From Spirochaetota bacterium (GTDB lineage Bacteria > Spirochaetota > Spirochaetia > Treponematales > UBA12059), in contig JAKLDN010000003.1 in assembly GCA_022703505.1 (NCBI GenBank), forward strand, positions 124,001 to 188,000: 64,000 bases of DNA. Direction: 5' to 3'. Position 1 is the stretch's first letter; each line of letters begins with the position of its first letter. Shown here piece by piece: positions 1 through 64,000 of this stretch. The notes below the pieces were generated by a model, which did not search any database, had not been told where the DNA came from, and saw nothing but the letters and a program-made list of their open reading frames with translations. Both the position numbers and the translations under genes were made by a program.

Positions 1-1065
1 TCCAAGAAGGCCAAGGAGAAGGCGGAAAAGGACGGCAAGCCCTGGGACGAGGAGAAGTACCTGGCGGGCAAGCACCGGATGCGCCCCGTGGCGGAGCACT
101 TCTCGAAGGTCCTCGGCAAGCCCGTGGTCTTCGCGGGAGAGGATTCCTGCTACGGCAAGAAGGCCTTCATCGAGTCCCAGCCCGCCGGAACGGTGGTCAT
201 GCTGGAGAACACCCGGTTCCACAAGGAGGAGACCAGCGAGGACCCGGCCGAGCGGGACAAGCTGGCCCGGGAACTGGCCGCCTACGGAGAGATCTTCGTG
301 AACGACGCCTTCGGCACGGCCCACCGGGACCACGCCTCCACGGCCAGCGTCTCCAAATTCCTGCCCGTGTCCGTGGGGGGCTTCCTGATGGCCAAGGAGG
401 TCGAGTACCTGGAACCCATGGTCGTGAATCCGCCCAAGCCCATGGTTGCGGTCATCGGGGGGGCCAAGGTTTCCTCCAAGATCGCGGTCCTGGAAAGCCT
501 GCTCAAGAACGCCTACGCCCTGGTCATCGGGGGCGGGATGGCCTACACCTTCCTCCGCGCCCTGGGCAAGAAGACCGGGAAGTCCCTGGTGGAGGAGGAC
601 ATGATCCCCACCGCCCGGTCCATCCTGGACGCCGCGTCCTCCGCGGGGGTCGAGATCGTCCTGCCCCTGGACCACGTCTGCGCCGCGGTCTTCGACGCCT
701 CGGCGGCCCCGGTGGCCGTGGACGGCCTGGACATCCCGGACGACCTGATGGGCATGGACGTCGGCCCCAAGACCCTGTCCAAGTATGCCAAGGTCCTGGC
801 CTCCGCCAAGAGCATCGTATGGAATGGGCCGGTCGGGGTCTTCGAGTTCGAGGCCTTCTCCAAAGGCACCGGCGAGGTGGCCAAGCTCGTGGCCCAGGCC
901 ACGGGACGCGGAGCCGTGACCGTGGTCGGCGGGGGGGATTCCGTGGCGGCGGTCAACAAGTTCGGCCTGGCCGACAAGATGAGCCACGTGTCCACGGGGG
1001 GCGGCGCCAGCCTCGAACTCCTGGAGGGCAAGAAGCTCCCGGGCATCGAGGTCTGCAGAAAATAA
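1..1065 (+). CDS. pgk: Phosphoglycerate kinase, 5' truncated by the window edge
   Basis: Glycolytic kinase converting 1,3-bisphosphoglycerate and ADP to 3-phosphoglycerate and ATP in the cytosol. The frame is open from base 1, so the N-terminus lies outside the window; about 354 residues are visible. Family features are VVMLENTRFHKEE, the segment ending FVNDAFGTAHRDHAS, AVIGGAKVSSK and the C-terminal GGGDSVAA and STGGGASLELLEG nucleotide-binding loops. The first visible residues form a Lys/Glu/Ala-rich stretch ahead of the RPVAEHF helix that is longer than in most PGKs. tpiA follows after 15 bases with a clear AAGGAG ribosome site, so the two are probably co-transcribed. Confidence 0.96.
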   Translation, partial: SKKAKEKAEKDGKPWDEEKYLAGKHRMRPVAEHFSKVLGKPVVFAGEDSCYGKKAFIESQPAGTVVMLENTRFHKEETSEDPAERDKLARELAAYGEIFVNDAFGTAHRDHASTASVSKFLPVSVGGFLMAKEVEYLEPMVVNPPKPMVAVIGGAKVSSKIAVLESLLKNAYALVIGGGMAYTFLRALGKKTGKSLVEEDMIPTARSILDAASSAGVEIVLPLDHVCAAVFDASAAPVAVDGLDIPDDLMGMDVGPKTLSKYAKVLASAKSIVWNGPVGVFEFEAFSKGTGEVAKLVAQATGRGAVTVVGGGDSVAAVNKFGLADKMSHVSTGGGASLELLEGKKLPGIEVCRK

Positions 1066-1080
1066 GATAAGGAGAGCTCA

Positions 1081-1830
1081 ATGCGTTCCTATTACGTCGC
1101 GGGCAATTGGAAGATGCACAAGACCGTCGGAGAGTCCGTGGCCCTGGCCAAGGCCCTGGCCGCCGCCCTGGCGGACTGCGGGGAGAAGGTCATGATCGCC
1201 CCGGCCTTCACCTCCCTGGCCGCCGTGGCCGAGGCCCTCCGGGGTTCGAAGCTGATCCTGGGGGCCCAGAACATGGCCGTGGAGGAGCAGGGCGCCCACA
1301 CCGGGGAGGTTTCCGTCCTGATGCTCAAGGACCTCGGGGTCCGGGCCGTGATCCTGGGCCATTCCGAGCGTCGCCATACCTATGGGGAATCCGACGCCTT
1401 GGTGAATCGCAAGGTCAGGCTGGCCCTGGCCCACGGCCTGGAGCCGATCCTCTGCGTCGGGGAGACCCTGGAAGAACGGGAGGCGGGCCGTCTGGAAGAG
1501 GTCGTGGGAACCCAGCTGAGGGAGGGCCTGGCGGGAGTCTCCCCCGAGGACTTCAAGCGGGTCACCATCGCCTACGAGCCCGTCTGGGCCATCGGGACCG
1601 GGAAGACCGCCACCCCCGAGGACGCGGATTCCGTGCACGCCTTCTGCCGAAAGGTCCTCGCGGAGCTCTACGGACCGTCCGCCGCCAAGTCCGCCTGCAT
1701 CCAGTACGGCGGATCGGTCAAACCGGAGAACGCCGCGGCCCTCATGGCCAAGCCGAATATCGACGGTGCCCTGGTGGGAGGCGCGAGCCTCAAGCCCGAA
1801 TCCTTCGTACCCATCGCCAAGTTCCGGTAG
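1081..1830 (+). CDS. tpiA: Triosephosphate isomerase
   Basis: Interconverts dihydroxyacetone phosphate and glyceraldehyde 3-phosphate. It has 249 residues, the normal length for this TIM-barrel enzyme. The active-site lysine is in GNWKMHK (K11), the catalytic histidine in ILGHSERR (H94) and the catalytic base in AYEPVWAIGTG (E166). The phosphate-gripping loop region QYGGSVKPENA is present near the C-terminus. The start is set by AAGGAG seven bases upstream of the ATG. It sits directly behind pgk in a glycolytic pair and is followed by a promoter-like sequence for secG. Confidence 0.98.
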   Translation: MRSYYVAGNWKMHKTVGESVALAKALAAALADCGEKVMIAPAFTSLAAVAEALRGSKLILGAQNMAVEEQGAHTGEVSVLMLKDLGVRAVILGHSERRHTYGESDALVNRKVRLALAHGLEPILCVGETLEEREAGRLEEVVGTQLREGLAGVSPEDFKRVTIAYEPVWAIGTGKTATPEDADSVHAFCRKVLAELYGPSAAKSACIQYGGSVKPENAAALMAKPNIDGALVGGASLKPESFVPIAKFR

Positions 1831-1846
1831 GGCAGGGGCTTGCCTA

Positions 1847-1875
1847 TTGATCCTGCGGGCGGTACGCGTTATTAT
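1847..1875 (+). promoter_or_regulatory. Candidate sigma-70-type promoter for secG
   Basis: TTGATC, a 17-base spacer and TATTAT lie in the gap between tpiA and secG. Match and spacing are good for a housekeeping promoter, but no start site is known. Confidence 0.5.
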
Positions 1876-1947
1876 GCCTTGCCCCGAAGGGGCGCGCGGC
1901 GGGCGGTATGACCCGCGGCCGCGGAATCCGTCGACGGAGTCTAATCC

Positions 1948-2352
1948 ATGGGTCTTTTAAGCATCATCCTTCTGGTCTTCTTCATCATCGTCTCGGTCCT
2001 CCTGGTGCTCCTTGTGATCGTCCAGGATTCGGACGGCGATGACCTGGGCGGCATCTTCTCCGGGGGAAGCTCCTCCGCGTTCGGATCCCGGGCCACCAAC
2101 GTGGTGGTGCGGGTCACCTACGTCCTGGGCGGCCTCTTCTTCGTCTTCGCCTTCAGCCTGGCCCTCCTGAACCGGACCCCGATCGGCTCCGTGGAGGCCG
2201 CGGCGCTCCGCCGGGCGGGCCAGACCACGACGGAGTGGTGGTCCGCGGAAAGCCAGGCGGAAGCCCCCCTGCCCGGTTCCGAAGGAGCCCAGGGCCAGGT
2301 AACCCCCCCGCAGGATTCGCCGGTCCCGCCCTCCCAGAACTCCGGGAACTGA
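1948..2352 (+). CDS. secG: Preprotein translocase subunit SecG
   Basis: Small auxiliary subunit of the SecYEG protein-conducting channel in the inner membrane. The 134-residue product has one transmembrane helix at about residues 3-24, the family loop VQDSDGDDLGGIFSGGSSSAFGSR (which includes the GG-rich cytosolic turn), and a second helix at about 54-74. The C-terminal tail of about 55 residues is rich in Pro, Gln and Ser and is longer than in minimal SecG proteins, as is common. A strong G+C hairpin lies just after the stop codon. Confidence 0.93.
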   Translation: MGLLSIILLVFFIIVSVLLVLLVIVQDSDGDDLGGIFSGGSSSAFGSRATNVVVRVTYVLGGLFFVFAFSLALLNRTPIGSVEAAALRRAGQTTTEWWSAESQAEAPLPGSEGAQGQVTPPQDSPVPPSQNSGN

Positions 2353-2358
2353 TCTCGG

Positions 2359-2393
2359 GGCTGTCCCGCGGGCCGCGAGCCCCCGGGACAGCC
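2359..2393. other. 15-bp GC hairpin after secG
   Basis: GGCTGTCCCGCGGGC pairs with GCCCCCGGGACAGCC around a 5-base loop, with one mismatch. No T-run follows, so it is not a standard intrinsic terminator. Its outer arms (GGCTGTCC/GGACAGCC) match those of the hairpin before argS. Confidence 0.55.
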
Positions 2394-2462
2394 GCATCCC
2401 GTCCGATCCGCATCGGTCCCGCTTCGTTCCGCGCCCGCATACCGTCCTTTCCGGAGCCATCG

Positions 2463-3266
2463 TTGGGAGACGAACCGCTTACCTCGTACTACGAATTCCT
2501 GGGCGTCCGCCCCGAGGCCTCCACCCGCGAGATCAAGAGCGCGTTCCGGAAAAAGGCAAAGGTCTTCCATCCCGACACCGCGCGCAGCGACGATCGCTCC
2601 ATGCGCTTCCTGCTGGAGGCGTACCGGACCCTCTCGGATCCCCTCCGGCGCCGCGAGTACGACCGCAAGCTCCGGCGTTTCGAGGCGAGGGCGCGGGAGG
2701 TTCCCTCCTTCGAGTACAGGACCTGGCTCCTGGAGCGCCGGGAGGATCCCCAGTACCGGGCCAAGCTCGTGATGTACGACCTGCTCCACGACCGGGACGA
2801 CGAGGCCCTGGAGTACTACGAGTCCATCTCCGGCGACGAGCGCACCCGGCTGGTCCGGTATTTCGAGCGGTCGGAGGCCATGGACGCCGAATTCTGCATC
2901 GCCGAGCTTTACGAAAAGCGGGGCGAGTGGAGGAAGGCCTACGAGGTATACCGGAGCCTGATCGGCATGGAGAGGGAAAAGCCCGCCTTCGGATACTTCT
3001 TCGACGTGGTGGAGCTCCAGTTCCGCCGGCTGGTCCTGGAGGGAATCCCCGCCCGGGACGATCCGGAGGAATACCTGGGCATCCTGGAGGAATCCGCCCG
3101 GATCGCCGTGGACACCGAGGACGCCGCCCGCTTCCTCCGCAGGAAGGCGGAGATCCTGGCCAAGGCCGGCCGCCGGGGGGACGCCCTGGCCGCCCTGAGG
3201 GAGGCGGAGTTCCTGGCCCCCCGGCTGCCGGGCATCAAGCCCCTGCTGCGCAAGCTGGGCGCTTGA
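2463..3266 (+). CDS. J-domain (DnaJ-like) protein
   Basis: Probable Hsp70 co-chaperone. A J domain occupies about residues 7-65: SYYEFLGVRPEAS, then the diagnostic HPD at 36-38, then the LSDPLRRREYD helix IV end. The remaining 200 residues are helical and charged with TPR-like spacing and resemble no DnaJ zinc or C-terminal substrate domain, so this is a class III J protein. The start chosen is TTG at 2463, with GGAG six bases upstream; the frame is open further upstream but would overlap secG. The client is unknown. Confidence 0.8.
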   Translation: MGDEPLTSYYEFLGVRPEASTREIKSAFRKKAKVFHPDTARSDDRSMRFLLEAYRTLSDPLRRREYDRKLRRFEARAREVPSFEYRTWLLERREDPQYRAKLVMYDLLHDRDDEALEYYESISGDERTRLVRYFERSEAMDAEFCIAELYEKRGEWRKAYEVYRSLIGMEREKPAFGYFFDVVELQFRRLVLEGIPARDDPEEYLGILEESARIAVDTEDAARFLRRKAEILAKAGRRGDALAALREAEFLAPRLPGIKPLLRKLGA

Positions 3267-3411
3267 GGACCCACGAGCCTTGAACAAACCCGGTGTTTTG
3301 TTTACCTTTCATCGGATCGTTTGTTCTAACTACGTGTACGGCCGTCCGAGAAGCGCACGGCTTGTCGGGACTGCCTGCTCAAGGATCGATTCCATTCGAC
3401 AAGGAAACCCT

Positions 3412-4449
3412 ATGCGTCGCAGCCTTGTATCCCTTTGCCTCCTCCTCGCCGTCGTCGCCCTTCAAGCCCAGACGACCATCGACACCCCCGTGGCCACGGT
3501 GCGCCTCACCCGGCAGGAGGTGATCTCCCAGCGCAGCCTCAAGACGGATTTCGACCGGCTGGAGACCGTGGCCAAGCGCAAGCTCACCCCCGAGGAGCGC
3601 AGGCAGGTCCTGGACATGCGCATCAACAACGCCCTCTTCTTCCAGTTCTGCGAGAGGGAGAAGATCACCGCGACGGACGCCGAGCTCAACGCCCAGATCT
3701 CGAACATGCGTTCCCAGCTGGGGCCCTCCGCCACGGACGCGAACCTGGAGCAGGTCCTCCGGTCCCGGGGGATAACCCTGGACCTCAAGGTCTGGGCCCG
3801 CCAGCAGGTACTCCTGCAAAAATACATCCAGACGAAGCAGGCGGACCGCCTGAAGGCCATCGCCCAGCCGACGGCGGACGAGATCATCAAGGAATACGAG
3901 TTCAACAAGAAGGACTACTTCCTTCCGGAGATGGCCCGGGTGTCCATGATCTACGTGGATCTGAAGGACAAGGGCGCGGAGGACCGCAGGAAGGCCCTGG
4001 AGACCCTGAACGGCCTGTCTTCCCAGATCAAGGCGAATCCCGAGAAGTTCGGGGAGTTCGTGACCCGCGCCATGGCGGGAGGGATGCCCTACAAGGCCTC
4101 GTCCCAGTTCACCCTTCCCAAGACCGCGGACGCGGTCCGCGCCTTCGGCCAGAAGTTCACGGACGCGGCCTTCACCGTCAAGCCCGGCCGCGTCAGCGAC
4201 CCGATCGAGAGCGCCGGCGTCCAGCTGACAGGGTACGCCATCCTCCGGGTGGAGGAGCAGAGCCCCGAGAAATTCCTAGGTCTGGCGGACCTGATCCCGG
4301 GCCAGAACCGGACGGTCCAGCAGCTCATCCAGTACAAGCTGGGCATGGAACGGCTCCAGAACACCCTGGACCAGATCGAGAACGACCTGCTCAAGCAGCT
4401 GAGATCCGAGGCGACCATCAAGATCGTCGACGAAAAGCTGGAGTTCTAG
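3412..4449 (+). CDS. SurA-type periplasmic chaperone / peptidyl-prolyl isomerase-like protein
   Basis: Likely periplasmic folding factor for outer-membrane proteins. The 345-residue protein begins with a signal peptide (MRRSLVSLCLLLAVVALQAQ) and has a helical SurA N-terminal-like region (residues about 30-160), followed by a region with parvulin character around FGEFVTRAMAGGM and the VSDPIESAGVQLTGYAIL strand, which matches the end of PpiC domains. AAGGAAA precedes the ATG. nusB starts two bases after the stop codon. Whether it has isomerase activity cannot be told; the parvulin core is weak and it may be chaperone only. Confidence 0.75.
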   Translation: MRRSLVSLCLLLAVVALQAQTTIDTPVATVRLTRQEVISQRSLKTDFDRLETVAKRKLTPEERRQVLDMRINNALFFQFCEREKITATDAELNAQISNMRSQLGPSATDANLEQVLRSRGITLDLKVWARQQVLLQKYIQTKQADRLKAIAQPTADEIIKEYEFNKKDYFLPEMARVSMIYVDLKDKGAEDRRKALETLNGLSSQIKANPEKFGEFVTRAMAGGMPYKASSQFTLPKTADAVRAFGQKFTDAAFTVKPGRVSDPIESAGVQLTGYAILRVEEQSPEKFLGLADLIPGQNRTVQQLIQYKLGMERLQNTLDQIENDLLKQLRSEATIKIVDEKLEF

Positions 4450-4451
4450 GC

Positions 4452-4877
4452 ATGGCGTCCCGCAGGAAGGGGAGGATCCTCGCCTTCCAGGCGCTCTACG
4501 CGTGGGAGGCTTCCAGGCAGCCCCTGGAGGACCTGTTGTCCTACGAGTGGGTGGAGGAAACCAAGCGGGAAGCCCTGGAGGACGAGCTCCGGGCCTTCGC
4601 GGGTCTCCTGATCTCGGGCACGATCGAAAACCTCGAGGCCGTCGACGCCTGCATTCAACGGCATCTGGAGCACTGGACCCTGGAGCGGCTCAAGAAGGTG
4701 GATCTCGCGGTGCTCCGGCTTTCCGCGTATTCCTTGATGTACCAGAAGGACATACCCGCGCAGATCACGATCGACGAAGCCATCGAGATCGTGAAGGAAT
4801 ACGGATCCGAGGATTCCTACAAATTCGTGAACGGGGTACTGGATGCCATCTGGAAAGCGGAGTCCAAGGCTTCCTGA
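4452..4877 (+). CDS. nusB: Transcription antitermination factor NusB
   Basis: Binds boxA RNA with NusE (S10) in rRNA antitermination complexes. The product has 141 residues, normal for the family. It opens with the typical arginine-rich MASRRKGRILAFQALYAWE and ends with the conserved IDEAIEIVKEYG and KFVNGVLDAI helices. It lies two bases after the SurA-like gene and its end overlaps the next gene by 35 bases, suggesting translational coupling. Confidence 0.97.
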   Translation: MASRRKGRILAFQALYAWEASRQPLEDLLSYEWVEETKREALEDELRAFAGLLISGTIENLEAVDACIQRHLEHWTLERLKKVDLAVLRLSAYSLMYQKDIPAQITIDEAIEIVKEYGSEDSYKFVNGVLDAIWKAESKAS

Positions 4878-6399
4878 ACTCCCTCGGGCGGCGCTCAGGA
4901 CCCTGGCGCCGCTTCCGGCCCTGGCGGCCCTGGCCGCCCTGCTGGGTTCCTGCTATCCCGGTGCCGGATTCGAACGGACCCTCCGTCGCCTGGACGCCGG
5001 GGATCACGACGCGGCCCGGGCTTCCCGGCTGCTGGACGCGGGAGCCCGGCGGGCGCGGAGCTCCTCGGACTGGCTGCGCCTCCTGTCCCGGGCCTTCCTC
5101 GTCTCGGAACGCACGGGAAATCCTTCCTTGGCCGCCCTGACAGCGGACAGGGCCCGGAAGGCCTATCCCACCTACGAGGACATCGCCCTGGCGGCCTGCC
5201 GGGCGTATATCGACGCGGGCCGCCCCGGGGCCGCGCTGTCCCTCTTTCCGGCTCCCCTGGATCCCGCGCTCCGGCCGTCCTGGTTCGCCGAGGCCTTCCT
5301 GGAGGAGTACCGCCGTTCCGGCCGGACTTCCGCCTCGGCGGACGAGGACGTCCTCCTTCGGATCGCAGAGGCTTCGGGCAGGGGGGAGCCCGCCGTGAAC
5401 GCCGCCCTCCTCCGGATGCGCGCGGGAGACCGGGAAGGCGCTGCCTGGTTCCTCCGCAGGGGTATCGAACTCGGCGCCGCCCCGGATCCGGACCTGGCCT
5501 GGGACGCCGGCGTCCTGTCCTCGATCCTGTCGGATCCCGAGAGGGCGTTAGGGGGCCGGGACCTGGAGCGCCGCGCGGACGCGGCCCTGCTCCTGGGAGA
5601 GCGGGACTGGGCCCGGGAATACCTGACGGAGCTGGTCCTGGCGGACCCGGCCTATTCCTGGAAGGCCTACGCTTCCCTCGCGGCCCTGGAGGACGACCTC
5701 GAACGGGCCGACTACTGGTACGACCGCATGGCCTCGGAGTTTCCCTCCGATCCCGAGGCATTCCGAGCCCGGGCCGCCCACCTGGCCCGGACGGGACGGG
5801 AGGGTCGGGCCCTGGAGGGACTGGAATCCGAGCCGGGGGGGAGGTCGGATCCCCGGACCGCCGTCCTCGCCGCGGAGATCGGCTTCCGGATCAAGCCCGG
5901 GGAGCCCCGGGCGGCGAAGGCGATCGAACTGGCCAACACCTTCCCGGCGGAGCCCTACGTTCAGACCTGGGCCCTGGGTACCCTCGCGGCCGCGGAACGG
6001 TTCGCGGAAGCCGCCGAGGGGTATCGCCAGGTGAAATCCCGGGGCATGGACCTGGGCCGACCCTGGTACCTGGAAGCTCTGTCCCTCATACTGGAAGGCC
6101 GCTCCGCCGAGGCCGCCCAGCTCATCGAGCGGGACGGCCCGGCCGAGGCCGGTCCGGAGGCCCCCTTCGCCCTGGGGGTGCTCTATTCCGAGTCCGGCGA
6201 CCATGCCCGGGCGGCGGAGCGGTTTCGGATAGCCGCGTCCGCGGCCAGGGACGCGGAGACCCGGGCGAGGGCGCTGACCGAGGCCGGGAAAGAATACGCG
6301 GCCCTGGGGGAAAGGCGGAACGCCCGGGACGCCTGGGCCGCCGCCCTGGCCGTCAAGCCGGATCACGCGGAAGCCCTGAGGCTCCTGGGCTCCCGATAG
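4843..6399 (+). CDS. TPR-repeat lipoprotein
   Basis: Predicted lipoprotein of 518 residues. After a short basic start, the hydrophobic stretch LAALAALLGSC forms a lipobox with the acylated Cys at about residue 37. The rest is alanine- and arginine-rich helical repeats with TPR spacing, clearest in the last 120 residues (LYSESGDHARAAERF and EYAALGERRNARDAW). Probably anchored to a membrane and used as a protein-protein scaffold. The only upstream ATG in frame lies inside nusB, so the 35-base overlap is likely real. One copy of the dispersed 11-base word lies at 6075. Confidence 0.8.
   Translation: MPSGKRSPRLPELPRAALRTLAPLPALAALAALLGSCYPGAGFERTLRRLDAGDHDAARASRLLDAGARRARSSSDWLRLLSRAFLVSERTGNPSLAALTADRARKAYPTYEDIALAACRAYIDAGRPGAALSLFPAPLDPALRPSWFAEAFLEEYRRSGRTSASADEDVLLRIAEASGRGEPAVNAALLRMRAGDREGAAWFLRRGIELGAAPDPDLAWDAGVLSSILSDPERALGGRDLERRADAALLLGERDWAREYLTELVLADPAYSWKAYASLAALEDDLERADYWYDRMASEFPSDPEAFRARAAHLARTGREGRALEGLESEPGGRSDPRTAVLAAEIGFRIKPGEPRAAKAIELANTFPAEPYVQTWALGTLAAAERFAEAAEGYRQVKSRGMDLGRPWYLEALSLILEGRSAEAAQLIERDGPAEAGPEAPFALGVLYSESGDHARAAERFRIAASAARDAETRARALTEAGKEYAALGERRNARDAWAAALAVKPDHAEALRLLGSR
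6075..6085 (-). repeat. Dispersed 11-mer, single copy
   Basis: AGCTCTGTCCC in the TPR lipoprotein gene, read E-A-L-S-L. The only copy in the first 12.5 kb. Confidence 0.8.
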
Positions 6400-6421
6400 T
6401 CGCGTTGGGAAAGAGGTTTTC

Positions 6422-7168
6422 ATGCTGAAGCTCAAGAACGAGGAACAGATTCGGGGGATCCGGGAATCCTGCCGCCTCCTTTCCGGTTTATTCGCGGAGC
6501 TCCGTCCCCTGGTCCGGGAAGGGGTCTCGACACGGGACCTGGACGAATATACCCGGACCTTCATCCTGAAGGCCGGGGGGCGCCCCGCCTTCCTGGGATA
6601 CAACGGGTATCCCGCCTCCCTGTGCGTGTCCGTCAACGAGGAGGTCATCCACGGAATCCCCGGGCCGAGGAAGGTCAAGAGCGGCGACATCGTGGGGCTG
6701 GACTGCGGGATCGACCTCGGGGGGTATTTTTCGGACGCCGCCATCACGGTTCCCGTGGGCAAGGTGAGCGCGGAGATCGAAGCCCTTCTCCGGACGACCC
6801 GGGAATGCCTGGAAAAGGCCCTGGCCGCGATCCGGGTGGGGGGACGCATCCACGACATCTCCCGGGCGGTCTACGGTCACGCCCGAAGCCGGGGCTACGG
6901 CATCGTCCGGCAGTGGTGCGGCCACGGGGTGGGGTTCTCCCCCCATGAGGATCCCCAGGTGCCCAATTACGTCGGCGCGGGGCCGAATCCCCGGATCGTC
7001 CCCGGCATGGTCCTGGCCATAGAGCCCATGATCAACCTGGGCGGCGACGACGTGGAGACCCTGGATGACGACTGGACCGTGGTCACCGCGGACGGGAAGC
7101 CCTCGGCCCATTTCGAGCATACCGTGGCCATCCTTCCGGAGGGACCCGAGGTCCTGACGTCCTGGTAG
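6422..7168 (+). CDS. map: Type I methionine aminopeptidase
   Basis: Removes the initiator methionine from new proteins. All five metal ligands are visible: D94 in DCGIDLGG, D105 in FSDAAITVP, H168 in CGHGVGFSPHEDP, E201 in AIEPMI and E232 in FEHTVAI. At 248 residues it is the short bacterial class without an N-terminal zinc region. The gene follows the TPR lipoprotein by 22 bases and its ATG follows the run AAAGAGGTTTTC. Confidence 0.97.
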   Translation: MLKLKNEEQIRGIRESCRLLSGLFAELRPLVREGVSTRDLDEYTRTFILKAGGRPAFLGYNGYPASLCVSVNEEVIHGIPGPRKVKSGDIVGLDCGIDLGGYFSDAAITVPVGKVSAEIEALLRTTRECLEKALAAIRVGGRIHDISRAVYGHARSRGYGIVRQWCGHGVGFSPHEDPQVPNYVGAGPNPRIVPGMVLAIEPMINLGGDDVETLDDDWTVVTADGKPSAHFEHTVAILPEGPEVLTSW

Positions 7169-7247
7169 GGGAGCTCCCTGTAACCATTCCGGCCGCTTGT
7201 TAGTATATTGTATCGAACGCGGACGAGTCGCTCGCAAGGAGTATGCC

Positions 7248-8765
<1,518 letters not shown>

Positions 8766-8778
8766 GGCTAGAATTGGG

Positions 8779-8813
8779 GCCGTCCCGGACTTCCGGGGCG
8801 GCCTTTCCTTTTA
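8779..8813 (+). terminator. Intrinsic terminator after the HtrA gene
   Basis: GCCGTCCCGG and CCGGGGCGGC form a 10-bp stem (one G-T pair) with an ACTT loop, followed by CTTTCCTTTT. Confidence 0.8.
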
Positions 8814-8885
8814 AGGCCGCGGGAATTCCGGAGCCAGGCGGAGGATCGGACGGATCCGAGCCATCGATCCGAGAAAGGACGGCCC

Positions 8886-9491
8886 ATGCGCAAGGAATTC
8901 CTGCCCTACGATACGGTCCGAAACAACGCTCTCAAACTGGCGCACCGCATCCATTCGGACGGATTCGTCCCGGACATCATCTACGTTTCCCTCCGGGGCG
9001 GGGCGTACCTCGGAAACGTGATCTCCGAATACTTCAAGATCGTCCGCAAGTCCGACCGGCCGGTGTTCTACGCCGCCGTCGTCGCGCATTCGTACACGGA
9101 CGTCCAGGCCCACGAGCAGGTCCGTATCGACGGCTGGACCTACAGTCCCGAGTACCTCCGCCACGGGGACCGGGTCCTCCTGGTGGACGACATCTACGAT
9201 TCCGGCCGCACGATCAACCACCTCGTGGAGATCCTCTTGGAGAAGGGGATACCCCGGACGGACATCAAGGTCGCGGTCCACGACTACAAGGCCGCCAAGT
9301 ACCGCAAGGAGGAGCTCCCCATCCGGCCGGACTACTACTGCCGCAAGATCGAGGTGGATTCCCCGGAGAACGAGGTCTGGATCCACTACATGAGCCACGA
9401 ACTGGTTGGCCTTTCCGAGGAGGAACTGCAGACCCACTACTATCCCGAGGATCCGGAGCTCAAGGACATACTCAAGGTCCTCAAGAAGTAG
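8886..9491 (+). CDS. Phosphoribosyltransferase-domain protein
   Basis: Type I phosphoribosyltransferase fold, likely acting on a purine base or related substrate with PRPP. The 13-residue PRPP-binding motif VLLVDDIYDSGRT is at residues 97-109, and the SLRGGAYLGN pyrophosphate loop is at about 38-47. The C-terminal part (WIHYMSHELVGLSEEE) resembles archaeal-type hypoxanthine/guanine and xanthine enzymes. At 201 residues it is of usual size. The ATG follows AGAAAGGACGG. The next gene starts one base after its stop codon. The exact base used cannot be assigned. Confidence 0.85.
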   Translation: MRKEFLPYDTVRNNALKLAHRIHSDGFVPDIIYVSLRGGAYLGNVISEYFKIVRKSDRPVFYAAVVAHSYTDVQAHEQVRIDGWTYSPEYLRHGDRVLLVDDIYDSGRTINHLVEILLEKGIPRTDIKVAVHDYKAAKYRKEELPIRPDYYCRKIEVDSPENEVWIHYMSHELVGLSEEELQTHYYPEDPELKDILKVLKK

Positions 9492-9492
9492 C

Positions 9493-12471
9493 ATGCGCTT
9501 CCGAGCCGTTCCGTTCCTGATCCTCGCGCTATCGGCGGCGCACGGGCCCGCCCAGGACGGGAACCTCGCGTGGATGCCCCCGCCGGGAAGGTATTCCTCC
9601 GCCCGGGTCAGCCCCGCGCTCCCGCCGGGGACGTCCGGGGAGTACCGGTTCCTGGAGAACGGGGACGGGATATGGCGCCCCCTCGAGGGACCCCTGGAAC
9701 TGACGGCCTTCCCGCGGGAGGAGCGCTCCTACGTCCTGGAGGTTCGAGGCTCGAAGGGGACCGAGCGGTTCGAGGGCCGGGCCCGGTACGTGATCGACCG
9801 CTTCCCCCCGCCCGCTCCCGTGGTCTCGCCCGCTCCCGGCTCCTATGAGGGAAGGCCGGAGATCCGGCTCTCCTCGGAGCCGGATGCCCAGATCTACTAC
9901 TCCCTGGAAGCCCTGGACCGGCCGTCCCCGGGATTCCGGCCCTACGACTCCGACCGTCCGCCCGTCCTGGACCGTCCCCGGGACGGAACCCGCGCGTGGA
10001 CGTTGTCGGCGTACGCGGTGGACAGGGCCGGAAATCCCGGTCCCATAAGCACGGCCCGGTACGTCGTGGAACCGTCGCCCACCGGACCTAGGCCGGGCGA
10101 TTCCGGGAAAGCCGCGGAATCCGCCCTGGGAACCGGATCGGACCTGGAATACCGGGTGGAGCGCAAATCCCCGGGGACCGCGATCGTCTACTTTCCCTCG
10201 CCGGAGGGCGGCAGGATCCTGGCGGCGGTGAATCCCCGGGACCCCTCGGACCCGAGATACTATGCCGAGCTCCCCGCCGGGGGCCGGGAAGCCCTCCTGG
10301 AAGTCTCCGCGCCCGCCGGTTGGATCGGCCCCCTCCTCATCCGGTACGCCCGGTGGGCGGACGGAAAGCCCGCCCTTGCCCCGGGAGGGGTGGAGATCCG
10401 CTTCGCCTTCGAGGATCCCGGAAAGCCCCCGCCGGCTCCCGCCGAACCGGTCGTCCTGTATCCGCCCGGCACCCGCACGGTCCTCTTGTCCTGGGAACCG
10501 TCCCCCTTCCGGATCGAAGTGGCCGTCGGACCCGGACCCTTCACCCCGTATTCTCTCCCGATCTCCGTGCCCGTACCCGAGGACTCCCGGGGCGTGGAGA
10601 TTCGGTACCGGGCCGTGGGGCCTTCCGGGGGCAGTTCCGAGGTTCGAACCCTGGCCCTGGCTCCCTCGACCCAGCCGATCCTGCCGGAAATCTCGGGCCT
10701 GCCGACGACGGTCCGCACGAACGAAGCGGTCCGGCCGCGGGCCGCCCCGGGCACCTTCATCCGGTACGAGGCATCCGTCGAGGGGTTCCCCCCCGCCGTG
10801 ACCACAGCCTCCCCCCTCCTGGACGAGGGGGTCTCCTTCTCCGGGGAGCCGGGAAAGGATGTCCGGTACTACCTGCGGTTCCGGGCCTTCTCGGACGCCT
10901 CCCCCGAGGCCCAGGGATCCGACGAGCGGTTCGCCGAATTCCTGATCGACCGGTCGCCCCCTCCCGCGCCGCGTCTGGCCGCCGGAAGCCTGGACGGGGA
11001 CACCGAGGAGGATCGGATCGTGGCCTTCGAGCCCGGGGAGGGAACCATCCGGTTCGCCGCGGTGGAGAAGGGGAGCCCCGGGGACCCCGACTTCCGGGAC
11101 TACTCCGGACCGGTGACCCTGGAGGGAAGCGGGGACCGGCCCCGGGCCTACGACGTGTACGCCTACGCGGTGGACGAGGCGGGGAATCGATCGGAGACCC
11201 TGGGGCCCGTGTCCGTGCGCATCGACCGGGCTTCGGTGTATGTGGCCCCCTGGGGCAGGGATTCGGACGGGGGCGGGCCCCGGAATCCCCTGGCCACGGT
11301 TTCCGCGGGGGTGGCCGCGGCGTCGAAGACCGGCCGGCGCTTCGTCCGGGTCATGGGGGATGTCCGTCTGGGAGGCCCGGTCCGGGTCGGGACGGAGGTC
11401 GAGATCCTGGGCGGCTGCGACGAGTCCTGGGAACCCGTGCCGGGACGGCGCAGCGGGGTCTCGGCCGAGGGATTCTCCGGACCCCTCTTCATCGTACAGG
11501 GCAGCGCTCTGGTCCTGCGGAACCTGACCATCGAGGCGGACAGGACGGGCGACTTCACTTTCGCGGAGTCCTCCGAGGGTTCCCTCTCCGTCGACAACCT
11601 GCGCATCCGGGTCCACGCGACGGGAGAGCTCGTCGTCTTCCGATCCCGGGATTCCTCCCTGGACGGCTCCGACTTGGAGGTGGAAATCTCCGGCGCCCTC
11701 TTCGCCCGGGTGGTCGAGGCCGCCGGAGGGGAGACCCGGATCCGGGGCCTCACGATACGGGCCGAGCGGTCCCTGGGATACCTCACGGCCTTCTCCTTCG
11801 CCGGGGGATCCGCGGAGATTTCCAGGACAAGATCCGAAAGCCGCACATCCGGAGGTTTCACCCTGGTCCGGGGGGTGGGAAGCCGATTCGAGTTGAGGGA
11901 TTCGTACATCAACGCGCGGGGATCCGGTTACTGCGAGGCTTTCCGGCTGGAAGGTTCCCGGTCGGCCTTCTACGCGGTCTCGGCGGATCTGGATTGCGCC
12001 GGCCCCTTGACCTTCGCTTCCGTGGAGGGAGGAAGGATCGATGTGCTTCACTCCTCGGTCGCCCTGCGCGGAGGCTCCGTGGTCTTCCTGGATCTCAAGT
12101 CCGCCGCGTTCCGCCTCGGAAACTCGATACTCCAGGATGATTCGGGAGTCGGTATGCTTCTGAGGACGGATGAAGCCGTGCAGAGGGGGGCCGTGGTACG
12201 GAACGCCCTCTCGGGATTCCGTGCATACTTGGATGGGCCCGTTCCCGCCGCGACGGTGGATGCCCTGAACCGGATCGCAGCCCCGCCGGACGGTCAGAAC
12301 TTCCAGGAAACCTTCCGAAGGTCCCAGGATCCGGGAAGTCTCGGACTGCCCCTCCTGCTTCCGGGTTCCGCAGGCTTCGGCGGAGCCTATCCCGTCATGA
12401 TCCCGCCCGGAGACCCGGATCGCCCGGAGCCGGCGCGAAAGGACGTGGGGGCTGTCGAGGGCGCCCTATGA
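9493..12471 (+). CDS. Large exported protein with chitobiase-like repeats and a right-handed beta-helix
   Basis: Unknown function, 992 residues. It starts with a signal peptide (MRFRAVPFLILALSAAHGPAQ). About residues 85-600 hold several Ig-like segments of the CHB_HEX_C type, typified by PPPAPVVSPAPGSYEGRPEI followed by IYYSLE and by VDRAGNPGP. From about 590 (YVAPWGRDSDGGGPRNPLA) the pattern changes to a parallel beta-helix of the pectate-lyase/DUF1565 type, with rungs such as IRGLTIRAERS. Such proteins are usually surface or periplasmic and bind polymers. First of a three-gene exported set. Confidence 0.7.
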   Translation: MRFRAVPFLILALSAAHGPAQDGNLAWMPPPGRYSSARVSPALPPGTSGEYRFLENGDGIWRPLEGPLELTAFPREERSYVLEVRGSKGTERFEGRARYVIDRFPPPAPVVSPAPGSYEGRPEIRLSSEPDAQIYYSLEALDRPSPGFRPYDSDRPPVLDRPRDGTRAWTLSAYAVDRAGNPGPISTARYVVEPSPTGPRPGDSGKAAESALGTGSDLEYRVERKSPGTAIVYFPSPEGGRILAAVNPRDPSDPRYYAELPAGGREALLEVSAPAGWIGPLLIRYARWADGKPALAPGGVEIRFAFEDPGKPPPAPAEPVVLYPPGTRTVLLSWEPSPFRIEVAVGPGPFTPYSLPISVPVPEDSRGVEIRYRAVGPSGGSSEVRTLALAPSTQPILPEISGLPTTVRTNEAVRPRAAPGTFIRYEASVEGFPPAVTTASPLLDEGVSFSGEPGKDVRYYLRFRAFSDASPEAQGSDERFAEFLIDRSPPPAPRLAAGSLDGDTEEDRIVAFEPGEGTIRFAAVEKGSPGDPDFRDYSGPVTLEGSGDRPRAYDVYAYAVDEAGNRSETLGPVSVRIDRASVYVAPWGRDSDGGGPRNPLATVSAGVAAASKTGRRFVRVMGDVRLGGPVRVGTEVEILGGCDESWEPVPGRRSGVSAEGFSGPLFIVQGSALVLRNLTIEADRTGDFTFAESSEGSLSVDNLRIRVHATGELVVFRSRDSSLDGSDLEVEISGALFARVVEAAGGETRIRGLTIRAERSLGYLTAFSFAGGSAEISRTRSESRTSGGFTLVRGVGSRFELRDSYINARGSGYCEAFRLEGSRSAFYAVSADLDCAGPLTFASVEGGRIDVLHSSVALRGGSVVFLDLKSAAFRLGNSILQDDSGVGMLLRTDEAVQRGAVVRNALSGFRAYLDGPVPAATVDALNRIAAPPDGQNFQETFRRSQDPGSLGLPLLLPGSAGFGGAYPVMIPPGDPDRPEPARKDVGAVEGAL

Positions 12472-12490
12472 TGCGCTTCCGGAAGGTCGG

Positions 12491-14260
12491 ATGAAGGCTT
12501 TGACTCGAACCTGCCGTGTGCTGCTGGCCGCGGGGGTGTTTTTTTTGAGCTCTGTCCCCCGGGCCCTGCCGGAGGGCTTCGATTACCTGCCCGTCAAGGA
12601 AGCCCAGCGGGCGCGTCAGATCCAAGCCAAGCTGGACGCTTCCCTGGAAACCTGGATCGCCCTGGAGCGTCGCTACGAGGGCGAGGTTCAAACGGCCCGC
12701 CTCTCCGTATCCGGCATCGAGGACTCGAAAAAGGTGAGGGTTATCCTGGAAGCGGGGAAGAGCGGCGCTTGGACCGCGGGCACCGGATTAAGCCTGGCCC
12801 GTGCCCGGGGGGACGCCTTGGAGCAGGCCCGCCTCTTGGCATCCGTCCTGGAGCCGAGGCTCGACCGGCTCGGCCGGGAGGCTCTCGCGGACCTGTACCG
12901 GGAATCGCTGGGGAGGGCCCGCCGGGTCCCCGGATCGGTGTCGGATTACCTGGATTTCGCGGAGAAGGTGGCCGCCGTTGACGGCGCGGGGCAGCGATAC
13001 GTCGTGCGAGCCCTGCTCCCCCTGGCTCCGGAGTCGGTCGGACTCCGGCTGGCACCGGACGACGGGCCTCCGGCCGCATATGCCGGTTCCCCGGAGCTGT
13101 CCGAGGAAGCCGTGCGAATCCGGCGGTTGCGCAAGGCATTGGAAGAATGCAGGCGGGCGGCGCCTGCCCTTGGGGTGCCCGAACTGCCGTGGTCGCAGGC
13201 GGACAGCGAGGCTGCGGAGAGTTTCGCCCGAGCTCTGTCCCTCCTGGAACCCGAATTCCGGGCGCATGTATTCGAAAGCGCTAAAATCCCGGGCTTGCGC
13301 CTGCTTCCGGCCTTCCTGGCGGGCCTTTCGCCGGAGGAGCGCGAAGGGTGGGCACGAAACCGGAACGTGTCCTTGCGGGCGGTGGACTTGTTGCTAGGCT
13401 GCGCGTCCGCCAGCCTTACATCCGCGCTCGAGGTCCCGGAAACGGCATCCGCGCAGGCGACGGTCTCCGCCGTGATCGCCCTCTCGGAGCTGGAGCGGGA
13501 CCTGGCCAAGGGAACGTCCGGAATCGCCCTGCTTGCCCGCTTGAAGGATCCCGCCCTGCGGCGGCTCCTTCGGTCCGAATCCGCACCCCCGAGCGTCCGG
13601 AAGGCCGTTTCGGAGGCGAGGAACCGGCTGGCCGAGGGCCTGGAAACCGATCTGTCCAGGATTTCCCCGATAGCACGCCATCGGGTGGAGTTGGAGGAAG
13701 TCCCCGGCCTCGCGGGATACACGGCGATCCATGCCTTCTCATCGAGCCTCGAGGGTACGTGGAGTCCCTTGACGCCCGAATCCGTTCAATCCACCCTGGA
13801 TCGATTCCTGTCCGGTTTCCGCGCCCCGATCGGAGGTTTCGTATCCGCGCTGGAAATCGGCTTGATCGCCGGATCGGCGAGCTCTGTCCCCGAAGATCCA
13901 TCATCCCAGGGCGGCTTTGTCCCCCGGAAGATCATAGCTCAGCACCTGGCCTTGTCGGCCGAAGCTCTGTCCCCGTCGGCCTACGCGGCGCTGTGCGTAT
14001 ATCTGCTGGAGGCCTTCCGTGAATCCGCCCGGAGCGCCGGCGTTCCCCCGGCCTTCCTGACTCCTCCCGCACTGGCCGGCCTCGCGGCGACCTGCGAAGC
14101 TCGATGCAGGGGGGTGGTGGAGGACTCTCAGGTGGCTCTGTCCCTCGAACAGGCCGGGGGACGGGATGGCCTGCTCGGGCTCTGGGAAGAGGCCGCGTTC
14201 AACCTGGAGTCCACAATTCGGGCCCTGGATGTCCATGCCGACAGGAAGGAGAGCCCATGA
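12491..14260 (+). CDS. Exported protein of unknown function, rich in dispersed 11-mers
   Basis: No family recognised. The 589-residue product starts with a signal peptide (MKALTRTCRVLLAAGVFFLSSVPRALP) and is otherwise a mostly helical, Ala/Arg/Glu-rich protein without transmembrane segments. Five copies of the dispersed word (12548, 13231, 13880, 13963, 14134) are read in two frames, giving S-S-V-P or A-L-S-L/P. An 8-base T run (12539-12546) sits in the signal peptide next to the first copy. The stop codon overlaps the start of the next gene in ATGA, so the two are coupled. Confidence 0.65.
   Translation: MKALTRTCRVLLAAGVFFLSSVPRALPEGFDYLPVKEAQRARQIQAKLDASLETWIALERRYEGEVQTARLSVSGIEDSKKVRVILEAGKSGAWTAGTGLSLARARGDALEQARLLASVLEPRLDRLGREALADLYRESLGRARRVPGSVSDYLDFAEKVAAVDGAGQRYVVRALLPLAPESVGLRLAPDDGPPAAYAGSPELSEEAVRIRRLRKALEECRRAAPALGVPELPWSQADSEAAESFARALSLLEPEFRAHVFESAKIPGLRLLPAFLAGLSPEEREGWARNRNVSLRAVDLLLGCASASLTSALEVPETASAQATVSAVIALSELERDLAKGTSGIALLARLKDPALRRLLRSESAPPSVRKAVSEARNRLAEGLETDLSRISPIARHRVELEEVPGLAGYTAIHAFSSSLEGTWSPLTPESVQSTLDRFLSGFRAPIGGFVSALEIGLIAGSASSVPEDPSSQGGFVPRKIIAQHLALSAEALSPSAYAALCVYLLEAFRESARSAGVPPAFLTPPALAGLAATCEARCRGVVEDSQVALSLEQAGGRDGLLGLWEEAAFNLESTIRALDVHADRKESP
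12548..12558 (-). repeat. Dispersed 11-mer in a signal peptide
   Basis: Read S-S-V-P, directly after an 8-T run; part of the signal peptide of the second exported protein. Confidence 0.8.
13231..13241 (-). repeat. Dispersed 11-mer
   Basis: Read R-A-L-S-L in the same exported protein. Confidence 0.8.
13880..13973 (-). repeat. Two dispersed 11-mers, 83 bases apart
   Basis: Copies at 13880-13890 (S-S-V-P) and 13963-13973 (A-L-S-P), in two different reading frames of one gene. Confidence 0.8.
14134..14144 (-). repeat. Dispersed 11-mer, one-base variant
   Basis: GGCTCTGTCCC, read V-A-L-S-L. Confidence 0.7.
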
Positions 14261-15873
14261 AGCCGGCTTTCCTTCTTCCGAGGTCGGTGGCCGCGGTCGT
14301 ACGGAGCATCTTGGTCGCCTCGGCGGTACTGTCCCTTTCCTGCGGGGGTGCCGGGAATCGGATCAGCGGCGTCGGGGAGGCGGAGGCCTCGGTCGAGAGG
14401 CCGGGCGCCGCGGATTCCTCCGGCTGGTACCCATACCCGGGCCCGGTCCGCCTGGACGAACGCTCGGACGTGGCGCTCGAAGCCGGTCCAGGATTCTCGG
14501 ATGTCCTGTCGATCGGCCCGGATCTCCTTGTCCGGGATAGTTTCGGACGACTTTCCCTGTACTCCGCGGAGCTTGGCCGCTTCCTCCCTTGGCGCGGACC
14601 GGACACCGAACGCGGGACAGCCGCGATCGTGGTCGCTATCGCGGCGGATTCCGCGAGAATCTACGTTTCCCAGGAAGACGGCTTTGTACACGCGTTTCCC
14701 GCGCCCTCGGGATCCGGTCCGGAAACCGAACCGGTCAAGCCTCTCTGGTCCGTACATCCGGGTATGGTCTCCGATTGGATCCTGGCCGTCCCCGAACGTC
14801 TCGTGTGCGCCGCTTCGGACGGAAAGATCGCCGTGCTCTCGGCTTCCGAGGGGACCGTCCAGGCCTTCCGGGATCTGGGCCTTCCCCTGGTGGGGAAGCC
14901 CGTCGCGGCGGGTTCCGTCCTGGCGGCGGCCCGGTCCGTCGGACTCGCAGCACTCGGCCTTCCGGACCTGGAATTCCTTTGGAGCGGGGACAGAGCTCCA
15001 TCGAACCTGCCGGTCCTGCGAACGGTCCGTAACCTCCTGGCGTTTCAGGATCACGAGGGGATCTTGCGGATGCTGGATGCCCGAACGGGGACAGAGCTCT
15101 ACAGCATCTCCGGCGTACAAGGATCGGCCCTCGCTTGTGACGGGGAACGTTGGTATGTCGCGGGGCCGGACGACAGCTTGGGCGCCTTCGGATTCTCGGA
15201 CGGGACGCCCGTCTGGACCGCGGGGGCCGCGGCCGAACGTGTATCTCTCGGGGCGGGGATGACTCGATATCTTCCCAGGCTCGCGGTGGATTCCGAACGT
15301 GTCTACGTGGTTCATTCCGGCGGTTTAGAATCCTGGAATTCCAGGACCGGCGAATTGATCGAACGGAGCAAGGTGCCCGGTCCCGTGGATGGGCTTTTTA
15401 TAGCCCCCGGCAGGTTGTTCTGCAGGATGCGGGATGGTACTCTCCGCGCCTACGGTCCAGAATCGACCCAAGCGGATCTTCTGGATCCCCAAGGCGCGAT
15501 TCGGCCGGACCCGGCCGTGATCCAGCGGATCCTGAGCCAGCTCGAAAGATATGCCGAACCCCAGACGGCCGTCCGTCTGGCATGGCGGGTCTACGTTCCC
15601 GAGGCCGTTCCCTCGCCGGACAATCGGTTCACCGTGTTCCGATACGAGGTCGGGGAAGCCGGAAAGAAGACCTTTTCCCTGAGGCCCGACGGGCAGGATC
15701 GGATGCTCGTGGCGGTCTTTGACGCGACGGGCGAGGAGAGGCATGCCAACGTGGGCGAGCTCGGCGTGGACGCATCCTTCGAGTACTGGACCGAGGCCGG
15801 CACCTGGTACGTCGCGGTCGGAAACTTGAGGGGCCAGGTACCCGAGGCGCCCGTTTTTCTCGACATACGGTGA
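14257..15873 (+). CDS. Lipoprotein with a PQQ-type beta-propeller
   Basis: Predicted lipoprotein of 538 residues; VASAVLSLSCGG places the acylated Cys at about residue 29. The body shows repeated blade-like units of the pyrroloquinoline-quinone/BamB type, such as ILRMLDARTGTELYSISG and DDSLGAFGFSDGTPVWTAG. The last 110 residues form a separate domain with FRYEVGEAGKKTFSL, reminiscent of pre-peptidase C-terminal beta-sandwiches. GAAGGAGAG precedes the ATG. It is the third exported protein of the operon; its role is unknown, but propellers of this kind often scaffold envelope complexes. Confidence 0.68.
   Translation: MKPAFLLPRSVAAVVRSILVASAVLSLSCGGAGNRISGVGEAEASVERPGAADSSGWYPYPGPVRLDERSDVALEAGPGFSDVLSIGPDLLVRDSFGRLSLYSAELGRFLPWRGPDTERGTAAIVVAIAADSARIYVSQEDGFVHAFPAPSGSGPETEPVKPLWSVHPGMVSDWILAVPERLVCAASDGKIAVLSASEGTVQAFRDLGLPLVGKPVAAGSVLAAARSVGLAALGLPDLEFLWSGDRAPSNLPVLRTVRNLLAFQDHEGILRMLDARTGTELYSISGVQGSALACDGERWYVAGPDDSLGAFGFSDGTPVWTAGAAAERVSLGAGMTRYLPRLAVDSERVYVVHSGGLESWNSRTGELIERSKVPGPVDGLFIAPGRLFCRMRDGTLRAYGPESTQADLLDPQGAIRPDPAVIQRILSQLERYAEPQTAVRLAWRVYVPEAVPSPDNRFTVFRYEVGEAGKKTFSLRPDGQDRMLVAVFDATGEERHANVGELGVDASFEYWTEAGTWYVAVGNLRGQVPEAPVFLDIR
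14987..14997 (+). repeat. Dispersed 11-mer
   Basis: GGGACAGAGCT in the beta-propeller lipoprotein gene, read G-D-R-A. Confidence 0.8.
15088..15098 (+). repeat. Dispersed 11-mer
   Basis: Read G-T-E-L in the propeller blade TGTELYSISG, a position that suits the blade pattern. Confidence 0.8.
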
Positions 15874-15888
15874 TTCCTCCGGATTCGG

Positions 15889-15899
15889 GGGACAGAGCT
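15889..15899 (+). repeat. Dispersed 11-mer between genes
   Basis: In the gap between the propeller lipoprotein and the rubrerythrin-like gene. Confidence 0.8.
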
Positions 15900-15962
15900 C
15901 GATGTCGGATGGTTGACAGACCCGGCTACATCGCGAAAACTTCCTGTTATGAGGAGGCCCCC

Positions 15963-16478
15963 ATGCCGCAGACGAAGGTGAGCGTTTTCGAGTACGCGAT
16001 CCGTTCGGAGGAGGAAGGTGCCGCCTTCTATTCGAATGCGGCTCGCTCGCTTCCGGCCGGCCCCGAGAAGGATTTTCTTGCGGGCTTGGCCGTGGAGGAG
16101 TCCCGGCATGCGGAGGTCTTCCGTCAGCTGAGGGAAAAGGTCGCCAAGAAGGGCGTCGCGGAGCTGTTCGGCTCCGTGGAAGTGAGCGACTACCTGGACG
16201 CGGTGGTGCGGGGAGGTCTGTTCGAGTCCGCCCGCGGGGCGGTACCGGGCGGGGCGGCTCCGAAGACCGTGGAAGACGTCTATGCCATAGCCATTCGAGC
16301 GGAACGCAGTTCGATATTGCTCTACGGTGAACTCGCGGGACAGGCCACGGACAAGACCGCCCGCAAAATCTTCGAAGACTTGGTGCGGGAGGAGAAGAAC
16401 CACCTCGTCCGGATCGTCGCCCTCCGGGCGGATCATGACACCCTGTTCGCCATCGAGCGGTTCGGATGCGTGTGCTGA
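15963..16478 (+). CDS. Rubrerythrin-like ferritin-fold protein
   Basis: Four-helix di-iron protein of 171 residues. Two internal repeats carry the expected ligands: SEEEGAAFY with EESRHAEVF, then RAERSSILLY with EEKNHLVRI, matching E, ExxH, E, ExxH. No rubredoxin Cys4 domain is present, so it is a ferritin-like domain protein rather than a full rubrerythrin. It ends in FGCVC. Likely peroxide or iron handling in an anaerobe. GAGGAGG lies upstream of the ATG, and one dispersed word lies in the leader at 15889. Confidence 0.8.
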   Translation: MPQTKVSVFEYAIRSEEEGAAFYSNAARSLPAGPEKDFLAGLAVEESRHAEVFRQLREKVAKKGVAELFGSVEVSDYLDAVVRGGLFESARGAVPGGAAPKTVEDVYAIAIRAERSSILLYGELAGQATDKTARKIFEDLVREEKNHLVRIVALRADHDTLFAIERFGCVC

Positions 16479-16571
16479 GTTTCCCTTAAGTCTATCACGG
16501 ATGCGGAATTCCGGGGGCCGGGCGGGTGGGCCGCTCGGTTTCCGGCGGAGCAGGGGGCCGGCCGGTCCACC

Positions 16572-17264
16572 TTAGTCCGAACGGTCCCTCGAGGTCCCCG
16601 CGTCCATCCTGGACAGGATCGCATCGGGGTCGGCGCAGAACTCCCCGCTCGACAGGATGACGCCTCCGCAGACCCCCCGGGAGGCGAAAAGGGACGCGTA
16701 GTGCTCGTCGGCCCCGTAGTCGGCCTGGGCGTCCTCGATATGGACGACGCCGAAGCCCCGGTCCGAAGCGTCCCGGGCGGTCGTATCTACGCACTGGCTG
16801 GTCGCCAGCCCCGCGAACACGATCGCCCTGGGGGCCGTTTCCCGGAGCCAGGAGACCAGTCCTCCGGAAGCGAATCCGCTGAAGGTGGTCTTGTCGAAAA
16901 CGGCGTCCCCGGGTTCCGGGGCGGCCTCGGGCAGGATCTCCGAGAGGGGATCCGAGGCTAGCGGATATAGATCCGGGAATCCCTCCGATCCCGCCAGGTC
17001 ATGGGCCTGCCGGAAGATCCTGTGGAGGTCGGAACGATCCTCTGCCGTCCCGCAAAGCCTCAGGTAGGCCGTCGGCCAGCCGCGCCGCCCGAACTCCGCC
17101 TTGAGCCGCGACACGGCCGGAACCACGGATTCCCGGATGCGGCCCTCGATATACGCCAGGGTGCCGGGGGCGTGGAACTCGGTCCACGCGCGAAAGGAAG
17201 CCCTCGGATCTATGTAGTACCGTTGGAGGTCCACGACGAGGAGCGCGAAATCCGGTCGAGTCAT
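16572..17264 (-). CDS. Isochorismatase-fold cysteine hydrolase
   Basis: Cysteine hydrolase of the isochorismatase/nicotinamidase fold, 230 residues. The likely catalytic triad is D12 (LLVVDLQ), K125 (VFDKTTFSGF) and C158 (GLATSQCVDTTARDA), with the family cis-peptide around GLAT. The substrate is unknown; pncA-type zinc ligands are not obvious, which argues against nicotinamidase. It follows glgC by 6 bases on the same strand, so it is probably in the glgC transcript, although no pathway link is evident. Confidence 0.85.
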   Translation of the reverse strand: MTRPDFALLVVDLQRYYIDPRASFRAWTEFHAPGTLAYIEGRIRESVVPAVSRLKAEFGRRGWPTAYLRLCGTAEDRSDLHRIFRQAHDLAGSEGFPDLYPLASDPLSEILPEAAPEPGDAVFDKTTFSGFASGGLVSWLRETAPRAIVFAGLATSQCVDTTARDASDRGFGVVHIEDAQADYGADEHYASLFASRGVCGGVILSSGEFCADPDAILSRMDAGTSRDRSD

Positions 17265-17270
17265 CCGCGG

Positions 17271-18545
17271 TTAGATCACGGTTCCCGGGGGTATGATCGC
17301 GTTCTTGGGGATCACGATGACCCCGTCCACCACGTACCAGGCCTGGTATTCCCCGTCCTTCCGTTCCATGGCGTCGATGCCGATGCGGCAGTTCTCCCCG
17401 ATCCGGGCGTTCTTGTCCACGATGGCGCCCTTGAGGATGCACCCGTGTCCGATGCCGATATTCGGGATTCCCTTCCGGGCATTCTCCGCCTTCTGGGCGT
17501 CGGACTCGTAGTAGTCCGCCCCCATGCAGATGGTCCCGTCCAGGTTGGCCCCGGTTTCGATGATGGTCCGGATTCCCACGATCGAGCGGGAAAGGCTGGC
17601 GTTGGTGATGATGCAGCCGTCGGCGGTCAGGGTGCGGTCCAGGGTGCAGTAGTTGATCTTGGAGGCCGGAAGATTGCGGCGATGGGTGAAGATCGGCTTC
17701 TGCTCCTCGTAGAAATTGAAAGGCGGATTGATCTCCGTCAGGTCGAGGTTCGCGTCGTAGAAGTTCCGGATCGTGCCGATGTCCTCCCAGTAGCCGTTGA
17801 AGATATAGGCGTTCACGGGATTCTCGGACAGCACCTTGGGGATCACCTCCTTGCCGAAATCCATGAGGTCGTTGTCCAGGCTGGATTCCATGAGGCTCGC
17901 GTCGAAGATGTAGATGCCCATGGATCCGAGGAAGTCCTTCCCTCCTGACCTTCGGTCCGCTATGAGTTCCTGGGGTATCCTGTAGTCCGAGATATCCTTC
18001 ACGGGTCCCGGTTTCTCCTGGAACTCGACGATCCGGTGATTCTTGTCGACCTTCATGATGCCCAGGGCGGAGGCCGCTTCCCGGGTGACGGTGGTGCAGG
18101 CGATGGTGAGCCCGCAACCGGACTCCACGTGCTTCCGGAACATGTCGTCCAGATCCATGCGGTACAGCTGGTCGCCCGATACGATGAGGTAGTGGGTGGG
18201 ATTCTGGGTTCGGAAATGGATGAAGTTCTTGCGCACCGCGTCCGCGGTTCCCTCGTACCACCCCGAGTGGGTGAGGGTCTGCTCGGCCGCCATGATCTCC
18301 ACGAATCCCTCGGAGAAATCGTCGAACATGTAGGTCCGGGCCACGTGGAGGTGCAGGGAGGCGGAATTGAACTGCGTCAGCACGTAGATCTGCTTGAATC
18401 CCGCGTTGATGCAGTTGGAAATGGGGATGTCCACGATCCGGTATTTGCCTCCGAACGGCACGGCCGGCTTGGAGCGGTCCTTCGTGAGAGGATACAGCCG
18501 TGTTCCCTTCCCGCCTCCCAAAACGATGGACAATACCTTGGACAC
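17271..18545 (-). CDS. glgC: Glucose-1-phosphate adenylyltransferase
   Basis: Makes ADP-glucose for glycogen synthesis. The nucleotide-binding motif VLGGGKGTRLYPLT lies at the N-terminus, followed by SKPAVPFGGKYRIVDIPISN. The centre has GSMGIYIF and FNGYWEDIGTI, and the C-terminal hexapeptide left-handed beta-helix runs through IGIGHGCILKGAIVDKNARIG. It has 424 residues, typical of the family. The GTG start at 18545 is chosen because AAGGAG lies six bases upstream and the family N-terminus begins there. Confidence 0.96.
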   Translation of the reverse strand: MSKVLSIVLGGGKGTRLYPLTKDRSKPAVPFGGKYRIVDIPISNCINAGFKQIYVLTQFNSASLHLHVARTYMFDDFSEGFVEIMAAEQTLTHSGWYEGTADAVRKNFIHFRTQNPTHYLIVSGDQLYRMDLDDMFRKHVESGCGLTIACTTVTREAASALGIMKVDKNHRIVEFQEKPGPVKDISDYRIPQELIADRRSGGKDFLGSMGIYIFDASLMESSLDNDLMDFGKEVIPKVLSENPVNAYIFNGYWEDIGTIRNFYDANLDLTEINPPFNFYEEQKPIFTHRRNLPASKINYCTLDRTLTADGCIITNASLSRSIVGIRTIIETGANLDGTICMGADYYESDAQKAENARKGIPNIGIGHGCILKGAIVDKNARIGENCRIGIDAMERKDGEYQAWYVVDGVIVIPKNAIIPPGTVI

Positions 18546-18576
18546 GATGGACTCCTTTCCATATTCAGATATCGTT

Positions 18577-18601
18577 ACTACCGAACCCTTCGTATGGTAG
18601 T
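18577..18601. promoter_or_regulatory. Inverted repeat before the mrfA-like gene
   Basis: ACTACC and GGTAGT flank a 13-base centre containing CGAACCCTTCG, itself an inverted repeat. TATAAA overlaps the right end. It lies between the divergent glgC and mrfA-like genes and could be an operator or promoter part. Confidence 0.35.
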
Positions 18602-18608
18602 ATAAATC

Positions 18609-20912
18609 ATGAATCCCGATCCCGCCATCCGGGTATTCGAGAGAATTCTCGCGGATCCCGACATAGCTCCCTGCGTCGCCCGGGTCGAGAGGCTCCCCGA
18701 GGCCCCCGGTTCCTTCGCCCCCCTGCCTCCGGACCTCGACGGCCGCCTGGCGGGCGCCCTGGCTCGAAGGGGCATCGAGCGTCTGTATACGCACCAGCGC
18801 GCATCCTGGGACTTGGCGCGGGCCGGCCGGAACTTCGTCGTGGTGACCCCGACGGCCAGCGGCAAGACCCTCTGCTACAACCTCCCGGTCGTACAGGCCC
18901 TCCTGGAAGATCCCTCGGCGCGAGCCCTGTACCTGTTCCCGACCAAGGCCTTGTCCCAGGACCAGCAGGCCGAGTTGAACGAGGTAGCCCTGGGAGGCGA
19001 CCTCCCCGTCAAGATCGCCACCTACGACGGGGACACCCCCAGTTCGGTGCGGGTATCGGCACGGGATACGGGCCGCATCGTCATCACCAATCCGGACATG
19101 CTCCATTCCGGCGTCCTGCCCAACCATGCCAAGTGGTCGCGGTTCTTCTCGGGCCTGCGCTACGTGGTGGTGGACGAGATGCACGGGTATCGGGGCATCT
19201 TCGGCAGCCACGTGGCCAACGTGATCCGGAGGCTCAAACGGATCGCGGCGTTTTACGGTTCGAAACCCTCGTTCATCCTCTGCTCCGCGACCATAGGGAA
19301 CCCCGGGGCGCTCGCGGAACTTCTGGTCGAGGAGCCCGTCGAGACGGTCACCGAGAACGGCGCCCCTCGGGCGGAAAAGCTCGTGGTGTTCTACAATCCG
19401 CCTCTGGTGGATCCCGTACAGGGGATCCGGAAGAGCACGGCCACGGAATCCCAGAAGCTGGCCGTCAAGCTCCTCCGCGCCGGGGTCAAGACCATACTCT
19501 TCGCCCGGTCCCGGCTCCGGGTGGAGCTGATCGCCGGGTACATCAACCAGGAGCTCCGGAACCTCTATACCGACAATTCCGGGATCGTCGTGGAACCCTA
19601 CCGGTCGGGGCTCCTGCCCACGGAGCGCAGGGCCATTGAACGGGGGCTTCGGGACGGTACCGTGCACGGGGTGGTCTCTACGAACGCCCTGGAGCTCGGG
19701 ATCGATATAGGAGGGCTGGACGCCGCGATCATCGCGGGATTCCCCGGGAGCTTCGCCAGTTTCTGGCAGCAGTCCGGGCGGGCGGGGCGCAGGTCCGGCC
19801 TTTCCGCGGCCTTCTTCGTCGCCTCCTCCAGCCCCCTGGACCAGTACATCGTAGCCCACCCGGAATATTTCTTCGGGGCATCCCCGGAATCGGGACGCGT
19901 GGATCCCGCGAACCCCTACGTCTACATGGATCACGTGAAATGCGCCGCCTTCGAGCTTCCCTTCGGGGAGGGCGAGCCCTTCGGGCAGGACGTCGGGGAA
20001 GCCCTGGCCTACCTGGCCGAGGACGGCATCGTCCGCAAGGCCGGCGGTCGCTGGCACTGGTCCTCCTCGGGCTATCCCAGCGAAGAGATCTCCCTGCGCT
20101 CCGCGGCCTCGGACAACGTGGTGATCGTGGACGCCACGGAGGGAAGGAACCGGGTGATCGGCGAGATGGACCGGCCCAGCGCCAAGGAGCTCGTCTACGA
20201 CGACGCCGTGTACATACACCGGGGGCGCCAGTATGTCGTCCTCAAGCTGGACCTGGAGAACCGCCTGTGCAAGGTGGAGGAACGGGAGGTCAACTACTAC
20301 ACGGACGCGGTCGTCAAGACGGACATCAAGGTGCTTTCCGAGGATGCCCGGGGCGAGTCGGCCGGCCACGGATGGGTCCTGTCGGACATCCTGGTCCGGT
20401 CGGAGGCGGAGAGGTTCAAGAAACTCCGATTCCATACCCACGAAAACGTGGGATACGGGGACATACATCTCCCTCCGGAGGAGATGCAGACCAGGGGCCT
20501 CGCCGTGCTCTTTCCGCCGGAGACCTCCGCGGGGACAGAGCTTGAAAAGAGGGACATCGCCTTCCGGGCGGCCGTGCTGTCCGGCATGTCCCACCTGATC
20601 CGCAGGATCGCCCCGGCTTTCTTGATGTGCGATCCCAGGGACATCGGGGCCGCCGAGCGGGCCCGGGATGACCATTTCGGGGTTCCCGCTTTGTACCTCT
20701 ATGACCAATACCCGGGGGGGACGGGGCTCGCGGAGGCGCTCCGGGAGCTGCTCCCGAAGGTGTTCCGGGCGGCCCTGGAGACGGTCGAGCTCTGTCCCTG
20801 CGGGGGCGGCTGCCCTTCCTGCATCGGGGTGGACTTTTCGGACGGACGGACAGCCCTGGACGGACGGGAAGTCAAGACCGGGGTCGAACGGCTCCTGGCG
20901 GCGTCCGCCTAG
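18609..20912 (+). CDS. mrfA: MrfA-type DEAH helicase with DUF1998 zinc domain
   Basis: Superfamily 2 helicase of the YprA/MrfA family, which in Bacillus subtilis repairs mitomycin C damage with MrfB. The 767 residues contain Walker A TPTASGKT (80-87), DEMH (189-192), the motif III-like CSATIGNPG and the C-terminal helicase region with QSGRAGRR. The DUF1998 domain ends in a cysteine cluster C729, C731, C735 and C738 (ELCPCGGGCPSC), a probable metal site. Its third-position partner is the next gene, three bases downstream. Two dispersed 11-mers lie inside, and one encodes the first Cys of the cluster. No Shine-Dalgarno is clear at this ATG. Confidence 0.88.
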   Translation: MNPDPAIRVFERILADPDIAPCVARVERLPEAPGSFAPLPPDLDGRLAGALARRGIERLYTHQRASWDLARAGRNFVVVTPTASGKTLCYNLPVVQALLEDPSARALYLFPTKALSQDQQAELNEVALGGDLPVKIATYDGDTPSSVRVSARDTGRIVITNPDMLHSGVLPNHAKWSRFFSGLRYVVVDEMHGYRGIFGSHVANVIRRLKRIAAFYGSKPSFILCSATIGNPGALAELLVEEPVETVTENGAPRAEKLVVFYNPPLVDPVQGIRKSTATESQKLAVKLLRAGVKTILFARSRLRVELIAGYINQELRNLYTDNSGIVVEPYRSGLLPTERRAIERGLRDGTVHGVVSTNALELGIDIGGLDAAIIAGFPGSFASFWQQSGRAGRRSGLSAAFFVASSSPLDQYIVAHPEYFFGASPESGRVDPANPYVYMDHVKCAAFELPFGEGEPFGQDVGEALAYLAEDGIVRKAGGRWHWSSSGYPSEEISLRSAASDNVVIVDATEGRNRVIGEMDRPSAKELVYDDAVYIHRGRQYVVLKLDLENRLCKVEEREVNYYTDAVVKTDIKVLSEDARGESAGHGWVLSDILVRSEAERFKKLRFHTHENVGYGDIHLPPEEMQTRGLAVLFPPETSAGTELEKRDIAFRAAVLSGMSHLIRRIAPAFLMCDPRDIGAAERARDDHFGVPALYLYDQYPGGTGLAEALRELLPKVFRAALETVELCPCGGGCPSCIGVDFSDGRTALDGREVKTGVERLLAASA
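20532..20542 (+). repeat. Dispersed 11-mer in the mrfA-like gene
   Basis: Read A-G-T-E-L-E. Forms an inverted pair with the copy 256 bases on. Confidence 0.8.
20788..20798 (-). repeat. Dispersed 11-mer encoding a zinc-cluster cysteine
   Basis: Read E-L-C-P in the DUF1998 cysteine cluster of the mrfA-like gene; the Cys is the first of the cluster. Confidence 0.8.
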
Positions 20913-20915
20913 GAA

Positions 20916-22157
20916 ATGGCAGGAACCCTGAGATCCCGGCTCGCCCGGGCGCGGGAGCTCGCCCAGGCGGCCCGGGAACCTTGGGCGGACGAGAGGAAGG
21001 AGGTCTCCGGCCCGACGGGGGCGTCACTCTCCGCACAACTCTCCGGTTGGAGTCAATTTGCACCCTTCGTCCTGACCCGTACGATTCGTCGCGGCAATCC
21101 GCTCCCGGAAACCCTCGACCTTCGGCCGTATCTATCAAGGGCGGCGATACGCGTCCCGGACGATAACGAGCCGGGCCGCTTGGCGACCACTCCGGAGTCC
21201 TGCCGCATCCCGGCGGGCCGCCTGCTTTTCCTGGACCTCGAGACCACGGGCCTATCCGGAGGGGCGGGAACGATCGCCTTCCTGGCGGGGCTCGGGAGGG
21301 TCGTCCCCGGAGGAGAGGCCGAAGGCTTCGAGATCCGCCAGTACCTGCTCATCGACTACCCCGGCGAGGACGCCTTCCTGGATGCCCTATTGGGCGCACT
21401 CGTCTCGGAAACGGTGCTGGCCTCGTATAACGGTCGTTCCTTCGACGAGCCCCTTCTTCGCACCCGCTGCATCCTGAACCGCAAGCACTGGCCTCCGCAT
21501 CCCCATGCGGATTTTCTTCCGGCGGCTCGGAGACTCTGGCGGAAGCGGTTCCCGGACTGCTCCCTCGGGACCCTGGAAGCCCTGATGCTGAAGAGGCAGC
21601 GTTCCCTGGACGTTCCCGGCGCCCGCATCCCGGAAATCTGGTTTGAATACGCGAAACGGGGATCCCATCCCTTGATGGAAGCCGTTCTGGAGCACAACGC
21701 CGCCGACGTGGAGTCCCTGGCGGCGATTGCAGCGGAATGCGCCCGGACGTACGCGAATCCCGTAGATGCCCGGGATTGCGACCGAACGGCCCTGGGGACT
21801 CTCTGGCTAAAACTCCAGCCGGATACGGGCCGAGCCGTGCTCGAGCGGGCCTTCGAAGAAGGGGAAGAACGAGCGGGATGGATGTTGTTGCGACACTATC
21901 GCAGGAACGGGGTTTGGGCGGAGTACCGCCGAGTTCTTTCAGCTCTGTCCCCGGGTTGGGATTCCTGGATCGAACGAGCCAAGGATGCCGAGCACAGGCT
22001 CGGCGACCCTCGGGCCGCCCTGCAGGCCGCCCGGAGCGCCCGGGTTTTCGCCGCGGATACGGAGCTCAGGGAACACCTTGAGCTCCGTATCCGGAGACTG
22101 ACACGAAAGACGGCCGCTATACGGCAGCGGGAAGATCGTACAAGCCGCCCGCGTTGA
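20916..22157 (+). CDS. mrfB: MrfB-type RNase H-fold exonuclease
   Basis: Matches the YprB/MrfB family, a DnaQ-like exonuclease working with MrfA. The first acidic motif is FLDLETTGLSGGAG (D107, E109), followed by FLAGLG, then SYNGRSFDEPLLRTR (second acidic residue) and the EHNAADVESLAAIA segment (third motif). After about residue 285 comes a helical TPR-like tail that holds one dispersed word (S-A-L-S-P). Total 413 residues. It forms an operon with mrfA and overlaps the convergent rhodanese gene by 41 bases at the 3' end. Confidence 0.85.
   Translation: MAGTLRSRLARARELAQAAREPWADERKEVSGPTGASLSAQLSGWSQFAPFVLTRTIRRGNPLPETLDLRPYLSRAAIRVPDDNEPGRLATTPESCRIPAGRLLFLDLETTGLSGGAGTIAFLAGLGRVVPGGEAEGFEIRQYLLIDYPGEDAFLDALLGALVSETVLASYNGRSFDEPLLRTRCILNRKHWPPHPHADFLPAARRLWRKRFPDCSLGTLEALMLKRQRSLDVPGARIPEIWFEYAKRGSHPLMEAVLEHNAADVESLAAIAAECARTYANPVDARDCDRTALGTLWLKLQPDTGRAVLERAFEEGEERAGWMLLRHYRRNGVWAEYRRVLSALSPGWDSWIERAKDAEHRLGDPRAALQAARSARVFAADTELREHLELRIRRLTRKTAAIRQREDRTSRPR
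21941..21951 (-). repeat. Dispersed 11-mer in the mrfB-like gene
   Basis: Read S-A-L-S-P in the helical tail. Confidence 0.8.
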
Positions 22158-22392
22158 CCACATCGGGATACCCCGATGCCTTGAGGATGCGCGCGGCATA
22201 GGCGCTCCGGGCGCCCGAAGCGCAGTACACGATCACGCTCCTGTCCTTGGGGATCTCGGAGAGGCGGTACGGGAGTTCGTTGACGGGTATGCAAATCGCG
22301 TTGGGGTAGTGCTCGTCGTCGAATTCCTCGAGGGTCCGTACGTCGAGAATGAAGGCACCCGACGCGATCTTGTCTTGAACGATGTTGGCCAT
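22117..22392 (-). CDS. Single-domain rhodanese
   Basis: Sulfurtransferase of 91 residues with FILDVRTLEEFDDEHY and the active-site loop VIVYCASGARSAYAA; the catalytic Cys is present. It likely carries persulfide sulfur. The second of two close ATGs (22392) is preferred because GGAG lies six bases upstream. It lies 34 bases downstream of the CoA-disulfide-reductase fusion on the same strand, and the two are presumably one transcript. It may supply the thiol that the fused rhodanese domain lacks. Confidence 0.88.
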   Translation of the reverse strand: MANIVQDKIASGAFILDVRTLEEFDDEHYPNAICIPVNELPYRLSEIPKDRSVIVYCASGARSAYAARILKASGYPDVVNAGGLYDLPAAV

Positions 22393-22426
22393 GGTCATCT
22401 CCTTTTCTGCGTTTCTCGTTTGTCGT

Positions 22427-24100
22427 TCATTCGGCCCACCGGAGCCCCGGTTGGAGGGACAGAGCTGCCATTCCTCCGGAAATGTTCCAAACCCGCTCGA
22501 ATCCCCGCTGTCTAAGTTGCCGAAGGGCTATGTGGCTCTCGAACCCGGCCTTGGACAGCAACAGTATGTCCCGGTCCTTGGGAAGTTCATCCAGCCTGTC
22601 GCGGAGTTCGTCCACGGGAAGGTGCAGGGAAGCCTGGACGGAACCCTTCGCGTATTCCCCGTACGTACGCACATCCACCAATAAAACCTCTCCCTGGCCC
22701 AGAGCATCCGCGGCCTGCCGGGCGGACCGTGCGGGCGAGTACCCGGACAGGTCGTTCTGGGCGGCGTAGGCGGCCATGTTGATAGGGTCGTTGGCAGAGT
22801 TGTAGGGGGGGGCATAGGCAAGATCCAGTTCGGCCAAATCGTCCACGGTCAGCCCGCCCGCCAGGGCCGTCGCCAGGGCGTCGATGCGCTTGTCCGCCCC
22901 TTCCCGTCCGTAGGCCTGGCCGCCCAGAAGCCGACCGTCGGCACGGTCGAAGACTAACTTCAGGAAGAGGTCCTCGTAGCCGGGGTAGTAGGTGACGTGG
23001 TGGGCCTTGGACACCGTCGAGGTGCCGACATCAAACCCCGCGGCGGACGCTGCCTTTTCGGACAAGCCCGTCATGGCGAAGGTCTCCTCCATGGACTTGA
23101 AGACGCTGGACCCGAGGGCGCCGCGATAGGTCAGGGAACCCCCCAGGGCGTTCGTAGCGGCGATACGGCCTTGCCGGTTGGCGGGACCCGCCAGGGGGAT
23201 CCTCACGCGCCGGCCGCCGACCCGGTGGGCGATTTCAACCATATCCCCGGCGGCCCAGATGTGGGGATCGCCGGTTCGGAGCCCCTCGTCCACGGATACC
23301 CCGCCGGAGGAACCGATTTCCAGTCCCGCGGCTTTGGCCAGCTCCGTATTCGGCCGGACCCCCGCGGATACCAGGACGATTCCTGCCGGGACTTCCGATC
23401 CATCATCCAGAAGGACCGTCCTCGAGGAAACATCCACGGACCGGACGGAACGCCCCGTGAAGACCCGGGCACCCGCAGCCTCGTAGGATCTCCGGATCAA
23501 CATTCCAAACTCGGGGTCCGCCGGGGGCATCAGGGTCTCGGTCAATTCGACGATGGAAGTAGCCAGTCCGCGTTTCAAGAAGGCTTCCGCGGCTTCGAGG
23601 CCGATGAATCCTCCGCCGATGACGACTGCGCTGGAAGGCTTTTCGGTCTCTACAAACTTGTGGACCGCGTCCATGTCGGGAATCGTCCAGAGTTTGAATA
23701 CGTTCGGGGAGTCAAGCCCACGGATGGACGGGAAGACCGGCGTACCACCCTGAGCCAGGATGAGGGAGTCGTACGTAAGGTCCGACTCCCCCTCGGGGCC
23801 TCGGACTCGGACCTTCCGGGCTGCTCGATCGAGGGACAGAGCTTCCGTTTCAAGCAAGACCGTGACTCGGTATCTCGAGAAAAAGCCCTCCGGGGTCTGC
23901 AGGATGAGGGCGGAGCGTTTTGGGATGTCCCGGGAGATGAAGTAAGGGAGCCCGCAGTTCGCGAAGGAGACGTACCGTCCCTTCTCCACGATTGTAATCT
24001 CGGCGGTTTCGTCCAGCCTCCGGGCTCGGGCCGCGGCGGTTGCTCCCGCGGCCACTCCTCCGATAATCAGGATTTTTTTGCCGTTTGTGATTTGCTCCAT
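22427..24100 (-). CDS. CoA-disulfide-reductase-type flavoprotein fused to a degenerate rhodanese domain
   Basis: Pyridine nucleotide-disulfide oxidoreductase of 557 residues. FAD-binding IIGGVAAGATAAARARR is at the N-terminus, the redox Cys C49 is in SFANCGLPYF, the NAD-binding VVIGGGFIGLEAAE is at about 157, and the second FAD motif is HIWAAGDM. Residues 460-557 form a rhodanese domain, but the loop reads LLLSKAG, with Ser where the catalytic Cys should be. The family handles CoA persulfide/polysulfide or CoA disulfide. GGAGG precedes the ATG. Two dispersed words lie inside, including one at the C-terminus. Its promoter carries an operator-like spacer. Confidence 0.87.
   Translation of the reverse strand: MEQITNGKKILIIGGVAAGATAAARARRLDETAEITIVEKGRYVSFANCGLPYFISRDIPKRSALILQTPEGFFSRYRVTVLLETEALSLDRAARKVRVRGPEGESDLTYDSLILAQGGTPVFPSIRGLDSPNVFKLWTIPDMDAVHKFVETEKPSSAVVIGGGFIGLEAAEAFLKRGLATSIVELTETLMPPADPEFGMLIRRSYEAAGARVFTGRSVRSVDVSSRTVLLDDGSEVPAGIVLVSAGVRPNTELAKAAGLEIGSSGGVSVDEGLRTGDPHIWAAGDMVEIAHRVGGRRVRIPLAGPANRQGRIAATNALGGSLTYRGALGSSVFKSMEETFAMTGLSEKAASAAGFDVGTSTVSKAHHVTYYPGYEDLFLKLVFDRADGRLLGGQAYGREGADKRIDALATALAGGLTVDDLAELDLAYAPPYNSANDPINMAAYAAQNDLSGYSPARSARQAADALGQGEVLLVDVRTYGEYAKGSVQASLHLPVDELRDRLDELPKDRDILLLSKAGFESHIALRQLRQRGFERVWNISGGMAALSLQPGLRWAE
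22456..22466 (+). repeat. Dispersed 11-mer at the end of the CoA-disulfide-reductase fusion
   Basis: In the minus-strand gene it is read A-A-L-S-L-Q near the C-terminus. Confidence 0.8.
23833..23843 (+). repeat. Dispersed 11-mer in the CoA-disulfide-reductase fusion
   Basis: In the minus-strand gene it is read E-A-L-S-L-D at the start of a beta strand. Confidence 0.8.
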
Positions 24101-24123
24101 ATTTGCCTCCGCCGTCGACTCTT

Positions 24124-24152
24124 ATAATATATATAAAACAATATATAGTCAA
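24124..24152 (-). promoter_or_regulatory. Promoter of the CoA-disulfide-reductase gene with operator-like spacer
   Basis: On the minus strand TTGACT, 17 bases and TATTAT. The spacer is nearly symmetrical (TATAT-AAAACA-ATATA on the plus strand), as expected for a repressor site. An ArsR-type regulator, not adjacent, is at 50.3 kb. Confidence 0.7.
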
Positions 24153-24217
24153 TAATGATTTCCATGGGAGCAGGAAACGCATTAGGATAGAACCATCTGG
24201 TTCTCCAAGGATGGCCT

Positions 24218-25957
24218 ATGGATGCGAAGGGCGAAATGGAAAAACAGATCAGTTTCCTATATCGCGATACCGGGAAGGACCCGGAGGCGAAGGTATTGAT
24301 CGATCAGGTGCTGGCGCGGCACAGGGACGGACTCCGGAATACAGACGCCCATCGCAAGGGATCGGAACCGACACTACTCTCGGAGGGAGATGTATTCCTC
24401 ATAACGTATGGAAATACCCTGGAAGGGCGAACGGGTGAGGTTCCCCTGGCCGCGCTGAGGCGTTTCGCGGAAAGACGGCTCTCCGGCGTGATCTCCTATA
24501 TTCACATCCTGCCCTTTTTCCCCTTCTCCTCGGATGACGGCTTCTCCGTGATGGATTACAGAGCGGTCGATCCGGATCTGGGGGGGTGGGAGGAGGTCGG
24601 CGCGCTGGGGAAGAACTTCCGGCTGGTCTTCGACCTCGTGATCAACCATGCGAGTTCTCAAGGGATTTGGTTCCAGGGGTTCCTGAAGGGGGATCCGAAG
24701 TATGAAGGATGGTTCCTCACTCGGCCGAAAGGATACGACGCATCACGGGTGGTGCGTCCACGTACCCATCCCCTCCTGACACCCTACGTTCGGACCGACG
24801 GCTCCAGGGTACATGTCTGGACGACCTTCAGCGAGGACCAGGTCGACCTGGATTTCTCCGATCCCGAGGTGCTCGCGGAAATGTTGGACGTTTTCCTGGA
24901 CTATGTGGAAAAGGGTGCCCGGATCGTGCGACTGGATGCCATCGCCTACCTTTGGAAGGAGGATGGCCATCCCTGCCTCCATCACCCCCGGACCCACGCT
25001 GTGGTAAAACTCTTCCGGGCCGTCGTGGACGCCCTCGAATTGGACGTCCGCCTGCTCACGGAGACCAACGTGCCTCATCCGGAAAATGTCGCGTACTTCG
25101 GGTCCGGAGATGAAGCCCACCTTGTATACAATTTCGCCTTGCCCCCCCTGACCCTCCATGCCTTCGCAACCGGGGACGCAAGTCATCTTTCCGCCTGGGC
25201 TCAGGACCTCCGCGCTCCTTCCGGCTGCGCATTTCTTAATTTTCTCGCTTCCCATGACGGTATCGGACTTACACCCGCCCGGGGACTTGTGGACGAGGCG
25301 GCTTTCCGACAGACCTTGGACAAGGCGCTTAGGCGAGGATGCCTGATTTCCTACAAGGCGACACCGGATGGGCCGGTACCGTACGAGTTGAACGCTTCCT
25401 GGTTCGACGCGATAGCGGATCCCGATCTGCCGGAGGACCTGCGGATCCAGGCTCATCTAGCCAGCCATGCGATCGCTGCGTCCCTGGACGGCATGCCCGC
25501 AGTGTACATCCATAGCCTCCTGGGCACGCCGAATTGGGCTGAAGGCCCGGTTGTCCGGGGGTACAACAGGGCGATCAACCGTCGGGTTCTGGACTTGAAT
25601 ACCGTCGAGTCAACCTTCAAGGACCCCGGAAGCCGGCCTTCCCGGTGCCTGTCCGGCTTCCGCTCGCTGTACAGTTGCCGGGGCCGGGAACCGGCTCTGG
25701 CCCCGGGGGCGCCGTCCCGGGTACTATCCCGGGACGGCCCCGTGTTCTCCATCCTCAGGGGCGGGCCGGAGAAGCGTATCCTTTGCGCAGTAAATGTGAG
25801 CCCGCGACCCGCCCGGTTCGAAACCGGGACAAACCTAGGTCTTCCGGGAAGGCCCTACGACCCGATCACAGGAGAAGTAATTTCCTGGCCTTGCGGTTCA
25901 GCCTACCTTGATCTGCCACCCTATGGCGTGATCTGGCTTCCCTTGGATCCGCCTTGA
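24218..25957 (+). CDS. GH13 sugar phosphorylase (sucrose/glucosylglycerate phosphorylase-like)
   Basis: Alpha-glucosyl phosphorylase of the GH13 subfamily 18 type, 579 residues. The beta/alpha barrel has HILPFFPFSSDDGFSVMDY, DLVINHAS, the nucleophile D240 (RIVRLDAIAYLWK), acid/base E282 (LLTETNVPH) and stabiliser D347 (ASHDGIGLTP). It cleaves an alpha-glucoside with phosphate to give glucose 1-phosphate, which could feed glgC upstream. The long insert and HDGIGLTPARG resemble YcjM-type glucosylglycerate phosphorylase, but sucrose or sucrose-6-phosphate are possible. The start may instead be the ATG six codons on (24236); ribosome sites are weak at both. Confidence 0.82.
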   Translation: MDAKGEMEKQISFLYRDTGKDPEAKVLIDQVLARHRDGLRNTDAHRKGSEPTLLSEGDVFLITYGNTLEGRTGEVPLAALRRFAERRLSGVISYIHILPFFPFSSDDGFSVMDYRAVDPDLGGWEEVGALGKNFRLVFDLVINHASSQGIWFQGFLKGDPKYEGWFLTRPKGYDASRVVRPRTHPLLTPYVRTDGSRVHVWTTFSEDQVDLDFSDPEVLAEMLDVFLDYVEKGARIVRLDAIAYLWKEDGHPCLHHPRTHAVVKLFRAVVDALELDVRLLTETNVPHPENVAYFGSGDEAHLVYNFALPPLTLHAFATGDASHLSAWAQDLRAPSGCAFLNFLASHDGIGLTPARGLVDEAAFRQTLDKALRRGCLISYKATPDGPVPYELNASWFDAIADPDLPEDLRIQAHLASHAIAASLDGMPAVYIHSLLGTPNWAEGPVVRGYNRAINRRVLDLNTVESTFKDPGSRPSRCLSGFRSLYSCRGREPALAPGAPSRVLSRDGPVFSILRGGPEKRILCAVNVSPRPARFETGTNLGLPGRPYDPITGEVISWPCGSAYLDLPPYGVIWLPLDPP

Positions 25958-25983
25958 CAGACCTCGGGGTTTCCCGGTATTTT
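25954..25983 (+). promoter_or_regulatory. Probable promoter for tRNA-Gly
   Basis: TTGACA, an 18-base spacer and TATTTT, overlapping the end of the GH13 gene and reading toward the tRNA. Confidence 0.6.
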
Positions 25984-26002
25984 CTTGTGCGTATAACGAG
26001 TT

Positions 26003-26014
26003 GCGCCGGTCGTA
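26003..26014 (+). repeat. Copy of the tRNA-Gly 5' end
   Basis: GCGCCGGTCGTA repeats the first 12 bases of the tRNA gene 89 bases upstream of it, in the same orientation; similarity then ends. It may be a remnant of a second tRNA or of a rearrangement. Confidence 0.5.
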
Positions 26015-26091
26015 CGCCGAGCGTCCGAAGGGCGCGAGATGAACGGACGGCAACCATGTTTCCCGCGCGGCATAATCCGCGCACGACAATC

Positions 26092-26163
26092 GCGCCGGTC
26101 GTATAACGGCTATTACCCCAGCCTTCCAAGCTGGAGACGAGGGTTCGACTCCCTTTCGGCGCT
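26092..26163 (+). tRNA. tRNA-Gly (anticodon UCC)
   Basis: 72 bases that fold as a cloverleaf. The acceptor stem GCGCCGG pairs with TCGGCGC with one G-T pair at the inner end, the anticodon stem CCAGC/GCTGG encloses CTTCCAA with TCC at 26125-26127, and the T arm is AGGGTTCGACTCCCT. The D arm resembles that of Escherichia coli glyT. The discriminator base is T, as expected for glycine. CCA is not encoded. A strong terminator follows at once. Confidence 0.95.
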
Positions 26164-26168
26164 ATTCA

Positions 26169-26200
26169 AGAAGGCCCGCCTATGGCGGGCCTTCTTGTTT
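26169..26200 (+). terminator. Intrinsic terminator after tRNA-Gly
   Basis: AAGGCCCGCC and GGCGGGCCTT form a perfect stem with a TAT loop, extended by AG/CT, then CTTGTTT. Confidence 0.88.
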
Positions 26201-26289
26201 CCTGGACGGAAAGGAGTCGATCCGAAGAACCTCTGTGAGCTAGCGAGCGAGAGGCGCATGAACACCGAAAGTTTCTGTGGAAGCTTCAA

Positions 26290-26300
26290 GGGACAGAGCT
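26290..26300 (+). repeat. Dispersed 11-mer upstream of the RAYT gene
   Basis: 45 bases before the RAYT start, next to the palindrome GAAGCTTC. No matching copy lies within 100 bases downstream of the gene. Confidence 0.85.
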
Positions 26301-26344
26301 TGATCGATGCAAGCGAAATTAAGAATCCCGGACGGATAAGAGGT

Positions 26345-26875
26345 ATGAGAAAGCCACGGTTGCTAAAGGAAAGCGCCCTCTACCATGTCTCCGCTCGGGC
26401 AAACCGCAAGGAACACATCCTGGATGAGGAAGGCATGAAAGATGTGTTCCTTCAGGTTGTCCGGCGCGCTCGGAAGAGATACTGCTTCCGAATCGAGAAT
26501 TTCTGCGTTATGGGCAATCATTACCACCTTATGATCCGTCCGGGGCCCCGGGAATCGTTGTCACGGATCATGCAGTGGATCATGAGCGTATTCGCGATGA
26601 CCTATAACCGGGCACATGGGTATTCCGGGCATGTCTGGGGCGAACGCTTTTTTTCAAAGATCATAGAGGGGTTCCGCGAGTTCTTGGAGATCTTTCGCTA
26701 TATTGATCGAAACCCGGTAAATGCGGGTCTGGTGCTCCATGACTGGGAATGGAAGCACGGCGGTCTATGGCATGATCGCCTGGGATACAGGCACGTTCTT
26801 GTCAAACCTCCCTGCGAGGCTCTGCTATGGGCGCCCCGGCATGAGCTGCTTCGGCTGCCCGATAGGAGTCCCTAG
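26345..26875 (+). CDS. REP-associated tyrosine transposase (RAYT, Y1_Tnp family)
   Basis: Single-strand DNA transposase-like protein of 176 residues related to the IS200/IS605 TnpA family but domesticated. The HUH motif H59-Y60-H61 is in VMGNHYHLMI, and the catalytic tyrosine is Y119 in FRYIDRNPVNAGLV. It begins MRKPRLLKESALYHVSARAN, typical of RAYTs. No IS200-type flanking ends are seen. RAYTs mobilise or maintain short palindromic REP sequences. One copy of the GGGACAGAGCT word lies 45 bases upstream. The frame is open further upstream, and a 29-codon extension from ATG 26258 would include that copy, but family alignment favours this start. Confidence 0.9.
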   Translation: MRKPRLLKESALYHVSARANRKEHILDEEGMKDVFLQVVRRARKRYCFRIENFCVMGNHYHLMIRPGPRESLSRIMQWIMSVFAMTYNRAHGYSGHVWGERFFSKIIEGFREFLEIFRYIDRNPVNAGLVLHDWEWKHGGLWHDRLGYRHVLVKPPCEALLWAPRHELLRLPDRSP

Positions 26876-26894
26876 GGGAAAGGGAGTTTTGCAC

Positions 26895-26923
26895 TTGAAA
26901 ACTACACATATGTGTAGTATATC
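26895..26923 (+). promoter_or_regulatory. Promoter with an 18-bp perfect palindrome as spacer
   Basis: TTGAAA, a 17-base spacer and TATATC. The spacer plus one base is the perfect palindrome ACTACACATATGTGTAGT (26901-26918), placed like a repressor operator. It precedes the DUF72, ImuB-like and DnaE2 genes, so an SOS (LexA-type) operator is a plausible reading; it does not match the operators I know from E. coli, Bacillus or Leptospira. Confidence 0.65.
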
Positions 26924-26929
26924 GTAAGA

Positions 26930-27739
26930 GTGGACTCCTTGCCGTCCGATCTCGACATTCGAATAGGTACCTCGGGATATGACTATCCGGAGTGGAGGGG
27001 AAGCTTTTATCCCCCGGGGCTTGCCCGCAAGGATTTTCTAGGGTTCTATAGCGAGCAGTTCGACACCCTTGAAATCAACTTCACGTATTATGGCCAGCCG
27101 CGAGCGGAGATCTTCGACCGAATGCTTGGACGCCTCCGGAGGCCTATCGATTTCGCGGTGAAGGCCTACCGGAACCTCACCCATGAACGGGATGCCCGCA
27201 CGCTTCCCGCCACCGCCTGCGAGTTTCGGGCGGGAATCGATCCTCTGATCCGGGCCGGCCGGCTCGCGGCGGTCCTGCTTGAGTTTCCCTCGTCTTTCCA
27301 TTATTCCGCCGGCGAACGGGTGTACCTCGCTCGCCTGCTGGACGAACTCGAGGGAATTCCGCTGGTTGTCGAGCTGCGTAATGCCGAGTGGTACAGCGCT
27401 CGGGTTATCGAGGCCTTGCGAGCACGGAATGTGGGCCTTTGCATCCTCGATGCCCCCCGCCTGCCGGGCCTTCCTCCTGTCTTGGACCTTGTCACGGCGG
27501 ATCTCGCCTATGTCCGATTCCATGGGCGGAACGCCTTCGCCTGGTGGACGGGAGATGCGGGCACCCGCTACGAGTACTTTTACAGTCCGGAGGAATTATC
27601 CGCGTGGGCCCCTCGACTCGGTTCCCTCGGTTCCCAGGCCCGGAAGATTCGGGTCTACTTCAATAACCACAGGAGGGGGAACGCGGCCTCCAACGCCCGC
27701 GATTTCGCCTGCCTCGCAACCTCCTCCGGCCTTCTCTAG
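26930..27739 (+). CDS. DUF72 (YecE-like) protein
   Basis: Conserved TIM-barrel-like family of unknown biochemistry, 269 residues. It shows the family start RIGTSGYDYPEWRGSFYP, the EQFDTLEINFTYY strand, VELRNAEWY, the AYVRFHGRNAFAWW segment and the C-terminal VYFNNHRRGNAASNA. The start used is GTG at 26930; TTG three codons later is possible. The first gene of what looks like a damage-inducible operon, ten bases (nine intergenic) ahead of the ImuB-like gene. DUF72 here occupies the place where ImuA is found in many ImuB/DnaE2 cassettes; that functional parallel is inference. Confidence 0.88.
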   Translation: MDSLPSDLDIRIGTSGYDYPEWRGSFYPPGLARKDFLGFYSEQFDTLEINFTYYGQPRAEIFDRMLGRLRRPIDFAVKAYRNLTHERDARTLPATACEFRAGIDPLIRAGRLAAVLLEFPSSFHYSAGERVYLARLLDELEGIPLVVELRNAEWYSARVIEALRARNVGLCILDAPRLPGLPPVLDLVTADLAYVRFHGRNAFAWWTGDAGTRYEYFYSPEELSAWAPRLGSLGSQARKIRVYFNNHRRGNAASNARDFACLATSSGLL

Positions 27740-27748
27740 GGGGCCGCC

Positions 27749-29029
27749 ATGGGTACGGGAACCGTCCTGCACGTCAATGTCATCGGGTTGATGGCCGCCC
27801 TGGAAGAAAACCTCGATTCGACCCTTCGGGGACGCCCTTTCGTGGTCGCGAACAGGGCGGCGCCTCGTGCCGTGGTTCTGGACCTTTCGAGGGAAGCACA
27901 CCGAGAGGGGGTGCTGCGAGGCATGCTTCTTTCCCGGGCGGTCGCGATGCTGTCCGGTCTTATCGTGCGAGAACCCCGCACCGATATCTGTGCCCGGGCG
28001 AACGGCGAGCTCGACAGGATCTGTCGTTCCTATAGCCCCCAGGTGGAGATGGCGGGCAACGGGCACGTCTTCGCGGATCTGGCGGGAACGTCGGGGCTCA
28101 ACGGCCCCCCGGAGGACGTATCCCAGAGGATCCGGAAGGATATCTTTTCCGCAACCGGGCTCCGTCCGGTTCTTGCCCTTGCGGGATCCAAGACCGTCAG
28201 CAAGGTGGCCACGCGAGTCCTTCGTCCTGCGGGATTCATAGCTCTGTCCCCCTGGGAGGAAAACCAGCTTATGCGCCATCAACCCGTCGAGTTCCTTCCG
28301 GGCGTGGGGGCCGCCCTTTCCCGGCGCCTGGACCTCCTGGGCATTGGAGAGATCGGAGACTTGGCTGGGCTGTCGGACGCGGAAGCCCGAGCCCTGGGTC
28401 CCCGGGGACCGGAGTTGACGGCTCGGGCTCGGGGCATGGACGCCGTCCCCGTGGATCCCGAGCCTCCGGAACGCCGTACGGAGAGGGGTGCGTTCATTTT
28501 CGAGCCGGATGTCGTGGATGCTGAACTCCTGAACCCGAGGGTAGACATGCTGGCATCGGAGCTTGCGTACTCCATCCGGAGAAAGGGGATGGGAGCGCGG
28601 AACATCAGGGTAGAGGTATGGTACGCTGACGGTCTCCGAAATGCCGCTACCGCTAGATCTCCCCGCGTTCTAGTCCGGGACGACGAGGTCATCCACGGGG
28701 TCCGGGACGCGCTTCGCCGGGCGCGAACCCGCCGTGTCCGGGTCCGCCGGATATCCATCGAGTTTTCCGGATTGGGCTCCGCCGGTCCCGAGCTCGATCT
28801 GTTCGAGCCCGAGGAAACCCGCCTGGCCCGCCTGCAGCCGGCTCTGGACAGGGTGCGGACCCGATACGGTTTTTCCGCCGTATCCCCGGCGATCATCCTG
28901 GCGGCCGGCCGGACCGGCACGAACGGAGGGGCCGTCGATCGCAGTTCTGTACCGATTTCCTCACTGGTTCTCTGTCAGGGGGTCCCGGGCGAAGCCGGGG
29001 ATGATCTTCACGGTCTCGCCGTCGGTTAA
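27749..29029 (+). CDS. ImuB-like Y-family DNA polymerase lacking catalytic acids
   Basis: DinB/ImuB-family protein of 426 residues with palm, fingers, helix-hairpin-helix (FLPGVGAALSRRLDLLGIGEIGDLAGL) and little-finger regions. The active-site acids are missing: N10 replaces the first Asp (HVN for HVD), and G105-H106 replace the Asp-Glu of the second motif (GNGHVFADL for SIDEAYLDL). It should therefore be unable to polymerise, as for ImuB, which bridges DnaE2 to the sliding clamp. ELDLF at 348-352 resembles a beta-clamp-binding motif. One dispersed word encodes I-A-L-S-P. DnaE2 follows nine bases later. Confidence 0.82.
   Translation: MGTGTVLHVNVIGLMAALEENLDSTLRGRPFVVANRAAPRAVVLDLSREAHREGVLRGMLLSRAVAMLSGLIVREPRTDICARANGELDRICRSYSPQVEMAGNGHVFADLAGTSGLNGPPEDVSQRIRKDIFSATGLRPVLALAGSKTVSKVATRVLRPAGFIALSPWEENQLMRHQPVEFLPGVGAALSRRLDLLGIGEIGDLAGLSDAEARALGPRGPELTARARGMDAVPVDPEPPERRTERGAFIFEPDVVDAELLNPRVDMLASELAYSIRRKGMGARNIRVEVWYADGLRNAATARSPRVLVRDDEVIHGVRDALRRARTRRVRVRRISIEFSGLGSAGPELDLFEPEETRLARLQPALDRVRTRYGFSAVSPAIILAAGRTGTNGGAVDRSSVPISSLVLCQGVPGEAGDDLHGLAVG
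28240..28250 (-). repeat. Dispersed 11-mer in the ImuB-like gene
   Basis: Read I-A-L-S-P just before the helix-hairpin-helix. Confidence 0.8.
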
Positions 29030-29038
29030 GTACAGGCA

Positions 29039-32000
29039 ATGTTCACTCCCTTGCTGGTTTCATCCTGTTATTCCTTTCACTACGGCGTGATGTTCCCCCG
29101 GGATCTTGTGCGAGAGGCCCGTAACCTCGGGTACCGGGCTCTGGCCCTGACGGATCGGAACGGAGTATACGGGGTCCCGGCGTTCTTGGAGGCCTGCGCG
29201 GAAGGTCCTCGAGTCCAGCGAGGGACAGAGCTCGACGGCCATGCGGAGATTTCCCCGATCCTGGGGACAGAGCTTGTGGAAGGGCATGTCCGGACGCTCC
29301 TGATCGCTCGGACACGTTCCGGTTGGTCCCGGATATGCCGAATCCTCACGAACAGGGCTTCAGGTGATTTCGATCTGGCTGCGGCGATTCGAACGGAGGT
29401 TGAGCTCTGTCCCTGTATTCTAGGCAAAGGCCCTCCTCCGGATCTCCTGATAGCGACCGACGACATGAGTTTGCTCGAGGCAGCCCGAGGACGGGCTTAT
29501 GCCCTTCTTGCCCCGCCGGTCAGCCGGGCTGTCAAGGGGGCACGTCTCTCCTGGAGGTCTCTTTCCGGGACAGGCGCCCCCCTCCTTGCGACGGGAGAAG
29601 TACGGTTCCTGCGCCCGTCGGATAGGGAAGTCCAGAGGCTTCTCGTGGCGATAGGAAGCGGCAGGACAACATTCGAGGTCCAGGAAGGGGAGCTTTCGGC
29701 CCCGGGCACAATCCTCTCGTCTCCGCTCGACGCAATCCGGCCCTACCAGAGCGTGCCGGAGGCTATACGGACAAATGAAGCCGTAGTGGAGTCGATCGAG
29801 CTATGCTCGCTCTTCGACGGGTATGTCTTTCCCGAATACAAGTCCTGCGATGGGGACAGAGCTTCGGCGGTATTGCGATCCTTGGTCTATCAAGGCGCGG
29901 CGAAGCGATACGGGGATATCGACGGCATCGTCCGATCTCGGCTGGACTACGAGCTGGGGATCATCGAATCCAAGGGATTTTCCGCCTATTTCCTGATCGT
30001 GCGGGACATAGTCCGGAAGAGCTCCCGGACCTGCGGGCGCGGCAGCGCCGCCGCCAGCGTGGTTTCCTACGCTCTGGGAATCACGGATATCGATCCCCTG
30101 GCCCACGGCCTCTATTTCGAGCGCTTCCTGAACCCCGGCCGGAAAGACCCGCCGGACATCGACGTGGACTTCGCCTGGGACGAAAGGGACGCGATCCTGG
30201 AATCCGTGATCCGGGAGTACGGCGAGGACCGCGCCGCCCGGGTCTCGAACCACGTCTGTTTTCAGGCCCGTTCCGCCCTCCGGGAGACGGCACGGGCATT
30301 CGGGATGCCGGACGGCGAGATAGGAGCCGTGGAGCGGGCCCTTTACCTGGACCGGGGTCGTACCCTGGCCGAGGCGGATCCGGTCTGGAAGGAGATCCTG
30401 GAACTGGCCCCGCGGATCGCGGGCTTTCCCCGCCACCTGGGGGTTCATTCCGGCGGTCTGGTTCTGGTACCGGGCAGGCTTTCGGATCTTGTCCCCGTGG
30501 TTCCCAGCGGTTCCGGCATCCGGGTCACGGCCTGGGATAAGGAAGGCGTGGAAGCGGCCGGTTTGGTCAAGATAGACCTTCTCGGCAACCGAAGCCTGGC
30601 CGTGGTTCGGGACGCCCTGGCCAACCTGGCGGAAAACGGCACACCGATCGCCGAAGAGGACTGGAATCCTCTTTCGGACGCGGATACCATCGATCTCCTG
30701 TCCCGCGGCGACACCCTGGGGGTGTTCTACGTGGAAAGTCCGGCCATGCGGCTCCTCCAGAAGAAGACGGGCAAGGGCGATTTCGAGCACCTCGTCATCC
30801 ACTCGTCGATCATCCGACCCGCGGCCAACCGTTACATCAACGAATACATCGACCGGCTTAACGGCAAGACCTACGAGCCGCTTCATCCCTTGCTGGACGA
30901 CCAGCTTGCAGAGACCTACGGCATCCTCTGCTATCAGGAGGACGTGAGCAAGGCGGCGGTGGCCCTGGCGGGATTCACTCCGGCCGAGGCGGACGGAATC
31001 CGCAAGGTCTTGTCCAAGAAGGATGTCCGGACTCGATTAGCGGCATACCGGGCTCAGTTCATGTCCGGCTCCCGGGCCCGCGGCGTGGACGACAAGACGA
31101 TCGTCGCGGTTTGGGAGATGATCGAGTCCTTCGCGGGGTACTCGTTCGTGAAAGCCCACTCCGCGAGCTACGCGAAGCTGTCGTTCCGCTCCGCGTATCT
31201 GCGTGCTCACCACGGTGCGGAGTTCATGGCCGCCGTCCTGTCCAACAAAGGAGGCTTCTACTCGACCCTGGCCTATACCAGCGAGGCGAGGCGGATGGGG
31301 TTGCGCATTCTGGCTCCCGACGTGAACGAGAGCGAAATCCGCTGTCGGGGCCGGGACGGGACTATACGTTTCGGATTGGGAATGATCTCGAGTCTCGGCT
31401 CGGAGACGGCCGCCGGCATCGTGGCGGAACGGAAGAGCAACGGGCCGTATCGAAGCGTGGACGACCTGGGTTGCCGCGTGTCGATCGATCGCACCGAAGC
31501 CGAAGCCCTTGCAGGATCGGGAGCCTTGGACTTCCTGGACGAGGGACAGAGCTGTTCGCAGAAGCTGCTCCGTCTGCTCTCCCGGGCCGCGGCGAGAGAA
31601 GAACCTTGTTCCCGGGGGACGGAGCTCTTCGGTGAACCCACCCCGGGGACAGAGCTCAACTACCGGCGAGGGCACGTCCCAATGCCCGAGCACAAGCGGC
31701 TCGAAGCCCAGATGCGATATCTCGGAACCACCCTTGACGTCCACCCGCTTACGCTTTGCTCCCAGGCACTCAAGCGTTCCCGGACTCTTGGAAAGGATCT
31801 GCCGGATTTGGCGGGCCGACGGGTTGAACTCGCGGGCTGGCCGATAACGGCCAAGCCTGTGCTGACCTCCGCCGACGAGCCCATGGAATTCGTATCCTTC
31901 GAAGATGAGACGTCCCTGTATGAAGCCGTGCTGTTCCCGGATGCATATCTGCGCTACCGATTCCTCCTCCACGACGGCAAGCCGCTTTGGGTCCGGGGCC

Positions 32001-32101
32001 GCGTACAGGAGGACCGGGGGGCGACGGTGCTTTCCGTGGAAAGCCTCGCGGCTATGGAATGCTCTGTCCCTCGGGGGGTGGGTCGCTTCTCTGTCCCCTG
32101 A
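29039..32101 (+). CDS. dnaE2: Error-prone DNA polymerase DnaE2-like (C-family)
   Basis: C-family polymerase of 1020 residues, the DnaE2 size. An N-terminal PHP domain (SFHYGVMFPRDLVREARNL, LALTDRNGVYG) is followed by the polymerase core with CGRGSAAASVVSYALG and the catalytic PDIDVDF (372-378, acids D373, D375 and D377), the FVKAHSASYAKLSF helix, an HhH region and a C-terminal OB fold. With an ImuB-like partner it should perform translesion synthesis. Nine dispersed words lie in the gene (29222, 29264, 29403, 29853, 31543, 31616, 31646, 32061, 32087); the last two make up much of the C-terminus MECSVPRGVGRFSVP. Confidence 0.9.
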   Translation: MFTPLLVSSCYSFHYGVMFPRDLVREARNLGYRALALTDRNGVYGVPAFLEACAEGPRVQRGTELDGHAEISPILGTELVEGHVRTLLIARTRSGWSRICRILTNRASGDFDLAAAIRTEVELCPCILGKGPPPDLLIATDDMSLLEAARGRAYALLAPPVSRAVKGARLSWRSLSGTGAPLLATGEVRFLRPSDREVQRLLVAIGSGRTTFEVQEGELSAPGTILSSPLDAIRPYQSVPEAIRTNEAVVESIELCSLFDGYVFPEYKSCDGDRASAVLRSLVYQGAAKRYGDIDGIVRSRLDYELGIIESKGFSAYFLIVRDIVRKSSRTCGRGSAAASVVSYALGITDIDPLAHGLYFERFLNPGRKDPPDIDVDFAWDERDAILESVIREYGEDRAARVSNHVCFQARSALRETARAFGMPDGEIGAVERALYLDRGRTLAEADPVWKEILELAPRIAGFPRHLGVHSGGLVLVPGRLSDLVPVVPSGSGIRVTAWDKEGVEAAGLVKIDLLGNRSLAVVRDALANLAENGTPIAEEDWNPLSDADTIDLLSRGDTLGVFYVESPAMRLLQKKTGKGDFEHLVIHSSIIRPAANRYINEYIDRLNGKTYEPLHPLLDDQLAETYGILCYQEDVSKAAVALAGFTPAEADGIRKVLSKKDVRTRLAAYRAQFMSGSRARGVDDKTIVAVWEMIESFAGYSFVKAHSASYAKLSFRSAYLRAHHGAEFMAAVLSNKGGFYSTLAYTSEARRMGLRILAPDVNESEIRCRGRDGTIRFGLGMISSLGSETAAGIVAERKSNGPYRSVDDLGCRVSIDRTEAEALAGSGALDFLDEGQSCSQKLLRLLSRAAAREEPCSRGTELFGEPTPGTELNYRRGHVPMPEHKRLEAQMRYLGTTLDVHPLTLCSQALKRSRTLGKDLPDLAGRRVELAGWPITAKPVLTSADEPMEFVSFEDETSLYEAVLFPDAYLRYRFLLHDGKPLWVRGRVQEDRGATVLSVESLAAMECSVPRGVGRFSVP
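29222..29274 (+). repeat. Two dispersed 11-mers in the PHP domain of dnaE2
   Basis: Copies at 29222-29232 and 29264-29274, both read G-T-E-L. The second stands where family members have G-x-E-L; the first is in extra sequence. Confidence 0.85.
29403..29413 (-). repeat. Dispersed 11-mer in dnaE2, opposite orientation
   Basis: Read E-L-C-P; an inverted partner of the preceding pair. Confidence 0.8.
29853..29863 (+). repeat. Dispersed 11-mer in dnaE2
   Basis: Read G-D-R-A-S ahead of the polymerase core. Confidence 0.8.
31543..31553 (+). repeat. Dispersed 11-mer in dnaE2
   Basis: Read G-Q-S-C after the helix-hairpin-helix region. Confidence 0.8.
31616..31656 (+). repeat. Two dispersed 11-mers in a dnaE2 linker
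   Basis: GGGACGGAGCT at 31616-31626 (one-base variant) and an exact copy at 31646-31656, both read G-T-E-L (GTELFGEPTPGTEL), in the variable linker before the OB fold. Confidence 0.8.
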
Positions 32102-32186
32102 GCTCCCCGAAGGAGCATATCCAAGCTCTGTCCCTGGTTGTTGTAAAAAACCAGGCTCTGTCCCCAGGTTGCTCGAGCTCTGTCCC
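32061..32186 (-). repeat. Five-copy cluster at the end of dnaE2 and in the following gap
   Basis: All in one orientation: 32061 (10 of 11 bases), 32087 (9 of 11), 32124 (exact), 32154 (GGCT variant) and 32176 (exact); steps of 22-37 bases. The first two encode the DnaE2 C-terminus; the last three are intergenic. Confidence 0.85.
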
Positions 32187-32220
32187 CGCATTTCTGATAT
32201 CATGAACGTCTGGAGGTCTC

Positions 32221-32988
32221 ATGAAAGCCTGGTACGAAGCCCTGTTCGAGAACTACGGCCGGAAGTACGATGCCGAGAACTTCACCCGGGGGACTTCGGG
32301 GGAATGCGACTTCATCGAGAAGGAGCTGGGGAGCGACCGCTCGAAGCGCATCCTGGACATCGGATGCGGGACGGGCCGCCATACCTTGGAACTGACCGCC
32401 CGGGGCTACGCGGTCATAGGGGTCGACCTGTCCGAGTCCCAGCTGGAGCGGGCCCGGGATAAGGCCCGGGAGCGGGGCCTGTCCGTGGAGTTCCGGCGGG
32501 AGGACGCCCGGAACCTTCCCTTCGAGGCCGAGTTCGACGCGGCCATCATGCTCTGCGAGGGGGCCTTCCCCCTCATGGAGACGGACGAGATGAACTTCGA
32601 GATCCTCCGCGGAGCCGCCCGGGCCCTGAAACCCGGCGGCATCCTCATCTTCACGACCTTGAACGGACTTTTTCCGCTCGTCCACTCGGTGGAGGTGTTC
32701 TGCTCGTCCAATTCCGAGCCCGGCAACGCCGTCTACCGGAACAATACCTTCGACCTCATGACCTTCCGGGACCACAACGTGACCGAGGTGGTGGACGATC
32801 TCGGCAATACCAAGACCCTGGAGTGCGACGAGCGGTACTACGTCCCCAGCGAGATCACCTGGCTCCTCAAGACTGCGGGATTCACGGACATCGGGATCTT
32901 CGGGGCGCACCTGGGGGCTTTTTCCCGGGACCACCGGTTGACGACGGAGGACTTCGAAATGTTGGTCACGGCCCGAAAGGCCCCGTGA
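32221..32988 (+). CDS. SAM-dependent methyltransferase (class I)
   Basis: 255 residues. The SAM-binding motif ILDIGCGTGRH is at 44-54, the acidic strand end GVDLSESQ at about 65, then EDARNLPF and the LKPGGILIF strand. This is the Methyltransf_25/11 type of small-molecule or unknown specificity. GGAGG lies upstream of the ATG. The 119-base gap upstream holds three dispersed words. The aldo-keto reductase gene follows after 14 bases; no shared pathway is clear. Confidence 0.85.
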   Translation: MKAWYEALFENYGRKYDAENFTRGTSGECDFIEKELGSDRSKRILDIGCGTGRHTLELTARGYAVIGVDLSESQLERARDKARERGLSVEFRREDARNLPFEAEFDAAIMLCEGAFPLMETDEMNFEILRGAARALKPGGILIFTTLNGLFPLVHSVEVFCSSNSEPGNAVYRNNTFDLMTFRDHNVTEVVDDLGNTKTLECDERYYVPSEITWLLKTAGFTDIGIFGAHLGAFSRDHRLTTEDFEMLVTARKAP

Positions 32989-33002
32989 CCCGGAGGTGTT
33001 GA

Positions 33003-33998
33003 ATGGAATATCGATACCTGGGGCGTTCGGGGCTACGAGTTTCCCCTCTTTGGCTGGGCACCTGGAACTTCGGGGATCCGACCCCCGAGGCCGAGGCGAT
33101 CCGCATGATCCACCGCGCCCTGGACGCGGGCATCACCTGCATCGACACCGCGGACTCCTACGCGGCGGGGGAAAGCGAGCGGATCCTGGGCCGGGCCCTG
33201 GGGGGAGGGCTCCGGGACAAGGTCGTCCTGGCGACGAAATTCCACTTCCCCGTGTCGGATGGACCGAACGACCGGGGGAACTCCCGCCGCCACATCCTCC
33301 GCGCCGTAGAGGCGTCCCTGCGCCGCCTCGGCACGGATTGGATCGATCTCTATCAGGCTCATCGCCCGGATTTCGGGGTTCCCCAGGAGGAAACCCTCCG
33401 CGCCTTGGACGACCTCGTACGTCAGGGAAAGGTACGGTACGTGGGCTCCTCGACCTTCCCGGCCTGGATGATCATGGAGGCCCTGGGGATCAGCGAGCGG
33501 CTGGGTCTTCCGCGGTTCGTCTCGGAACAGCCCCCCTACAATCTTCTGGACCGGCGGATCGAGAACGAACTGGTACCCCTTGCCCTCCGGCACGGCGTGG
33601 GCATCCTGGCGTGGTCGCCCCTGGCCGCGGGCCAGCTGGCGGGGCGGTACGCCGACGCCGCCCGGCCGCCCGCGGACTCCAAGGCCGCCCGGGTTTCCTA
33701 TGTCGCCGCTAGGCTCACCGAGCGGGGGATCAAGGTCGCCCGCTCCCTGGCCGGATTGGCGGCCGATCGGGGGCTGACACCCTCCCAGCTGGCCCTCCTC
33801 TGGGTGAAGGACCAGCCGGGCATAGCGGCGGCCCTGCTCGGCAGCCGTACGGAAGCCCAGCTCGAGGAAGCCCTGCCCGTTCTCAACCTGAGCCTGGACG
33901 CCGAGACCGCGGCGGCCCTGGATTCCCTCGTGCCTCCCGGGAGCGCGGTCGCGGATTTCCACAACACCTCGGGCTGGATGAAGATGAAGCTTCTGTGA
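33003..33998 (+). CDS. Aldo-keto reductase
   Basis: NADPH-dependent aldo-keto reductase of the YhdN/voltage-channel-beta type, 331 residues. The catalytic tetrad is present: D48 and Y53 ([11 protein letters not shown]), K79 (LATKFHF) and H120 (YQAHRPD). The phosphate-binding C-terminal part reads [22 protein letters not shown] precedes the ATG. The substrate cannot be told. The protein ends with [11 protein letters not shown]. Confidence 0.92.
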
Positions 33999-34044
33999 AT
34001 CCCGCAGGAGCGCGAGGCAGGATCGAGCCGGGTCCGGGACGGAC

Positions 34045-34785
34045 TCACCCCGGAGCCATCAGGATCGAGGCCGTCCCGGCCAGGATGAGACCCTGGGCGG
34101 CGAGATAGGTTCCCCAGGGTACCTGGTACTCGTGCTTCGGGTGCCTCCCGTGGAGGGTCGTCTCGCCCATGACGGCGTCGGAAAGAAGGAAGAACAGGGC
34201 TCCCGCGGCGACCGGGATCCAGGACCCTCCCCGGGTCACGGCCGCGGAAAGGGCGATCGCCGTCATGGTTCCCAGGGCGAATCCGTACAGGAATCCTCCC
34301 AGCATCAAGCTCCTCGGACGTCCGGGTTGGTAGACCCTCAGCCGGAATATCATCGCCGGCGCGATCAGGAGCACCGCTAAAATGGGGACAAAGTACCCTC
34401 GCTCCGCAAGCTCCCGGAAGGGGATCAAGGACAGGAAGGCACCTATATAGATAACCTGGGCGGCCGCGAAGCTGAGGATGCCCAGGAAGACCGGCTCCCG
34501 AACCCGGTTCCGAATTGCCGGGAACTGAAGGTTGAAGTAATCCCCCGCGAAGGAGCAGGTCATGCCCAGGGGGAGGAGGACGGCTCCGTATCGCCCGAGG
34601 CCGGCCGTGAAGTAGACCGCCCAGGCGAAGGTCAGGAGCTGGGCCGAGAAGGCCAGGTAGGCACCCCTGCAGTGGGGCAGGCGTCCTTCCGCGGTATCGA
34701 TGCCCCGGATCGTTAGCCAATGAAGAAGGAAGCCCAGGACGATTCCGGAGGGCAGGATCATAAGCCAGGGAAGGCCGTTCGTCAT
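34045..34785 (-). CDS. YhhN-family membrane protein (lysoplasmalogenase-like)
   Basis: 246-residue integral membrane protein with about eight helices and the YhhN/TMEM86 family features LPLGMTCSFAGDYFN near the middle and FFLLSDAVMGE near the C-terminus; the paired Asp residues in these helices are the proposed active site of TMEM86 lysoplasmalogenases. It may hydrolyse lysoplasmalogen or another ether lipid; spirochaetes and other anaerobes can have plasmalogens. GGAG lies upstream of the ATG. It is divergent from the GntR gene. Confidence 0.78.
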   Translation of the reverse strand: MTNGLPWLMILPSGIVLGFLLHWLTIRGIDTAEGRLPHCRGAYLAFSAQLLTFAWAVYFTAGLGRYGAVLLPLGMTCSFAGDYFNLQFPAIRNRVREPVFLGILSFAAAQVIYIGAFLSLIPFRELAERGYFVPILAVLLIAPAMIFRLRVYQPGRPRSLMLGGFLYGFALGTMTAIALSAAVTRGGSWIPVAAGALFFLLSDAVMGETTLHGRHPKHEYQVPWGTYLAAQGLILAGTASILMAPG

Positions 34786-34828
34786 GGTCGCTCCTTGTTT
34801 CGAGGTATCGGGCAGGCCGCTTCGAATC

Positions 34829-34839
34829 AGCTCTGTCCC
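34829..34839 (-). repeat. Dispersed 11-mer between the divergent YhhN and GntR genes
   Basis: Lies 14 bases upstream of the GntR -35 element. Confidence 0.8.
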
Positions 34840-34852
34840 TGTTACTATACGC

Positions 34853-34895
34853 TTGCGCGGACCTGGATGCCATGATATTCTAACTGGTAGGACCA
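34853..34895 (+). promoter_or_regulatory. Promoter and FadR-type operator of the GntR gene
   Basis: TTGCGC, 17 bases and TATTCT (34853-34881) are followed directly by TGGTAGGACCA (34885-34895), which fits the FadR-subfamily half-sites TGGT/ACCA. The operator covers the expected transcription start and ends two bases before the ATG, so autorepression is likely. Confidence 0.65.
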
Positions 34896-34897
34896 AT

Positions 34898-35671
34898 ATG
34901 CGCAAGAAGTTGAACATCGCGACCAAAAAACTGGAACGGGAGATCCTGGCAGGCACGTTCAAGCCCGGGGATCGCCTTCCCGCGGAGCGAGCTCTGTCCC
35001 TCCGGTATGGGGTGAGCCGCTCGATACTACGGGAAGGCATCCGACATCTTTCCAGCATGGGCCTTGTCCGCACGGAGGCCCAGAGCGGAACCTACGTTAC
35101 GGATTACCGGAAGGAAGCCTCCCTGGATTTCCTCCTCTACCTGTTGGACAACAACGAACCCCTGGATCCGGAGCTTTTCCGGGCGATCAACGAACTGCGG
35201 GAGATCCTGGAGTCGGGCTGCGCGTCCCGGGCGGCGGCACGCTCCGATCCGGAACGGGTGCGGGCCCTTCGCTCGGCCTTGGCGGCCCTCCGCGCCGAGG
35301 AAGGCGATCCGGAGGGATTAGCGGCGAAGGATTACGAGTTTCATGCGCTCTTCGTGGAGCAGACGGACAATCTGGCACTGCAGCTTCTGTTTCACGCTTT
35401 CCGTTCCGTCTACCTTTACTATGCCCGGTGTTTCTACGCCGAACCCGAAAGCGCCTCGGCCACCTTCTCCCAACTGGAATGCTTCCTGGACAGGGTGGAA
35501 GCCCGGGACGAATCCGGGGCCGCCGCGGCTCTGTCCCTCGCCCTGGCCTACGGACGCGATCGGGTCTATCGAGCTCTGTCCCTGGATTCGAATGCCCCCG
35601 CGATCTCCACGGCGCGATCGAACTTGAAGGAGGTTCCCCATGAAGACCACGGATTCCCCGTCCGCGATTAA
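34898..35671 (+). CDS. FadR-subfamily GntR regulator
   Basis: 257-residue regulator. The winged helix at about 5-70 has the GntR signature FKPGDRLPAERALSLRYGVSRSILREGIRHLSSMGLV, and an FCD ligand-binding domain follows with INELREILES and the conserved YEFHALFVEQ histidine region. In the HTH, A32-L33-S34-L35 is encoded by a dispersed word (34990) without any length change. Two more copies fall in the C-terminal domain. The gene overlaps the glycyl radical enzyme start by 32 bases, so it most likely controls that operon; the effector is unknown. Confidence 0.9.
   Translation: MRKKLNIATKKLEREILAGTFKPGDRLPAERALSLRYGVSRSILREGIRHLSSMGLVRTEAQSGTYVTDYRKEASLDFLLYLLDNNEPLDPELFRAINELREILESGCASRAAARSDPERVRALRSALAALRAEEGDPEGLAAKDYEFHALFVEQTDNLALQLLFHAFRSVYLYYARCFYAEPESASATFSQLECFLDRVEARDESGAAAALSLALAYGRDRVYRALSLDSNAPAISTARSNLKEVPHEDHGFPVRD
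34990..35000 (-). repeat. Dispersed 11-mer in the GntR helix-turn-helix
   Basis: Read R-A-L-S-L at residues 31-35, where GntR proteins usually have R-E-L-A-E; no gap is needed to align. Confidence 0.85.
35527..35582 (-). repeat. Two dispersed 11-mers in the GntR C-terminal domain
   Basis: GGCT variant at 35527-35537 (A-A-L-S-L) and an exact copy at 35572-35582 (R-A-L-S-L-D). Confidence 0.8.
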
Positions 35672-38141
35672 GCAGCCCGCGGGCCTTTCGCCTCGGATCC
35701 GATGGCTCCGGGACTACTACTTCCGGGGGACATCGCGGGCCTGGAACAACCAACAGATCAGTTTCACCACCGGCACAGCCTGGGACATCCAGTACAACGA
35801 GTGCAACTACCACATCGTTCCGGAGACCTACGCCTTCTTCCAGACCTTCACGAGCTCCTTCCGTCAGATCGCACGGCCCGTGGCGCTTCCCCCGGATTTC
35901 TGGAACCTCAGCCTTCCGGAGCGCCGGGCCTGGTTCAACAAGGAGGTGATGACCCGGTACTTGCCCCAGGAGATCCTTCCGAGGGACCTGATCGCCGGGG
36001 CACGCTTCAACGTACATACCTCGCTGTGCCTGACCAAGAGGGAGCATGAAGAGCGTTCCGCGGTGCTCTACGGCCCGAGCGGGCTTCGGAAGGCCGCCAT
36101 CGGGTTCCACAACCACGGCTTCGGGAACGCGGGGCCCACGGGCGGGCACCTCATCCCCGATTATGGCCGGGTCCTGGCCGGGGGATTCGAGGGAATCCTG
36201 GCGGAGCTCGAGGGGAATCTCGCAGCTCTGTCCCCCGAGGACCGTGAGGGCCCCCGGGGAGCCCAGCTCCGGGCCATGATCACCGCCTGCGGGATGCCGG
36301 TCGAGCTGGCCGGAAAGTACCGGGATGAAGCCCGGAGGCTCGCGGATGTCGAGCGGGATCCGGCTCGGGCGGCGGAGCTCCGGCGCATGGCCGCCAACCT
36401 CGAGCGGGTGCCGGCGAAGGGCGCTCGGGACTTCTGGGAGGCCGTCCAGGCCCTGTGGCTGGCCCATATGCTGGTGATGAGCGACGAGAACTATCCGGGG
36501 CCCGGCGTGTCCTTCGGCCGGCTCGACCAAATGCTTCTGCCCTACTGGGAAGCCTCGGTCCGGGAGGGCATGGACCGGGAGTTCGCCAAGGAAATCCTCA
36601 AGTGCTTCTGGATCCACGCGAACACCGCCTACGACTCCATGATCAAGGTCGGAAACCAGGGCATCACCGCAGGGTTCGGCCAACTCTTCAACCTCTCGGG
36701 CCTGGGACCGGGGGGCCGGGACATGACGAACGACCTCACCTTCCTGATCCTGGAGGTCATCGACGAAATGTCCCCGATCCTCGAACCCAAACCCAATGTC
36801 CGGCTCCATCGCGGCAGCCCCGAGGCCCTCCTGGACAAGGTCGTGGACATGATCGCCTCCAGCCAGGGCGCCCCCTTCCTCCTCAACTTCGACGAGAGGT
36901 CCATGGCGGGCATGATGCGGCAGGCCCGGATGTCCGGGGCGGAAGACCGGATCCACGAGGGGAACGTTCACGAGTACGCCTCGGTGGGCTGCCTGGAGAA
37001 CACCATGGTCGGGAACGACCGGTCCGGGACGGTGGACTGCAACCTGAACCTCCTCAAGGCCGTGGAGCTGACCCTGGGAAACGGGTATCCCCTCGTGCCG
37101 CATACGGACGCGATCACCGGTGTCACGGAACGGCCCCGTCGACAGGGCCCCTCCACCGGGGACCCCCGCCGATTCGGGGACTTCGACCGGTTCTGGGACG
37201 CCTACGCCGAGCAGACCCGGGCCCTTATCCGCGAGATAACCGGACTTTACGAGCGCGGGGAAAGCCTGCGGGCCCGGTTCCATCCCACTCCCTACCTTTC
37301 CACCCTCGTCCGGGGCTGCGCCGAAAAGGGAAAGGACGTGACCCGGGGGGGCGCGGAGCTTGGGTACGTCACCATCGAGGGGGTCACCTTCGCTACGACC
37401 GTGGACTCCCTGCTCGCGGTCAAGTACCTGGTGTACGACAACCGTTTCTGCACGATGGACGAGCTGATCCGGTCCCTCAAGGACAATTGGAAGGGGTACG
37501 AGATCCTTCAGGCCCGGGCCCGGAACAGGGCCCCGAAGTACGGACGCGACGATCCGGAGGCGGACGAGCTCGCCCGCCGGGTCATGGACCTCTGGACGGG
37601 GGAGACCTGGAAGTACCGTACCGAATCCACCGGGCGGCGGTTCCGGCCCGGGATGCTCTCCTGGAACTACTGGGTCGGGGACGGGTTCATCCTCCCGGCC
37701 TCCCCGGACGGGCGGCCCAAGGACCAGTTCCTTTCCAACGCCATCTGCCCGTCCAATGGGGCGGACATCCGGGGGCCGACGGCGAACGCCAACTCCGTCG
37801 GGACGGTCCTCGGCGGGAGGGGTGAGGGCGGAGACTGGGGCGGGTACTTCAATTCCCTGCCCAACGGGGCCAGCCATACCATCAGCTTCAACCCCTCCCT
37901 GATCAAGCGGCCCGAGAACCGGGCCAAGTTCAAGAGTTTCCTTCGGGGCTATGCCGAGAACGGGGGAACGGCCCTCCAGGTGAACATGCTGGACCCCGAG
38001 GTTCTACGGGACGCCCAACGGAATCCCTCGGAATACCGGCACCTCCTGGTGCGGGTGACCGGATACAACGCCTACTTCACCTCCATCGGCCGGGAGCTCC
38101 AGGACGAGGTGATCGCGCGGATCGCCCATGAGCAGATCTGA
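35640..38141 (+). CDS. Glycyl radical enzyme of unknown substrate
   Basis: Pyruvate-formate-lyase-superfamily enzyme of 833 residues. The thiyl-radical Cys is C451 in ASVGCLENTMVG (GCxE type) and the radical glycine is G808 in RVTGYNAYF, followed by LQDEVIARIAHE. The early part includes NHGFGNAGPTGGHLIPDY, typical of the dehydratase/lyase branch rather than PFL. Oxygen-sensitive, so it fits an anaerobe. Candidate roles include dehydratase, C-C, C-N or C-S lyase or decarboxylase; none can be chosen from the motifs. GGAGG is upstream, and the activase overlaps its end by 14 bases. A dispersed word encodes A-A-L-S-P at 36224. Confidence 0.9.
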   Translation: MKTTDSPSAIKQPAGLSPRIRWLRDYYFRGTSRAWNNQQISFTTGTAWDIQYNECNYHIVPETYAFFQTFTSSFRQIARPVALPPDFWNLSLPERRAWFNKEVMTRYLPQEILPRDLIAGARFNVHTSLCLTKREHEERSAVLYGPSGLRKAAIGFHNHGFGNAGPTGGHLIPDYGRVLAGGFEGILAELEGNLAALSPEDREGPRGAQLRAMITACGMPVELAGKYRDEARRLADVERDPARAAELRRMAANLERVPAKGARDFWEAVQALWLAHMLVMSDENYPGPGVSFGRLDQMLLPYWEASVREGMDREFAKEILKCFWIHANTAYDSMIKVGNQGITAGFGQLFNLSGLGPGGRDMTNDLTFLILEVIDEMSPILEPKPNVRLHRGSPEALLDKVVDMIASSQGAPFLLNFDERSMAGMMRQARMSGAEDRIHEGNVHEYASVGCLENTMVGNDRSGTVDCNLNLLKAVELTLGNGYPLVPHTDAITGVTERPRRQGPSTGDPRRFGDFDRFWDAYAEQTRALIREITGLYERGESLRARFHPTPYLSTLVRGCAEKGKDVTRGGAELGYVTIEGVTFATTVDSLLAVKYLVYDNRFCTMDELIRSLKDNWKGYEILQARARNRAPKYGRDDPEADELARRVMDLWTGETWKYRTESTGRRFRPGMLSWNYWVGDGFILPASPDGRPKDQFLSNAICPSNGADIRGPTANANSVGTVLGGRGEGGDWGGYFNSLPNGASHTISFNPSLIKRPENRAKFKSFLRGYAENGGTALQVNMLDPEVLRDAQRNPSEYRHLLVRVTGYNAYFTSIGRELQDEVIARIAHEQI
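36224..36234 (-). repeat. Dispersed 11-mer in the glycyl radical enzyme gene
   Basis: Read A-A-L-S-P-E in a surface helix region. Confidence 0.8.
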
Positions 38142-39177
38142 GAGGGGACTGGTGCTGGAAATCCAGCGCATGAGCACGGAGGACGGACCGGGGCTGCGGA
38201 GCACCCTCTTTTTGAAGGGGTGCTCCCTGCGCTGCCGCTGGTGCCACAACCCCGAGAGTATCTCGCCGAAACCTGAGCTCCGCTGGTCCGGGTCCCGGTG
38301 CCTGGGCTGCGGGGAATGTCTGTCCGCCTGCCCGAACCGAGCTCTGTCCCTCGGGGCGGGCATCCGGATCGATCGAGGGTCCTGTGACGGGTGCGGGGAG
38401 TGCGAGCGGACCTGTCCCGGGGGGGCGCTGGAACTATGGGGGCGGTCCATGACCGCGGAGGAAGCCGTCGCCGAGCTCCTTCGGGACCGCTCCTTTTTCG
38501 GCCCGGACGGGGGCGTGACGGTTTCGGGGGGCGAGGCCTGCCTTCAGGCGTCGTTCGTACAGGAAACCCTGGGGCGCCTCCGAAGCGAAGGGGTCGGAAC
38601 CGCCCTGGATACCTGCGGAATGTGCACGGAATTCCGGTTGCTTCGGTCGGCCGAGCATGCGGACCTCGTCCTGTACGACATCAAGGACGCCGATCCGGAT
38701 CGTCACCTGCGGAATACGGGGGGCGACTTGGCCGTGGTACTGAGGAATTTCCGCTTGCTCGCGCGTCCCTCGGGGGACAGAGCTCGAAAACGGATCTGGG
38801 TCCGCACCCCGGTCATCCCCGGCTTGGCCGATTCTCCGGGCATGATCGAAGGCATCGCCCGGTTCCTGGTGGAATCAGGAGCGGAATCCGTGGAACGCTG
38901 GGAACTTTGCGCCTTCAACAACCTCTGCCGCGAGAAATACCGGCAGCTGGGCGAGGAGTGGGAGCTGGCGGCCTCGCCCCTGATGGATGCCGATCACATG
39001 GACCGGCTGGTGGACGCGGCGATCCGGGCGGGCTGGCCGGCGGATCGCATCCGATGGACGGGCATGACGGCGGCCGGCGGGACCGTGGGCAAAGAGCGGC
39101 TCGGCTCGCCGGAGCCGGGAATCGGACGAAGATCCTGGAACGAGGAGGCTCCATGCGCGCGCGACCGGAACGGATGA
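38128..39177 (+). CDS. Glycyl-radical-enzyme activating enzyme (radical SAM)
   Basis: Generates the glycyl radical on the preceding enzyme using SAM and a [4Fe-4S] cluster. The CxxxCxxC motif is C32, C36 and C39 (GCSLRCRWCHNPE). A two-cluster ferredoxin insert follows (CLGCGECLSACP with first Cys C58, then CDGCGECERTCP), as in activases of the non-PFL branch. GGEA of the radical SAM fold is in TVSGGEACLQ. 349 residues. Two dispersed words are inside: one encodes N-R-A-L-S-L-G right after a ferredoxin cysteine motif, the other G-D-R-A. Confidence 0.94.
   Translation: MSRSERGLVLEIQRMSTEDGPGLRSTLFLKGCSLRCRWCHNPESISPKPELRWSGSRCLGCGECLSACPNRALSLGAGIRIDRGSCDGCGECERTCPGGALELWGRSMTAEEAVAELLRDRSFFGPDGGVTVSGGEACLQASFVQETLGRLRSEGVGTALDTCGMCTEFRLLRSAEHADLVLYDIKDADPDRHLRNTGGDLAVVLRNFRLLARPSGDRARKRIWVRTPVIPGLADSPGMIEGIARFLVESGAESVERWELCAFNNLCREKYRQLGEEWELAASPLMDADHMDRLVDAAIRAGWPADRIRWTGMTAAGGTVGKERLGSPEPGIGRRSWNEEAPCARDRNG
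38340..38350 (-). repeat. Dispersed 11-mer in the activase ferredoxin domain
   Basis: Read R-A-L-S-L directly after CPN, a place where ferredoxins often have G-A-L; length is unchanged. Confidence 0.85.
38774..38784 (+). repeat. Dispersed 11-mer in the activase gene
   Basis: Read G-D-R-A in the radical SAM barrel. Confidence 0.8.
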
Positions 39178-40037
39178 CCGACCATTTCGAGCTTGAAGAC
39201 CTCAAATTCTTCGAGCCCGACGGAAAGGTCGGCCTGCTGGCGACCCTGGATCCCGAGGGATTACCCCATGTGACTCTGGTCACCGCGATGCAGGCCCAGG
39301 ACGAGCGGCACCTCATCTTCGGCCAATTCTGCGAAGGCCGGGGAAAACGGTACGCGGAGGAGCGGAAAAAGGTCGGATTTCTGCTCATGACCCTGGACCG
39401 CAGGCTCTGGAAGGGTACCGCTCTGTGGACCGGCAAGGCCCAAAGCGGCCCCGAGCACGAGCTCATGAACCGGAAACCCATGTGGAGGTACAACTCCTAC
39501 TTCGGCATCCATACCGTCCATTACCTGGATCTCATCTCCGTGACCCCGGGCCGGGATCTTCCCTTGGCCGCGGTCGCACGAGGCGTTCTTGCCGGGGCCC
39601 TGCGCGGCAGCCTCGGGGAGGGGAGGATTCGAGGGACAGAGCTCGGCAGGGGGACAGAGCTCGAGCGCCCGGATCCGATCAACCCCTGGACCCGGGCCTT
39701 CATCCGCAAGACCGGGAACCTGAAATTTCTCTCCTACGTGGCCGAGGACGGCTTTCCCCGGATCGTTCCCCAGCTGGCCGCGACCTGCCCGGACGGTCGG
39801 AGTATCCTGCTGCCCGGCACCGAGTTCCCCGCGGATCTTGCCCGGATACCCGCCGGCGCTGCGACGGCCCTCTTCGCGATGTCCCTGGACATGGAGGACG
39901 TCCTGGTGCGGGGCCGGTTCGAGCCCCGTCGCCGGGGCGGAGTCATCCGCGTGGACTGGGTGTACAACTCCATGCCCCCGGTGGCGGAGCAGATCTATCC
40001 GCCCGTGGACCTGGCCCGAAAGGTGGAGGCGTTCTAG
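39153..40037 (+). CDS. Pyridoxamine-5'-phosphate-oxidase-like FMN protein
   Basis: 294 residues with the split-barrel flavin fold. The N-terminal half reads KVGLLATLDPEGLPHVTLVTAMQ, like PNPOx-type proteins, and a second half repeats the pattern (LKFLSYVAEDGFPRIVPQLAA), suggesting a duplicated or two-barrel arrangement. It overlaps the activase by 25 bases, with GAGGAGG before the ATG; ATG 39174 is an alternative. The loop between the two halves carries two dispersed words 18 bases apart (RGTELGRGTELERP). Its link to the glycyl radical enzyme is positional only. Confidence 0.75.
   Translation: MRARPERMTDHFELEDLKFFEPDGKVGLLATLDPEGLPHVTLVTAMQAQDERHLIFGQFCEGRGKRYAEERKKVGFLLMTLDRRLWKGTALWTGKAQSGPEHELMNRKPMWRYNSYFGIHTVHYLDLISVTPGRDLPLAAVARGVLAGALRGSLGEGRIRGTELGRGTELERPDPINPWTRAFIRKTGNLKFLSYVAEDGFPRIVPQLAATCPDGRSILLPGTEFPADLARIPAGAATALFAMSLDMEDVLVRGRFEPRRRGGVIRVDWVYNSMPPVAEQIYPPVDLARKVEAF
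39633..39661 (+). repeat. Two dispersed 11-mers 18 bases apart
   Basis: Both read R-G-T-E-L in the loop between the two halves of the PNPOx-like protein; the tightest direct pair in the window. Confidence 0.85.
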
Positions 40038-40083
40038 GCGGATTTCGGTCCGCGCACCCTTCCGAGTCCGTGGTTCGGGTGGT

Positions 40084-40113
40084 TTCAAATGACCGCAGTC
40101 AATAAGATATATT
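40084..40113 (+). promoter_or_regulatory. Candidate promoter of the V-ATPase operon
   Basis: TTCAAA, an 18-base spacer and TATATT in an AT-rich patch of the 235-base gap before the first gene of the operon. Nothing else distinct is seen in this gap. Confidence 0.45.
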
Positions 40114-40272
40114 TTTCTTGAAAGGTTTTCCAAATTTCGGGGACGCGCCTTCGGCGGCCCCACATCGTTCGGCGTAAGGTACACACTCTTCCTCAGCCGG
40201 GCCTAAGGCTCCTTGCGCGGCCCTCCCCGATGGACGATACTGAAATCATCCGGAATCCCGAGGGAGGCGAGC

Positions 40273-40638
40273 ATGGAGCGCAAGTGTTTGTACTTCCTGA
40301 AAATACTCCGAGCCGAGCTGGAAGACCTCCTGGAGGATCTCAAGTCCGTAGAAGGCCGTTACCGCGAGCGGTTCGCCAGCTCGGAGATCACGAACTACGT
40401 GCTCCTGGAAAACGAGGCCCTCCTATCCCGGGAGGAGGAATCGGTCCGCGCGCTGATCTCCAGCATTGACGGAATGAATTCGTCACGCTATAAAAGTGTG
40501 GACGAAATCGTAGAGGACCTGGACGCCGTCGCCCGCGAGTTCATAACTTCCAAGGAGTATCCCGCCGCCGTCCACAAGCTGCTTAGGCGGAAGATGGACA
40601 AGGTGCTCTCCTACGTTATGGCGGAAGACGCCCCATAG
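40273..40638 (+). CDS. Small coiled-coil protein at the head of the V-ATPase operon
   Basis: Unrecognised 121-residue charged helical protein (KILRAELEDLLEDLKSVEGRYRERF; VDEIVEDLDAVAREF). The start at MERKCLYFLKILR has AGGGAGG upstream. It is 25 bases ahead of atpE and shares the operon, so a role in V-ATPase assembly is possible, though unproven. Confidence 0.75.
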   Translation: MERKCLYFLKILRAELEDLLEDLKSVEGRYRERFASSEITNYVLLENEALLSREEESVRALISSIDGMNSSRYKSVDEIVEDLDAVAREFITSKEYPAAVHKLLRRKMDKVLSYVMAEDAP

Positions 40639-40663
40639 ATTTCAATCCGGATAAGGGGAAGCC

Positions 40664-41278
40664 ATGGACATTCGACTTCAGGAACTTCTGGACAAGATCA
40701 GGAAGGACGGGATCGAGGCCGCCCAGACCGACGCCGCCAAGGTCCTGGCGGAGGCGGAGGAGCGGCGCAGGGCCGTCCTGGCCGAGGCGGATCGGGAGGC
40801 GAAGGCCCTCCTGGCCAAGGCCAAGGCCGACGCCGACCGCTTCGAGGAAGCCGGCAAGGCCGCCCTGGAACAGGCCGCCCGCAACCTGGTGATCTCTTTC
40901 CGCACCGAGATCGAGGCCGTGCTCGCCGCGATCGTGCGGACGGACACCGAAAAGGCCCTCTCGGGGCCCGTCCTGGAAGCGGCGATTCCCGCGGTCTTGG
41001 CCGCCTGGAAGGACAAGGGCACCGACGACCTGGCCGTCCTGCTCCCGCCCGCGGAGCTTTCCAAACTCGAGGCGTCCTTCCGGAAGAAGCTTGAGTCGGA
41101 GCTGAAAAAGGGCCTGGAACTACGCCCCTTCCCGGGGATCAAGGCCGGTTTCCGGATCGCGGAAAAGGGCGGGGCGGCGTACTACGATTTCTCCGCGGAC
41201 TCCCTTGCGGAGATGATCTCCCAGTACCTGAACGCCCGGCTGGGCCAGATCGCCGCGGCGGCCATCCGGAAAGAATAG
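40664..41278 (+). CDS. atpE: V-type ATPase subunit E
   Basis: Peripheral stalk subunit of the V/A-type ATPase. 204 residues; the N-terminal half is a long Ala/Glu/Lys coiled coil (VLAEAEERRRAVLAEADREAKALLAKA), and the C-terminal half forms the globular cap with LEASFRKKLESELKKGLELRPF and GGAAYYDFSADSLAEMI. It starts the structural gene run E, DUF2764, A, B, D, I, K. Confidence 0.92.
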   Translation: MDIRLQELLDKIRKDGIEAAQTDAAKVLAEAEERRRAVLAEADREAKALLAKAKADADRFEEAGKAALEQAARNLVISFRTEIEAVLAAIVRTDTEKALSGPVLEAAIPAVLAAWKDKGTDDLAVLLPPAELSKLEASFRKKLESELKKGLELRPFPGIKAGFRIAEKGGAAYYDFSADSLAEMISQYLNARLGQIAAAAIRKE

Positions 41279-41282
41279 CGCC

Positions 41283-41864
41283 GTGCCCGCGTACTACTAC
41301 CTGCGCTCCACCCTCCCTACGCTCCTGCCGGCCTCGGCGCCGCCCTTCTCGTTCCGGGGCTTCCTGGATCGCTGCGAGGGCCGGATGCGGGACGCGGATT
41401 TCCTCGTGCTCGCGGCCGCGGGCGACACGGAGGCCGAGGATGCCGAGACGGTCCGCCGGGTCCGCGCGTCCCGGGTGCTGTCCTCCTTCCGGACCTGGGA
41501 CAAGGCCCTCCGGAACGAACTGGCGCGACTGCGGGCCCACAAGCTGGGCAGGGCTCCGGAAAAGTTCCTCCGCCCCGGGGACCCGGAGTGGGACGGCATC
41601 CGGGCTGCCCAGGCGGCCGCCCAGTGCGAGGATCCCCTGGAGGGCGAACTTATCATCGAGCGGGAGAAGTGGGCCTACCTGGAGCGCCTCGAGGCGGGAC
41701 ACTACTTCGATCTGGAGGCCCTGGCGGCCTATGCCCTGAAGCTCCGGATCCTCGAGCGCAAGGCCCGGTTCGAGGCGGAGCGCGGCGAGGCCTCCTACCG
41801 GACCGCCTATCACGAGATCCTCGATACCGCAGAAGCGCCCCCCGCCGAAGGCCGCGGGGCGTAG
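41283..41864 (+). CDS. DUF2764 protein of the V-ATPase operon
   Basis: 193 residues with a GTG start four bases after atpE. The start MPAYYYLRSTLPTLLP and REKWAYLERLEAGHYFDLEALAAYALKL match the DUF2764 family found between subunits E and A in spirochaetes and Bacteroidetes. Those operons lack a recognisable subunit C, so a C-like central-stalk role is a reasonable inference. Confidence 0.85.
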   Translation: MPAYYYLRSTLPTLLPASAPPFSFRGFLDRCEGRMRDADFLVLAAAGDTEAEDAETVRRVRASRVLSSFRTWDKALRNELARLRAHKLGRAPEKFLRPGDPEWDGIRAAQAAAQCEDPLEGELIIEREKWAYLERLEAGHYFDLEALAAYALKLRILERKARFEAERGEASYRTAYHEILDTAEAPPAEGRGA

Positions 41865-41893
41865 GACAGATTCAGAGCGATCGGAGACATACG

Positions 41894-43666
41894 ATGACGA
41901 AGACGAACGGAAGCGTGACGGGCGTGAACGGAAACATGGTGACGGTCCGCGTGGAAGGGGCCGTCTCCATGAACGAGGTCGCCTATATCGAGACCCGGGG
42001 CAAGCGCCTCAAGAGCGAGGTGATCCGCATCCGGGGGGACCTGGTCCAGGTGCAGGTCTTCGAGATGACCAAGGGCATCCGGGTCGGGGATCCCGTGGCC
42101 TTCACGGGCGAGATGCTCGCCGTGGAGCTCGGGCCGGGCCTCCTGGGGCAGATCTACGACGGCCTCCAGAACCCCCTGCCCGAAGTGGCCGCCAAGGTCG
42201 GCCACTTCCTGGAACCCGGGGTCTACCTGGAAGCCCTCCCGAGGGACAGAGCTTGGGCGTTCACCCCCGCCGCCAAGCCCGGCGACAAGGTCCGTGCCGC
42301 GGACCTCCTGGGTACCGTGCCCGAGGGAGCCTTCACCCACCGCATCATGGTTCCCTTCGGATTCCTGGGGACCTACACCGTCAAGTCCGTGGCGCCCGCG
42401 GGGTCCTACAAGGTCACCGATCGGGTGGCGGAGCTCCAGGGAGAGGACGGCACGGTCCACCCCGTGACCCTCATGTTCCAGTGGCCCGTCAAGCGGGCGG
42501 TCACCTGCTACGCCGAGCGCCTCAAGCCCGTGGAGCCGATGGTCACCCACGTCCGCTTGATCGACACCTTCTTCCCCGTGGCCAAGGGCGGCACCTACTG
42601 CATCCCGGGCCCCTTCGGGGCCGGCAAAACGGTCCTCCAGCAGATCACCAGCCGCCACGCGGACGTGGACATCGTCATCGTCGCGGCCTGCGGCGAGCGG
42701 GCCGGCGAGGTCGTGGAAACCCTCAAGGAGTTCCCGGAGCTCCTGGATCCCCACACGGGCCGCTCCCTCATGGAACGGACCATCATCGTCTGCAACACCT
42801 CCTCCATGCCCGTGGCCTCCCGGGAGGCTTCCGTGTACACCGCGGTCACCATGGCGGAGTACTACCGGCAGATGGGCCTGGACGTCCTTCTGCTGGCGGA
42901 TTCCACCAGCCGCTGGGCCCAGGCCATGCGGGAGATGTCCGGCCGCCTGGAGGAGATCCCCGGCGAGGAGGCCTTCCCGGCCTACCTGGAATCCGTCATC
43001 GCCTCCTTCTACGAGCGCGCGGGCATCGTACGCCTCGCGGACGGCAATACCGGCTCGGTCACCATCGGCGGGACCGTGTCCCCCGCGGGGGGCAACTTCG
43101 AGGAGCCCGTCACCCAGGCCACCCTCAAGGTCGTCGGGGCCTTCCACGGCCTTTCCCGGGAGCGCTCGGACGCCCGCAAGTACCCGGCCATCCACCCCCT
43201 GGAGTCCTGGTCCAAGTATTCGGGCATCCTCTCCGCGGAAGCCGTCCGCTACGCCCACGCCGTCCTGGCCCGGGGGGCCGAGGTGGGGCAGATGATGAAG
43301 GTCGTCGGCGAGGAGGGGACCTCCCTGGACGACTACGTCGTGTACCTCAAGAGCGAGTACCTGGACGCGGTCTACATCCAGCAGAACTCCTTCGATCCCG
43401 TGGACGCGGCGGTCTCCCCGGAGCGGCAGAAGTCCGTCTTCTCCATGGTCATCGGGGTGCTGGGTACGGCCTTCCGCTTCAAGGACAAGGACGAGGCCCG
43501 GGACTGGTTCTACAAGCTGCGCCAGGGCTTCCTGGACCTGAACGGCTCGGAATGGAAGAGCGACCGGTTCGCCCAGGTCGAGAAGGGCCTCCGGACCCTG
43601 ATCGGCGAGCGCAAGACCGGCCTGGATCCCAAGGCGGCCCGCATCCTCGAGACCCTGGAGAAGTGA
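41894..43666 (+). CDS. atpA: V-type ATPase catalytic subunit A
   Basis: Catalytic nucleotide-binding subunit, 590 residues. The N-terminal barrel ([17 protein letters not shown]) and the non-homologous insert ([11 protein letters not shown] region) precede Walker A GPFGAGKT (239-246), [12 protein letters not shown] and [24 protein letters not shown] is chosen as the start by family alignment. A dispersed word encodes R-D-R-A where many homologues read R-D-K, so it fits the family without a length change. The stop codon is one base before atpB. Confidence 0.97.
42243..42253 (+). repeat. Dispersed 11-mer in atpA
   Basis: Read R-D-R-A at a family-consistent position of the V-ATPase A insert. 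Confidence 0.8.
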
Positions 43667-43667
43667 C

Positions 43668-44969
43668 ATGAAGAAGGTATATTCCCGCATCGAATCCATC
43701 ACCGGCAACGTGATCACCGTCCGCGCCGAGGACGTGCAGTACGGGGAGCTTGCCCAGGTGAGCACCCGGTTCGGCGTGTCCTTGGCGGAGGTGATCCGCC
43801 TGGCGGACGACGAGGTCTCCCTCCAGGTCTTCGCCGGGGGCCGGGGCATATCCACGGGCGACGAGGTCCGCTTCCTCGGGCATCCCATGCAGGTGTCCTT
43901 CACGGACTCCCTGATGGGCCGGATCTTCAACGGCGCCGGGGAACCCCGGGACAAGGGCCCGGAGCTCTCGGAAAACCTCATCCCCATCGGCGGACCCTCG
44001 GTCAATCCCGCCAACCGCATCATCCCCCGGGAGATGATCCGGACGGGCATCCCGATGATCGACTTGTTCAACACCCTGGTGAAGAGCCAGAAGCTCCCGA
44101 TCTTCTCGGTCTCCGGGGAGCCCTACAACCAGCTCCTGGCCCGGATCGCCATGCAGGCCGAGGTGGACCTCATCATCCTGGGGGGCATGGGGCTCAAGTA
44201 CGACGACTACCTCTTCTTCAAGGACACCCTGGAGCAGGGAGGGGCCCTGTCCAAGACCATCATGTTCGTACACACCGCCTCGGACCCCGTGGTGGAGTGC
44301 CTCATGGTTCCGGATATCTCCCTGGCCGTGGCCGAGCGCTTCGCCCTCAAGGGCCGGAACGTCCTCGTGCTCCTGACGGACATGACGAACTTCTCGGACG
44401 CCATGAAGGAGATCGCCATCACCCAGGAGCAGGTGCCCTCGAACCGCGGCTATCCCGGGGACCTCTACAGCCAGCTGGCGGCCCGGTACGAGAAGGCCGT
44501 GGACTTCTCCGACGCGGGCTCCATCACCATCCTGGCGGTCACCACCATGCCCGGCGACGACGTCACCCACCCGGTGCCGGACAACACGGGCTACATCACC
44601 GAGGGCCAGTTCTACCTCAAGAACGGCCGCATCGAGCCCTTCGGGTCCCTGTCCCGGCTCAAGCAACAGGTCAACGGCAAGACACGGCCGGACCACCGGG
44701 CCATCATGGACGGCATGATCAAGCTCTACGCCTCCTACAAGGACACCCTGGAGAAGAAGGCCATGGGCTTCCAGATGTCCAGCTGGGACGCCAAGCTCCT
44801 CAAGTACGGGGAGCTCTTCGAGCAGGAGATGATGGACCTGTCCGTGAACATCCCCCTGGAGGGGGCCCTGGACAAGGGCTGGGAGATCCTGGCCTCCTGC
44901 TTCGATCCCCAGGAGACGGGGCTCCGGACGGAGCTGGCGGAGAAATACTGGCCGAAAGCCCGGGCGTGA
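43668..44969 (+). CDS. atpB: V-type ATPase regulatory subunit B
   Basis: Non-catalytic nucleotide-binding subunit, 433 residues. It shows [36 protein letters not shown], the [13 protein letters not shown] loop in place of a strict Walker A, and [16 protein letters not shown] and [17 protein letters not shown]. Length and motifs are normal. Confidence 0.97.
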
Positions 44970-44983
44970 AAAGGCGATAGCCG

Positions 44984-45598
44984 ATGGCAAAGATCAAGCT
45001 GACCAAGAACGAGCTGAAGAAGCAGAAGGACGCGCTCAAGATGTACAAGCGCTACCTTCCCACCCTCCAGCTCAAGAAACAGCAGCTCCAGACCGAGATC
45101 CGGGGCATCGAGGCCAAGGCCAAGGCCCGGGCGGAGGAGCGGGAACGCCTCCTGGCGGAGTTCCGCGCCTGGATCGCGGTCTTCGGGGAGGAGGACGCCA
45201 TCCGCACGGAATCCGGGGACTGGCTCCTCTCGGTCCGGGAGATCCGGACCACCGCGGGGAACATCGCGGGCGTGGAGATCCCCGTGTACGCGGGCGCCGA
45301 CTTCGTGTTGGCCGACTACGACCTCTACCTCCGGCCGCTGTGGATCGACAAGGCCCTGGACCGGCTCAAGGCCATGCTCGAGCTGGACTTGGAGATCAAG
45401 GTCCTCCAGGAGCAGATCGCCCGGCTGGCCCGGGAGCTCCGCATCACCACCCAGCGGGTTAACCTATTCGAGAAGGTGAAGATCCCGGAGACCGCGGAGA
45501 ACATCAAACGGATCCGCATCTACCTGGGGGACCAGCAGACCGCCCAGGTGGTCCGCGGCAAGATCGCCAAGCGGAAGGTAGTGAGGGCGGCGTCATGA
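44984..45598 (+). CDS. atpD: V-type ATPase subunit D
   Basis: Central rotor stalk subunit, 204 residues, mostly long coiled coil: LTKNELKKQKDALKMYKRYLPTL at the start and ELRITTQRVNLFEKVKIPE near the C-terminus, as in the family. The end overlaps atpI in ATGA. Confidence 0.95.
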   Translation: MAKIKLTKNELKKQKDALKMYKRYLPTLQLKKQQLQTEIRGIEAKAKARAEERERLLAEFRAWIAVFGEEDAIRTESGDWLLSVREIRTTAGNIAGVEIPVYAGADFVLADYDLYLRPLWIDKALDRLKAMLELDLEIKVLQEQIARLARELRITTQRVNLFEKVKIPETAENIKRIRIYLGDQQTAQVVRGKIAKRKVVRAAS

Positions 45599-47439
45599 TA
45601 GCACCCATGAAGAAGGCCATCCTCGTCCTGAGGGAGCGCGGCAAGTCCGCGGCCCTCAAGTCCCTGCGCCGCCTGGGGGTTGTGCACGCGGATCCGATCG
45701 AGGGACGGGGACAGAGCTGGGAAGCGGCCTCGGAGGAGCTTGCCCGACTCGATTCCGCGATCGGCATCCTGCTGTCCTGTAAGTCCAAGGAAACCGCGCC
45801 GGCCCTCGACTACCAGGCGGCCCTGGAGCTGGCCCGGAAGGTGAACGAGACGGCGGAGCTCATCAAGTCCGCCCAGGAGAGGATCGCCGCCCTTCGCAAG
45901 GAGATGGAGCGGATACAGGGCTGGGGGGACTTCGATCCCGCGGTCCTGGCGTACCTGAGGGAAAACGGCATGGACCTTCGGCTCTACGAAGCCGGCCCGA
46001 AGGCGGCTTCCTCGATGCCGCCGGAGCTTCCGGTGATCCGAGTCGTTTCCGACAAGACCACGGTGCGGTTCGCGGGATTCCCGGCCGGGCCGGTGAGCCT
46101 GCCCGAGGGGGTTGCCGAATTCGCCCCGCCCCAGGCCTCCCTGTCCTCCCTCGGTGCCGAAGAGAAAGCGTCGGCGGCCGAGGCGGCACGGGGAGAGGCT
46201 TTTCTGGCGGAGGCCGCCAAATCCCGGCCGCACCTGGAGGCCGCCCGGGAACGCGCCCGGTCCGGACTCACCTTCGAAACCCTACTGTCGGGAATGGAAG
46301 GGGAGGGTCCCGTCGCCTGGATCTCCGGCTGGGTCCCGGAAAAAGACGCTCCCGGGCTCTCGAAGGCCGCGGCCGAACACGGCTGGGGTCTTCTCCTGGA
46401 CGACCCCGGGGACGACGAGATGCCCCCCACCAAGGTGGAGAGCAACCCCGTCGTCCGCATGATCGCCCCGGTCTTCGACTTCCTGGGGACGGTCCCGAAC
46501 TACCGGGAGTACGACATCTCCGCCTCCTTCCTGGCCTTCTTCACGGTCTTCTTCGCGATGATCTTCGGGGACGGCGGCTACGGGAGCATCCTCCTGGGCC
46601 TTGGGCTTTTCGCGGCCCTGAAGGCCAAGAAGGCCGGAGGAAAGGTTCCGGACGCGGTGAGGCTGCTCCTGCTTCTGTCCTCCGCCACCGTGGCCTGGGG
46701 CGTCGTCACGGGGAGCTGGTTCGGACTTCCCGCCGAGATCCTGCCGGGCTTTCTGAAGGGCCTCCGGATAGGATGGCTCGCCTCGGACAACCCCCTGTCC
46801 GGAGCCAACACCAAACAGCTCTGCTTCATCCTGGGCCTCGTGCATCTCGTCTGGGCTCGCATGAAAAACATCCGGCGGGATATCAGGTCCTTGAAATTCC
46901 TCGCCCAACTGGGGCTCCTGCTCCAGCTCCTGGGGATGTACTTCATGGTCTTGAACCTGGTCCTGGACGCCGTCCGGTTCCCGATTCCGAACTTCGCCCT
47001 CTACCTGATCGGGATCGGGTTCCTGCTCAACTTCGTGTTCGCCAGCTACGAGGGGAACATCCTGAAGAGCATCCTGGCCAGCCTGACGAACATCGTATCG
47101 GTCCTGCTGGGGGTGGTGAACGTCTTCGCGGACATCACCTCCTACATCCGCCTCTGGGCCGTGGGCCTTGCCGGACTGGCGATCAGCCAGACCGTCAATA
47201 CTATGGCCGGCCCCATGCTGGGCCGGGCCCTGCTGTTCGCCTTCGGAATCGTTCTGATCGGGTTCGGCCACGGCCTGAACCTCGCGCTGAGCCTCCTGTC
47301 CGTCATCGTGCACGGCGTGCGGCTCAACATGCTGGAATATTCCGGCCATCTCGGGATGGAGTGGTCGGGGTTCAAATACGAGCCCTTCCGGGAAGGGTCG
47401 GACGAAGAAGCTTCCGTACTTGAAAGGAGTCCTACATGA
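45595..47439 (+). CDS. atpI: V-type ATPase membrane subunit I
   Basis: Stator membrane subunit of 614 residues. The cytosolic arm (about 1-290) has coiled coils; the membrane half has about seven helices from FLGTVPNYREYDISASFLAFF on. The essential arginine is R519 in ADITSYIRLWAVGLAG, and the end has GHGLNLALSLLSVIVHGVRLNMLEY. One dispersed word near the N-terminus encodes R-G-Q-S-W. ATG 45607 (MKKAILVLR) is the alternative start. Confidence 0.95.
   Translation: MIAPMKKAILVLRERGKSAALKSLRRLGVVHADPIEGRGQSWEAASEELARLDSAIGILLSCKSKETAPALDYQAALELARKVNETAELIKSAQERIAALRKEMERIQGWGDFDPAVLAYLRENGMDLRLYEAGPKAASSMPPELPVIRVVSDKTTVRFAGFPAGPVSLPEGVAEFAPPQASLSSLGAEEKASAAEAARGEAFLAEAAKSRPHLEAARERARSGLTFETLLSGMEGEGPVAWISGWVPEKDAPGLSKAAAEHGWGLLLDDPGDDEMPPTKVESNPVVRMIAPVFDFLGTVPNYREYDISASFLAFFTVFFAMIFGDGGYGSILLGLGLFAALKAKKAGGKVPDAVRLLLLLSSATVAWGVVTGSWFGLPAEILPGFLKGLRIGWLASDNPLSGANTKQLCFILGLVHLVWARMKNIRRDIRSLKFLAQLGLLLQLLGMYFMVLNLVLDAVRFPIPNFALYLIGIGFLLNFVFASYEGNILKSILASLTNIVSVLLGVVNVFADITSYIRLWAVGLAGLAISQTVNTMAGPMLGRALLFAFGIVLIGFGHGLNLALSLLSVIVHGVRLNMLEYSGHLGMEWSGFKYEPFREGSDEEASVLERSPT
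45708..45718 (+). repeat. Dispersed 11-mer in atpI
   Basis: Read R-G-Q-S-W in the cytosolic arm. Confidence 0.8.
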
Positions 47440-47858
47440 ATATCGGTATGATCGGGGCCGGTGCGGTCATGGCGTTATCCGCCATAGGTTCGGGTATCGG
47501 GGCGGGCATCGCGGGCCAGGCGGCCATCGGGGCGTGGAAGAGGAACTACCTGGCCAACAAGCCGGCCTCCTTCCTCCTCATGATCTTCGCGGGCGCCCCC
47601 CTCACCCAGACCATCTACGGCTTCATCCTCATGGGAGCCATGATGAACTCTTCCAAGGACCCGGCCCTCCTCCTGGCCATGGGCCTGGCCGGCGGCGCCG
47701 GCATGGCCATGTCCGCCGTAGCCCAGGGAAAGGCCTCCGCCGCCTCCTGCGACGCCTTCGGGGAGACCGGGAAGGGCTTCGCGAACTACATCACCATCGT
47801 CGGCCTCTGCGAGACCGTGGCCCTCTTCGTGATGGCCTTCAGCTTCGGGGCGCTGTAA
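47436..47858 (+). CDS. atpK: V-type ATPase proteolipid subunit K
   Basis: Membrane ring subunit of 140 residues with four helices (two hairpins). The second hairpin carries the ion-binding E126 (IVGLCETVALFVMAF), while the matching site of the first hairpin is Q58 (APLTQTIYGF), so there is one carboxylate per four helices, as in many V-type rings. The stop/start overlap with atpI is ATGA. It ends the operon. Confidence 0.95.
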   Translation: MNIGMIGAGAVMALSAIGSGIGAGIAGQAAIGAWKRNYLANKPASFLLMIFAGAPLTQTIYGFILMGAMMNSSKDPALLLAMGLAGGAGMAMSAVAQGKASAASCDAFGETGKGFANYITIVGLCETVALFVMAFSFGAL

Positions 47859-47863
47859 GAGAA

Positions 47864-48002
47864 AGTGAATAGGTGAGTCGTGAATGGGTGAATGGGATAG
47901 GGTGGGGGGGATGAGGTCCGACCTGCTTGAACATGGATCGGGTCCCGAATCGCAGACCGACCATCCGGCCCCATTCGCTATTCACCCATTCACCTATTCA
48001 CT
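47864..48002. repeat. 139-bp element with 13-bp terminal inverted repeats
   Basis: AGTGAATAGGTGA at the left end is perfectly repeated in reverse complement at the right end (TCACCTATTCACT). Inner arms GTGAATGGGTGAATGGG and CCCATTCGCTATTCACCCA also pair imperfectly. It fills the atpK-ispG gap exactly, has a 7-G run in the middle and no coding potential. It looks like a MITE-like or REP-type insertion. Confidence 0.6.
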
Positions 48003-48013
48003 GATCTGACTCC

Positions 48014-49048
48014 ATGCGCATCGTCAAGGTCGGCAAGCTCCTCCTCGGACCGGGGTATCCCGTGGTCATCCAGACCATGTGGAAGGAGCCCCTGGCTCCC
48101 GGGGATCCGGAACCCCTCCGCGTCCGGATCGGGAAGCTGAAATCCCTGGGATGCGGCCTGCTCCGCTTCGCGGCTCCGGATCTACGGTCCGCGGAGGTCC
48201 TCGGGGAGCTGTCCCGTATTTCCCCGCTTCCCTTGGTCGCGGACATCCACTTCGACTGGAGGATAGCCCTCCGCTGTCTCGACTTTCCCATCGCCAAGAT
48301 CCGCATCAATCCGGGCAACATCGGCTCCCGGGCCAAGGTGGAGGAGGTGGTCCGCAAGGCCGCGGACCGGGGCGTTCCCATCCGGATCGGCGTGAACGGT
48401 GGATCCCTGCCCCAGGACCTCCGGGGCTCGCAGGATCCCGCGGGTGCCATGATCGCCGCCGCGGAGCGGGAGATGGAGATCCTGGAATCCCTGGGCTTCC
48501 GGGACTACCTCGTGTCCATGAAGTCCAGCGACATGCGGGCTACTTTGGACGCGAATCGCCGCTTCGCGGCGGTCCACGACGTCCCCCTGCACCTGGGCGT
48601 CACCGAGGCGGGCCCCCTGATCCCCGGCATCGTCAAGAACGCCGTGGCCCTCCACGCCTTGCTCTCCGAGGGGATCGGGGTGACTCTACGGGTCTCCCTG
48701 TCCGACAGCCCGGAAAGCGAGGTCGTCGCCGGCCGGGAGATCCTGGCTTCCGCGGGGCGGGGCCGGCCGGGAGTCAACATCATCTCCTGCCCACGCTGCG
48801 GCCGGGGAGGCTTCGACGTCCACAGTTTCCTGGCCCGATGGCAGGACCGGCTCTACGCCCTGGACCGGGACATAACCGTCGCCGTCATGGGCTGCGCCGT
48901 CAACGGGCCCGAGGAGGCCCGTCACGCGGACATCGGCATCACGGGCGCCGGGGACCGGGCCGTCGTGTTCCGGGGGGGCAAGATAGTCCGAACGATTTCC
49001 GTGGAAGAGGCCGATACTGTATTCGAGGAAGAACTGTCGCGCCTATGA
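48014..49048 (+). CDS. ispG: 4-hydroxy-3-methylbut-2-enyl-diphosphate synthase
   Basis: Penultimate step of the MEP isoprenoid pathway; a [4Fe-4S] enzyme. 344 residues, the short bacterial type. The TIM barrel has VADIHFDWRIAL and IRINPGNIG, and the cluster cysteines are C259 and C262 (SCPRCGR) and C294 (MGCAVNGPEEARHADIG). The end overlaps the next gene in ATGA. Confidence 0.97.
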   Translation: MRIVKVGKLLLGPGYPVVIQTMWKEPLAPGDPEPLRVRIGKLKSLGCGLLRFAAPDLRSAEVLGELSRISPLPLVADIHFDWRIALRCLDFPIAKIRINPGNIGSRAKVEEVVRKAADRGVPIRIGVNGGSLPQDLRGSQDPAGAMIAAAEREMEILESLGFRDYLVSMKSSDMRATLDANRRFAAVHDVPLHLGVTEAGPLIPGIVKNAVALHALLSEGIGVTLRVSLSDSPESEVVAGREILASAGRGRPGVNIISCPRCGRGGFDVHSFLARWQDRLYALDRDITVAVMGCAVNGPEEARHADIGITGAGDRAVVFRGGKIVRTISVEEADTVFEEELSRL

Positions 49049-50259
49049 ACAGAACCCTGCATGTCCGAGCCGCGGCCGTCTGCGCCGCCGTGCTCCTCCT
49101 TGCCCCCTGCCTGGGCGCCGTGGAGTCCAGGGTGTGGGTGGAATTCGAGAACGGGAAGCGGCTGTTCCGGGAGAAGGAGTTCGGGCAGGCCCTCAACGCC
49201 TTCCGGACCGCGGCCACCGAGAGGCGGAAGATGTTCGAATCCGCCACCCGCGCCCTGGCCGCGGCCCTGGATTCGCCCCAGGCCCGCCGGGCGGAGGGCT
49301 CCATCCTGGCCCTGGTGGACGAGTACGCCAAGGAGATCTTCCTGGCCTCGGAGCTCGAGCAGATCAACCTCCAGGCGGGATCCTCCCTCCGGAAGAAGAT
49401 CGACCTCCTGCGGCAGCGCAGGCTGACCGACCGGTTCCGGGGTTTCCTGGACGCACTTTACCTGACCCTGGATTACCGCACCTTCGACGACCTGGGGGAT
49501 TCCCTGGCCGCCCTGCAGAAGGCGGCGGCCGCCCTGGCCATGTACCCCGAGGCGGAGTTCTGGATGGGCCGGGTGTTCCAGGCGGAGGGGGAGCTCAAGC
49601 TCGCGGAGATCCAGTATGCCCGGGCCTGGGACATGCGGGAGGCCTACGAGGTCTCCGACGACCGGTTCACCCCCCTGTATGCCCTGGCGGACCTGTATAG
49701 GACCCGGGGGGACTACCTGCGGATGGAGGAACAATACCTCCAGATCGTTCGGCAGGATCCCACGGCCTCGGATCCGAGGAACGAGTACCTGCGAAACGCC
49801 ATGCTGAATACCCTCACCCGGGACGGAGTGGACAAGTTCATGAGCCTGTACCGCACCGAGGGGGATTTCGCGGTACGGGCCTTCGACGCCCTGGGGAGTT
49901 TCTGGTATGAAAGCGGAAGGCAGGGCAAGGCGGTCCTCTACCTCGGACTGGCCGTGAACCGGGTCCTGACGAAGGCCATCGACGCCGTCCGCTCCGAGGA
50001 GCCCTCCTACGCCTACACGACGCTGCCGGAACTCCTGGGTCGGATCTCGGCCCGGAGGGACCTGGAGGAATTCGCCCGGAACGCGGAACTCTACCGGCTG
50101 TTGTTCTCCCTTTCGGACGCCCTGTACGCCAACGGGGCCCGGGCTCCGGCCCGGGAGCTCTGGCGTGTCCTGTCGACCGCGCCCGGCTCGGGGACCTGGG
50201 GCGCCCGTTCCGCGGCCCAGCTCCGGTCTCCGGTCGTCAAGGTTCCTGTCCTTCCCTGA
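49045..50259 (+). CDS. Exported TPR protein
   Basis: 404 residues with a signal peptide (RAAAVCAAVLLLAPCLGAVE) and TPR-like helices throughout: GKRLFREKEFGQALNAFRTAA, QAEGELKLAEIQYARAWDM, and LADLYRTRGDYLRMEEQYLQI. Coupled to ispG by overlapping stop/start. Likely periplasmic scaffold; its specific role is unknown. Confidence 0.78.
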   Translation: MNRTLHVRAAAVCAAVLLLAPCLGAVESRVWVEFENGKRLFREKEFGQALNAFRTAATERRKMFESATRALAAALDSPQARRAEGSILALVDEYAKEIFLASELEQINLQAGSSLRKKIDLLRQRRLTDRFRGFLDALYLTLDYRTFDDLGDSLAALQKAAAALAMYPEAEFWMGRVFQAEGELKLAEIQYARAWDMREAYEVSDDRFTPLYALADLYRTRGDYLRMEEQYLQIVRQDPTASDPRNEYLRNAMLNTLTRDGVDKFMSLYRTEGDFAVRAFDALGSFWYESGRQGKAVLYLGLAVNRVLTKAIDAVRSEEPSYAYTTLPELLGRISARRDLEEFARNAELYRLLFSLSDALYANGARAPARELWRVLSTAPGSGTWGARSAAQLRSPVVKVPVLP

Positions 50260-50335
50260 GTCCTGTCCCGAGCCGAGGGGGCGTATCGCTACCGGGGTGG
50301 GGGAGGGGGTTTCTCGAAGATGCGAGTAGGAAAAC

Positions 50336-50653
50336 TCAGGTCTTGGGACCGGGAAGGCTCGCGTCCGAAATGAAGTCCCGAACCAGGTCCCGGATGAAGG
50401 GATTCACGATGGAATAGACACGCCGGGTCTTCTGGACTTCGGCGGATACGATGTTGTTCTGCTTGAGGATGGCCAGGTGCTGGGAGATGACCGGCTGGGG
50501 CTGGTTCAGGCACTTCCACATGTCGGATACGCAGGGATCGGCCTGGCGTTCGATCAGGCAGAGGAGCCGCAGACGGATGGGATGTCCCACGGCCTTGAGC
50601 ATCCGCGCGTACTCGGAGAGCTTTTCCGCGGGGCACAGATCGCTGGCTTCCAT
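50336..50653 (-). CDS. ArsR-family winged-helix regulator
   Basis: DNA-binding repressor of about 105 residues with the ArsR fold (KAVGHPIRLRLLCLIERQ, then the recognition region QPVISQHLAILKQNN) and a C-terminal helix. It has two Cys in CVSDMWKC, not the ELCVC metal loop, which suggests thiol or sulfur sensing, as in BigR/SqrR-type members; this is inference. The start is taken at the second ATG (50653) because a -10-like TATACA abuts the first (50662). A possible operator lies upstream. Confidence 0.85.
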   Translation of the reverse strand: MEASDLCPAEKLSEYARMLKAVGHPIRLRLLCLIERQADPCVSDMWKCLNQPQPVISQHLAILKQNNIVSAEVQKTRRVYSIVNPFIRDLVRDFISDASLPGPKT

Positions 50654-50667
50654 GGTTTCCATTGTAT

Positions 50668-50682
50668 AATAAAATCTTTATT
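50668..50682. promoter_or_regulatory. Possible operator of the ArsR gene
   Basis: AATAAA-ATC-TTTATT, a perfect 6-3-6 inverted repeat in an AT-rich patch immediately upstream of the regulator and overlapping the stop codon of the preceding gene. Confidence 0.4.
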
Positions 50683-51412
50683 TCTTCAATAGGGAGTCTA
50701 TTTCTCGTTTCGGGGCGGATTCCAGGTACGCCACGATGCGGGCCCGGTCCTCCTCGGCGATCCGGGTGAAGGCGAAGGCCAGGACGTGGTTCTTGCGGAC
50801 CAGGGTGCACCCCACGGAAACGATGTCGGGGCCGACCCGCAGGGAGCAGTCTTCCAGGAACGCCCCCGGCTCAAGTTCCTCCGCCAGGGCGGGAAGGTCC
50901 GGCTTGAGGGACAGACCCGACATGCTTATCGTCTCGATCCTGCCGGCCACGGGTACGCCGTCGGACGGGCGGTTGAACAGGAAGTCCAGCCGGTCCCAGG
51001 CCGCGGGGGTGATGCGGTCCGAGGTGCGGGAATCCTCGATGGCCACGTAGCGTTTCAGGATCTGCTGGAACCGGGAAAGCTCGGTCCGGTCCCCCAGGTC
51101 TTCCTTGACGACCCCGTTCACCCCCAGGTGCATGGCCTTGGCCGCCTCCTCGAAGGGGAAGACCTCGCCCTTGAGGAGGATGAAGACGCACCGTTCCTTG
51201 GCCCAGGACCGGCGGGCCACCTGGACCAGGGGCTTCCAGTGCCGGGGAAAGTCCCGGGCGCTGACCAGGATGGCGTCGGGCTCCAGCTCCTCCAGGTTGT
51301 CCAGGGCTTTCAGGGGATTCCGGTACCGGAGGACGTCGAAGCCCAAGGGACGGAGGTAAAAGCGTATGATGTCCGCGATGGCGTCGTCCTCGACGACCAG
51401 GAGCGCCTTCAT
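50678..51412 (-). CDS. Degenerate receiver-PilZ protein
   Basis: 244 residues. A receiver domain occupies about 1-120 with the acidic pair (VVEDD, residues 8-10) and the lysine K103 (GVVKED), but the phosphoacceptor position holds S51 (AILVSARDFP) instead of Asp, so phosphorylation is not expected. Residues 130-240 resemble PilZ, with RIETISMSG where c-di-GMP binders have (D/N)xSxxG, and a weak RxxxR. It could be a c-di-GMP or protein-binding output without phosphate control. The stop codon overlaps the ArsR promoter; it follows the exported protein gene with ATGA overlap. Confidence 0.75.
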   Translation of the reverse strand: MKALLVVEDDAIADIIRFYLRPLGFDVLRYRNPLKALDNLEELEPDAILVSARDFPRHWKPLVQVARRSWAKERCVFILLKGEVFPFEEAAKAMHLGVNGVVKEDLGDRTELSRFQQILKRYVAIEDSRTSDRITPAAWDRLDFLFNRPSDGVPVAGRIETISMSGLSLKPDLPALAEELEPGAFLEDCSLRVGPDIVSVGCTLVRKNHVLAFAFTRIAEEDRARIVAYLESAPKREIDSLLKK

Positions 51413-52344
51413 TCGGTCCCCTTGTTCAGCACCGAGTAGCCGACGACGTACCAGACGTCGTCCCGCTTCTGCAGCTGGTAGGTGTATTCCTTGACCAGGC
51501 GGATCTGCTGGTACTGGAATTTTTGCAGGACCCGCACGATGCCGCTGGCGGCGGAGTACCGGGTTTCCAGGATCTCGAACCAGTAGGGGATCGTCACGAT
51601 GTCGTTGTCCACGATCTCCCGCTCCAGCTCCTCCTTGTACCGGTCCAGCATCCTCCGGCGGCCGTCGTCGGATTCCTTGTCGTAGACCCGTTTCTTCTCG
51701 GGGGTCCGGGTGAGCAGGGCTTCCAGGTCGAGGTAGAGGAAGAACTCGTTCCAGCGCCCCTTCTGGCGGGCCTCGATGGTCCTGCGGATCACCTCGTCCG
51801 GGGGTATCCGTTCGGCCCGCAGGATGTCCCCCGTCTCGGCGGAGAGGGTTTCCGCGATCGAAGGAATCCCCGCCCCGGGCCGCACGGAAACCACGAGGTC
51901 CGGGGAGTACACGGGACGGGAGTCCGGTCTCAGGAGTTCCGGGTGGAACATCACCCGGACGCGGTAGACCCCCGCTTCGTCCATGCGTACGTAGCGGCGG
52001 AGGTCCTCCACGAAGGAGTACTCCTCCCCGGGCTGGAGGGCTATCTCCCGGTAGTAGACCGGGCTTCCCGAGGCGACGGTGCGTTTGTAGGTGTCGCTGA
52101 CGTCCAGGAGGCGGTTGGAGGGGGTGCGGGCCTCGAAGGCCAGGGAGAACATCCTCTCCTCCGCCAGCTTGAACCGGTAAGGCGATGCCGAAGGGTTCTG
52201 GATGGTGATCTTGAGGAAGATCTCGGAATCCGTGTAGTAGATGCGCTTGTCGAAGAAGCGGACGGCGATTTCCGGTTGTGCGGAGGCGACGCCGGCGGCC
52301 AGGACCGCGAGCATCAGGACCAGTATCGTGCGCGGAAGCTTCAC
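51409..52344 (-). CDS. Exported protein of unknown function
   Basis: 311 residues with a signal peptide (MKLPRTILVLMLAVLAAGVASAQ). Residues 25-160 look like an Ig-like beta-sandwich (RIYYTDSEIFLKITIQNPS; GEEYSFVEDLRRYVRMDEAGVYRVRV), similar to proteins that bind envelope ligands, and the C-terminal part is helical, ending with an NTF2-like strand pattern (VWYVVGYSVLNKG). No family recognised. Divergent from mfd. Confidence 0.72.
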   Translation of the reverse strand: MKLPRTILVLMLAVLAAGVASAQPEIAVRFFDKRIYYTDSEIFLKITIQNPSASPYRFKLAEERMFSLAFEARTPSNRLLDVSDTYKRTVASGSPVYYREIALQPGEEYSFVEDLRRYVRMDEAGVYRVRVMFHPELLRPDSRPVYSPDLVVSVRPGAGIPSIAETLSAETGDILRAERIPPDEVIRRTIEARQKGRWNEFFLYLDLEALLTRTPEKKRVYDKESDDGRRRMLDRYKEELEREIVDNDIVTIPYWFEILETRYSAASGIVRVLQKFQYQQIRLVKEYTYQLQKRDDVWYVVGYSVLNKGTE

Positions 52345-52465
52345 CGGGTACGCTCCTTGTAAGTCCCTATCGTATTGTATATCATGGGCCGCCGTCCAGG
52401 ATTCCGACGCCGTTTTCGGACGGAGTTCGGCTCAAGATCTCCCGTATGATTCTCGGAAACCTTGC

Positions 52466-55400
52466 ATGAAATCATTATACCTGCTGGACGTACTGACCCG
52501 TCTGGAATCCTCCGCTCCCGTGGGGGATTTCCTCGCCCGGCTGGCGGACGGCCGCTTCCCCGTGGACTGCGGCGGCCTGGAAGGCGCCTACACGGCTCTC
52601 CTGGCGGCCCTCTGCCGCGAACGACTCGGCACCCCGGTCTTCGTGGTCGCGCCAACGGACCTGGAGGCGGAGGCCTTCGCCCGGGACCTCGGGCTGGCGG
52701 GGGTGGATGCCGAGAGTTTCCCCTGGTGGGGCACCGCCGCCTACCGCCCCGTCTCCCCCCGGGCCCCGGTCTTCGGGGAGCGGAGCGCCGCCCTGGCCCG
52801 GGCCCTGGGCCGGGCTTCCGGCGCCTCCGGGGGGGATTCCTCCCGCCCCGTCGTCGTGGTGGCCAGCCAACGGGCCGCCCTCACCCCCGTGCCCCCCCCG
52901 GACTACTTCGGAGGCCTCCTCGTGGCCCTCGAGCGGGGACAGAGCTTCGATCCCGAGGCGGTCGCGGCGCGCCTGTCCTCCTACGGTTACCTGCGGGTCC
53001 CCCGGGTCTCCCTTCCCGGGGAGTACGCCCTGAGGGGCGAGGTCCTGGACCTCTTCATGCCCGGGGACGAGGAGGCCTGGCGGGTGGTCTTCGAGTTCGA
53101 CGCGGTGGAGGAGATCCGGCGATTCGACCCCGCCGACCAGGGCTCCCGGCCTTCCCGGGAGGAGCGTGTGACGCTCCGCCCGGTCAAGGAGGTGGTCTGG
53201 GACGAGGAGCGCAGGTCCGTCCTGGCCCGTCGGCTGTCCGCCCTGCGGGGCTACGGTCCCGAGAACGCCGCTCTCCTTGCCGGGGCCCTGGCGGAGTTCG
53301 GGGAGGCCAAGGGCGAGGAGCTCCTCTTTCCCCTGGCCTTCGACCGTCCCGCCACCCTCTTCGACTACCTGCCCCGGGACGCGGTCGTCTTCCTGACGGA
53401 GCGCGAGCGGCTGTCGGGCCAGGCCGAGGCGATCGCCCGGGAGTACGCGGGACTGTACCGCAAGGCCGCCCTGGAGGGACCCGTTCCCCCGCCGGAGACC
53501 CAGCTGGTCGACTTCGAGTCCGCGGCGGCCTTCCTCCCTCGGGTCGTGCGCACCTGGAGTCTGGCGGACGCCTCCGCGGAAGGCCGCCTGGCCTTCGGTT
53601 CCGAGCCCTCCCGGTCCTTTTTCGGGAACATCACCTACTTCAAGGAGGAGCTGGGAACCCTGACCCGGGGCGGGTACGACGTCCGGGTCTTCGCGGAGAC
53701 CGACGTACAGGCGGAGCGGATCCGCCTTTTGCTCAAGGATTACCCCGTCCAGGTCCAGCCCGCCGGCCTTTCCGCGGGGTTCTCGGTCCCCGAGCTCCGC
53801 CTGATCCTGATCCAGGAAAACGAGATCTTCGGGCGTCGGAAACGAGCCCCCAAGTCCCTGAAGACCGCCCGGTCCCGGGTCATCGACACCTTCATCGAGC
53901 TTGCACCCGGGGACTTCGTGGTCCACGTGAACTACGGGATCGGCCGCTTCGCCTCCATCGAGCGGATGCGGGTCCTGGGCAACGACCGGGACTACGTGAA
54001 GATCGAGTACGCCGAGGGCGAGACGGTCTTCGTGCCCATCGAGCAGGCCAACCTGGTCCAACGGTACATCGGCAACGAGGGCGAGGAACCCCGGCTGGAC
54101 CGCCTGGGCTCCAAGAGCTGGGAGAACCGGAAGTCCAAGGTGCGCAAGTCCGTGGAGGACCTGGCGGAGCGCCTGATCCGGATCTACTCCCGGCGCCGCA
54201 CCGCCAAGGGCTTCGCATTTCCCCCGGACGGGGAGTGGCAGACCGCCTTCGAGGCTTCCTTCCCCTACGAGGAGACCGAGGACCAGCTCCGCTGCATCGC
54301 CGAGGTCAAGGAGGACATGGAGTCCGACAAGCCCATGGACCGCCTGATCTGCGGAGACGTGGGCTACGGCAAGACCGAGATAGCCCTGCGGGCCGCCTTC
54401 AAGGCCGTGATGGGAGGCAAGCAGGTCGCCTTCCTGGCCCCCACGACCATCCTGGCGGAACAGCACTACGAGACCATGAAGGAGAGATTTGCCGACTATC
54501 CCGTCCGTATCGCCATGCTCTCCCGGCTGGTGGAGAAAAAGGACCAGAGGCGGATCCTGGAGGAGGCCCGGACGGGGGCCGTGGACATCCTGGTGGGAAC
54601 CCACCGGCTTCTTCAGAAAGACATCGCCTTCAAGGACCTGGGACTCCTGGTGGTGGACGAGGAGCAGCGCTTCGGGGTCAAGGACAAGGAGCGCCTAAAG
54701 GAGATCAAGGCCTCCGTGGACTGCCTGACCCTGACGGCCACCCCCATCCCGAGGACCCTGCACATGTCCCTCCTCAAGATCCGGGACATGTCCGTGCTGA
54801 CCACGCCGCCCTCCAACCGTCACCCCATCCGGACCTTCGTGGAGGAGTACGACGACGGGAAGATAGCCCAGGCGGTGCGGCGGGAGGTGGAGAGGGAGGG
54901 GCAGGTCTTCTTCCTGCACAACCGCATAGAGAGCCTGGAGGATGTGAGGACACGCTTGGCCGCCCTCGTGCCGGAGGTGATGGTGGAGACCGCCCACGGG
55001 CAGATGGACGCCCGGGAGCTGGAGGACGTGATGCACCGGTTCATCCACGGGGGCTTCCACGTCCTGGTATCCACCACCATCATCGAGAACGGGATCGACA
55101 TCCCCAACGTCAACACCATCGTCATCGATCGGGCGGACGTCTACGGCATCTCCCAGCTCTACCAGCTGCGCGGACGGGTGGGCCGCTCGGACCGCGTGGC
55201 CTACGCCCACCTTTTCTACCCGGACCGCAGGGCGCTCTCGGAGATCGCCATGAAGCGCCTGCAGATCATCTCGGACTTCACGGAGCTGGGGTCGGGGTTC
55301 AAGATCGCCATGAAGGACCTGGAGGTCCGCGGGGCGGGCAACCTCCTCGGGCGGGAGCAATCCGGGGACATCTACGCCGTGGGGTTCGACCTCTACCTCC

Positions 55401-55897
55401 GTCTCCTGGACGAGGCCGTGGCCCGGCTCACCCAGGAGGGCTGGGAGCCCGAGGAGGACCCCTACCTCGAGCTGGACTACGCGGGCTACATTCCCGACGA
55501 CTACGTCACCCAGAGCGCGGTCAAGATGGAGATGTACAAGAAGATCGCCTCGGTCTACTCCCCGGAGGACCTGGAAGCCCTGTACCGGGAGTTCGAGGAC
55601 CGCTTCGGCCCCCTGCCGGACGAGGCCGCGAGCCTACTGGCCCTGGCGGAGATCCGTCTTCTCTGCAAGCGCCTGTCCATCGCGTCCCTGAAGGAGCGGG
55701 GCGGCTTCGTGACCGTGGAGTTCTCCAAGGTGGCCAAGGTTTCCGTGGAGCGCCTGCTCCGGCTGATGCAGGAGAGCGGCCAGAAGATGAAACTGGATCC
55801 CAAGCGGCCCAACGTCCTGTCCATATCCACGGGCCCGATCGGCCTCCGGGAGAAGAGCGAGTTTATTAGAGAAAAACTCGCCGCCCTGGCCGGATGA
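52466..55897 (+). CDS. mfd: Transcription-repair coupling factor Mfd
   Basis: Removes stalled RNA polymerase and recruits nucleotide excision repair. 1143 residues: UvrB-like N-terminal domain, RNA polymerase interaction domain (APGDFVVHVNYGIGRF), helicase motor with Walker A GDVGYGKTE (630-638), DEEQ at about 731 (LLVVDEEQRFGV), TRG motif region and a C-terminal domain. MKSLYLLDVL is used as the start by family alignment. One dispersed word encodes R-G-Q-S-F-D in the N-terminal domain. A third repair system in this window, after MrfAB and DnaE2. Confidence 0.97.
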   Translation: MKSLYLLDVLTRLESSAPVGDFLARLADGRFPVDCGGLEGAYTALLAALCRERLGTPVFVVAPTDLEAEAFARDLGLAGVDAESFPWWGTAAYRPVSPRAPVFGERSAALARALGRASGASGGDSSRPVVVVASQRAALTPVPPPDYFGGLLVALERGQSFDPEAVAARLSSYGYLRVPRVSLPGEYALRGEVLDLFMPGDEEAWRVVFEFDAVEEIRRFDPADQGSRPSREERVTLRPVKEVVWDEERRSVLARRLSALRGYGPENAALLAGALAEFGEAKGEELLFPLAFDRPATLFDYLPRDAVVFLTERERLSGQAEAIAREYAGLYRKAALEGPVPPPETQLVDFESAAAFLPRVVRTWSLADASAEGRLAFGSEPSRSFFGNITYFKEELGTLTRGGYDVRVFAETDVQAERIRLLLKDYPVQVQPAGLSAGFSVPELRLILIQENEIFGRRKRAPKSLKTARSRVIDTFIELAPGDFVVHVNYGIGRFASIERMRVLGNDRDYVKIEYAEGETVFVPIEQANLVQRYIGNEGEEPRLDRLGSKSWENRKSKVRKSVEDLAERLIRIYSRRRTAKGFAFPPDGEWQTAFEASFPYEETEDQLRCIAEVKEDMESDKPMDRLICGDVGYGKTEIALRAAFKAVMGGKQVAFLAPTTILAEQHYETMKERFADYPVRIAMLSRLVEKKDQRRILEEARTGAVDILVGTHRLLQKDIAFKDLGLLVVDEEQRFGVKDKERLKEIKASVDCLTLTATPIPRTLHMSLLKIRDMSVLTTPPSNRHPIRTFVEEYDDGKIAQAVRREVEREGQVFFLHNRIESLEDVRTRLAALVPEVMVETAHGQMDARELEDVMHRFIHGGFHVLVSTTIIENGIDIPNVNTIVIDRADVYGISQLYQLRGRVGRSDRVAYAHLFYPDRRALSEIAMKRLQIISDFTELGSGFKIAMKDLEVRGAGNLLGREQSGDIYAVGFDLYLRLLDEAVARLTQEGWEPEEDPYLELDYAGYIPDDYVTQSAVKMEMYKKIASVYSPEDLEALYREFEDRFGPLPDEAASLLALAEIRLLCKRLSIASLKERGGFVTVEFSKVAKVSVERLLRLMQESGQKMKLDPKRPNVLSISTGPIGLREKSEFIREKLAALAG
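52936..52946 (+). repeat. Dispersed 11-mer in mfd
   Basis: Read R-G-Q-S-F-D; the last copy in the window. Confidence 0.8.
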
Positions 55898-55906
55898 TCG
55901 GTGCCC

Positions 55907-57193
55907 CTATTTCCTTTCTTCTTTCTCCCTGATCTCCGGGTCCTCCATGGTCGATTCCGAAAAACCGTCTCGTTCCATGCCCAAGGGCGGCCGGTGGGCG
56001 GGCGCCTGGCCGAAGCGCCGTCGGGCCATCCGGGATTGCGCCCATACCCCCGCCCCGGCCATGAGGGCGGTGAACAGGAACACCAGCCTCATGGAGGATG
56101 CCTGGTAGAGGATGCCGCCCAGCAGGGACCCGAAGACCTGCCCCGCGGTGAGCAGGGCCTCGTGCACCGTCATCCGCCTGTCCCGGTCGGACGCCCCGGA
56201 GGCCCCGTAGAACATGGAGTTGTTGTAGGCCCAGGCGGCCGCGAAACCGAAGACCCCGAGCCCCGCGGCCAGGACGGGCAGGGACTTCGCGGCCAGGATC
56301 AGGATCAGGGCCGCCCCGCCCGCCAGGGCCGTGGGGACCGGCAGGAACCCCCTACGGAAACGCCAGAAGGAGAATCGGCTGAAGAACAGGAAGCCCGCGG
56401 TCGTGGCGGCCATCCGTACCGTGATCAGGAGCCCCGTGGCGGATTCCGACAACCCGAGTTCCGATCGCGCGAAGAGCGGGAAGATGTTGGCCTGGATGCC
56501 GACGGCGGCGTACAGGACGGCGACGGAGAGCCAGGCGGAAAACCTGAAGGGCGAGCTTTCGTCCCGGGCGGGAGAGACTCCGGCGCGCTTCGAAACCGGC
56601 CGCTCGTCCGAGTCCCGGAGGAAGCGTCGGGACATCTGCAGGAAGACTGCGTTCGCGGTGAACATCGCGACGGCGAACCAGAGGGGAAGGAATTTGTCCC
56701 GCTCGCTCAGGGTCCCCGCGAGGTAGGGGCTGACGATCCCCCCCACGCTCCAGGAAAAGCTGAACAGGCCGGTCGCCCGGGAGAGGTCCCGGCCTTCCAG
56801 GCCCCGGGACAGCCAGCCCATGAGGGGAGGCCAGAAGAAGGCGATGACCGCGCCGAAGGCGGAGTAGGCCAGGAAGGCCGCGGGTAGGCTGGGAAAGACG
56901 CAGAGGAGCAGGATGATGACCGCCGACGAGGCGGTCATGAAGGTCATGGAATTCCGGGGAACCAGCCGCGCCGTCAGACGCCGGAAGGCCAGGCAGGCCG
57001 CGAAGTAGACCAGGGACCAGAGGGCCCCGAACCGTCCCACCACCGCCGGGGGGGCCTGGAAGACCTCCCGCAGGATGAAGATGAGGCCGAGGTTCACGCT
57101 GCCGATTCCCAGGCTGTTCAGGAACGCGGCGGGCCCTATGACGGCCATCTTCCGCAGCCCCGCGGATCGGACCGGAGGTTCGACGGGATTCAT
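55907..57193 (-). CDS. MFS transporter
   Basis: 428-residue major facilitator protein with about 12 transmembrane helices, a charged loop between helices 6 and 7 (SKRAGVSPARDESSPF) and an MFS-like FFWPPLMGWLSRG segment. The ligand is unknown; drug or sugar efflux types are possible. Its tail is highly charged (MEDPEIREKEERK). Convergent with mfd, nine bases apart. Confidence 0.88.
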   Translation of the reverse strand: MNPVEPPVRSAGLRKMAVIGPAAFLNSLGIGSVNLGLIFILREVFQAPPAVVGRFGALWSLVYFAACLAFRRLTARLVPRNSMTFMTASSAVIILLLCVFPSLPAAFLAYSAFGAVIAFFWPPLMGWLSRGLEGRDLSRATGLFSFSWSVGGIVSPYLAGTLSERDKFLPLWFAVAMFTANAVFLQMSRRFLRDSDERPVSKRAGVSPARDESSPFRFSAWLSVAVLYAAVGIQANIFPLFARSELGLSESATGLLITVRMAATTAGFLFFSRFSFWRFRRGFLPVPTALAGGAALILILAAKSLPVLAAGLGVFGFAAAWAYNNSMFYGASGASDRDRRMTVHEALLTAGQVFGSLLGGILYQASSMRLVFLFTALMAGAGVWAQSRMARRRFGQAPAHRPPLGMERDGFSESTMEDPEIREKEERK

Positions 57194-57294
57194 GCGGATC
57201 CAGCTCCTTGATGCGTCGGTCGGGGCGCGGCCTGCCGCGCCCCGTGGGCGAGAAGGCAGACTAGGCCGCGGCGGCGGGTTAGGTCAAGGCGGTT

Positions 57295-57324
57295 TTGACA
57301 TCCGGCTCCCGGGGGCTGTACAAT
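57295..57324 (+). promoter_or_regulatory. Promoter of ligA
   Basis: TTGACA, 18 bases and TACAAT: near-consensus. The remainder of the 199-base gap before ligA holds GC-rich inverted repeats. Confidence 0.75.
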
Positions 57325-57392
57325 CGATCCCGGCGGGGGACGCCGGCCGGAGCGGCCGGGAACCCCGGCCCGGAACGGAGGGACGGAGCCGG

Positions 57393-59297
57393 ATGGACAA
57401 GGCAGAGCGGATTCGGGAACTGGAAGCCCTGGTCGAGCGTCACAACGACCTGTACTACAACTCCCAGCCCGAGATCTCCGACGCGGAGTTCGACGCGCTC
57501 CGGGACGAGCTCGCCTCCCTTTCCCCGGGGAGTCCCGTCCTGGGAAGAATCGGGGCGGATGCCGCCGACGGATTCCCCAAGGTCCGCCACCTCATGCCCA
57601 TGGGCAGCCAGGACAAGGCCACGAGCCCCGAGGAATTTCTCAAGTGGGCCGCCAAGGTGTGCCATCCCGAGTACCTGGTGCAGTACAAGCTGGACGGGGC
57701 CTCCCTGGAGCTCCAGTACGAGAAGGGAATCCTCTCCCGGGCGGTAACCCGGGGGGACGGACAGGTCGGGGACGAGATCACCCCGAACGCCCGGCGCATG
57801 GCCGGGGTCCTGGCCAGCCTGCCGGAACCGTTTTCCGGCGCCGTGCGGGGCGAGGTGGTGATGACCCGGGAGGTCCACGCCCGGAAGTACGCGGACAAGG
57901 CGAACTGCCGGAACGCGGCCAACGGCCTCATGAAGAGGAAGGACGGGATCGGGAGCGAGGATCTCCGGGTGATCTGCTACGATGCATCAAGCGTCGGGGA
58001 CGCCCTTGGCGTCGTGGACGAAGTTTTTTTTCCGGACGAGAAGTCCAAGCTGTCCTGGCTGGAGCGGATGGGTTTCGAGACCGTGCCCCTGCGGATCTTC
58101 GCCTCCCCCGGGGAGGTGGTGGATTGGCGGGCCCACGTGATGGACGCCCGCCCGGGGCTTCCCTACGACATCGACGGCCTCGTGGTGAAGGGCAACGAGA
58201 TCGACCCCGCGGACATGGCCCGGGCCCGGCCGGAAAAGCAGATCGCCTTCAAGTTCTCCCCCGAGGAGGCCGTGTCGACGGTCCTGCGGGTGGAGTGGAG
58301 CGAGTCGGGGGCGAACTTCACCCCCATCGGGGTCCTGGACCCCGTGCGCCTGGCCGGGACGGTCGTCCAGCGGGCCAACCTCTGCAATACCGACATGATC
58401 CGCTCCCTGTCGCTCCGGATCGGGAGCCGGGTGGTCATCACCAAGCGGGGGGAAATCATCCCCAAGATCGAATCCCTGGTGGAGAATCCGCCGGACGCGC
58501 GGGAGATCCCGGTACCCTCGGACTGCCCCTCCTGCGGTACCGCCCTGGTGGACGAGGGGACACGCCTGTTCTGCCCGAACCCGGAATGTCCGAAGAAGTC
58601 CCTGCATCGCCTGGAGAAATGGCTCTCGGTCCTGGATGTACGGGACTTCGGCTCGGTGATTCTGGGCAAGCTCCATGCCGCCGGCCGGGTCCGGACCCTG
58701 GCGGACCTCTACACCCTGCGGGCGGAGGAGCTCTCGTCCTTCGAGCGCATGGGGGACGTCCTGGCCCGGAAGATCCTGCGCAACCTGGCGGCCCGGAACG
58801 AGGTTAGCCTGGCGGAATTCGTGGCGGGCCTGGACATCGAGGGGGTGGGGGAGCTGGTGACGGAGAAGGCCGTGGCCGCCGGCTTCGACACCCTGGAGAA
58901 GCTTAGAGCCGCCACGCCGGAAGAACTTTCGGCCGTCGACGGCTTCGGGGAGATCCTGGCCCGTACCCTGTCGGAGGGGCTCCGCGCCCTGGGCCCGGAG
59001 ATCGACGCCCTGGCCGCCTCCGGGGCCGTCCGGATCCGCCCGCCCGCCGCGGCGGGTCCCCTGGCCGGGAAGAGCTTCTGCTTCACCGGGGAGCTCAAGT
59101 CTCTGAAGCGGGGCCAGGCGGAAGCCCGGGTGAAGGTCCGGGGGGGCTCGGTCAAGTCCTCGGTGACCAAGGATCTGTCCTACCTGGTGACGAACGATCC
59201 GGAGTCCGGATCGGACAAGAACCGCAAGGCCCGGGCCTTCGGAGTCCCGGTGATCGGCGAGGAGGAATTCCTCGCCCTGGTGGAGGGAACATCGTGA
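57393..59297 (+). CDS. ligA: NAD-dependent DNA ligase
   Basis: Seals nicks in replication and repair. 634 residues. The adenylation lysine is K99 in YKLDGASLELQYEKG; zinc cysteines occur in CPSCGTALVDEGTRLFCPNPEC; an HhH domain (VGELVTEKAV; SAVDGFGEILART) and a C-terminal BRCT domain (LAGKSFCFTGELKSLKRGQAE) follow. An 8-base T run at 58024-58031 lies in the coding region. No dispersed word is found here, unlike in the other repair genes. Confidence 0.97.
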   Translation: MDKAERIRELEALVERHNDLYYNSQPEISDAEFDALRDELASLSPGSPVLGRIGADAADGFPKVRHLMPMGSQDKATSPEEFLKWAAKVCHPEYLVQYKLDGASLELQYEKGILSRAVTRGDGQVGDEITPNARRMAGVLASLPEPFSGAVRGEVVMTREVHARKYADKANCRNAANGLMKRKDGIGSEDLRVICYDASSVGDALGVVDEVFFPDEKSKLSWLERMGFETVPLRIFASPGEVVDWRAHVMDARPGLPYDIDGLVVKGNEIDPADMARARPEKQIAFKFSPEEAVSTVLRVEWSESGANFTPIGVLDPVRLAGTVVQRANLCNTDMIRSLSLRIGSRVVITKRGEIIPKIESLVENPPDAREIPVPSDCPSCGTALVDEGTRLFCPNPECPKKSLHRLEKWLSVLDVRDFGSVILGKLHAAGRVRTLADLYTLRAEELSSFERMGDVLARKILRNLAARNEVSLAEFVAGLDIEGVGELVTEKAVAAGFDTLEKLRAATPEELSAVDGFGEILARTLSEGLRALGPEIDALAASGAVRIRPPAAAGPLAGKSFCFTGELKSLKRGQAEARVKVRGGSVKSSVTKDLSYLVTNDPESGSDKNRKARAFGVPVIGEEEFLALVEGTS

Positions 59298-59893
59298 AAC
59301 GTCGAGGTCCCGGCCTGTTCATGGCCGTCCTTCTAGTGCTCGCCCTGGCCTTCCTGGGCCTGACCGCCCTAACGGCCCTGCAGAAGGCGGAAATCGCCCG
59401 GCTCGAGAGGGGGATCCAGTCCCTCAAGGAGGAGCTCGTCCCGATCCGGTTCATGGTCCTGGAGCGGGACAAGGGGGTGGTGAAGGCCCGGGTCCGGATG
59501 TACGACCTGGCCGGGAACGAGGTGGACCTCCTGGAGATGACCTGGCCGGGAACGGAGCTCTCCTTCGATTTCTCCGTCGTGCCCGCCTCGGGCCGCTACC
59601 TGGCCTTCCCCCGCCGGATCTTCACGGACCGGCTGGCCCCCTCCTCGGGGACCAACCTCTTTCCCCGGTACGACCGGGCCGGGTTTCCCGGGATCTTCGA
59701 GGGGGCGGAGTTCGGGCGGCTCGGGAGAACGCGCCTTTCGGGGCTCTTCCAGGCCCTCAAGGAGGACCGGGAACCCTCGGGCTCCTTCGGGAGCGTCGTG
59801 CACGACATAGCCCGCATCGCGGCCTTCGAGCCGGGGGTGGTCTACAAGGTGGTCGTCCGGCCCAAGGGCGGGATCGAGATCCTGGAGGACTGA
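59294..59893 (+). CDS. Single-pass membrane protein of unknown function
   Basis: 199 residues; GTG start overlapping ligA's stop (GTGA). One N-terminal helix (LFMAVLLVLALAFLGLTALTAL), a short coiled coil (KAEIARLERGIQSLKEEL) and an extracytoplasmic beta-rich region. Pairs with the next gene, which has the same layout. No family recognised. Confidence 0.7.
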   Translation: MKRRGPGLFMAVLLVLALAFLGLTALTALQKAEIARLERGIQSLKEELVPIRFMVLERDKGVVKARVRMYDLAGNEVDLLEMTWPGTELSFDFSVVPASGRYLAFPRRIFTDRLAPSSGTNLFPRYDRAGFPGIFEGAEFGRLGRTRLSGLFQALKEDREPSGSFGSVVHDIARIAAFEPGVVYKVVVRPKGGIEILED

Positions 59894-59894
59894 G

Positions 59895-60800
59895 GTGGAC
59901 ATCGAATCCCTCAAGGGCCCGCTCTTCGCGGCCGCCGACGCCGTGAGCTTCCTCCTGACCCGCCCGGCGGGCTGGGCGATCCTGGGCGGGATCCTGGCGC
60001 TCGGATTCGCCCTTCGGGCCTCCGGGGCCCTGCGAGACCGCTTCCTGGCCTGCGAGGCCTCGGGCCGGCGGATGGGCGCGGGGCAGGCCCTCGGCATCCT
60101 GCTCCGGGAGCTGTACGGGAGCCTCGCGGGTGCCGTCGCTGTACTGCCCACGGTCGCGGTCGTGCTGGTCGGAGCCGTCCTCCTGGTGGGGGTCTCGGAT
60201 TCCGTGCGGAGGCTCGACGAGATCGCCGAGAACCGGGCCCGCATCTCCGAGCTCTCCGCGGTTGTGCGGAACCTGGAGCGGCGCTATCGGGTGGCGGACG
60301 TCCGGGTCCTGTCCGCGGACGGCCGGACCGCCCGTTTGTCCCTGGCCTTCTACGACTCCCGGATACCGGGCAAGCCGGTCCGGACCCAGGAGGCGGCGGT
60401 CGAGGGCTCCGAGGTCTTCGTGGACGCCCTGGTCCTCGACTTCGCCTACTCCGAGATCGAGTCCGGCCGGAGGGTGAACCTGGCCCTCCCGTACCGGGTC
60501 TACGGCAACCTCCAGGCCCCGGCGGACGGCCAGGAGCTGGCCCTCCTGGACGAACGGGGCGTCCCACTCCTGTACCGCCGGGCGGAAGCGGAGATCTACG
60601 GCATCGAACCGGAGGCCTACGACGCGCGCCTGGAGGAACTCATGGACCTCCTCGAGGACGAGGGGGCCCGGAGGAGGGCCGGGATCGTCCGGAGCGTCTT
60701 CGGGGCCGCGGTCCGGCGCAGGGTCCGGGCCGGGGATTCCTTCACGATCTGGATCGAGCAGACCGGGGGCCTCACGATCAAGGGGGACGGCGGGTTCTGA
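59895..60800 (+). CDS. Membrane protein of unknown function, related in layout to the previous gene
   Basis: 301 residues, GTG start two bases after the previous stop codon. Two membrane segments (AGWAILGGILALGFAL and VAVLPTVAVVLVGAVLLVGV), then a coiled coil (RLDEIAENRARISELSAVVRNLERRY) and a soluble domain. Both proteins show a strand V(K/R)ARxRMYD or VRVLSADGRTARLSLAFYD after the coil, suggesting a common domain. The function is unknown. Confidence 0.68.
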   Translation: MDIESLKGPLFAAADAVSFLLTRPAGWAILGGILALGFALRASGALRDRFLACEASGRRMGAGQALGILLRELYGSLAGAVAVLPTVAVVLVGAVLLVGVSDSVRRLDEIAENRARISELSAVVRNLERRYRVADVRVLSADGRTARLSLAFYDSRIPGKPVRTQEAAVEGSEVFVDALVLDFAYSEIESGRRVNLALPYRVYGNLQAPADGQELALLDERGVPLLYRRAEAEIYGIEPEAYDARLEELMDLLEDEGARRRAGIVRSVFGAAVRRRVRAGDSFTIWIEQTGGLTIKGDGGF

Positions 60801-60823
60801 ACGGGCAGCCGATCCGCCGCCCG

Positions 60824-60861
60824 GGGCTGTCCGAAAAGCTCAGTAGCTTTTTGGACAGCCC
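60824..60861. other. 17-bp hairpin between the membrane-protein gene and argS
   Basis: GGGCTGTCCGAAAAGCT pairs with AGCTTTTTGGACAGCCC around a CAGT loop, with a single G-T pair. No T-run follows, but the A/T-rich inner arm may give weak termination. It shares the GGCTGTCC/GGACAGCC arms with the hairpin after secG. Confidence 0.6.
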
Positions 60862-60868
60862 GACCGTA

Positions 60869-60896
60869 TTGCCCTTCCTCCCCGCGCCGCTATAGA
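60869..60896 (+). promoter_or_regulatory. Candidate promoter of argS
   Basis: TTGCCC, 16 bases and TATAGA, 34 bases before the ATG. Confidence 0.5.
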
Positions 60897-60930
60897 ATCC
60901 CGGCGACCACACCATCCCCGAGGAGATCCC

Positions 60931-62700
60931 ATGAAGGACGCGAAAACTCTCTGGAAGGCCTGCGTATCCCGAGCCTTGGAGGCGCTCGCCCGGGAGAAAG
61001 GGATCCCCGCGGAGGCGCTCTCGGCCCTGCCCCCGGCCGTCGAGGTGCCGCCCAAGCCGGAACTCGGGGACCTCGGGTTCCCCATGTTCCCCTACGCCAA
61101 GGTCCTCCGGGCCGCACCGGCCCAGATCGCCCAGGCCGTGGCCGCCGCCCTTGTCGGAGATCCCGAGGCCGCGGGCCTGGGGACCGTCCGCACGGAGGGC
61201 CCCTACCTGAACGTCTTCCTGGACCGTCCCGCCGTGGTGCGGGATGTCCTGGAGGCCCTCGGCCGGGATCCCGACGGGTACGGCCGGAACGAGTCCCTGG
61301 CGGGTCGGAAGATCATGGTGGAGTTCTCCAGCCCCAACACGAACAAGCCCCTCCACCTGGGCCACCTCCGGAACGACGCCCTGGGGGAGAGCGTGTCCCG
61401 GATCCTGGCGGCCAACGGGGCGGAGGTCTTCAAAATCGACCTGATCAACGACCGGGGAGTCCACATCTGCAAGTCCATGCTGGCCTACATGGCCTACGGG
61501 AACGGCCGTACCCCCGAGTCCGAGGGGGTCAAGAGCGATCATTTCGTGGGGGACTACTACGTCCGGTTCAACGACCTCAAGAAGGAGGATCCCGCCGCGG
61601 AGGAGAAGGCCCAGGCCCTCCTCGTGAAATGGGAGGCCGGGGATCCGGACACCCTGGCCCTGTGGAAGACCATGAACGGGTGGGCCGAGGGCGGGATCCG
61701 GCAGACCTACGAGCGGACCGGGATCTCCTTCGACAAGTACTACCACGAGAGCCGGATCTACGTGACCGGGAAGGACGAGGTCCTCCGGGGCCTGGAATCC
61801 GGGGTCTTCTTCAAGGCCGAGGACGGCTCCGTACGGGTGGACCTTTCGGACATCGGCCTGGAGACCAAGGTCCTGCTCCGCAAGGACGGGACTTCCATAT
61901 ACATGACCCAGGACATCGGCCTGGCCATCGAACGGCACAAGGACTGGCCCTTCGACCAGCTGATCTACGTGGTGGCCAGCGAACAGCAGTACCATTTCAA
62001 GGTCCTCTTCCACATCCTGGCCAAGCTGGGCTACCCCTGGGCCGCCAACCTCTACCATCTTTCCTACGGTCTGGTGAACCTGCCCGAGGGTCGGATGAAG
62101 ACCCGGGAGGGCACCGTGGTGGACGCGGACACCCTCCTGGACTCCCTCCGGGAACTGGCTGTGGAGGAGATCGCCTCCAAGGGCCGGGAGGACGCGGTGG
62201 GTGACATCTCGGAGACCGCGGAGAAGATCGCCCTGGGGGCCGTGCACTTCTACCTCCTCCAGGCGACGCCCTCCAAGGACATGATCTTCAACCCCAAGGA
62301 ATCCCTCTCGTTCAACGGGGCCACGGGTCCCTACATCCAGTACATGGGCGCCCGGATCTCATCCATGCTCCGGAAACACGACTCCGGGGAGGGGAACGCC
62401 CGGGGCGGGACCGTCCGGCCCGAACTCCTGGCGGGGGACGCGGAATGGGCCTTGATCCGCAGGATCGCAGAGTACCCGGAGGCCGTGGCCCAGGCCGCCC
62501 GGGACTTCGACCCCTCGGCGGTGGCGACCTGTCTGTACGACCTGGCCTCGGCGTTCAGCCGGTTCTACCACGACAATCCCGTCCTGACCGCGCCGGACAA
62601 GGATACGGCCGCGTCCCGCCTGGCCCTGGCCGCGGCGGCCCGGACGGTCCTGCGGAACGGGCTTTCCCTGGTGTGCATACCCTTCCTGGAGACGATGTGA
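60931..62700 (+). CDS. argS: Arginyl-tRNA synthetase
   Basis: Class I aminoacyl-tRNA synthetase charging tRNA-Arg. 589 residues. The HIGH-type motif is HLGH in NKPLHLGHLRND, and the KMSKS position has GRMKTREGTVV, as in many ArgS. The N-terminal tRNA-binding domain and the C-terminal DALR anticodon domain (AVAQAARDFDPSAVATCLYDLA) are present. GAGGAGA lies before the ATG. Confidence 0.97.
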   Translation: MKDAKTLWKACVSRALEALAREKGIPAEALSALPPAVEVPPKPELGDLGFPMFPYAKVLRAAPAQIAQAVAAALVGDPEAAGLGTVRTEGPYLNVFLDRPAVVRDVLEALGRDPDGYGRNESLAGRKIMVEFSSPNTNKPLHLGHLRNDALGESVSRILAANGAEVFKIDLINDRGVHICKSMLAYMAYGNGRTPESEGVKSDHFVGDYYVRFNDLKKEDPAAEEKAQALLVKWEAGDPDTLALWKTMNGWAEGGIRQTYERTGISFDKYYHESRIYVTGKDEVLRGLESGVFFKAEDGSVRVDLSDIGLETKVLLRKDGTSIYMTQDIGLAIERHKDWPFDQLIYVVASEQQYHFKVLFHILAKLGYPWAANLYHLSYGLVNLPEGRMKTREGTVVDADTLLDSLRELAVEEIASKGREDAVGDISETAEKIALGAVHFYLLQATPSKDMIFNPKESLSFNGATGPYIQYMGARISSMLRKHDSGEGNARGGTVRPELLAGDAEWALIRRIAEYPEAVAQAARDFDPSAVATCLYDLASAFSRFYHDNPVLTAPDKDTAASRLALAAAARTVLRNGLSLVCIPFLETM

Positions 62701-62709
62701 CGGCTACAA

Positions 62710-62739
62710 TTGACATGAGGCGCCGTTCCATCGTATAAA
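62710..62739 (+). promoter_or_regulatory. Promoter of the rplU-prp-rpmA operon
   Basis: TTGACA, 18 bases and TATAAA, close to consensus, about 58 bases before rplU. The leader may hold an autoregulatory site, but none is recognised. Confidence 0.78.
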
Positions 62740-62797
62740 GTCACGCTCGCGGGAAGTGTTTACCGAGCCGTACCATACGAACATAGAGGTTATCCAG

Positions 62798-63109
62798 ATG
62801 TACGCAGTCGTCGAAGTGAAGGGCAAGCAGTACCGGGCGGAAAAGGGCGCCAGCATCCGCGTGGATCGCATGGACGGCGAGAAGGGCCAGACGGTCACCC
62901 TCGATTCCGTCCTCCTAGTGTCCGGCGAGACCGTGAAGGTCGGCGCGCCCTACGTTTCCGGCGCCTCGGTCAAGGCCGTGATCGCGGACCAGGCCAAGGC
63001 CGACAAGATCATCGTCTTCAAGTACAAGCCCAAGAAGGACTACCGCCGGAAGCACGGACACCGGCAGAGCTACACCCTGCTCCAGGTCGAGGATATCCTC
63101 GGGGCCTAG
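62798..63109 (+). CDS. rplU: Ribosomal protein L21
   Basis: Large-subunit protein, 103 residues. Starts MYAVVEVKGKQYRAEKGASI and has VKAVIADQAKADKIIVFKYKPKKDYRRKHGHRQ, the conserved rRNA-binding end. First in the rplU-prp-rpmA order; the next start is two bases after its stop codon. Confidence 0.97.
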   Translation: MYAVVEVKGKQYRAEKGASIRVDRMDGEKGQTVTLDSVLLVSGETVKVGAPYVSGASVKAVIADQAKADKIIVFKYKPKKDYRRKHGHRQSYTLLQVEDILGA

Positions 63110-63111
63110 GG

Positions 63112-63453
63112 ATGATCGAGGTCCGGGCCCGGTTGGGGGAGGACGGCGTGCTCCGGCGCGTCGATTCCTCCGGCCACGCGGGAACGGATGCCGGCAGCGG
63201 GGACCTCGTCTGCGCCGCGGCCTCCGTCCTGCTGCGGACCGCCTACGAGGCCCTGGCCCAGGTCCCCGGGGTCCGGGTCGAGGGATCGGCCCCCGAGCCG
63301 GGGAAGCTTTGGTTCTCCCTGCGGGACTACCCGCCGGGAGGCACGGATCGATTGAGGGGTATCGGGGATTTCCTGCTGACCGGGCTGTCCGGCCTGGAGC
63401 GGGAGCACCCGGGTGCCTTGAAGCTGACAACGGAACGGCATTGGAGGGAATGA
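63112..63453 (+). CDS. prp: Ribosomal-processing cysteine protease Prp
   Basis: Small cysteine protease, 113 residues. The proposed catalytic dyad is H22 ([10 protein letters not shown]) and C34 ([10 protein letters not shown]). In Firmicutes Prp removes an N-terminal extension from L27. Here it sits in its usual place between rplU and rpmA, although the L27 encoded next has no extension. Confidence 0.9.
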
Positions 63454-63454
63454 T

Positions 63455-63697
63455 ATGGCTCACAAGGGCGTGAACGGCCGGGACTCGAACCCCCACCATC
63501 TCGGCATCAAGGCCAGCGGGAACTCCGTCGTGACCGCGGGCTCCATCATCGTGCGGCAGAGGGGCACCCACATCCACCCCGGCGAGAACGTCGGGATCGG
63601 CCGGGACGACACCCTGTACGCCCTGGTGGACGGACGGGTGACCTTCTCGGATCACCGCGGCCGCAAGTACGCCGGAATCGAGCCCGTCCAGGCCTAG
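63455..63697 (+). CDS. rpmA: Ribosomal protein L27, short N-terminus
   Basis: 80 residues, with the conserved [29 protein letters not shown]. The N-terminal tail, which reaches toward the peptidyl-transferase centre, reads [19 protein letters not shown]: several residues shorter than the usual MAHKK-Gly-rich-NGRDS form, and with no Prp cleavage site. GGAG lies before the ATG. Confidence 0.95.
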
Positions 63698-63728
63698 GGA
63701 CGGGAACGCGGCCCGGCGGCGCCCCTAG

Positions 63729-64000
<272 letters not shown>

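Follow-up and report, generated by a model that had tools for sequence, protein, structure and literature searches.

The 11-mer GGGACAGAGCT is probably the word at which the RAYT encoded at positions 26345-26875, a TIRYT-like single-strand HUH transposase, recognises, cuts and joins DNA. This reading was reached by comparing sequences within the window, i.e. the whole stretch of 64,000 nucleotides analysed here, with the rest of its genome and with the genomes of relatives. Taken jointly, the swarming of words in cis around RAYT genes, the pairing of one word with each RAYT lineage, the fixed word upstream of the gene, the mobile units that end on words and the retention of words between species make it very likely that the word is the RAYT's own site.

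The gene runs from an ATG at 26345 to a stop codon at 26875 and encodes 176 amino acids. This start is preferred because the ORF opened at 26039 in the program-made list reads through a tRNA-Gly (TCC) gene at 26092-26163, which lies ~180 nt 5' of the RAYT. Numbered from this ATG, the intact HUH motif (H59-Y60-H61) and tyrosine (Y119) reported in the original prediction are both confirmed, and H59, H61, Y119 and N123 are invariant in an alignment with the rows of 46 relatives. The catalytic tyrosine stands in the context Y119-I-D-R-N-P, matching the Y---NP pattern of RAYT/TnpAREP proteins. A Pfam search of the protein gave Y1_Tnp alone (PF01797, E 5e-16, residues 11-122), with no C-terminal, DnaA-like HTH, and the score against the RAYT equivalog model NCBIfam NF047646 is 78.3 bits, where the cut-off is 80. 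The AF2 model (pLDDT 89) has E. coli TnpAREP as its best PDB match (4er8_A, E 9.8e-10, TM 0.72), followed by the TnpA proteins of ISDra2 and IS608. The contacts of E. coli TnpAREP to GTAG are given as W94, Q95, E100, H101 and R104 in PMC6006769; this W94-Q95-...-E100-H101-...-R104 series aligns to W-G-...-S-K-...-E in the window RAYT, such that the tryptophan alone is conserved. Beside the gene, at 27749-32101, a Y-family polymerase (ImuB-like) and a DnaE2-like polymerase form a cassette of the SOS-mutagenesis type.

With 34 exact copies, GGGACAGAGCT is the top over-represented 11-mer in the window, while the 10-mer GGGACAGAGC is present in 38 copies. Half of the window copies take the form GGGGACAG and the remainder AGGGACAG, and the only informative flanking position is -1, which is A or G every time. 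A literature search for the word strings returned unrelated matches only. The copy previously noticed just 5' of the RAYT is indeed present, 44 nt separating it from the ATG, and the lack of a flanking copy downstream is likewise borne out, the next word being at 28240 on the minus strand. As this downstream partner word is missing, the window RAYT is not an intact unit. The gene and the words of the window are as follows.

6075..6085, minus strand, word GGGACAGAGCT
12548..12558, minus strand, word GGGACAGAGCT
13231..13241, minus strand, word GGGACAGAGCT
13880..13890, minus strand, word GGGACAGAGCT
13963..13973, minus strand, word GGGACAGAGCT
14135..14144, minus strand, 10-mer variant GGGACAGAGC(C)
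14987..14997, plus strand, word GGGACAGAGCT
15088..15098, plus strand, word GGGACAGAGCT
15889..15899, plus strand, word GGGACAGAGCT
20532..20542, plus strand, word GGGACAGAGCT
20788..20798, minus strand, word GGGACAGAGCT
21941..21951, minus strand, word GGGACAGAGCT
22456..22466, plus strand, word GGGACAGAGCT
23833..23843, plus strand, word GGGACAGAGCT
26290..26300, plus strand, upstream word GGGACAGAGCT, on the RAYT's strand, its position conserved in 27/30 comparable loci
26345..26875, plus strand, RAYT gene (TIRYT-like Y1 HUH transposase)
28240..28250, minus strand, word GGGACAGAGCT, nearest one downstream of the RAYT
29222..29232, plus strand, word GGGACAGAGCT, DnaE2-like gene
29264..29274, plus strand, word GGGACAGAGCT, DnaE2-like gene
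29403..29413, minus strand, word GGGACAGAGCT, DnaE2-like gene
29853..29863, plus strand, word GGGACAGAGCT, DnaE2-like gene
31543..31553, plus strand, word GGGACAGAGCT, DnaE2-like gene
31646..31656, plus strand, word GGGACAGAGCT, DnaE2-like gene
32061..32070, minus strand, 10-mer variant GGGACAGAGC(A)
32124..32134, minus strand, word GGGACAGAGCT
32155..32164, minus strand, 10-mer variant GGGACAGAGC(C)
32176..32186, minus strand, word GGGACAGAGCT
34829..34839, minus strand, word GGGACAGAGCT
34990..35000, minus strand, word GGGACAGAGCT
35528..35537, minus strand, 10-mer variant GGGACAGAGC(C)
35572..35582, minus strand, word GGGACAGAGCT
36224..36234, minus strand, word GGGACAGAGCT
38340..38350, minus strand, word GGGACAGAGCT
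38774..38784, plus strand, word GGGACAGAGCT
39633..39643, plus strand, word GGGACAGAGCT
39651..39661, plus strand, word GGGACAGAGCT
42243..42253, plus strand, word GGGACAGAGCT
45708..45718, plus strand, word GGGACAGAGCT
52936..52946, plus strand, word GGGACAGAGCT

The suggestion of linear in-gene words in place of intergenic hairpins holds well: of the 38 copies of the 10-mer, 33 fall inside called genes, where they occupy every frame and either strand and leave the ORFs intact, and the word has no hairpin (z 0.06), the fold energy of the word with 20 nt on either side being similar to that of random windows. A hairpin or REP identity of the words is ruled out by this lack of any fold signal. 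Of the genes in the window, that for the DnaE2-like polymerase (29039-32101) holds the most words, namely seven; these are missing from the orthologues of other genera, and some of them fall in stretches that the outgroups lack.

Across the whole genome, 98 copies of GGGACAGAGCT are found in 3.66 Mb. Chance or composition as a cause of the words can be ruled out, as the reversed word, used as a control, has 0 copies and the expectation for an 11-mer is ~2 per genome. The copies are concentrated around the five Y1_Tnp genes of this genome, namely the window RAYT and four paralogues, with 73 of the 98 lying within 20 kb of one of them, a zone that makes up 5.5% of the genome (P ~3e-70). Words cluster at all five genes, and their density decays over ~50 kb: from the shell at less than 1 kb to that at 50-75 kb, there are 10, 2.0, 6.7, 4.4, 2.6, 1.2, 0.7, 0.45 and 0.18 words per 10 kb. 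No dense cluster of words without a RAYT is present in this genome. G034, an independent genome, contains 58 words, 17 of them no more than 10 kb from a single RAYT (P 1e-25); its word clusters at 682-698, 964-976 and 3250-3255 kb have no RAYT found nearby. Two RAYT loci of G034 have ~17 kb in common at 72% identity, with GGCGGCGTG-type repeats at both.

The anticipated correlation between RAYT presence and word number among related genomes is borne out. In a survey of 59 relatives, genomes with a RAYT contain more words (Mann-Whitney p 3e-4), and at least 10 are found in 18 of the 33 with a RAYT against 2 of the 26 without; these last two are word-rich genomes in which no RAYT was detected. 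One of them, G002, belongs to the window genome's genus and contains 73 words; it is a draft assembly in which no contig was found over the RAYT position, and two of its short contigs match portions of the window swarm region. The other, G014, with 16 words, is also a draft assembly.

K-mer enrichment was scanned at 60 RAYT loci in relatives and 45 in named Spirochaetes assemblies. Most loci have a single dominant word, of the shape G[GT][GA]NCA, and some have no clear word. The dominant words include GGGACAGAGC(T), GGGACAGACC, GGGACACTC, GTGCCAGGTTT (56 copies in 20 kb), GTACCAGGTGT and GTGTCWGACAC, with GGGACAGAGG, GGGACAGTCC, GTGACAGTC, GGGACAACC and GACAGACAC at further loci. In a tree of 63 RAYT cores the words group by RAYT clade, and differing words can coexist in one genome: four of the five RAYTs of G009 have four distinct words, with almost no cross-occurrence, and G010 and G015 each carry both GAGC-word and GACC-word RAYT loci. 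The word just upstream of the gene is also a regular feature, a same-strand copy being found 200-340 nt 5' of the HxH codon in 27 of 30 comparable GAGC loci, where 1.1 would be expected (P 5e-28); the window copy at 26290-26300 is among the 27.

In several relatives the word marks the limits of a mobile unit. Treponema Po218_bin51 (G059) has nine matches to the RAYT unit, and its RAYT copies resemble one another at 84-91% over the span between words and are unrelated outside it. All 22 testable homology boundaries in this genome lie 0-12 nt from a word, 21 of them within 7 nt, which places the end of the unit at the word. A search for an empty site corresponding to a mobile Treponema copy found none, there being no relative close enough. 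The RAYT copies of G042 similarly span GTGTCTGACACC to GTGTCTGACACC. On a plasmid of Legionella adelaidensis, an intact RAYT unit stands beside an internally deleted copy with both ends preserved, and the sequence shared by the pair runs from precisely GGGTCAGGCC to a point 13 nt beyond the inverted word. The deleted unit is a MITE-like derivative. Words are also found directly at the RAYTs of Acetoanaerobium, Pseudoalteromonas and Skermanella plasmids. Judging from these unit ends and positions, the word is a terminal site of this transposase type in several phyla. The earlier proposal that the 11-mer is the RAYT's recognition word is therefore supported at the level of sequence, by the clustering in cis at five RAYTs, by the locus-specific words and by the mobile copies that end on words.

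Single words are also retained through evolution. When syntenic regions of close relatives were aligned, the species had 30 of 45 well-aligned word sites in common, compared with an expectation of 12% for 10-mers in a context of equal conservation (P 9e-18), indicating that the words are maintained. Such retention, far above neutral, is what would be predicted if the RAYT had been domesticated and the words were its cluster of binding sites, kept by host selection for a role in local gene regulation, chromosome folding or fork protection. Domestication has been proposed for RAYTs (PMC8049555), and the word in the region upstream of the gene is placed like an operator. There is a real, if minor, chance that this explanation is correct; against it, close Treponema relatives are still mobile as units ending on words, and it is hard to see why a host function would cluster at each RAYT with a different word.

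The manner in which words are gained and lost is informative as to their origin. Where two species are aligned and just one of them has the word, the alignment is gapless at 39 of 40 sites, so gain or loss occurs in place, without insertion. Mismatches at such one-species sites show no excess over a matched background of ordinary point differences (P 0.14 and 0.23). Overwriting of blocks of 11 nt, hinted at by single cases, was dropped as an explanation, since the mismatch total is within this background. From these alignments, ordinary base changes followed by retention would be sufficient to account for the gain of words. It has to be considered whether the RAYT locus might instead act selfishly, converting near-matches in the genes around it into exact 11-mers, in place and with no insertion, e.g. 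through word-biased repair, such that host coding DNA is slowly edited into landing or ending sites. This is doubtful, as word gains that are the same as ordinary point differences (P 0.23) leave active writing unsupported.

The idea that the RAYT is the source of the repeats by way of inserted copies is not supported, because new words arise without insertion. Under this explanation each word would be a classical mini-transposon, comparable to a REP or MITE reduced to 11 nt, which would fit with words marking the ends of mobile units, with some words of the DnaE2-like gene lying in stretches missing from outgroups and with the orientation of close pairs: 105 of 110 pairs less than 100 nt apart are direct repeats, while orientation is random at greater distance. 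It is nevertheless unlikely, as gains in place argue that the words are not ordinary mini-transposons; the resemblance of the mismatches to ordinary point differences in the better controlled set, and the presence of most window words in genes in every frame and on both strands with the ORFs intact, also count against it. Tandem word-spacer arrays are present in G010 and G002, and together with the direct close pairs they point to slippage or word-to-word joining.

The direction of causation could also be reversed, with RAYT units landing in pre-existing clusters of words that attract them. Mobile copies do sit between words, some of them beside extra flanking words, and G034 has the word clusters without a detected RAYT described above. 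However, the window genome itself has no dense RAYT-free cluster, the word type tracks the RAYT lineage, and the fixed upstream word is part of the unit, making this order of events very improbable. A genome-wide functional motif of the host (like uptake sequences, Chi, KOPS or parS), near which RAYTs simply happen to sit, is scarcely credible despite the strong retention of words at orthologous in-gene sites that such signals also display, because different words are found at the RAYT loci of one genome and their density declines away from RAYT genes, whereas host signals are not known to vary by locus or to decay from transposase genes.

Interpreting the word as the site of its RAYT invites comparison with several known systems. 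The Y1 fold is shared with the IS200/IS605 family, of which IS608 and ISDra2 recognise subterminal hairpins; no hairpin exists at the window word. DNA uptake sequences, Chi and KOPS are likewise short linear words kept in genes, but there is one such word per genome, not centred on any gene, as opposed to one word per transposase locus here. With RAYT/TnpAREP proteins (Nunvar 2010, PMC2817692; Bertels 2011, PMC3116915; PMC8266576) the window protein shares its fold, as seen in the top match to 4er8, and, as in RAYT/REP systems, every enzyme has its own repeat family. By contrast, the window word has no GTAG-hairpin, and of the residues contacting GTAG only the tryptophan is kept. The words also differ from REPs and REPINs, which are extragenic imperfect palindromes in inverted pairs, in being mostly within genes (33/38) and, when close, in direct orientation (105/110).

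The nearest relatives of the system are TIRYTs and TIRtrons, which according to Di Nocera et al. 2013 (PMC3733652) have terminal repeats with GGGGWSAS, some TIR families being moderate in number. The window gene also encodes a RAYT-related Y1 HUH transposase, and GGGGACAG fits GGGGWSAS as given there. As these terminal repeats were described in 2013, the end word is of a known kind. In that description the inverted repeats flank the gene on both sides, as they do in the Treponema and Legionella relatives, whereas the window gene has the upstream copy only. Further differences from the TIRYTs of that text are that the words are 10-12 nt long with no palindrome, lie mostly in genes, swarm in cis with a decay over distance and are specific to the locus; the window protein also has no Pfam-detectable C-terminal HTH. 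The window gene is therefore not assigned to TIRYT proper, as both the downstream repeat and the C-terminal HTH were sought and not found. TIRYT probably corresponds largely to subclass 2.1 of Quentin et al. 2018 (PMC6006769), in which no REP-like sequences are reported for subclasses 2.1 and 2.3. Hence the view that a RAYT with linear words would be unusual stands only in part: a RAYT lacking REP hairpins is in itself no novelty, given the terminal words of TIRYTs (PMC3733652), but an in-gene swarm in cis is not reported there. More fully, a hairpin-less, in-gene swarm in cis that decays with distance, is specific to its locus and is retained between species is not described for TIRYT or subclass 2.1 in the available text of PMC3733652 and PMC6006769.

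A mechanism can be outlined from the biochemistry of HUH enzymes (PMC8266576, PMC6006769). The RAYT would nick single-stranded DNA at the word, form a 5'-phosphotyrosine intermediate and, by strand transfer, join the word-bearing end to another word. As a tentative route for the origin of single words, those near the RAYT would be gained through small in-place changes and kept since they would be of use in cis to the RAYT locus, whether as alternative ends, as landing sites or through word-biased repair. Tandem word-spacer arrays could then expand via word-to-word joining or slippage. Why words gather by the gene is a matter of speculation, although their local distribution points to some benefit or activity in cis, such as extra ends, landing sites or biased repair, and not service to the whole cell.

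According to PMC6006769, the largest hairpin-less RAYT group has been reported without REP partners, terminal repeats alone being known, for some members. The lineage studied here is of that type, and has one specific word per enzyme, in-gene swarms in cis and evolutionary retention of the words. The natural enzyme-word pairs, several of them in one genome, could be used to test how HUH enzymes read linear single-stranded DNA, as well as the reshaping of nearby host genes and the interconversion of domesticated and mobile forms.

The densest swarm seen is that of GTGCCAGGT (consensus GGTGCCAGGTTTC), of which 56 copies surround one RAYT of G009:C82 within 20 kb. GGGACAGAGC occurs 113 times on a 110-kb contig of G010 (C1), in part as tandem arrays with periods of 13-21 nt that resemble variable-number repeats, and a second enriched string, CGAGGAACTGG, is present on this contig in 17-20 copies within 20 kb adjoining the RAYT swarm. 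On a Candidatus Chlorohelix plasmid, a ~65-copy repeat that is probably a CRISPR array lies less than 10 kb from a gene for a Y1 transposase.
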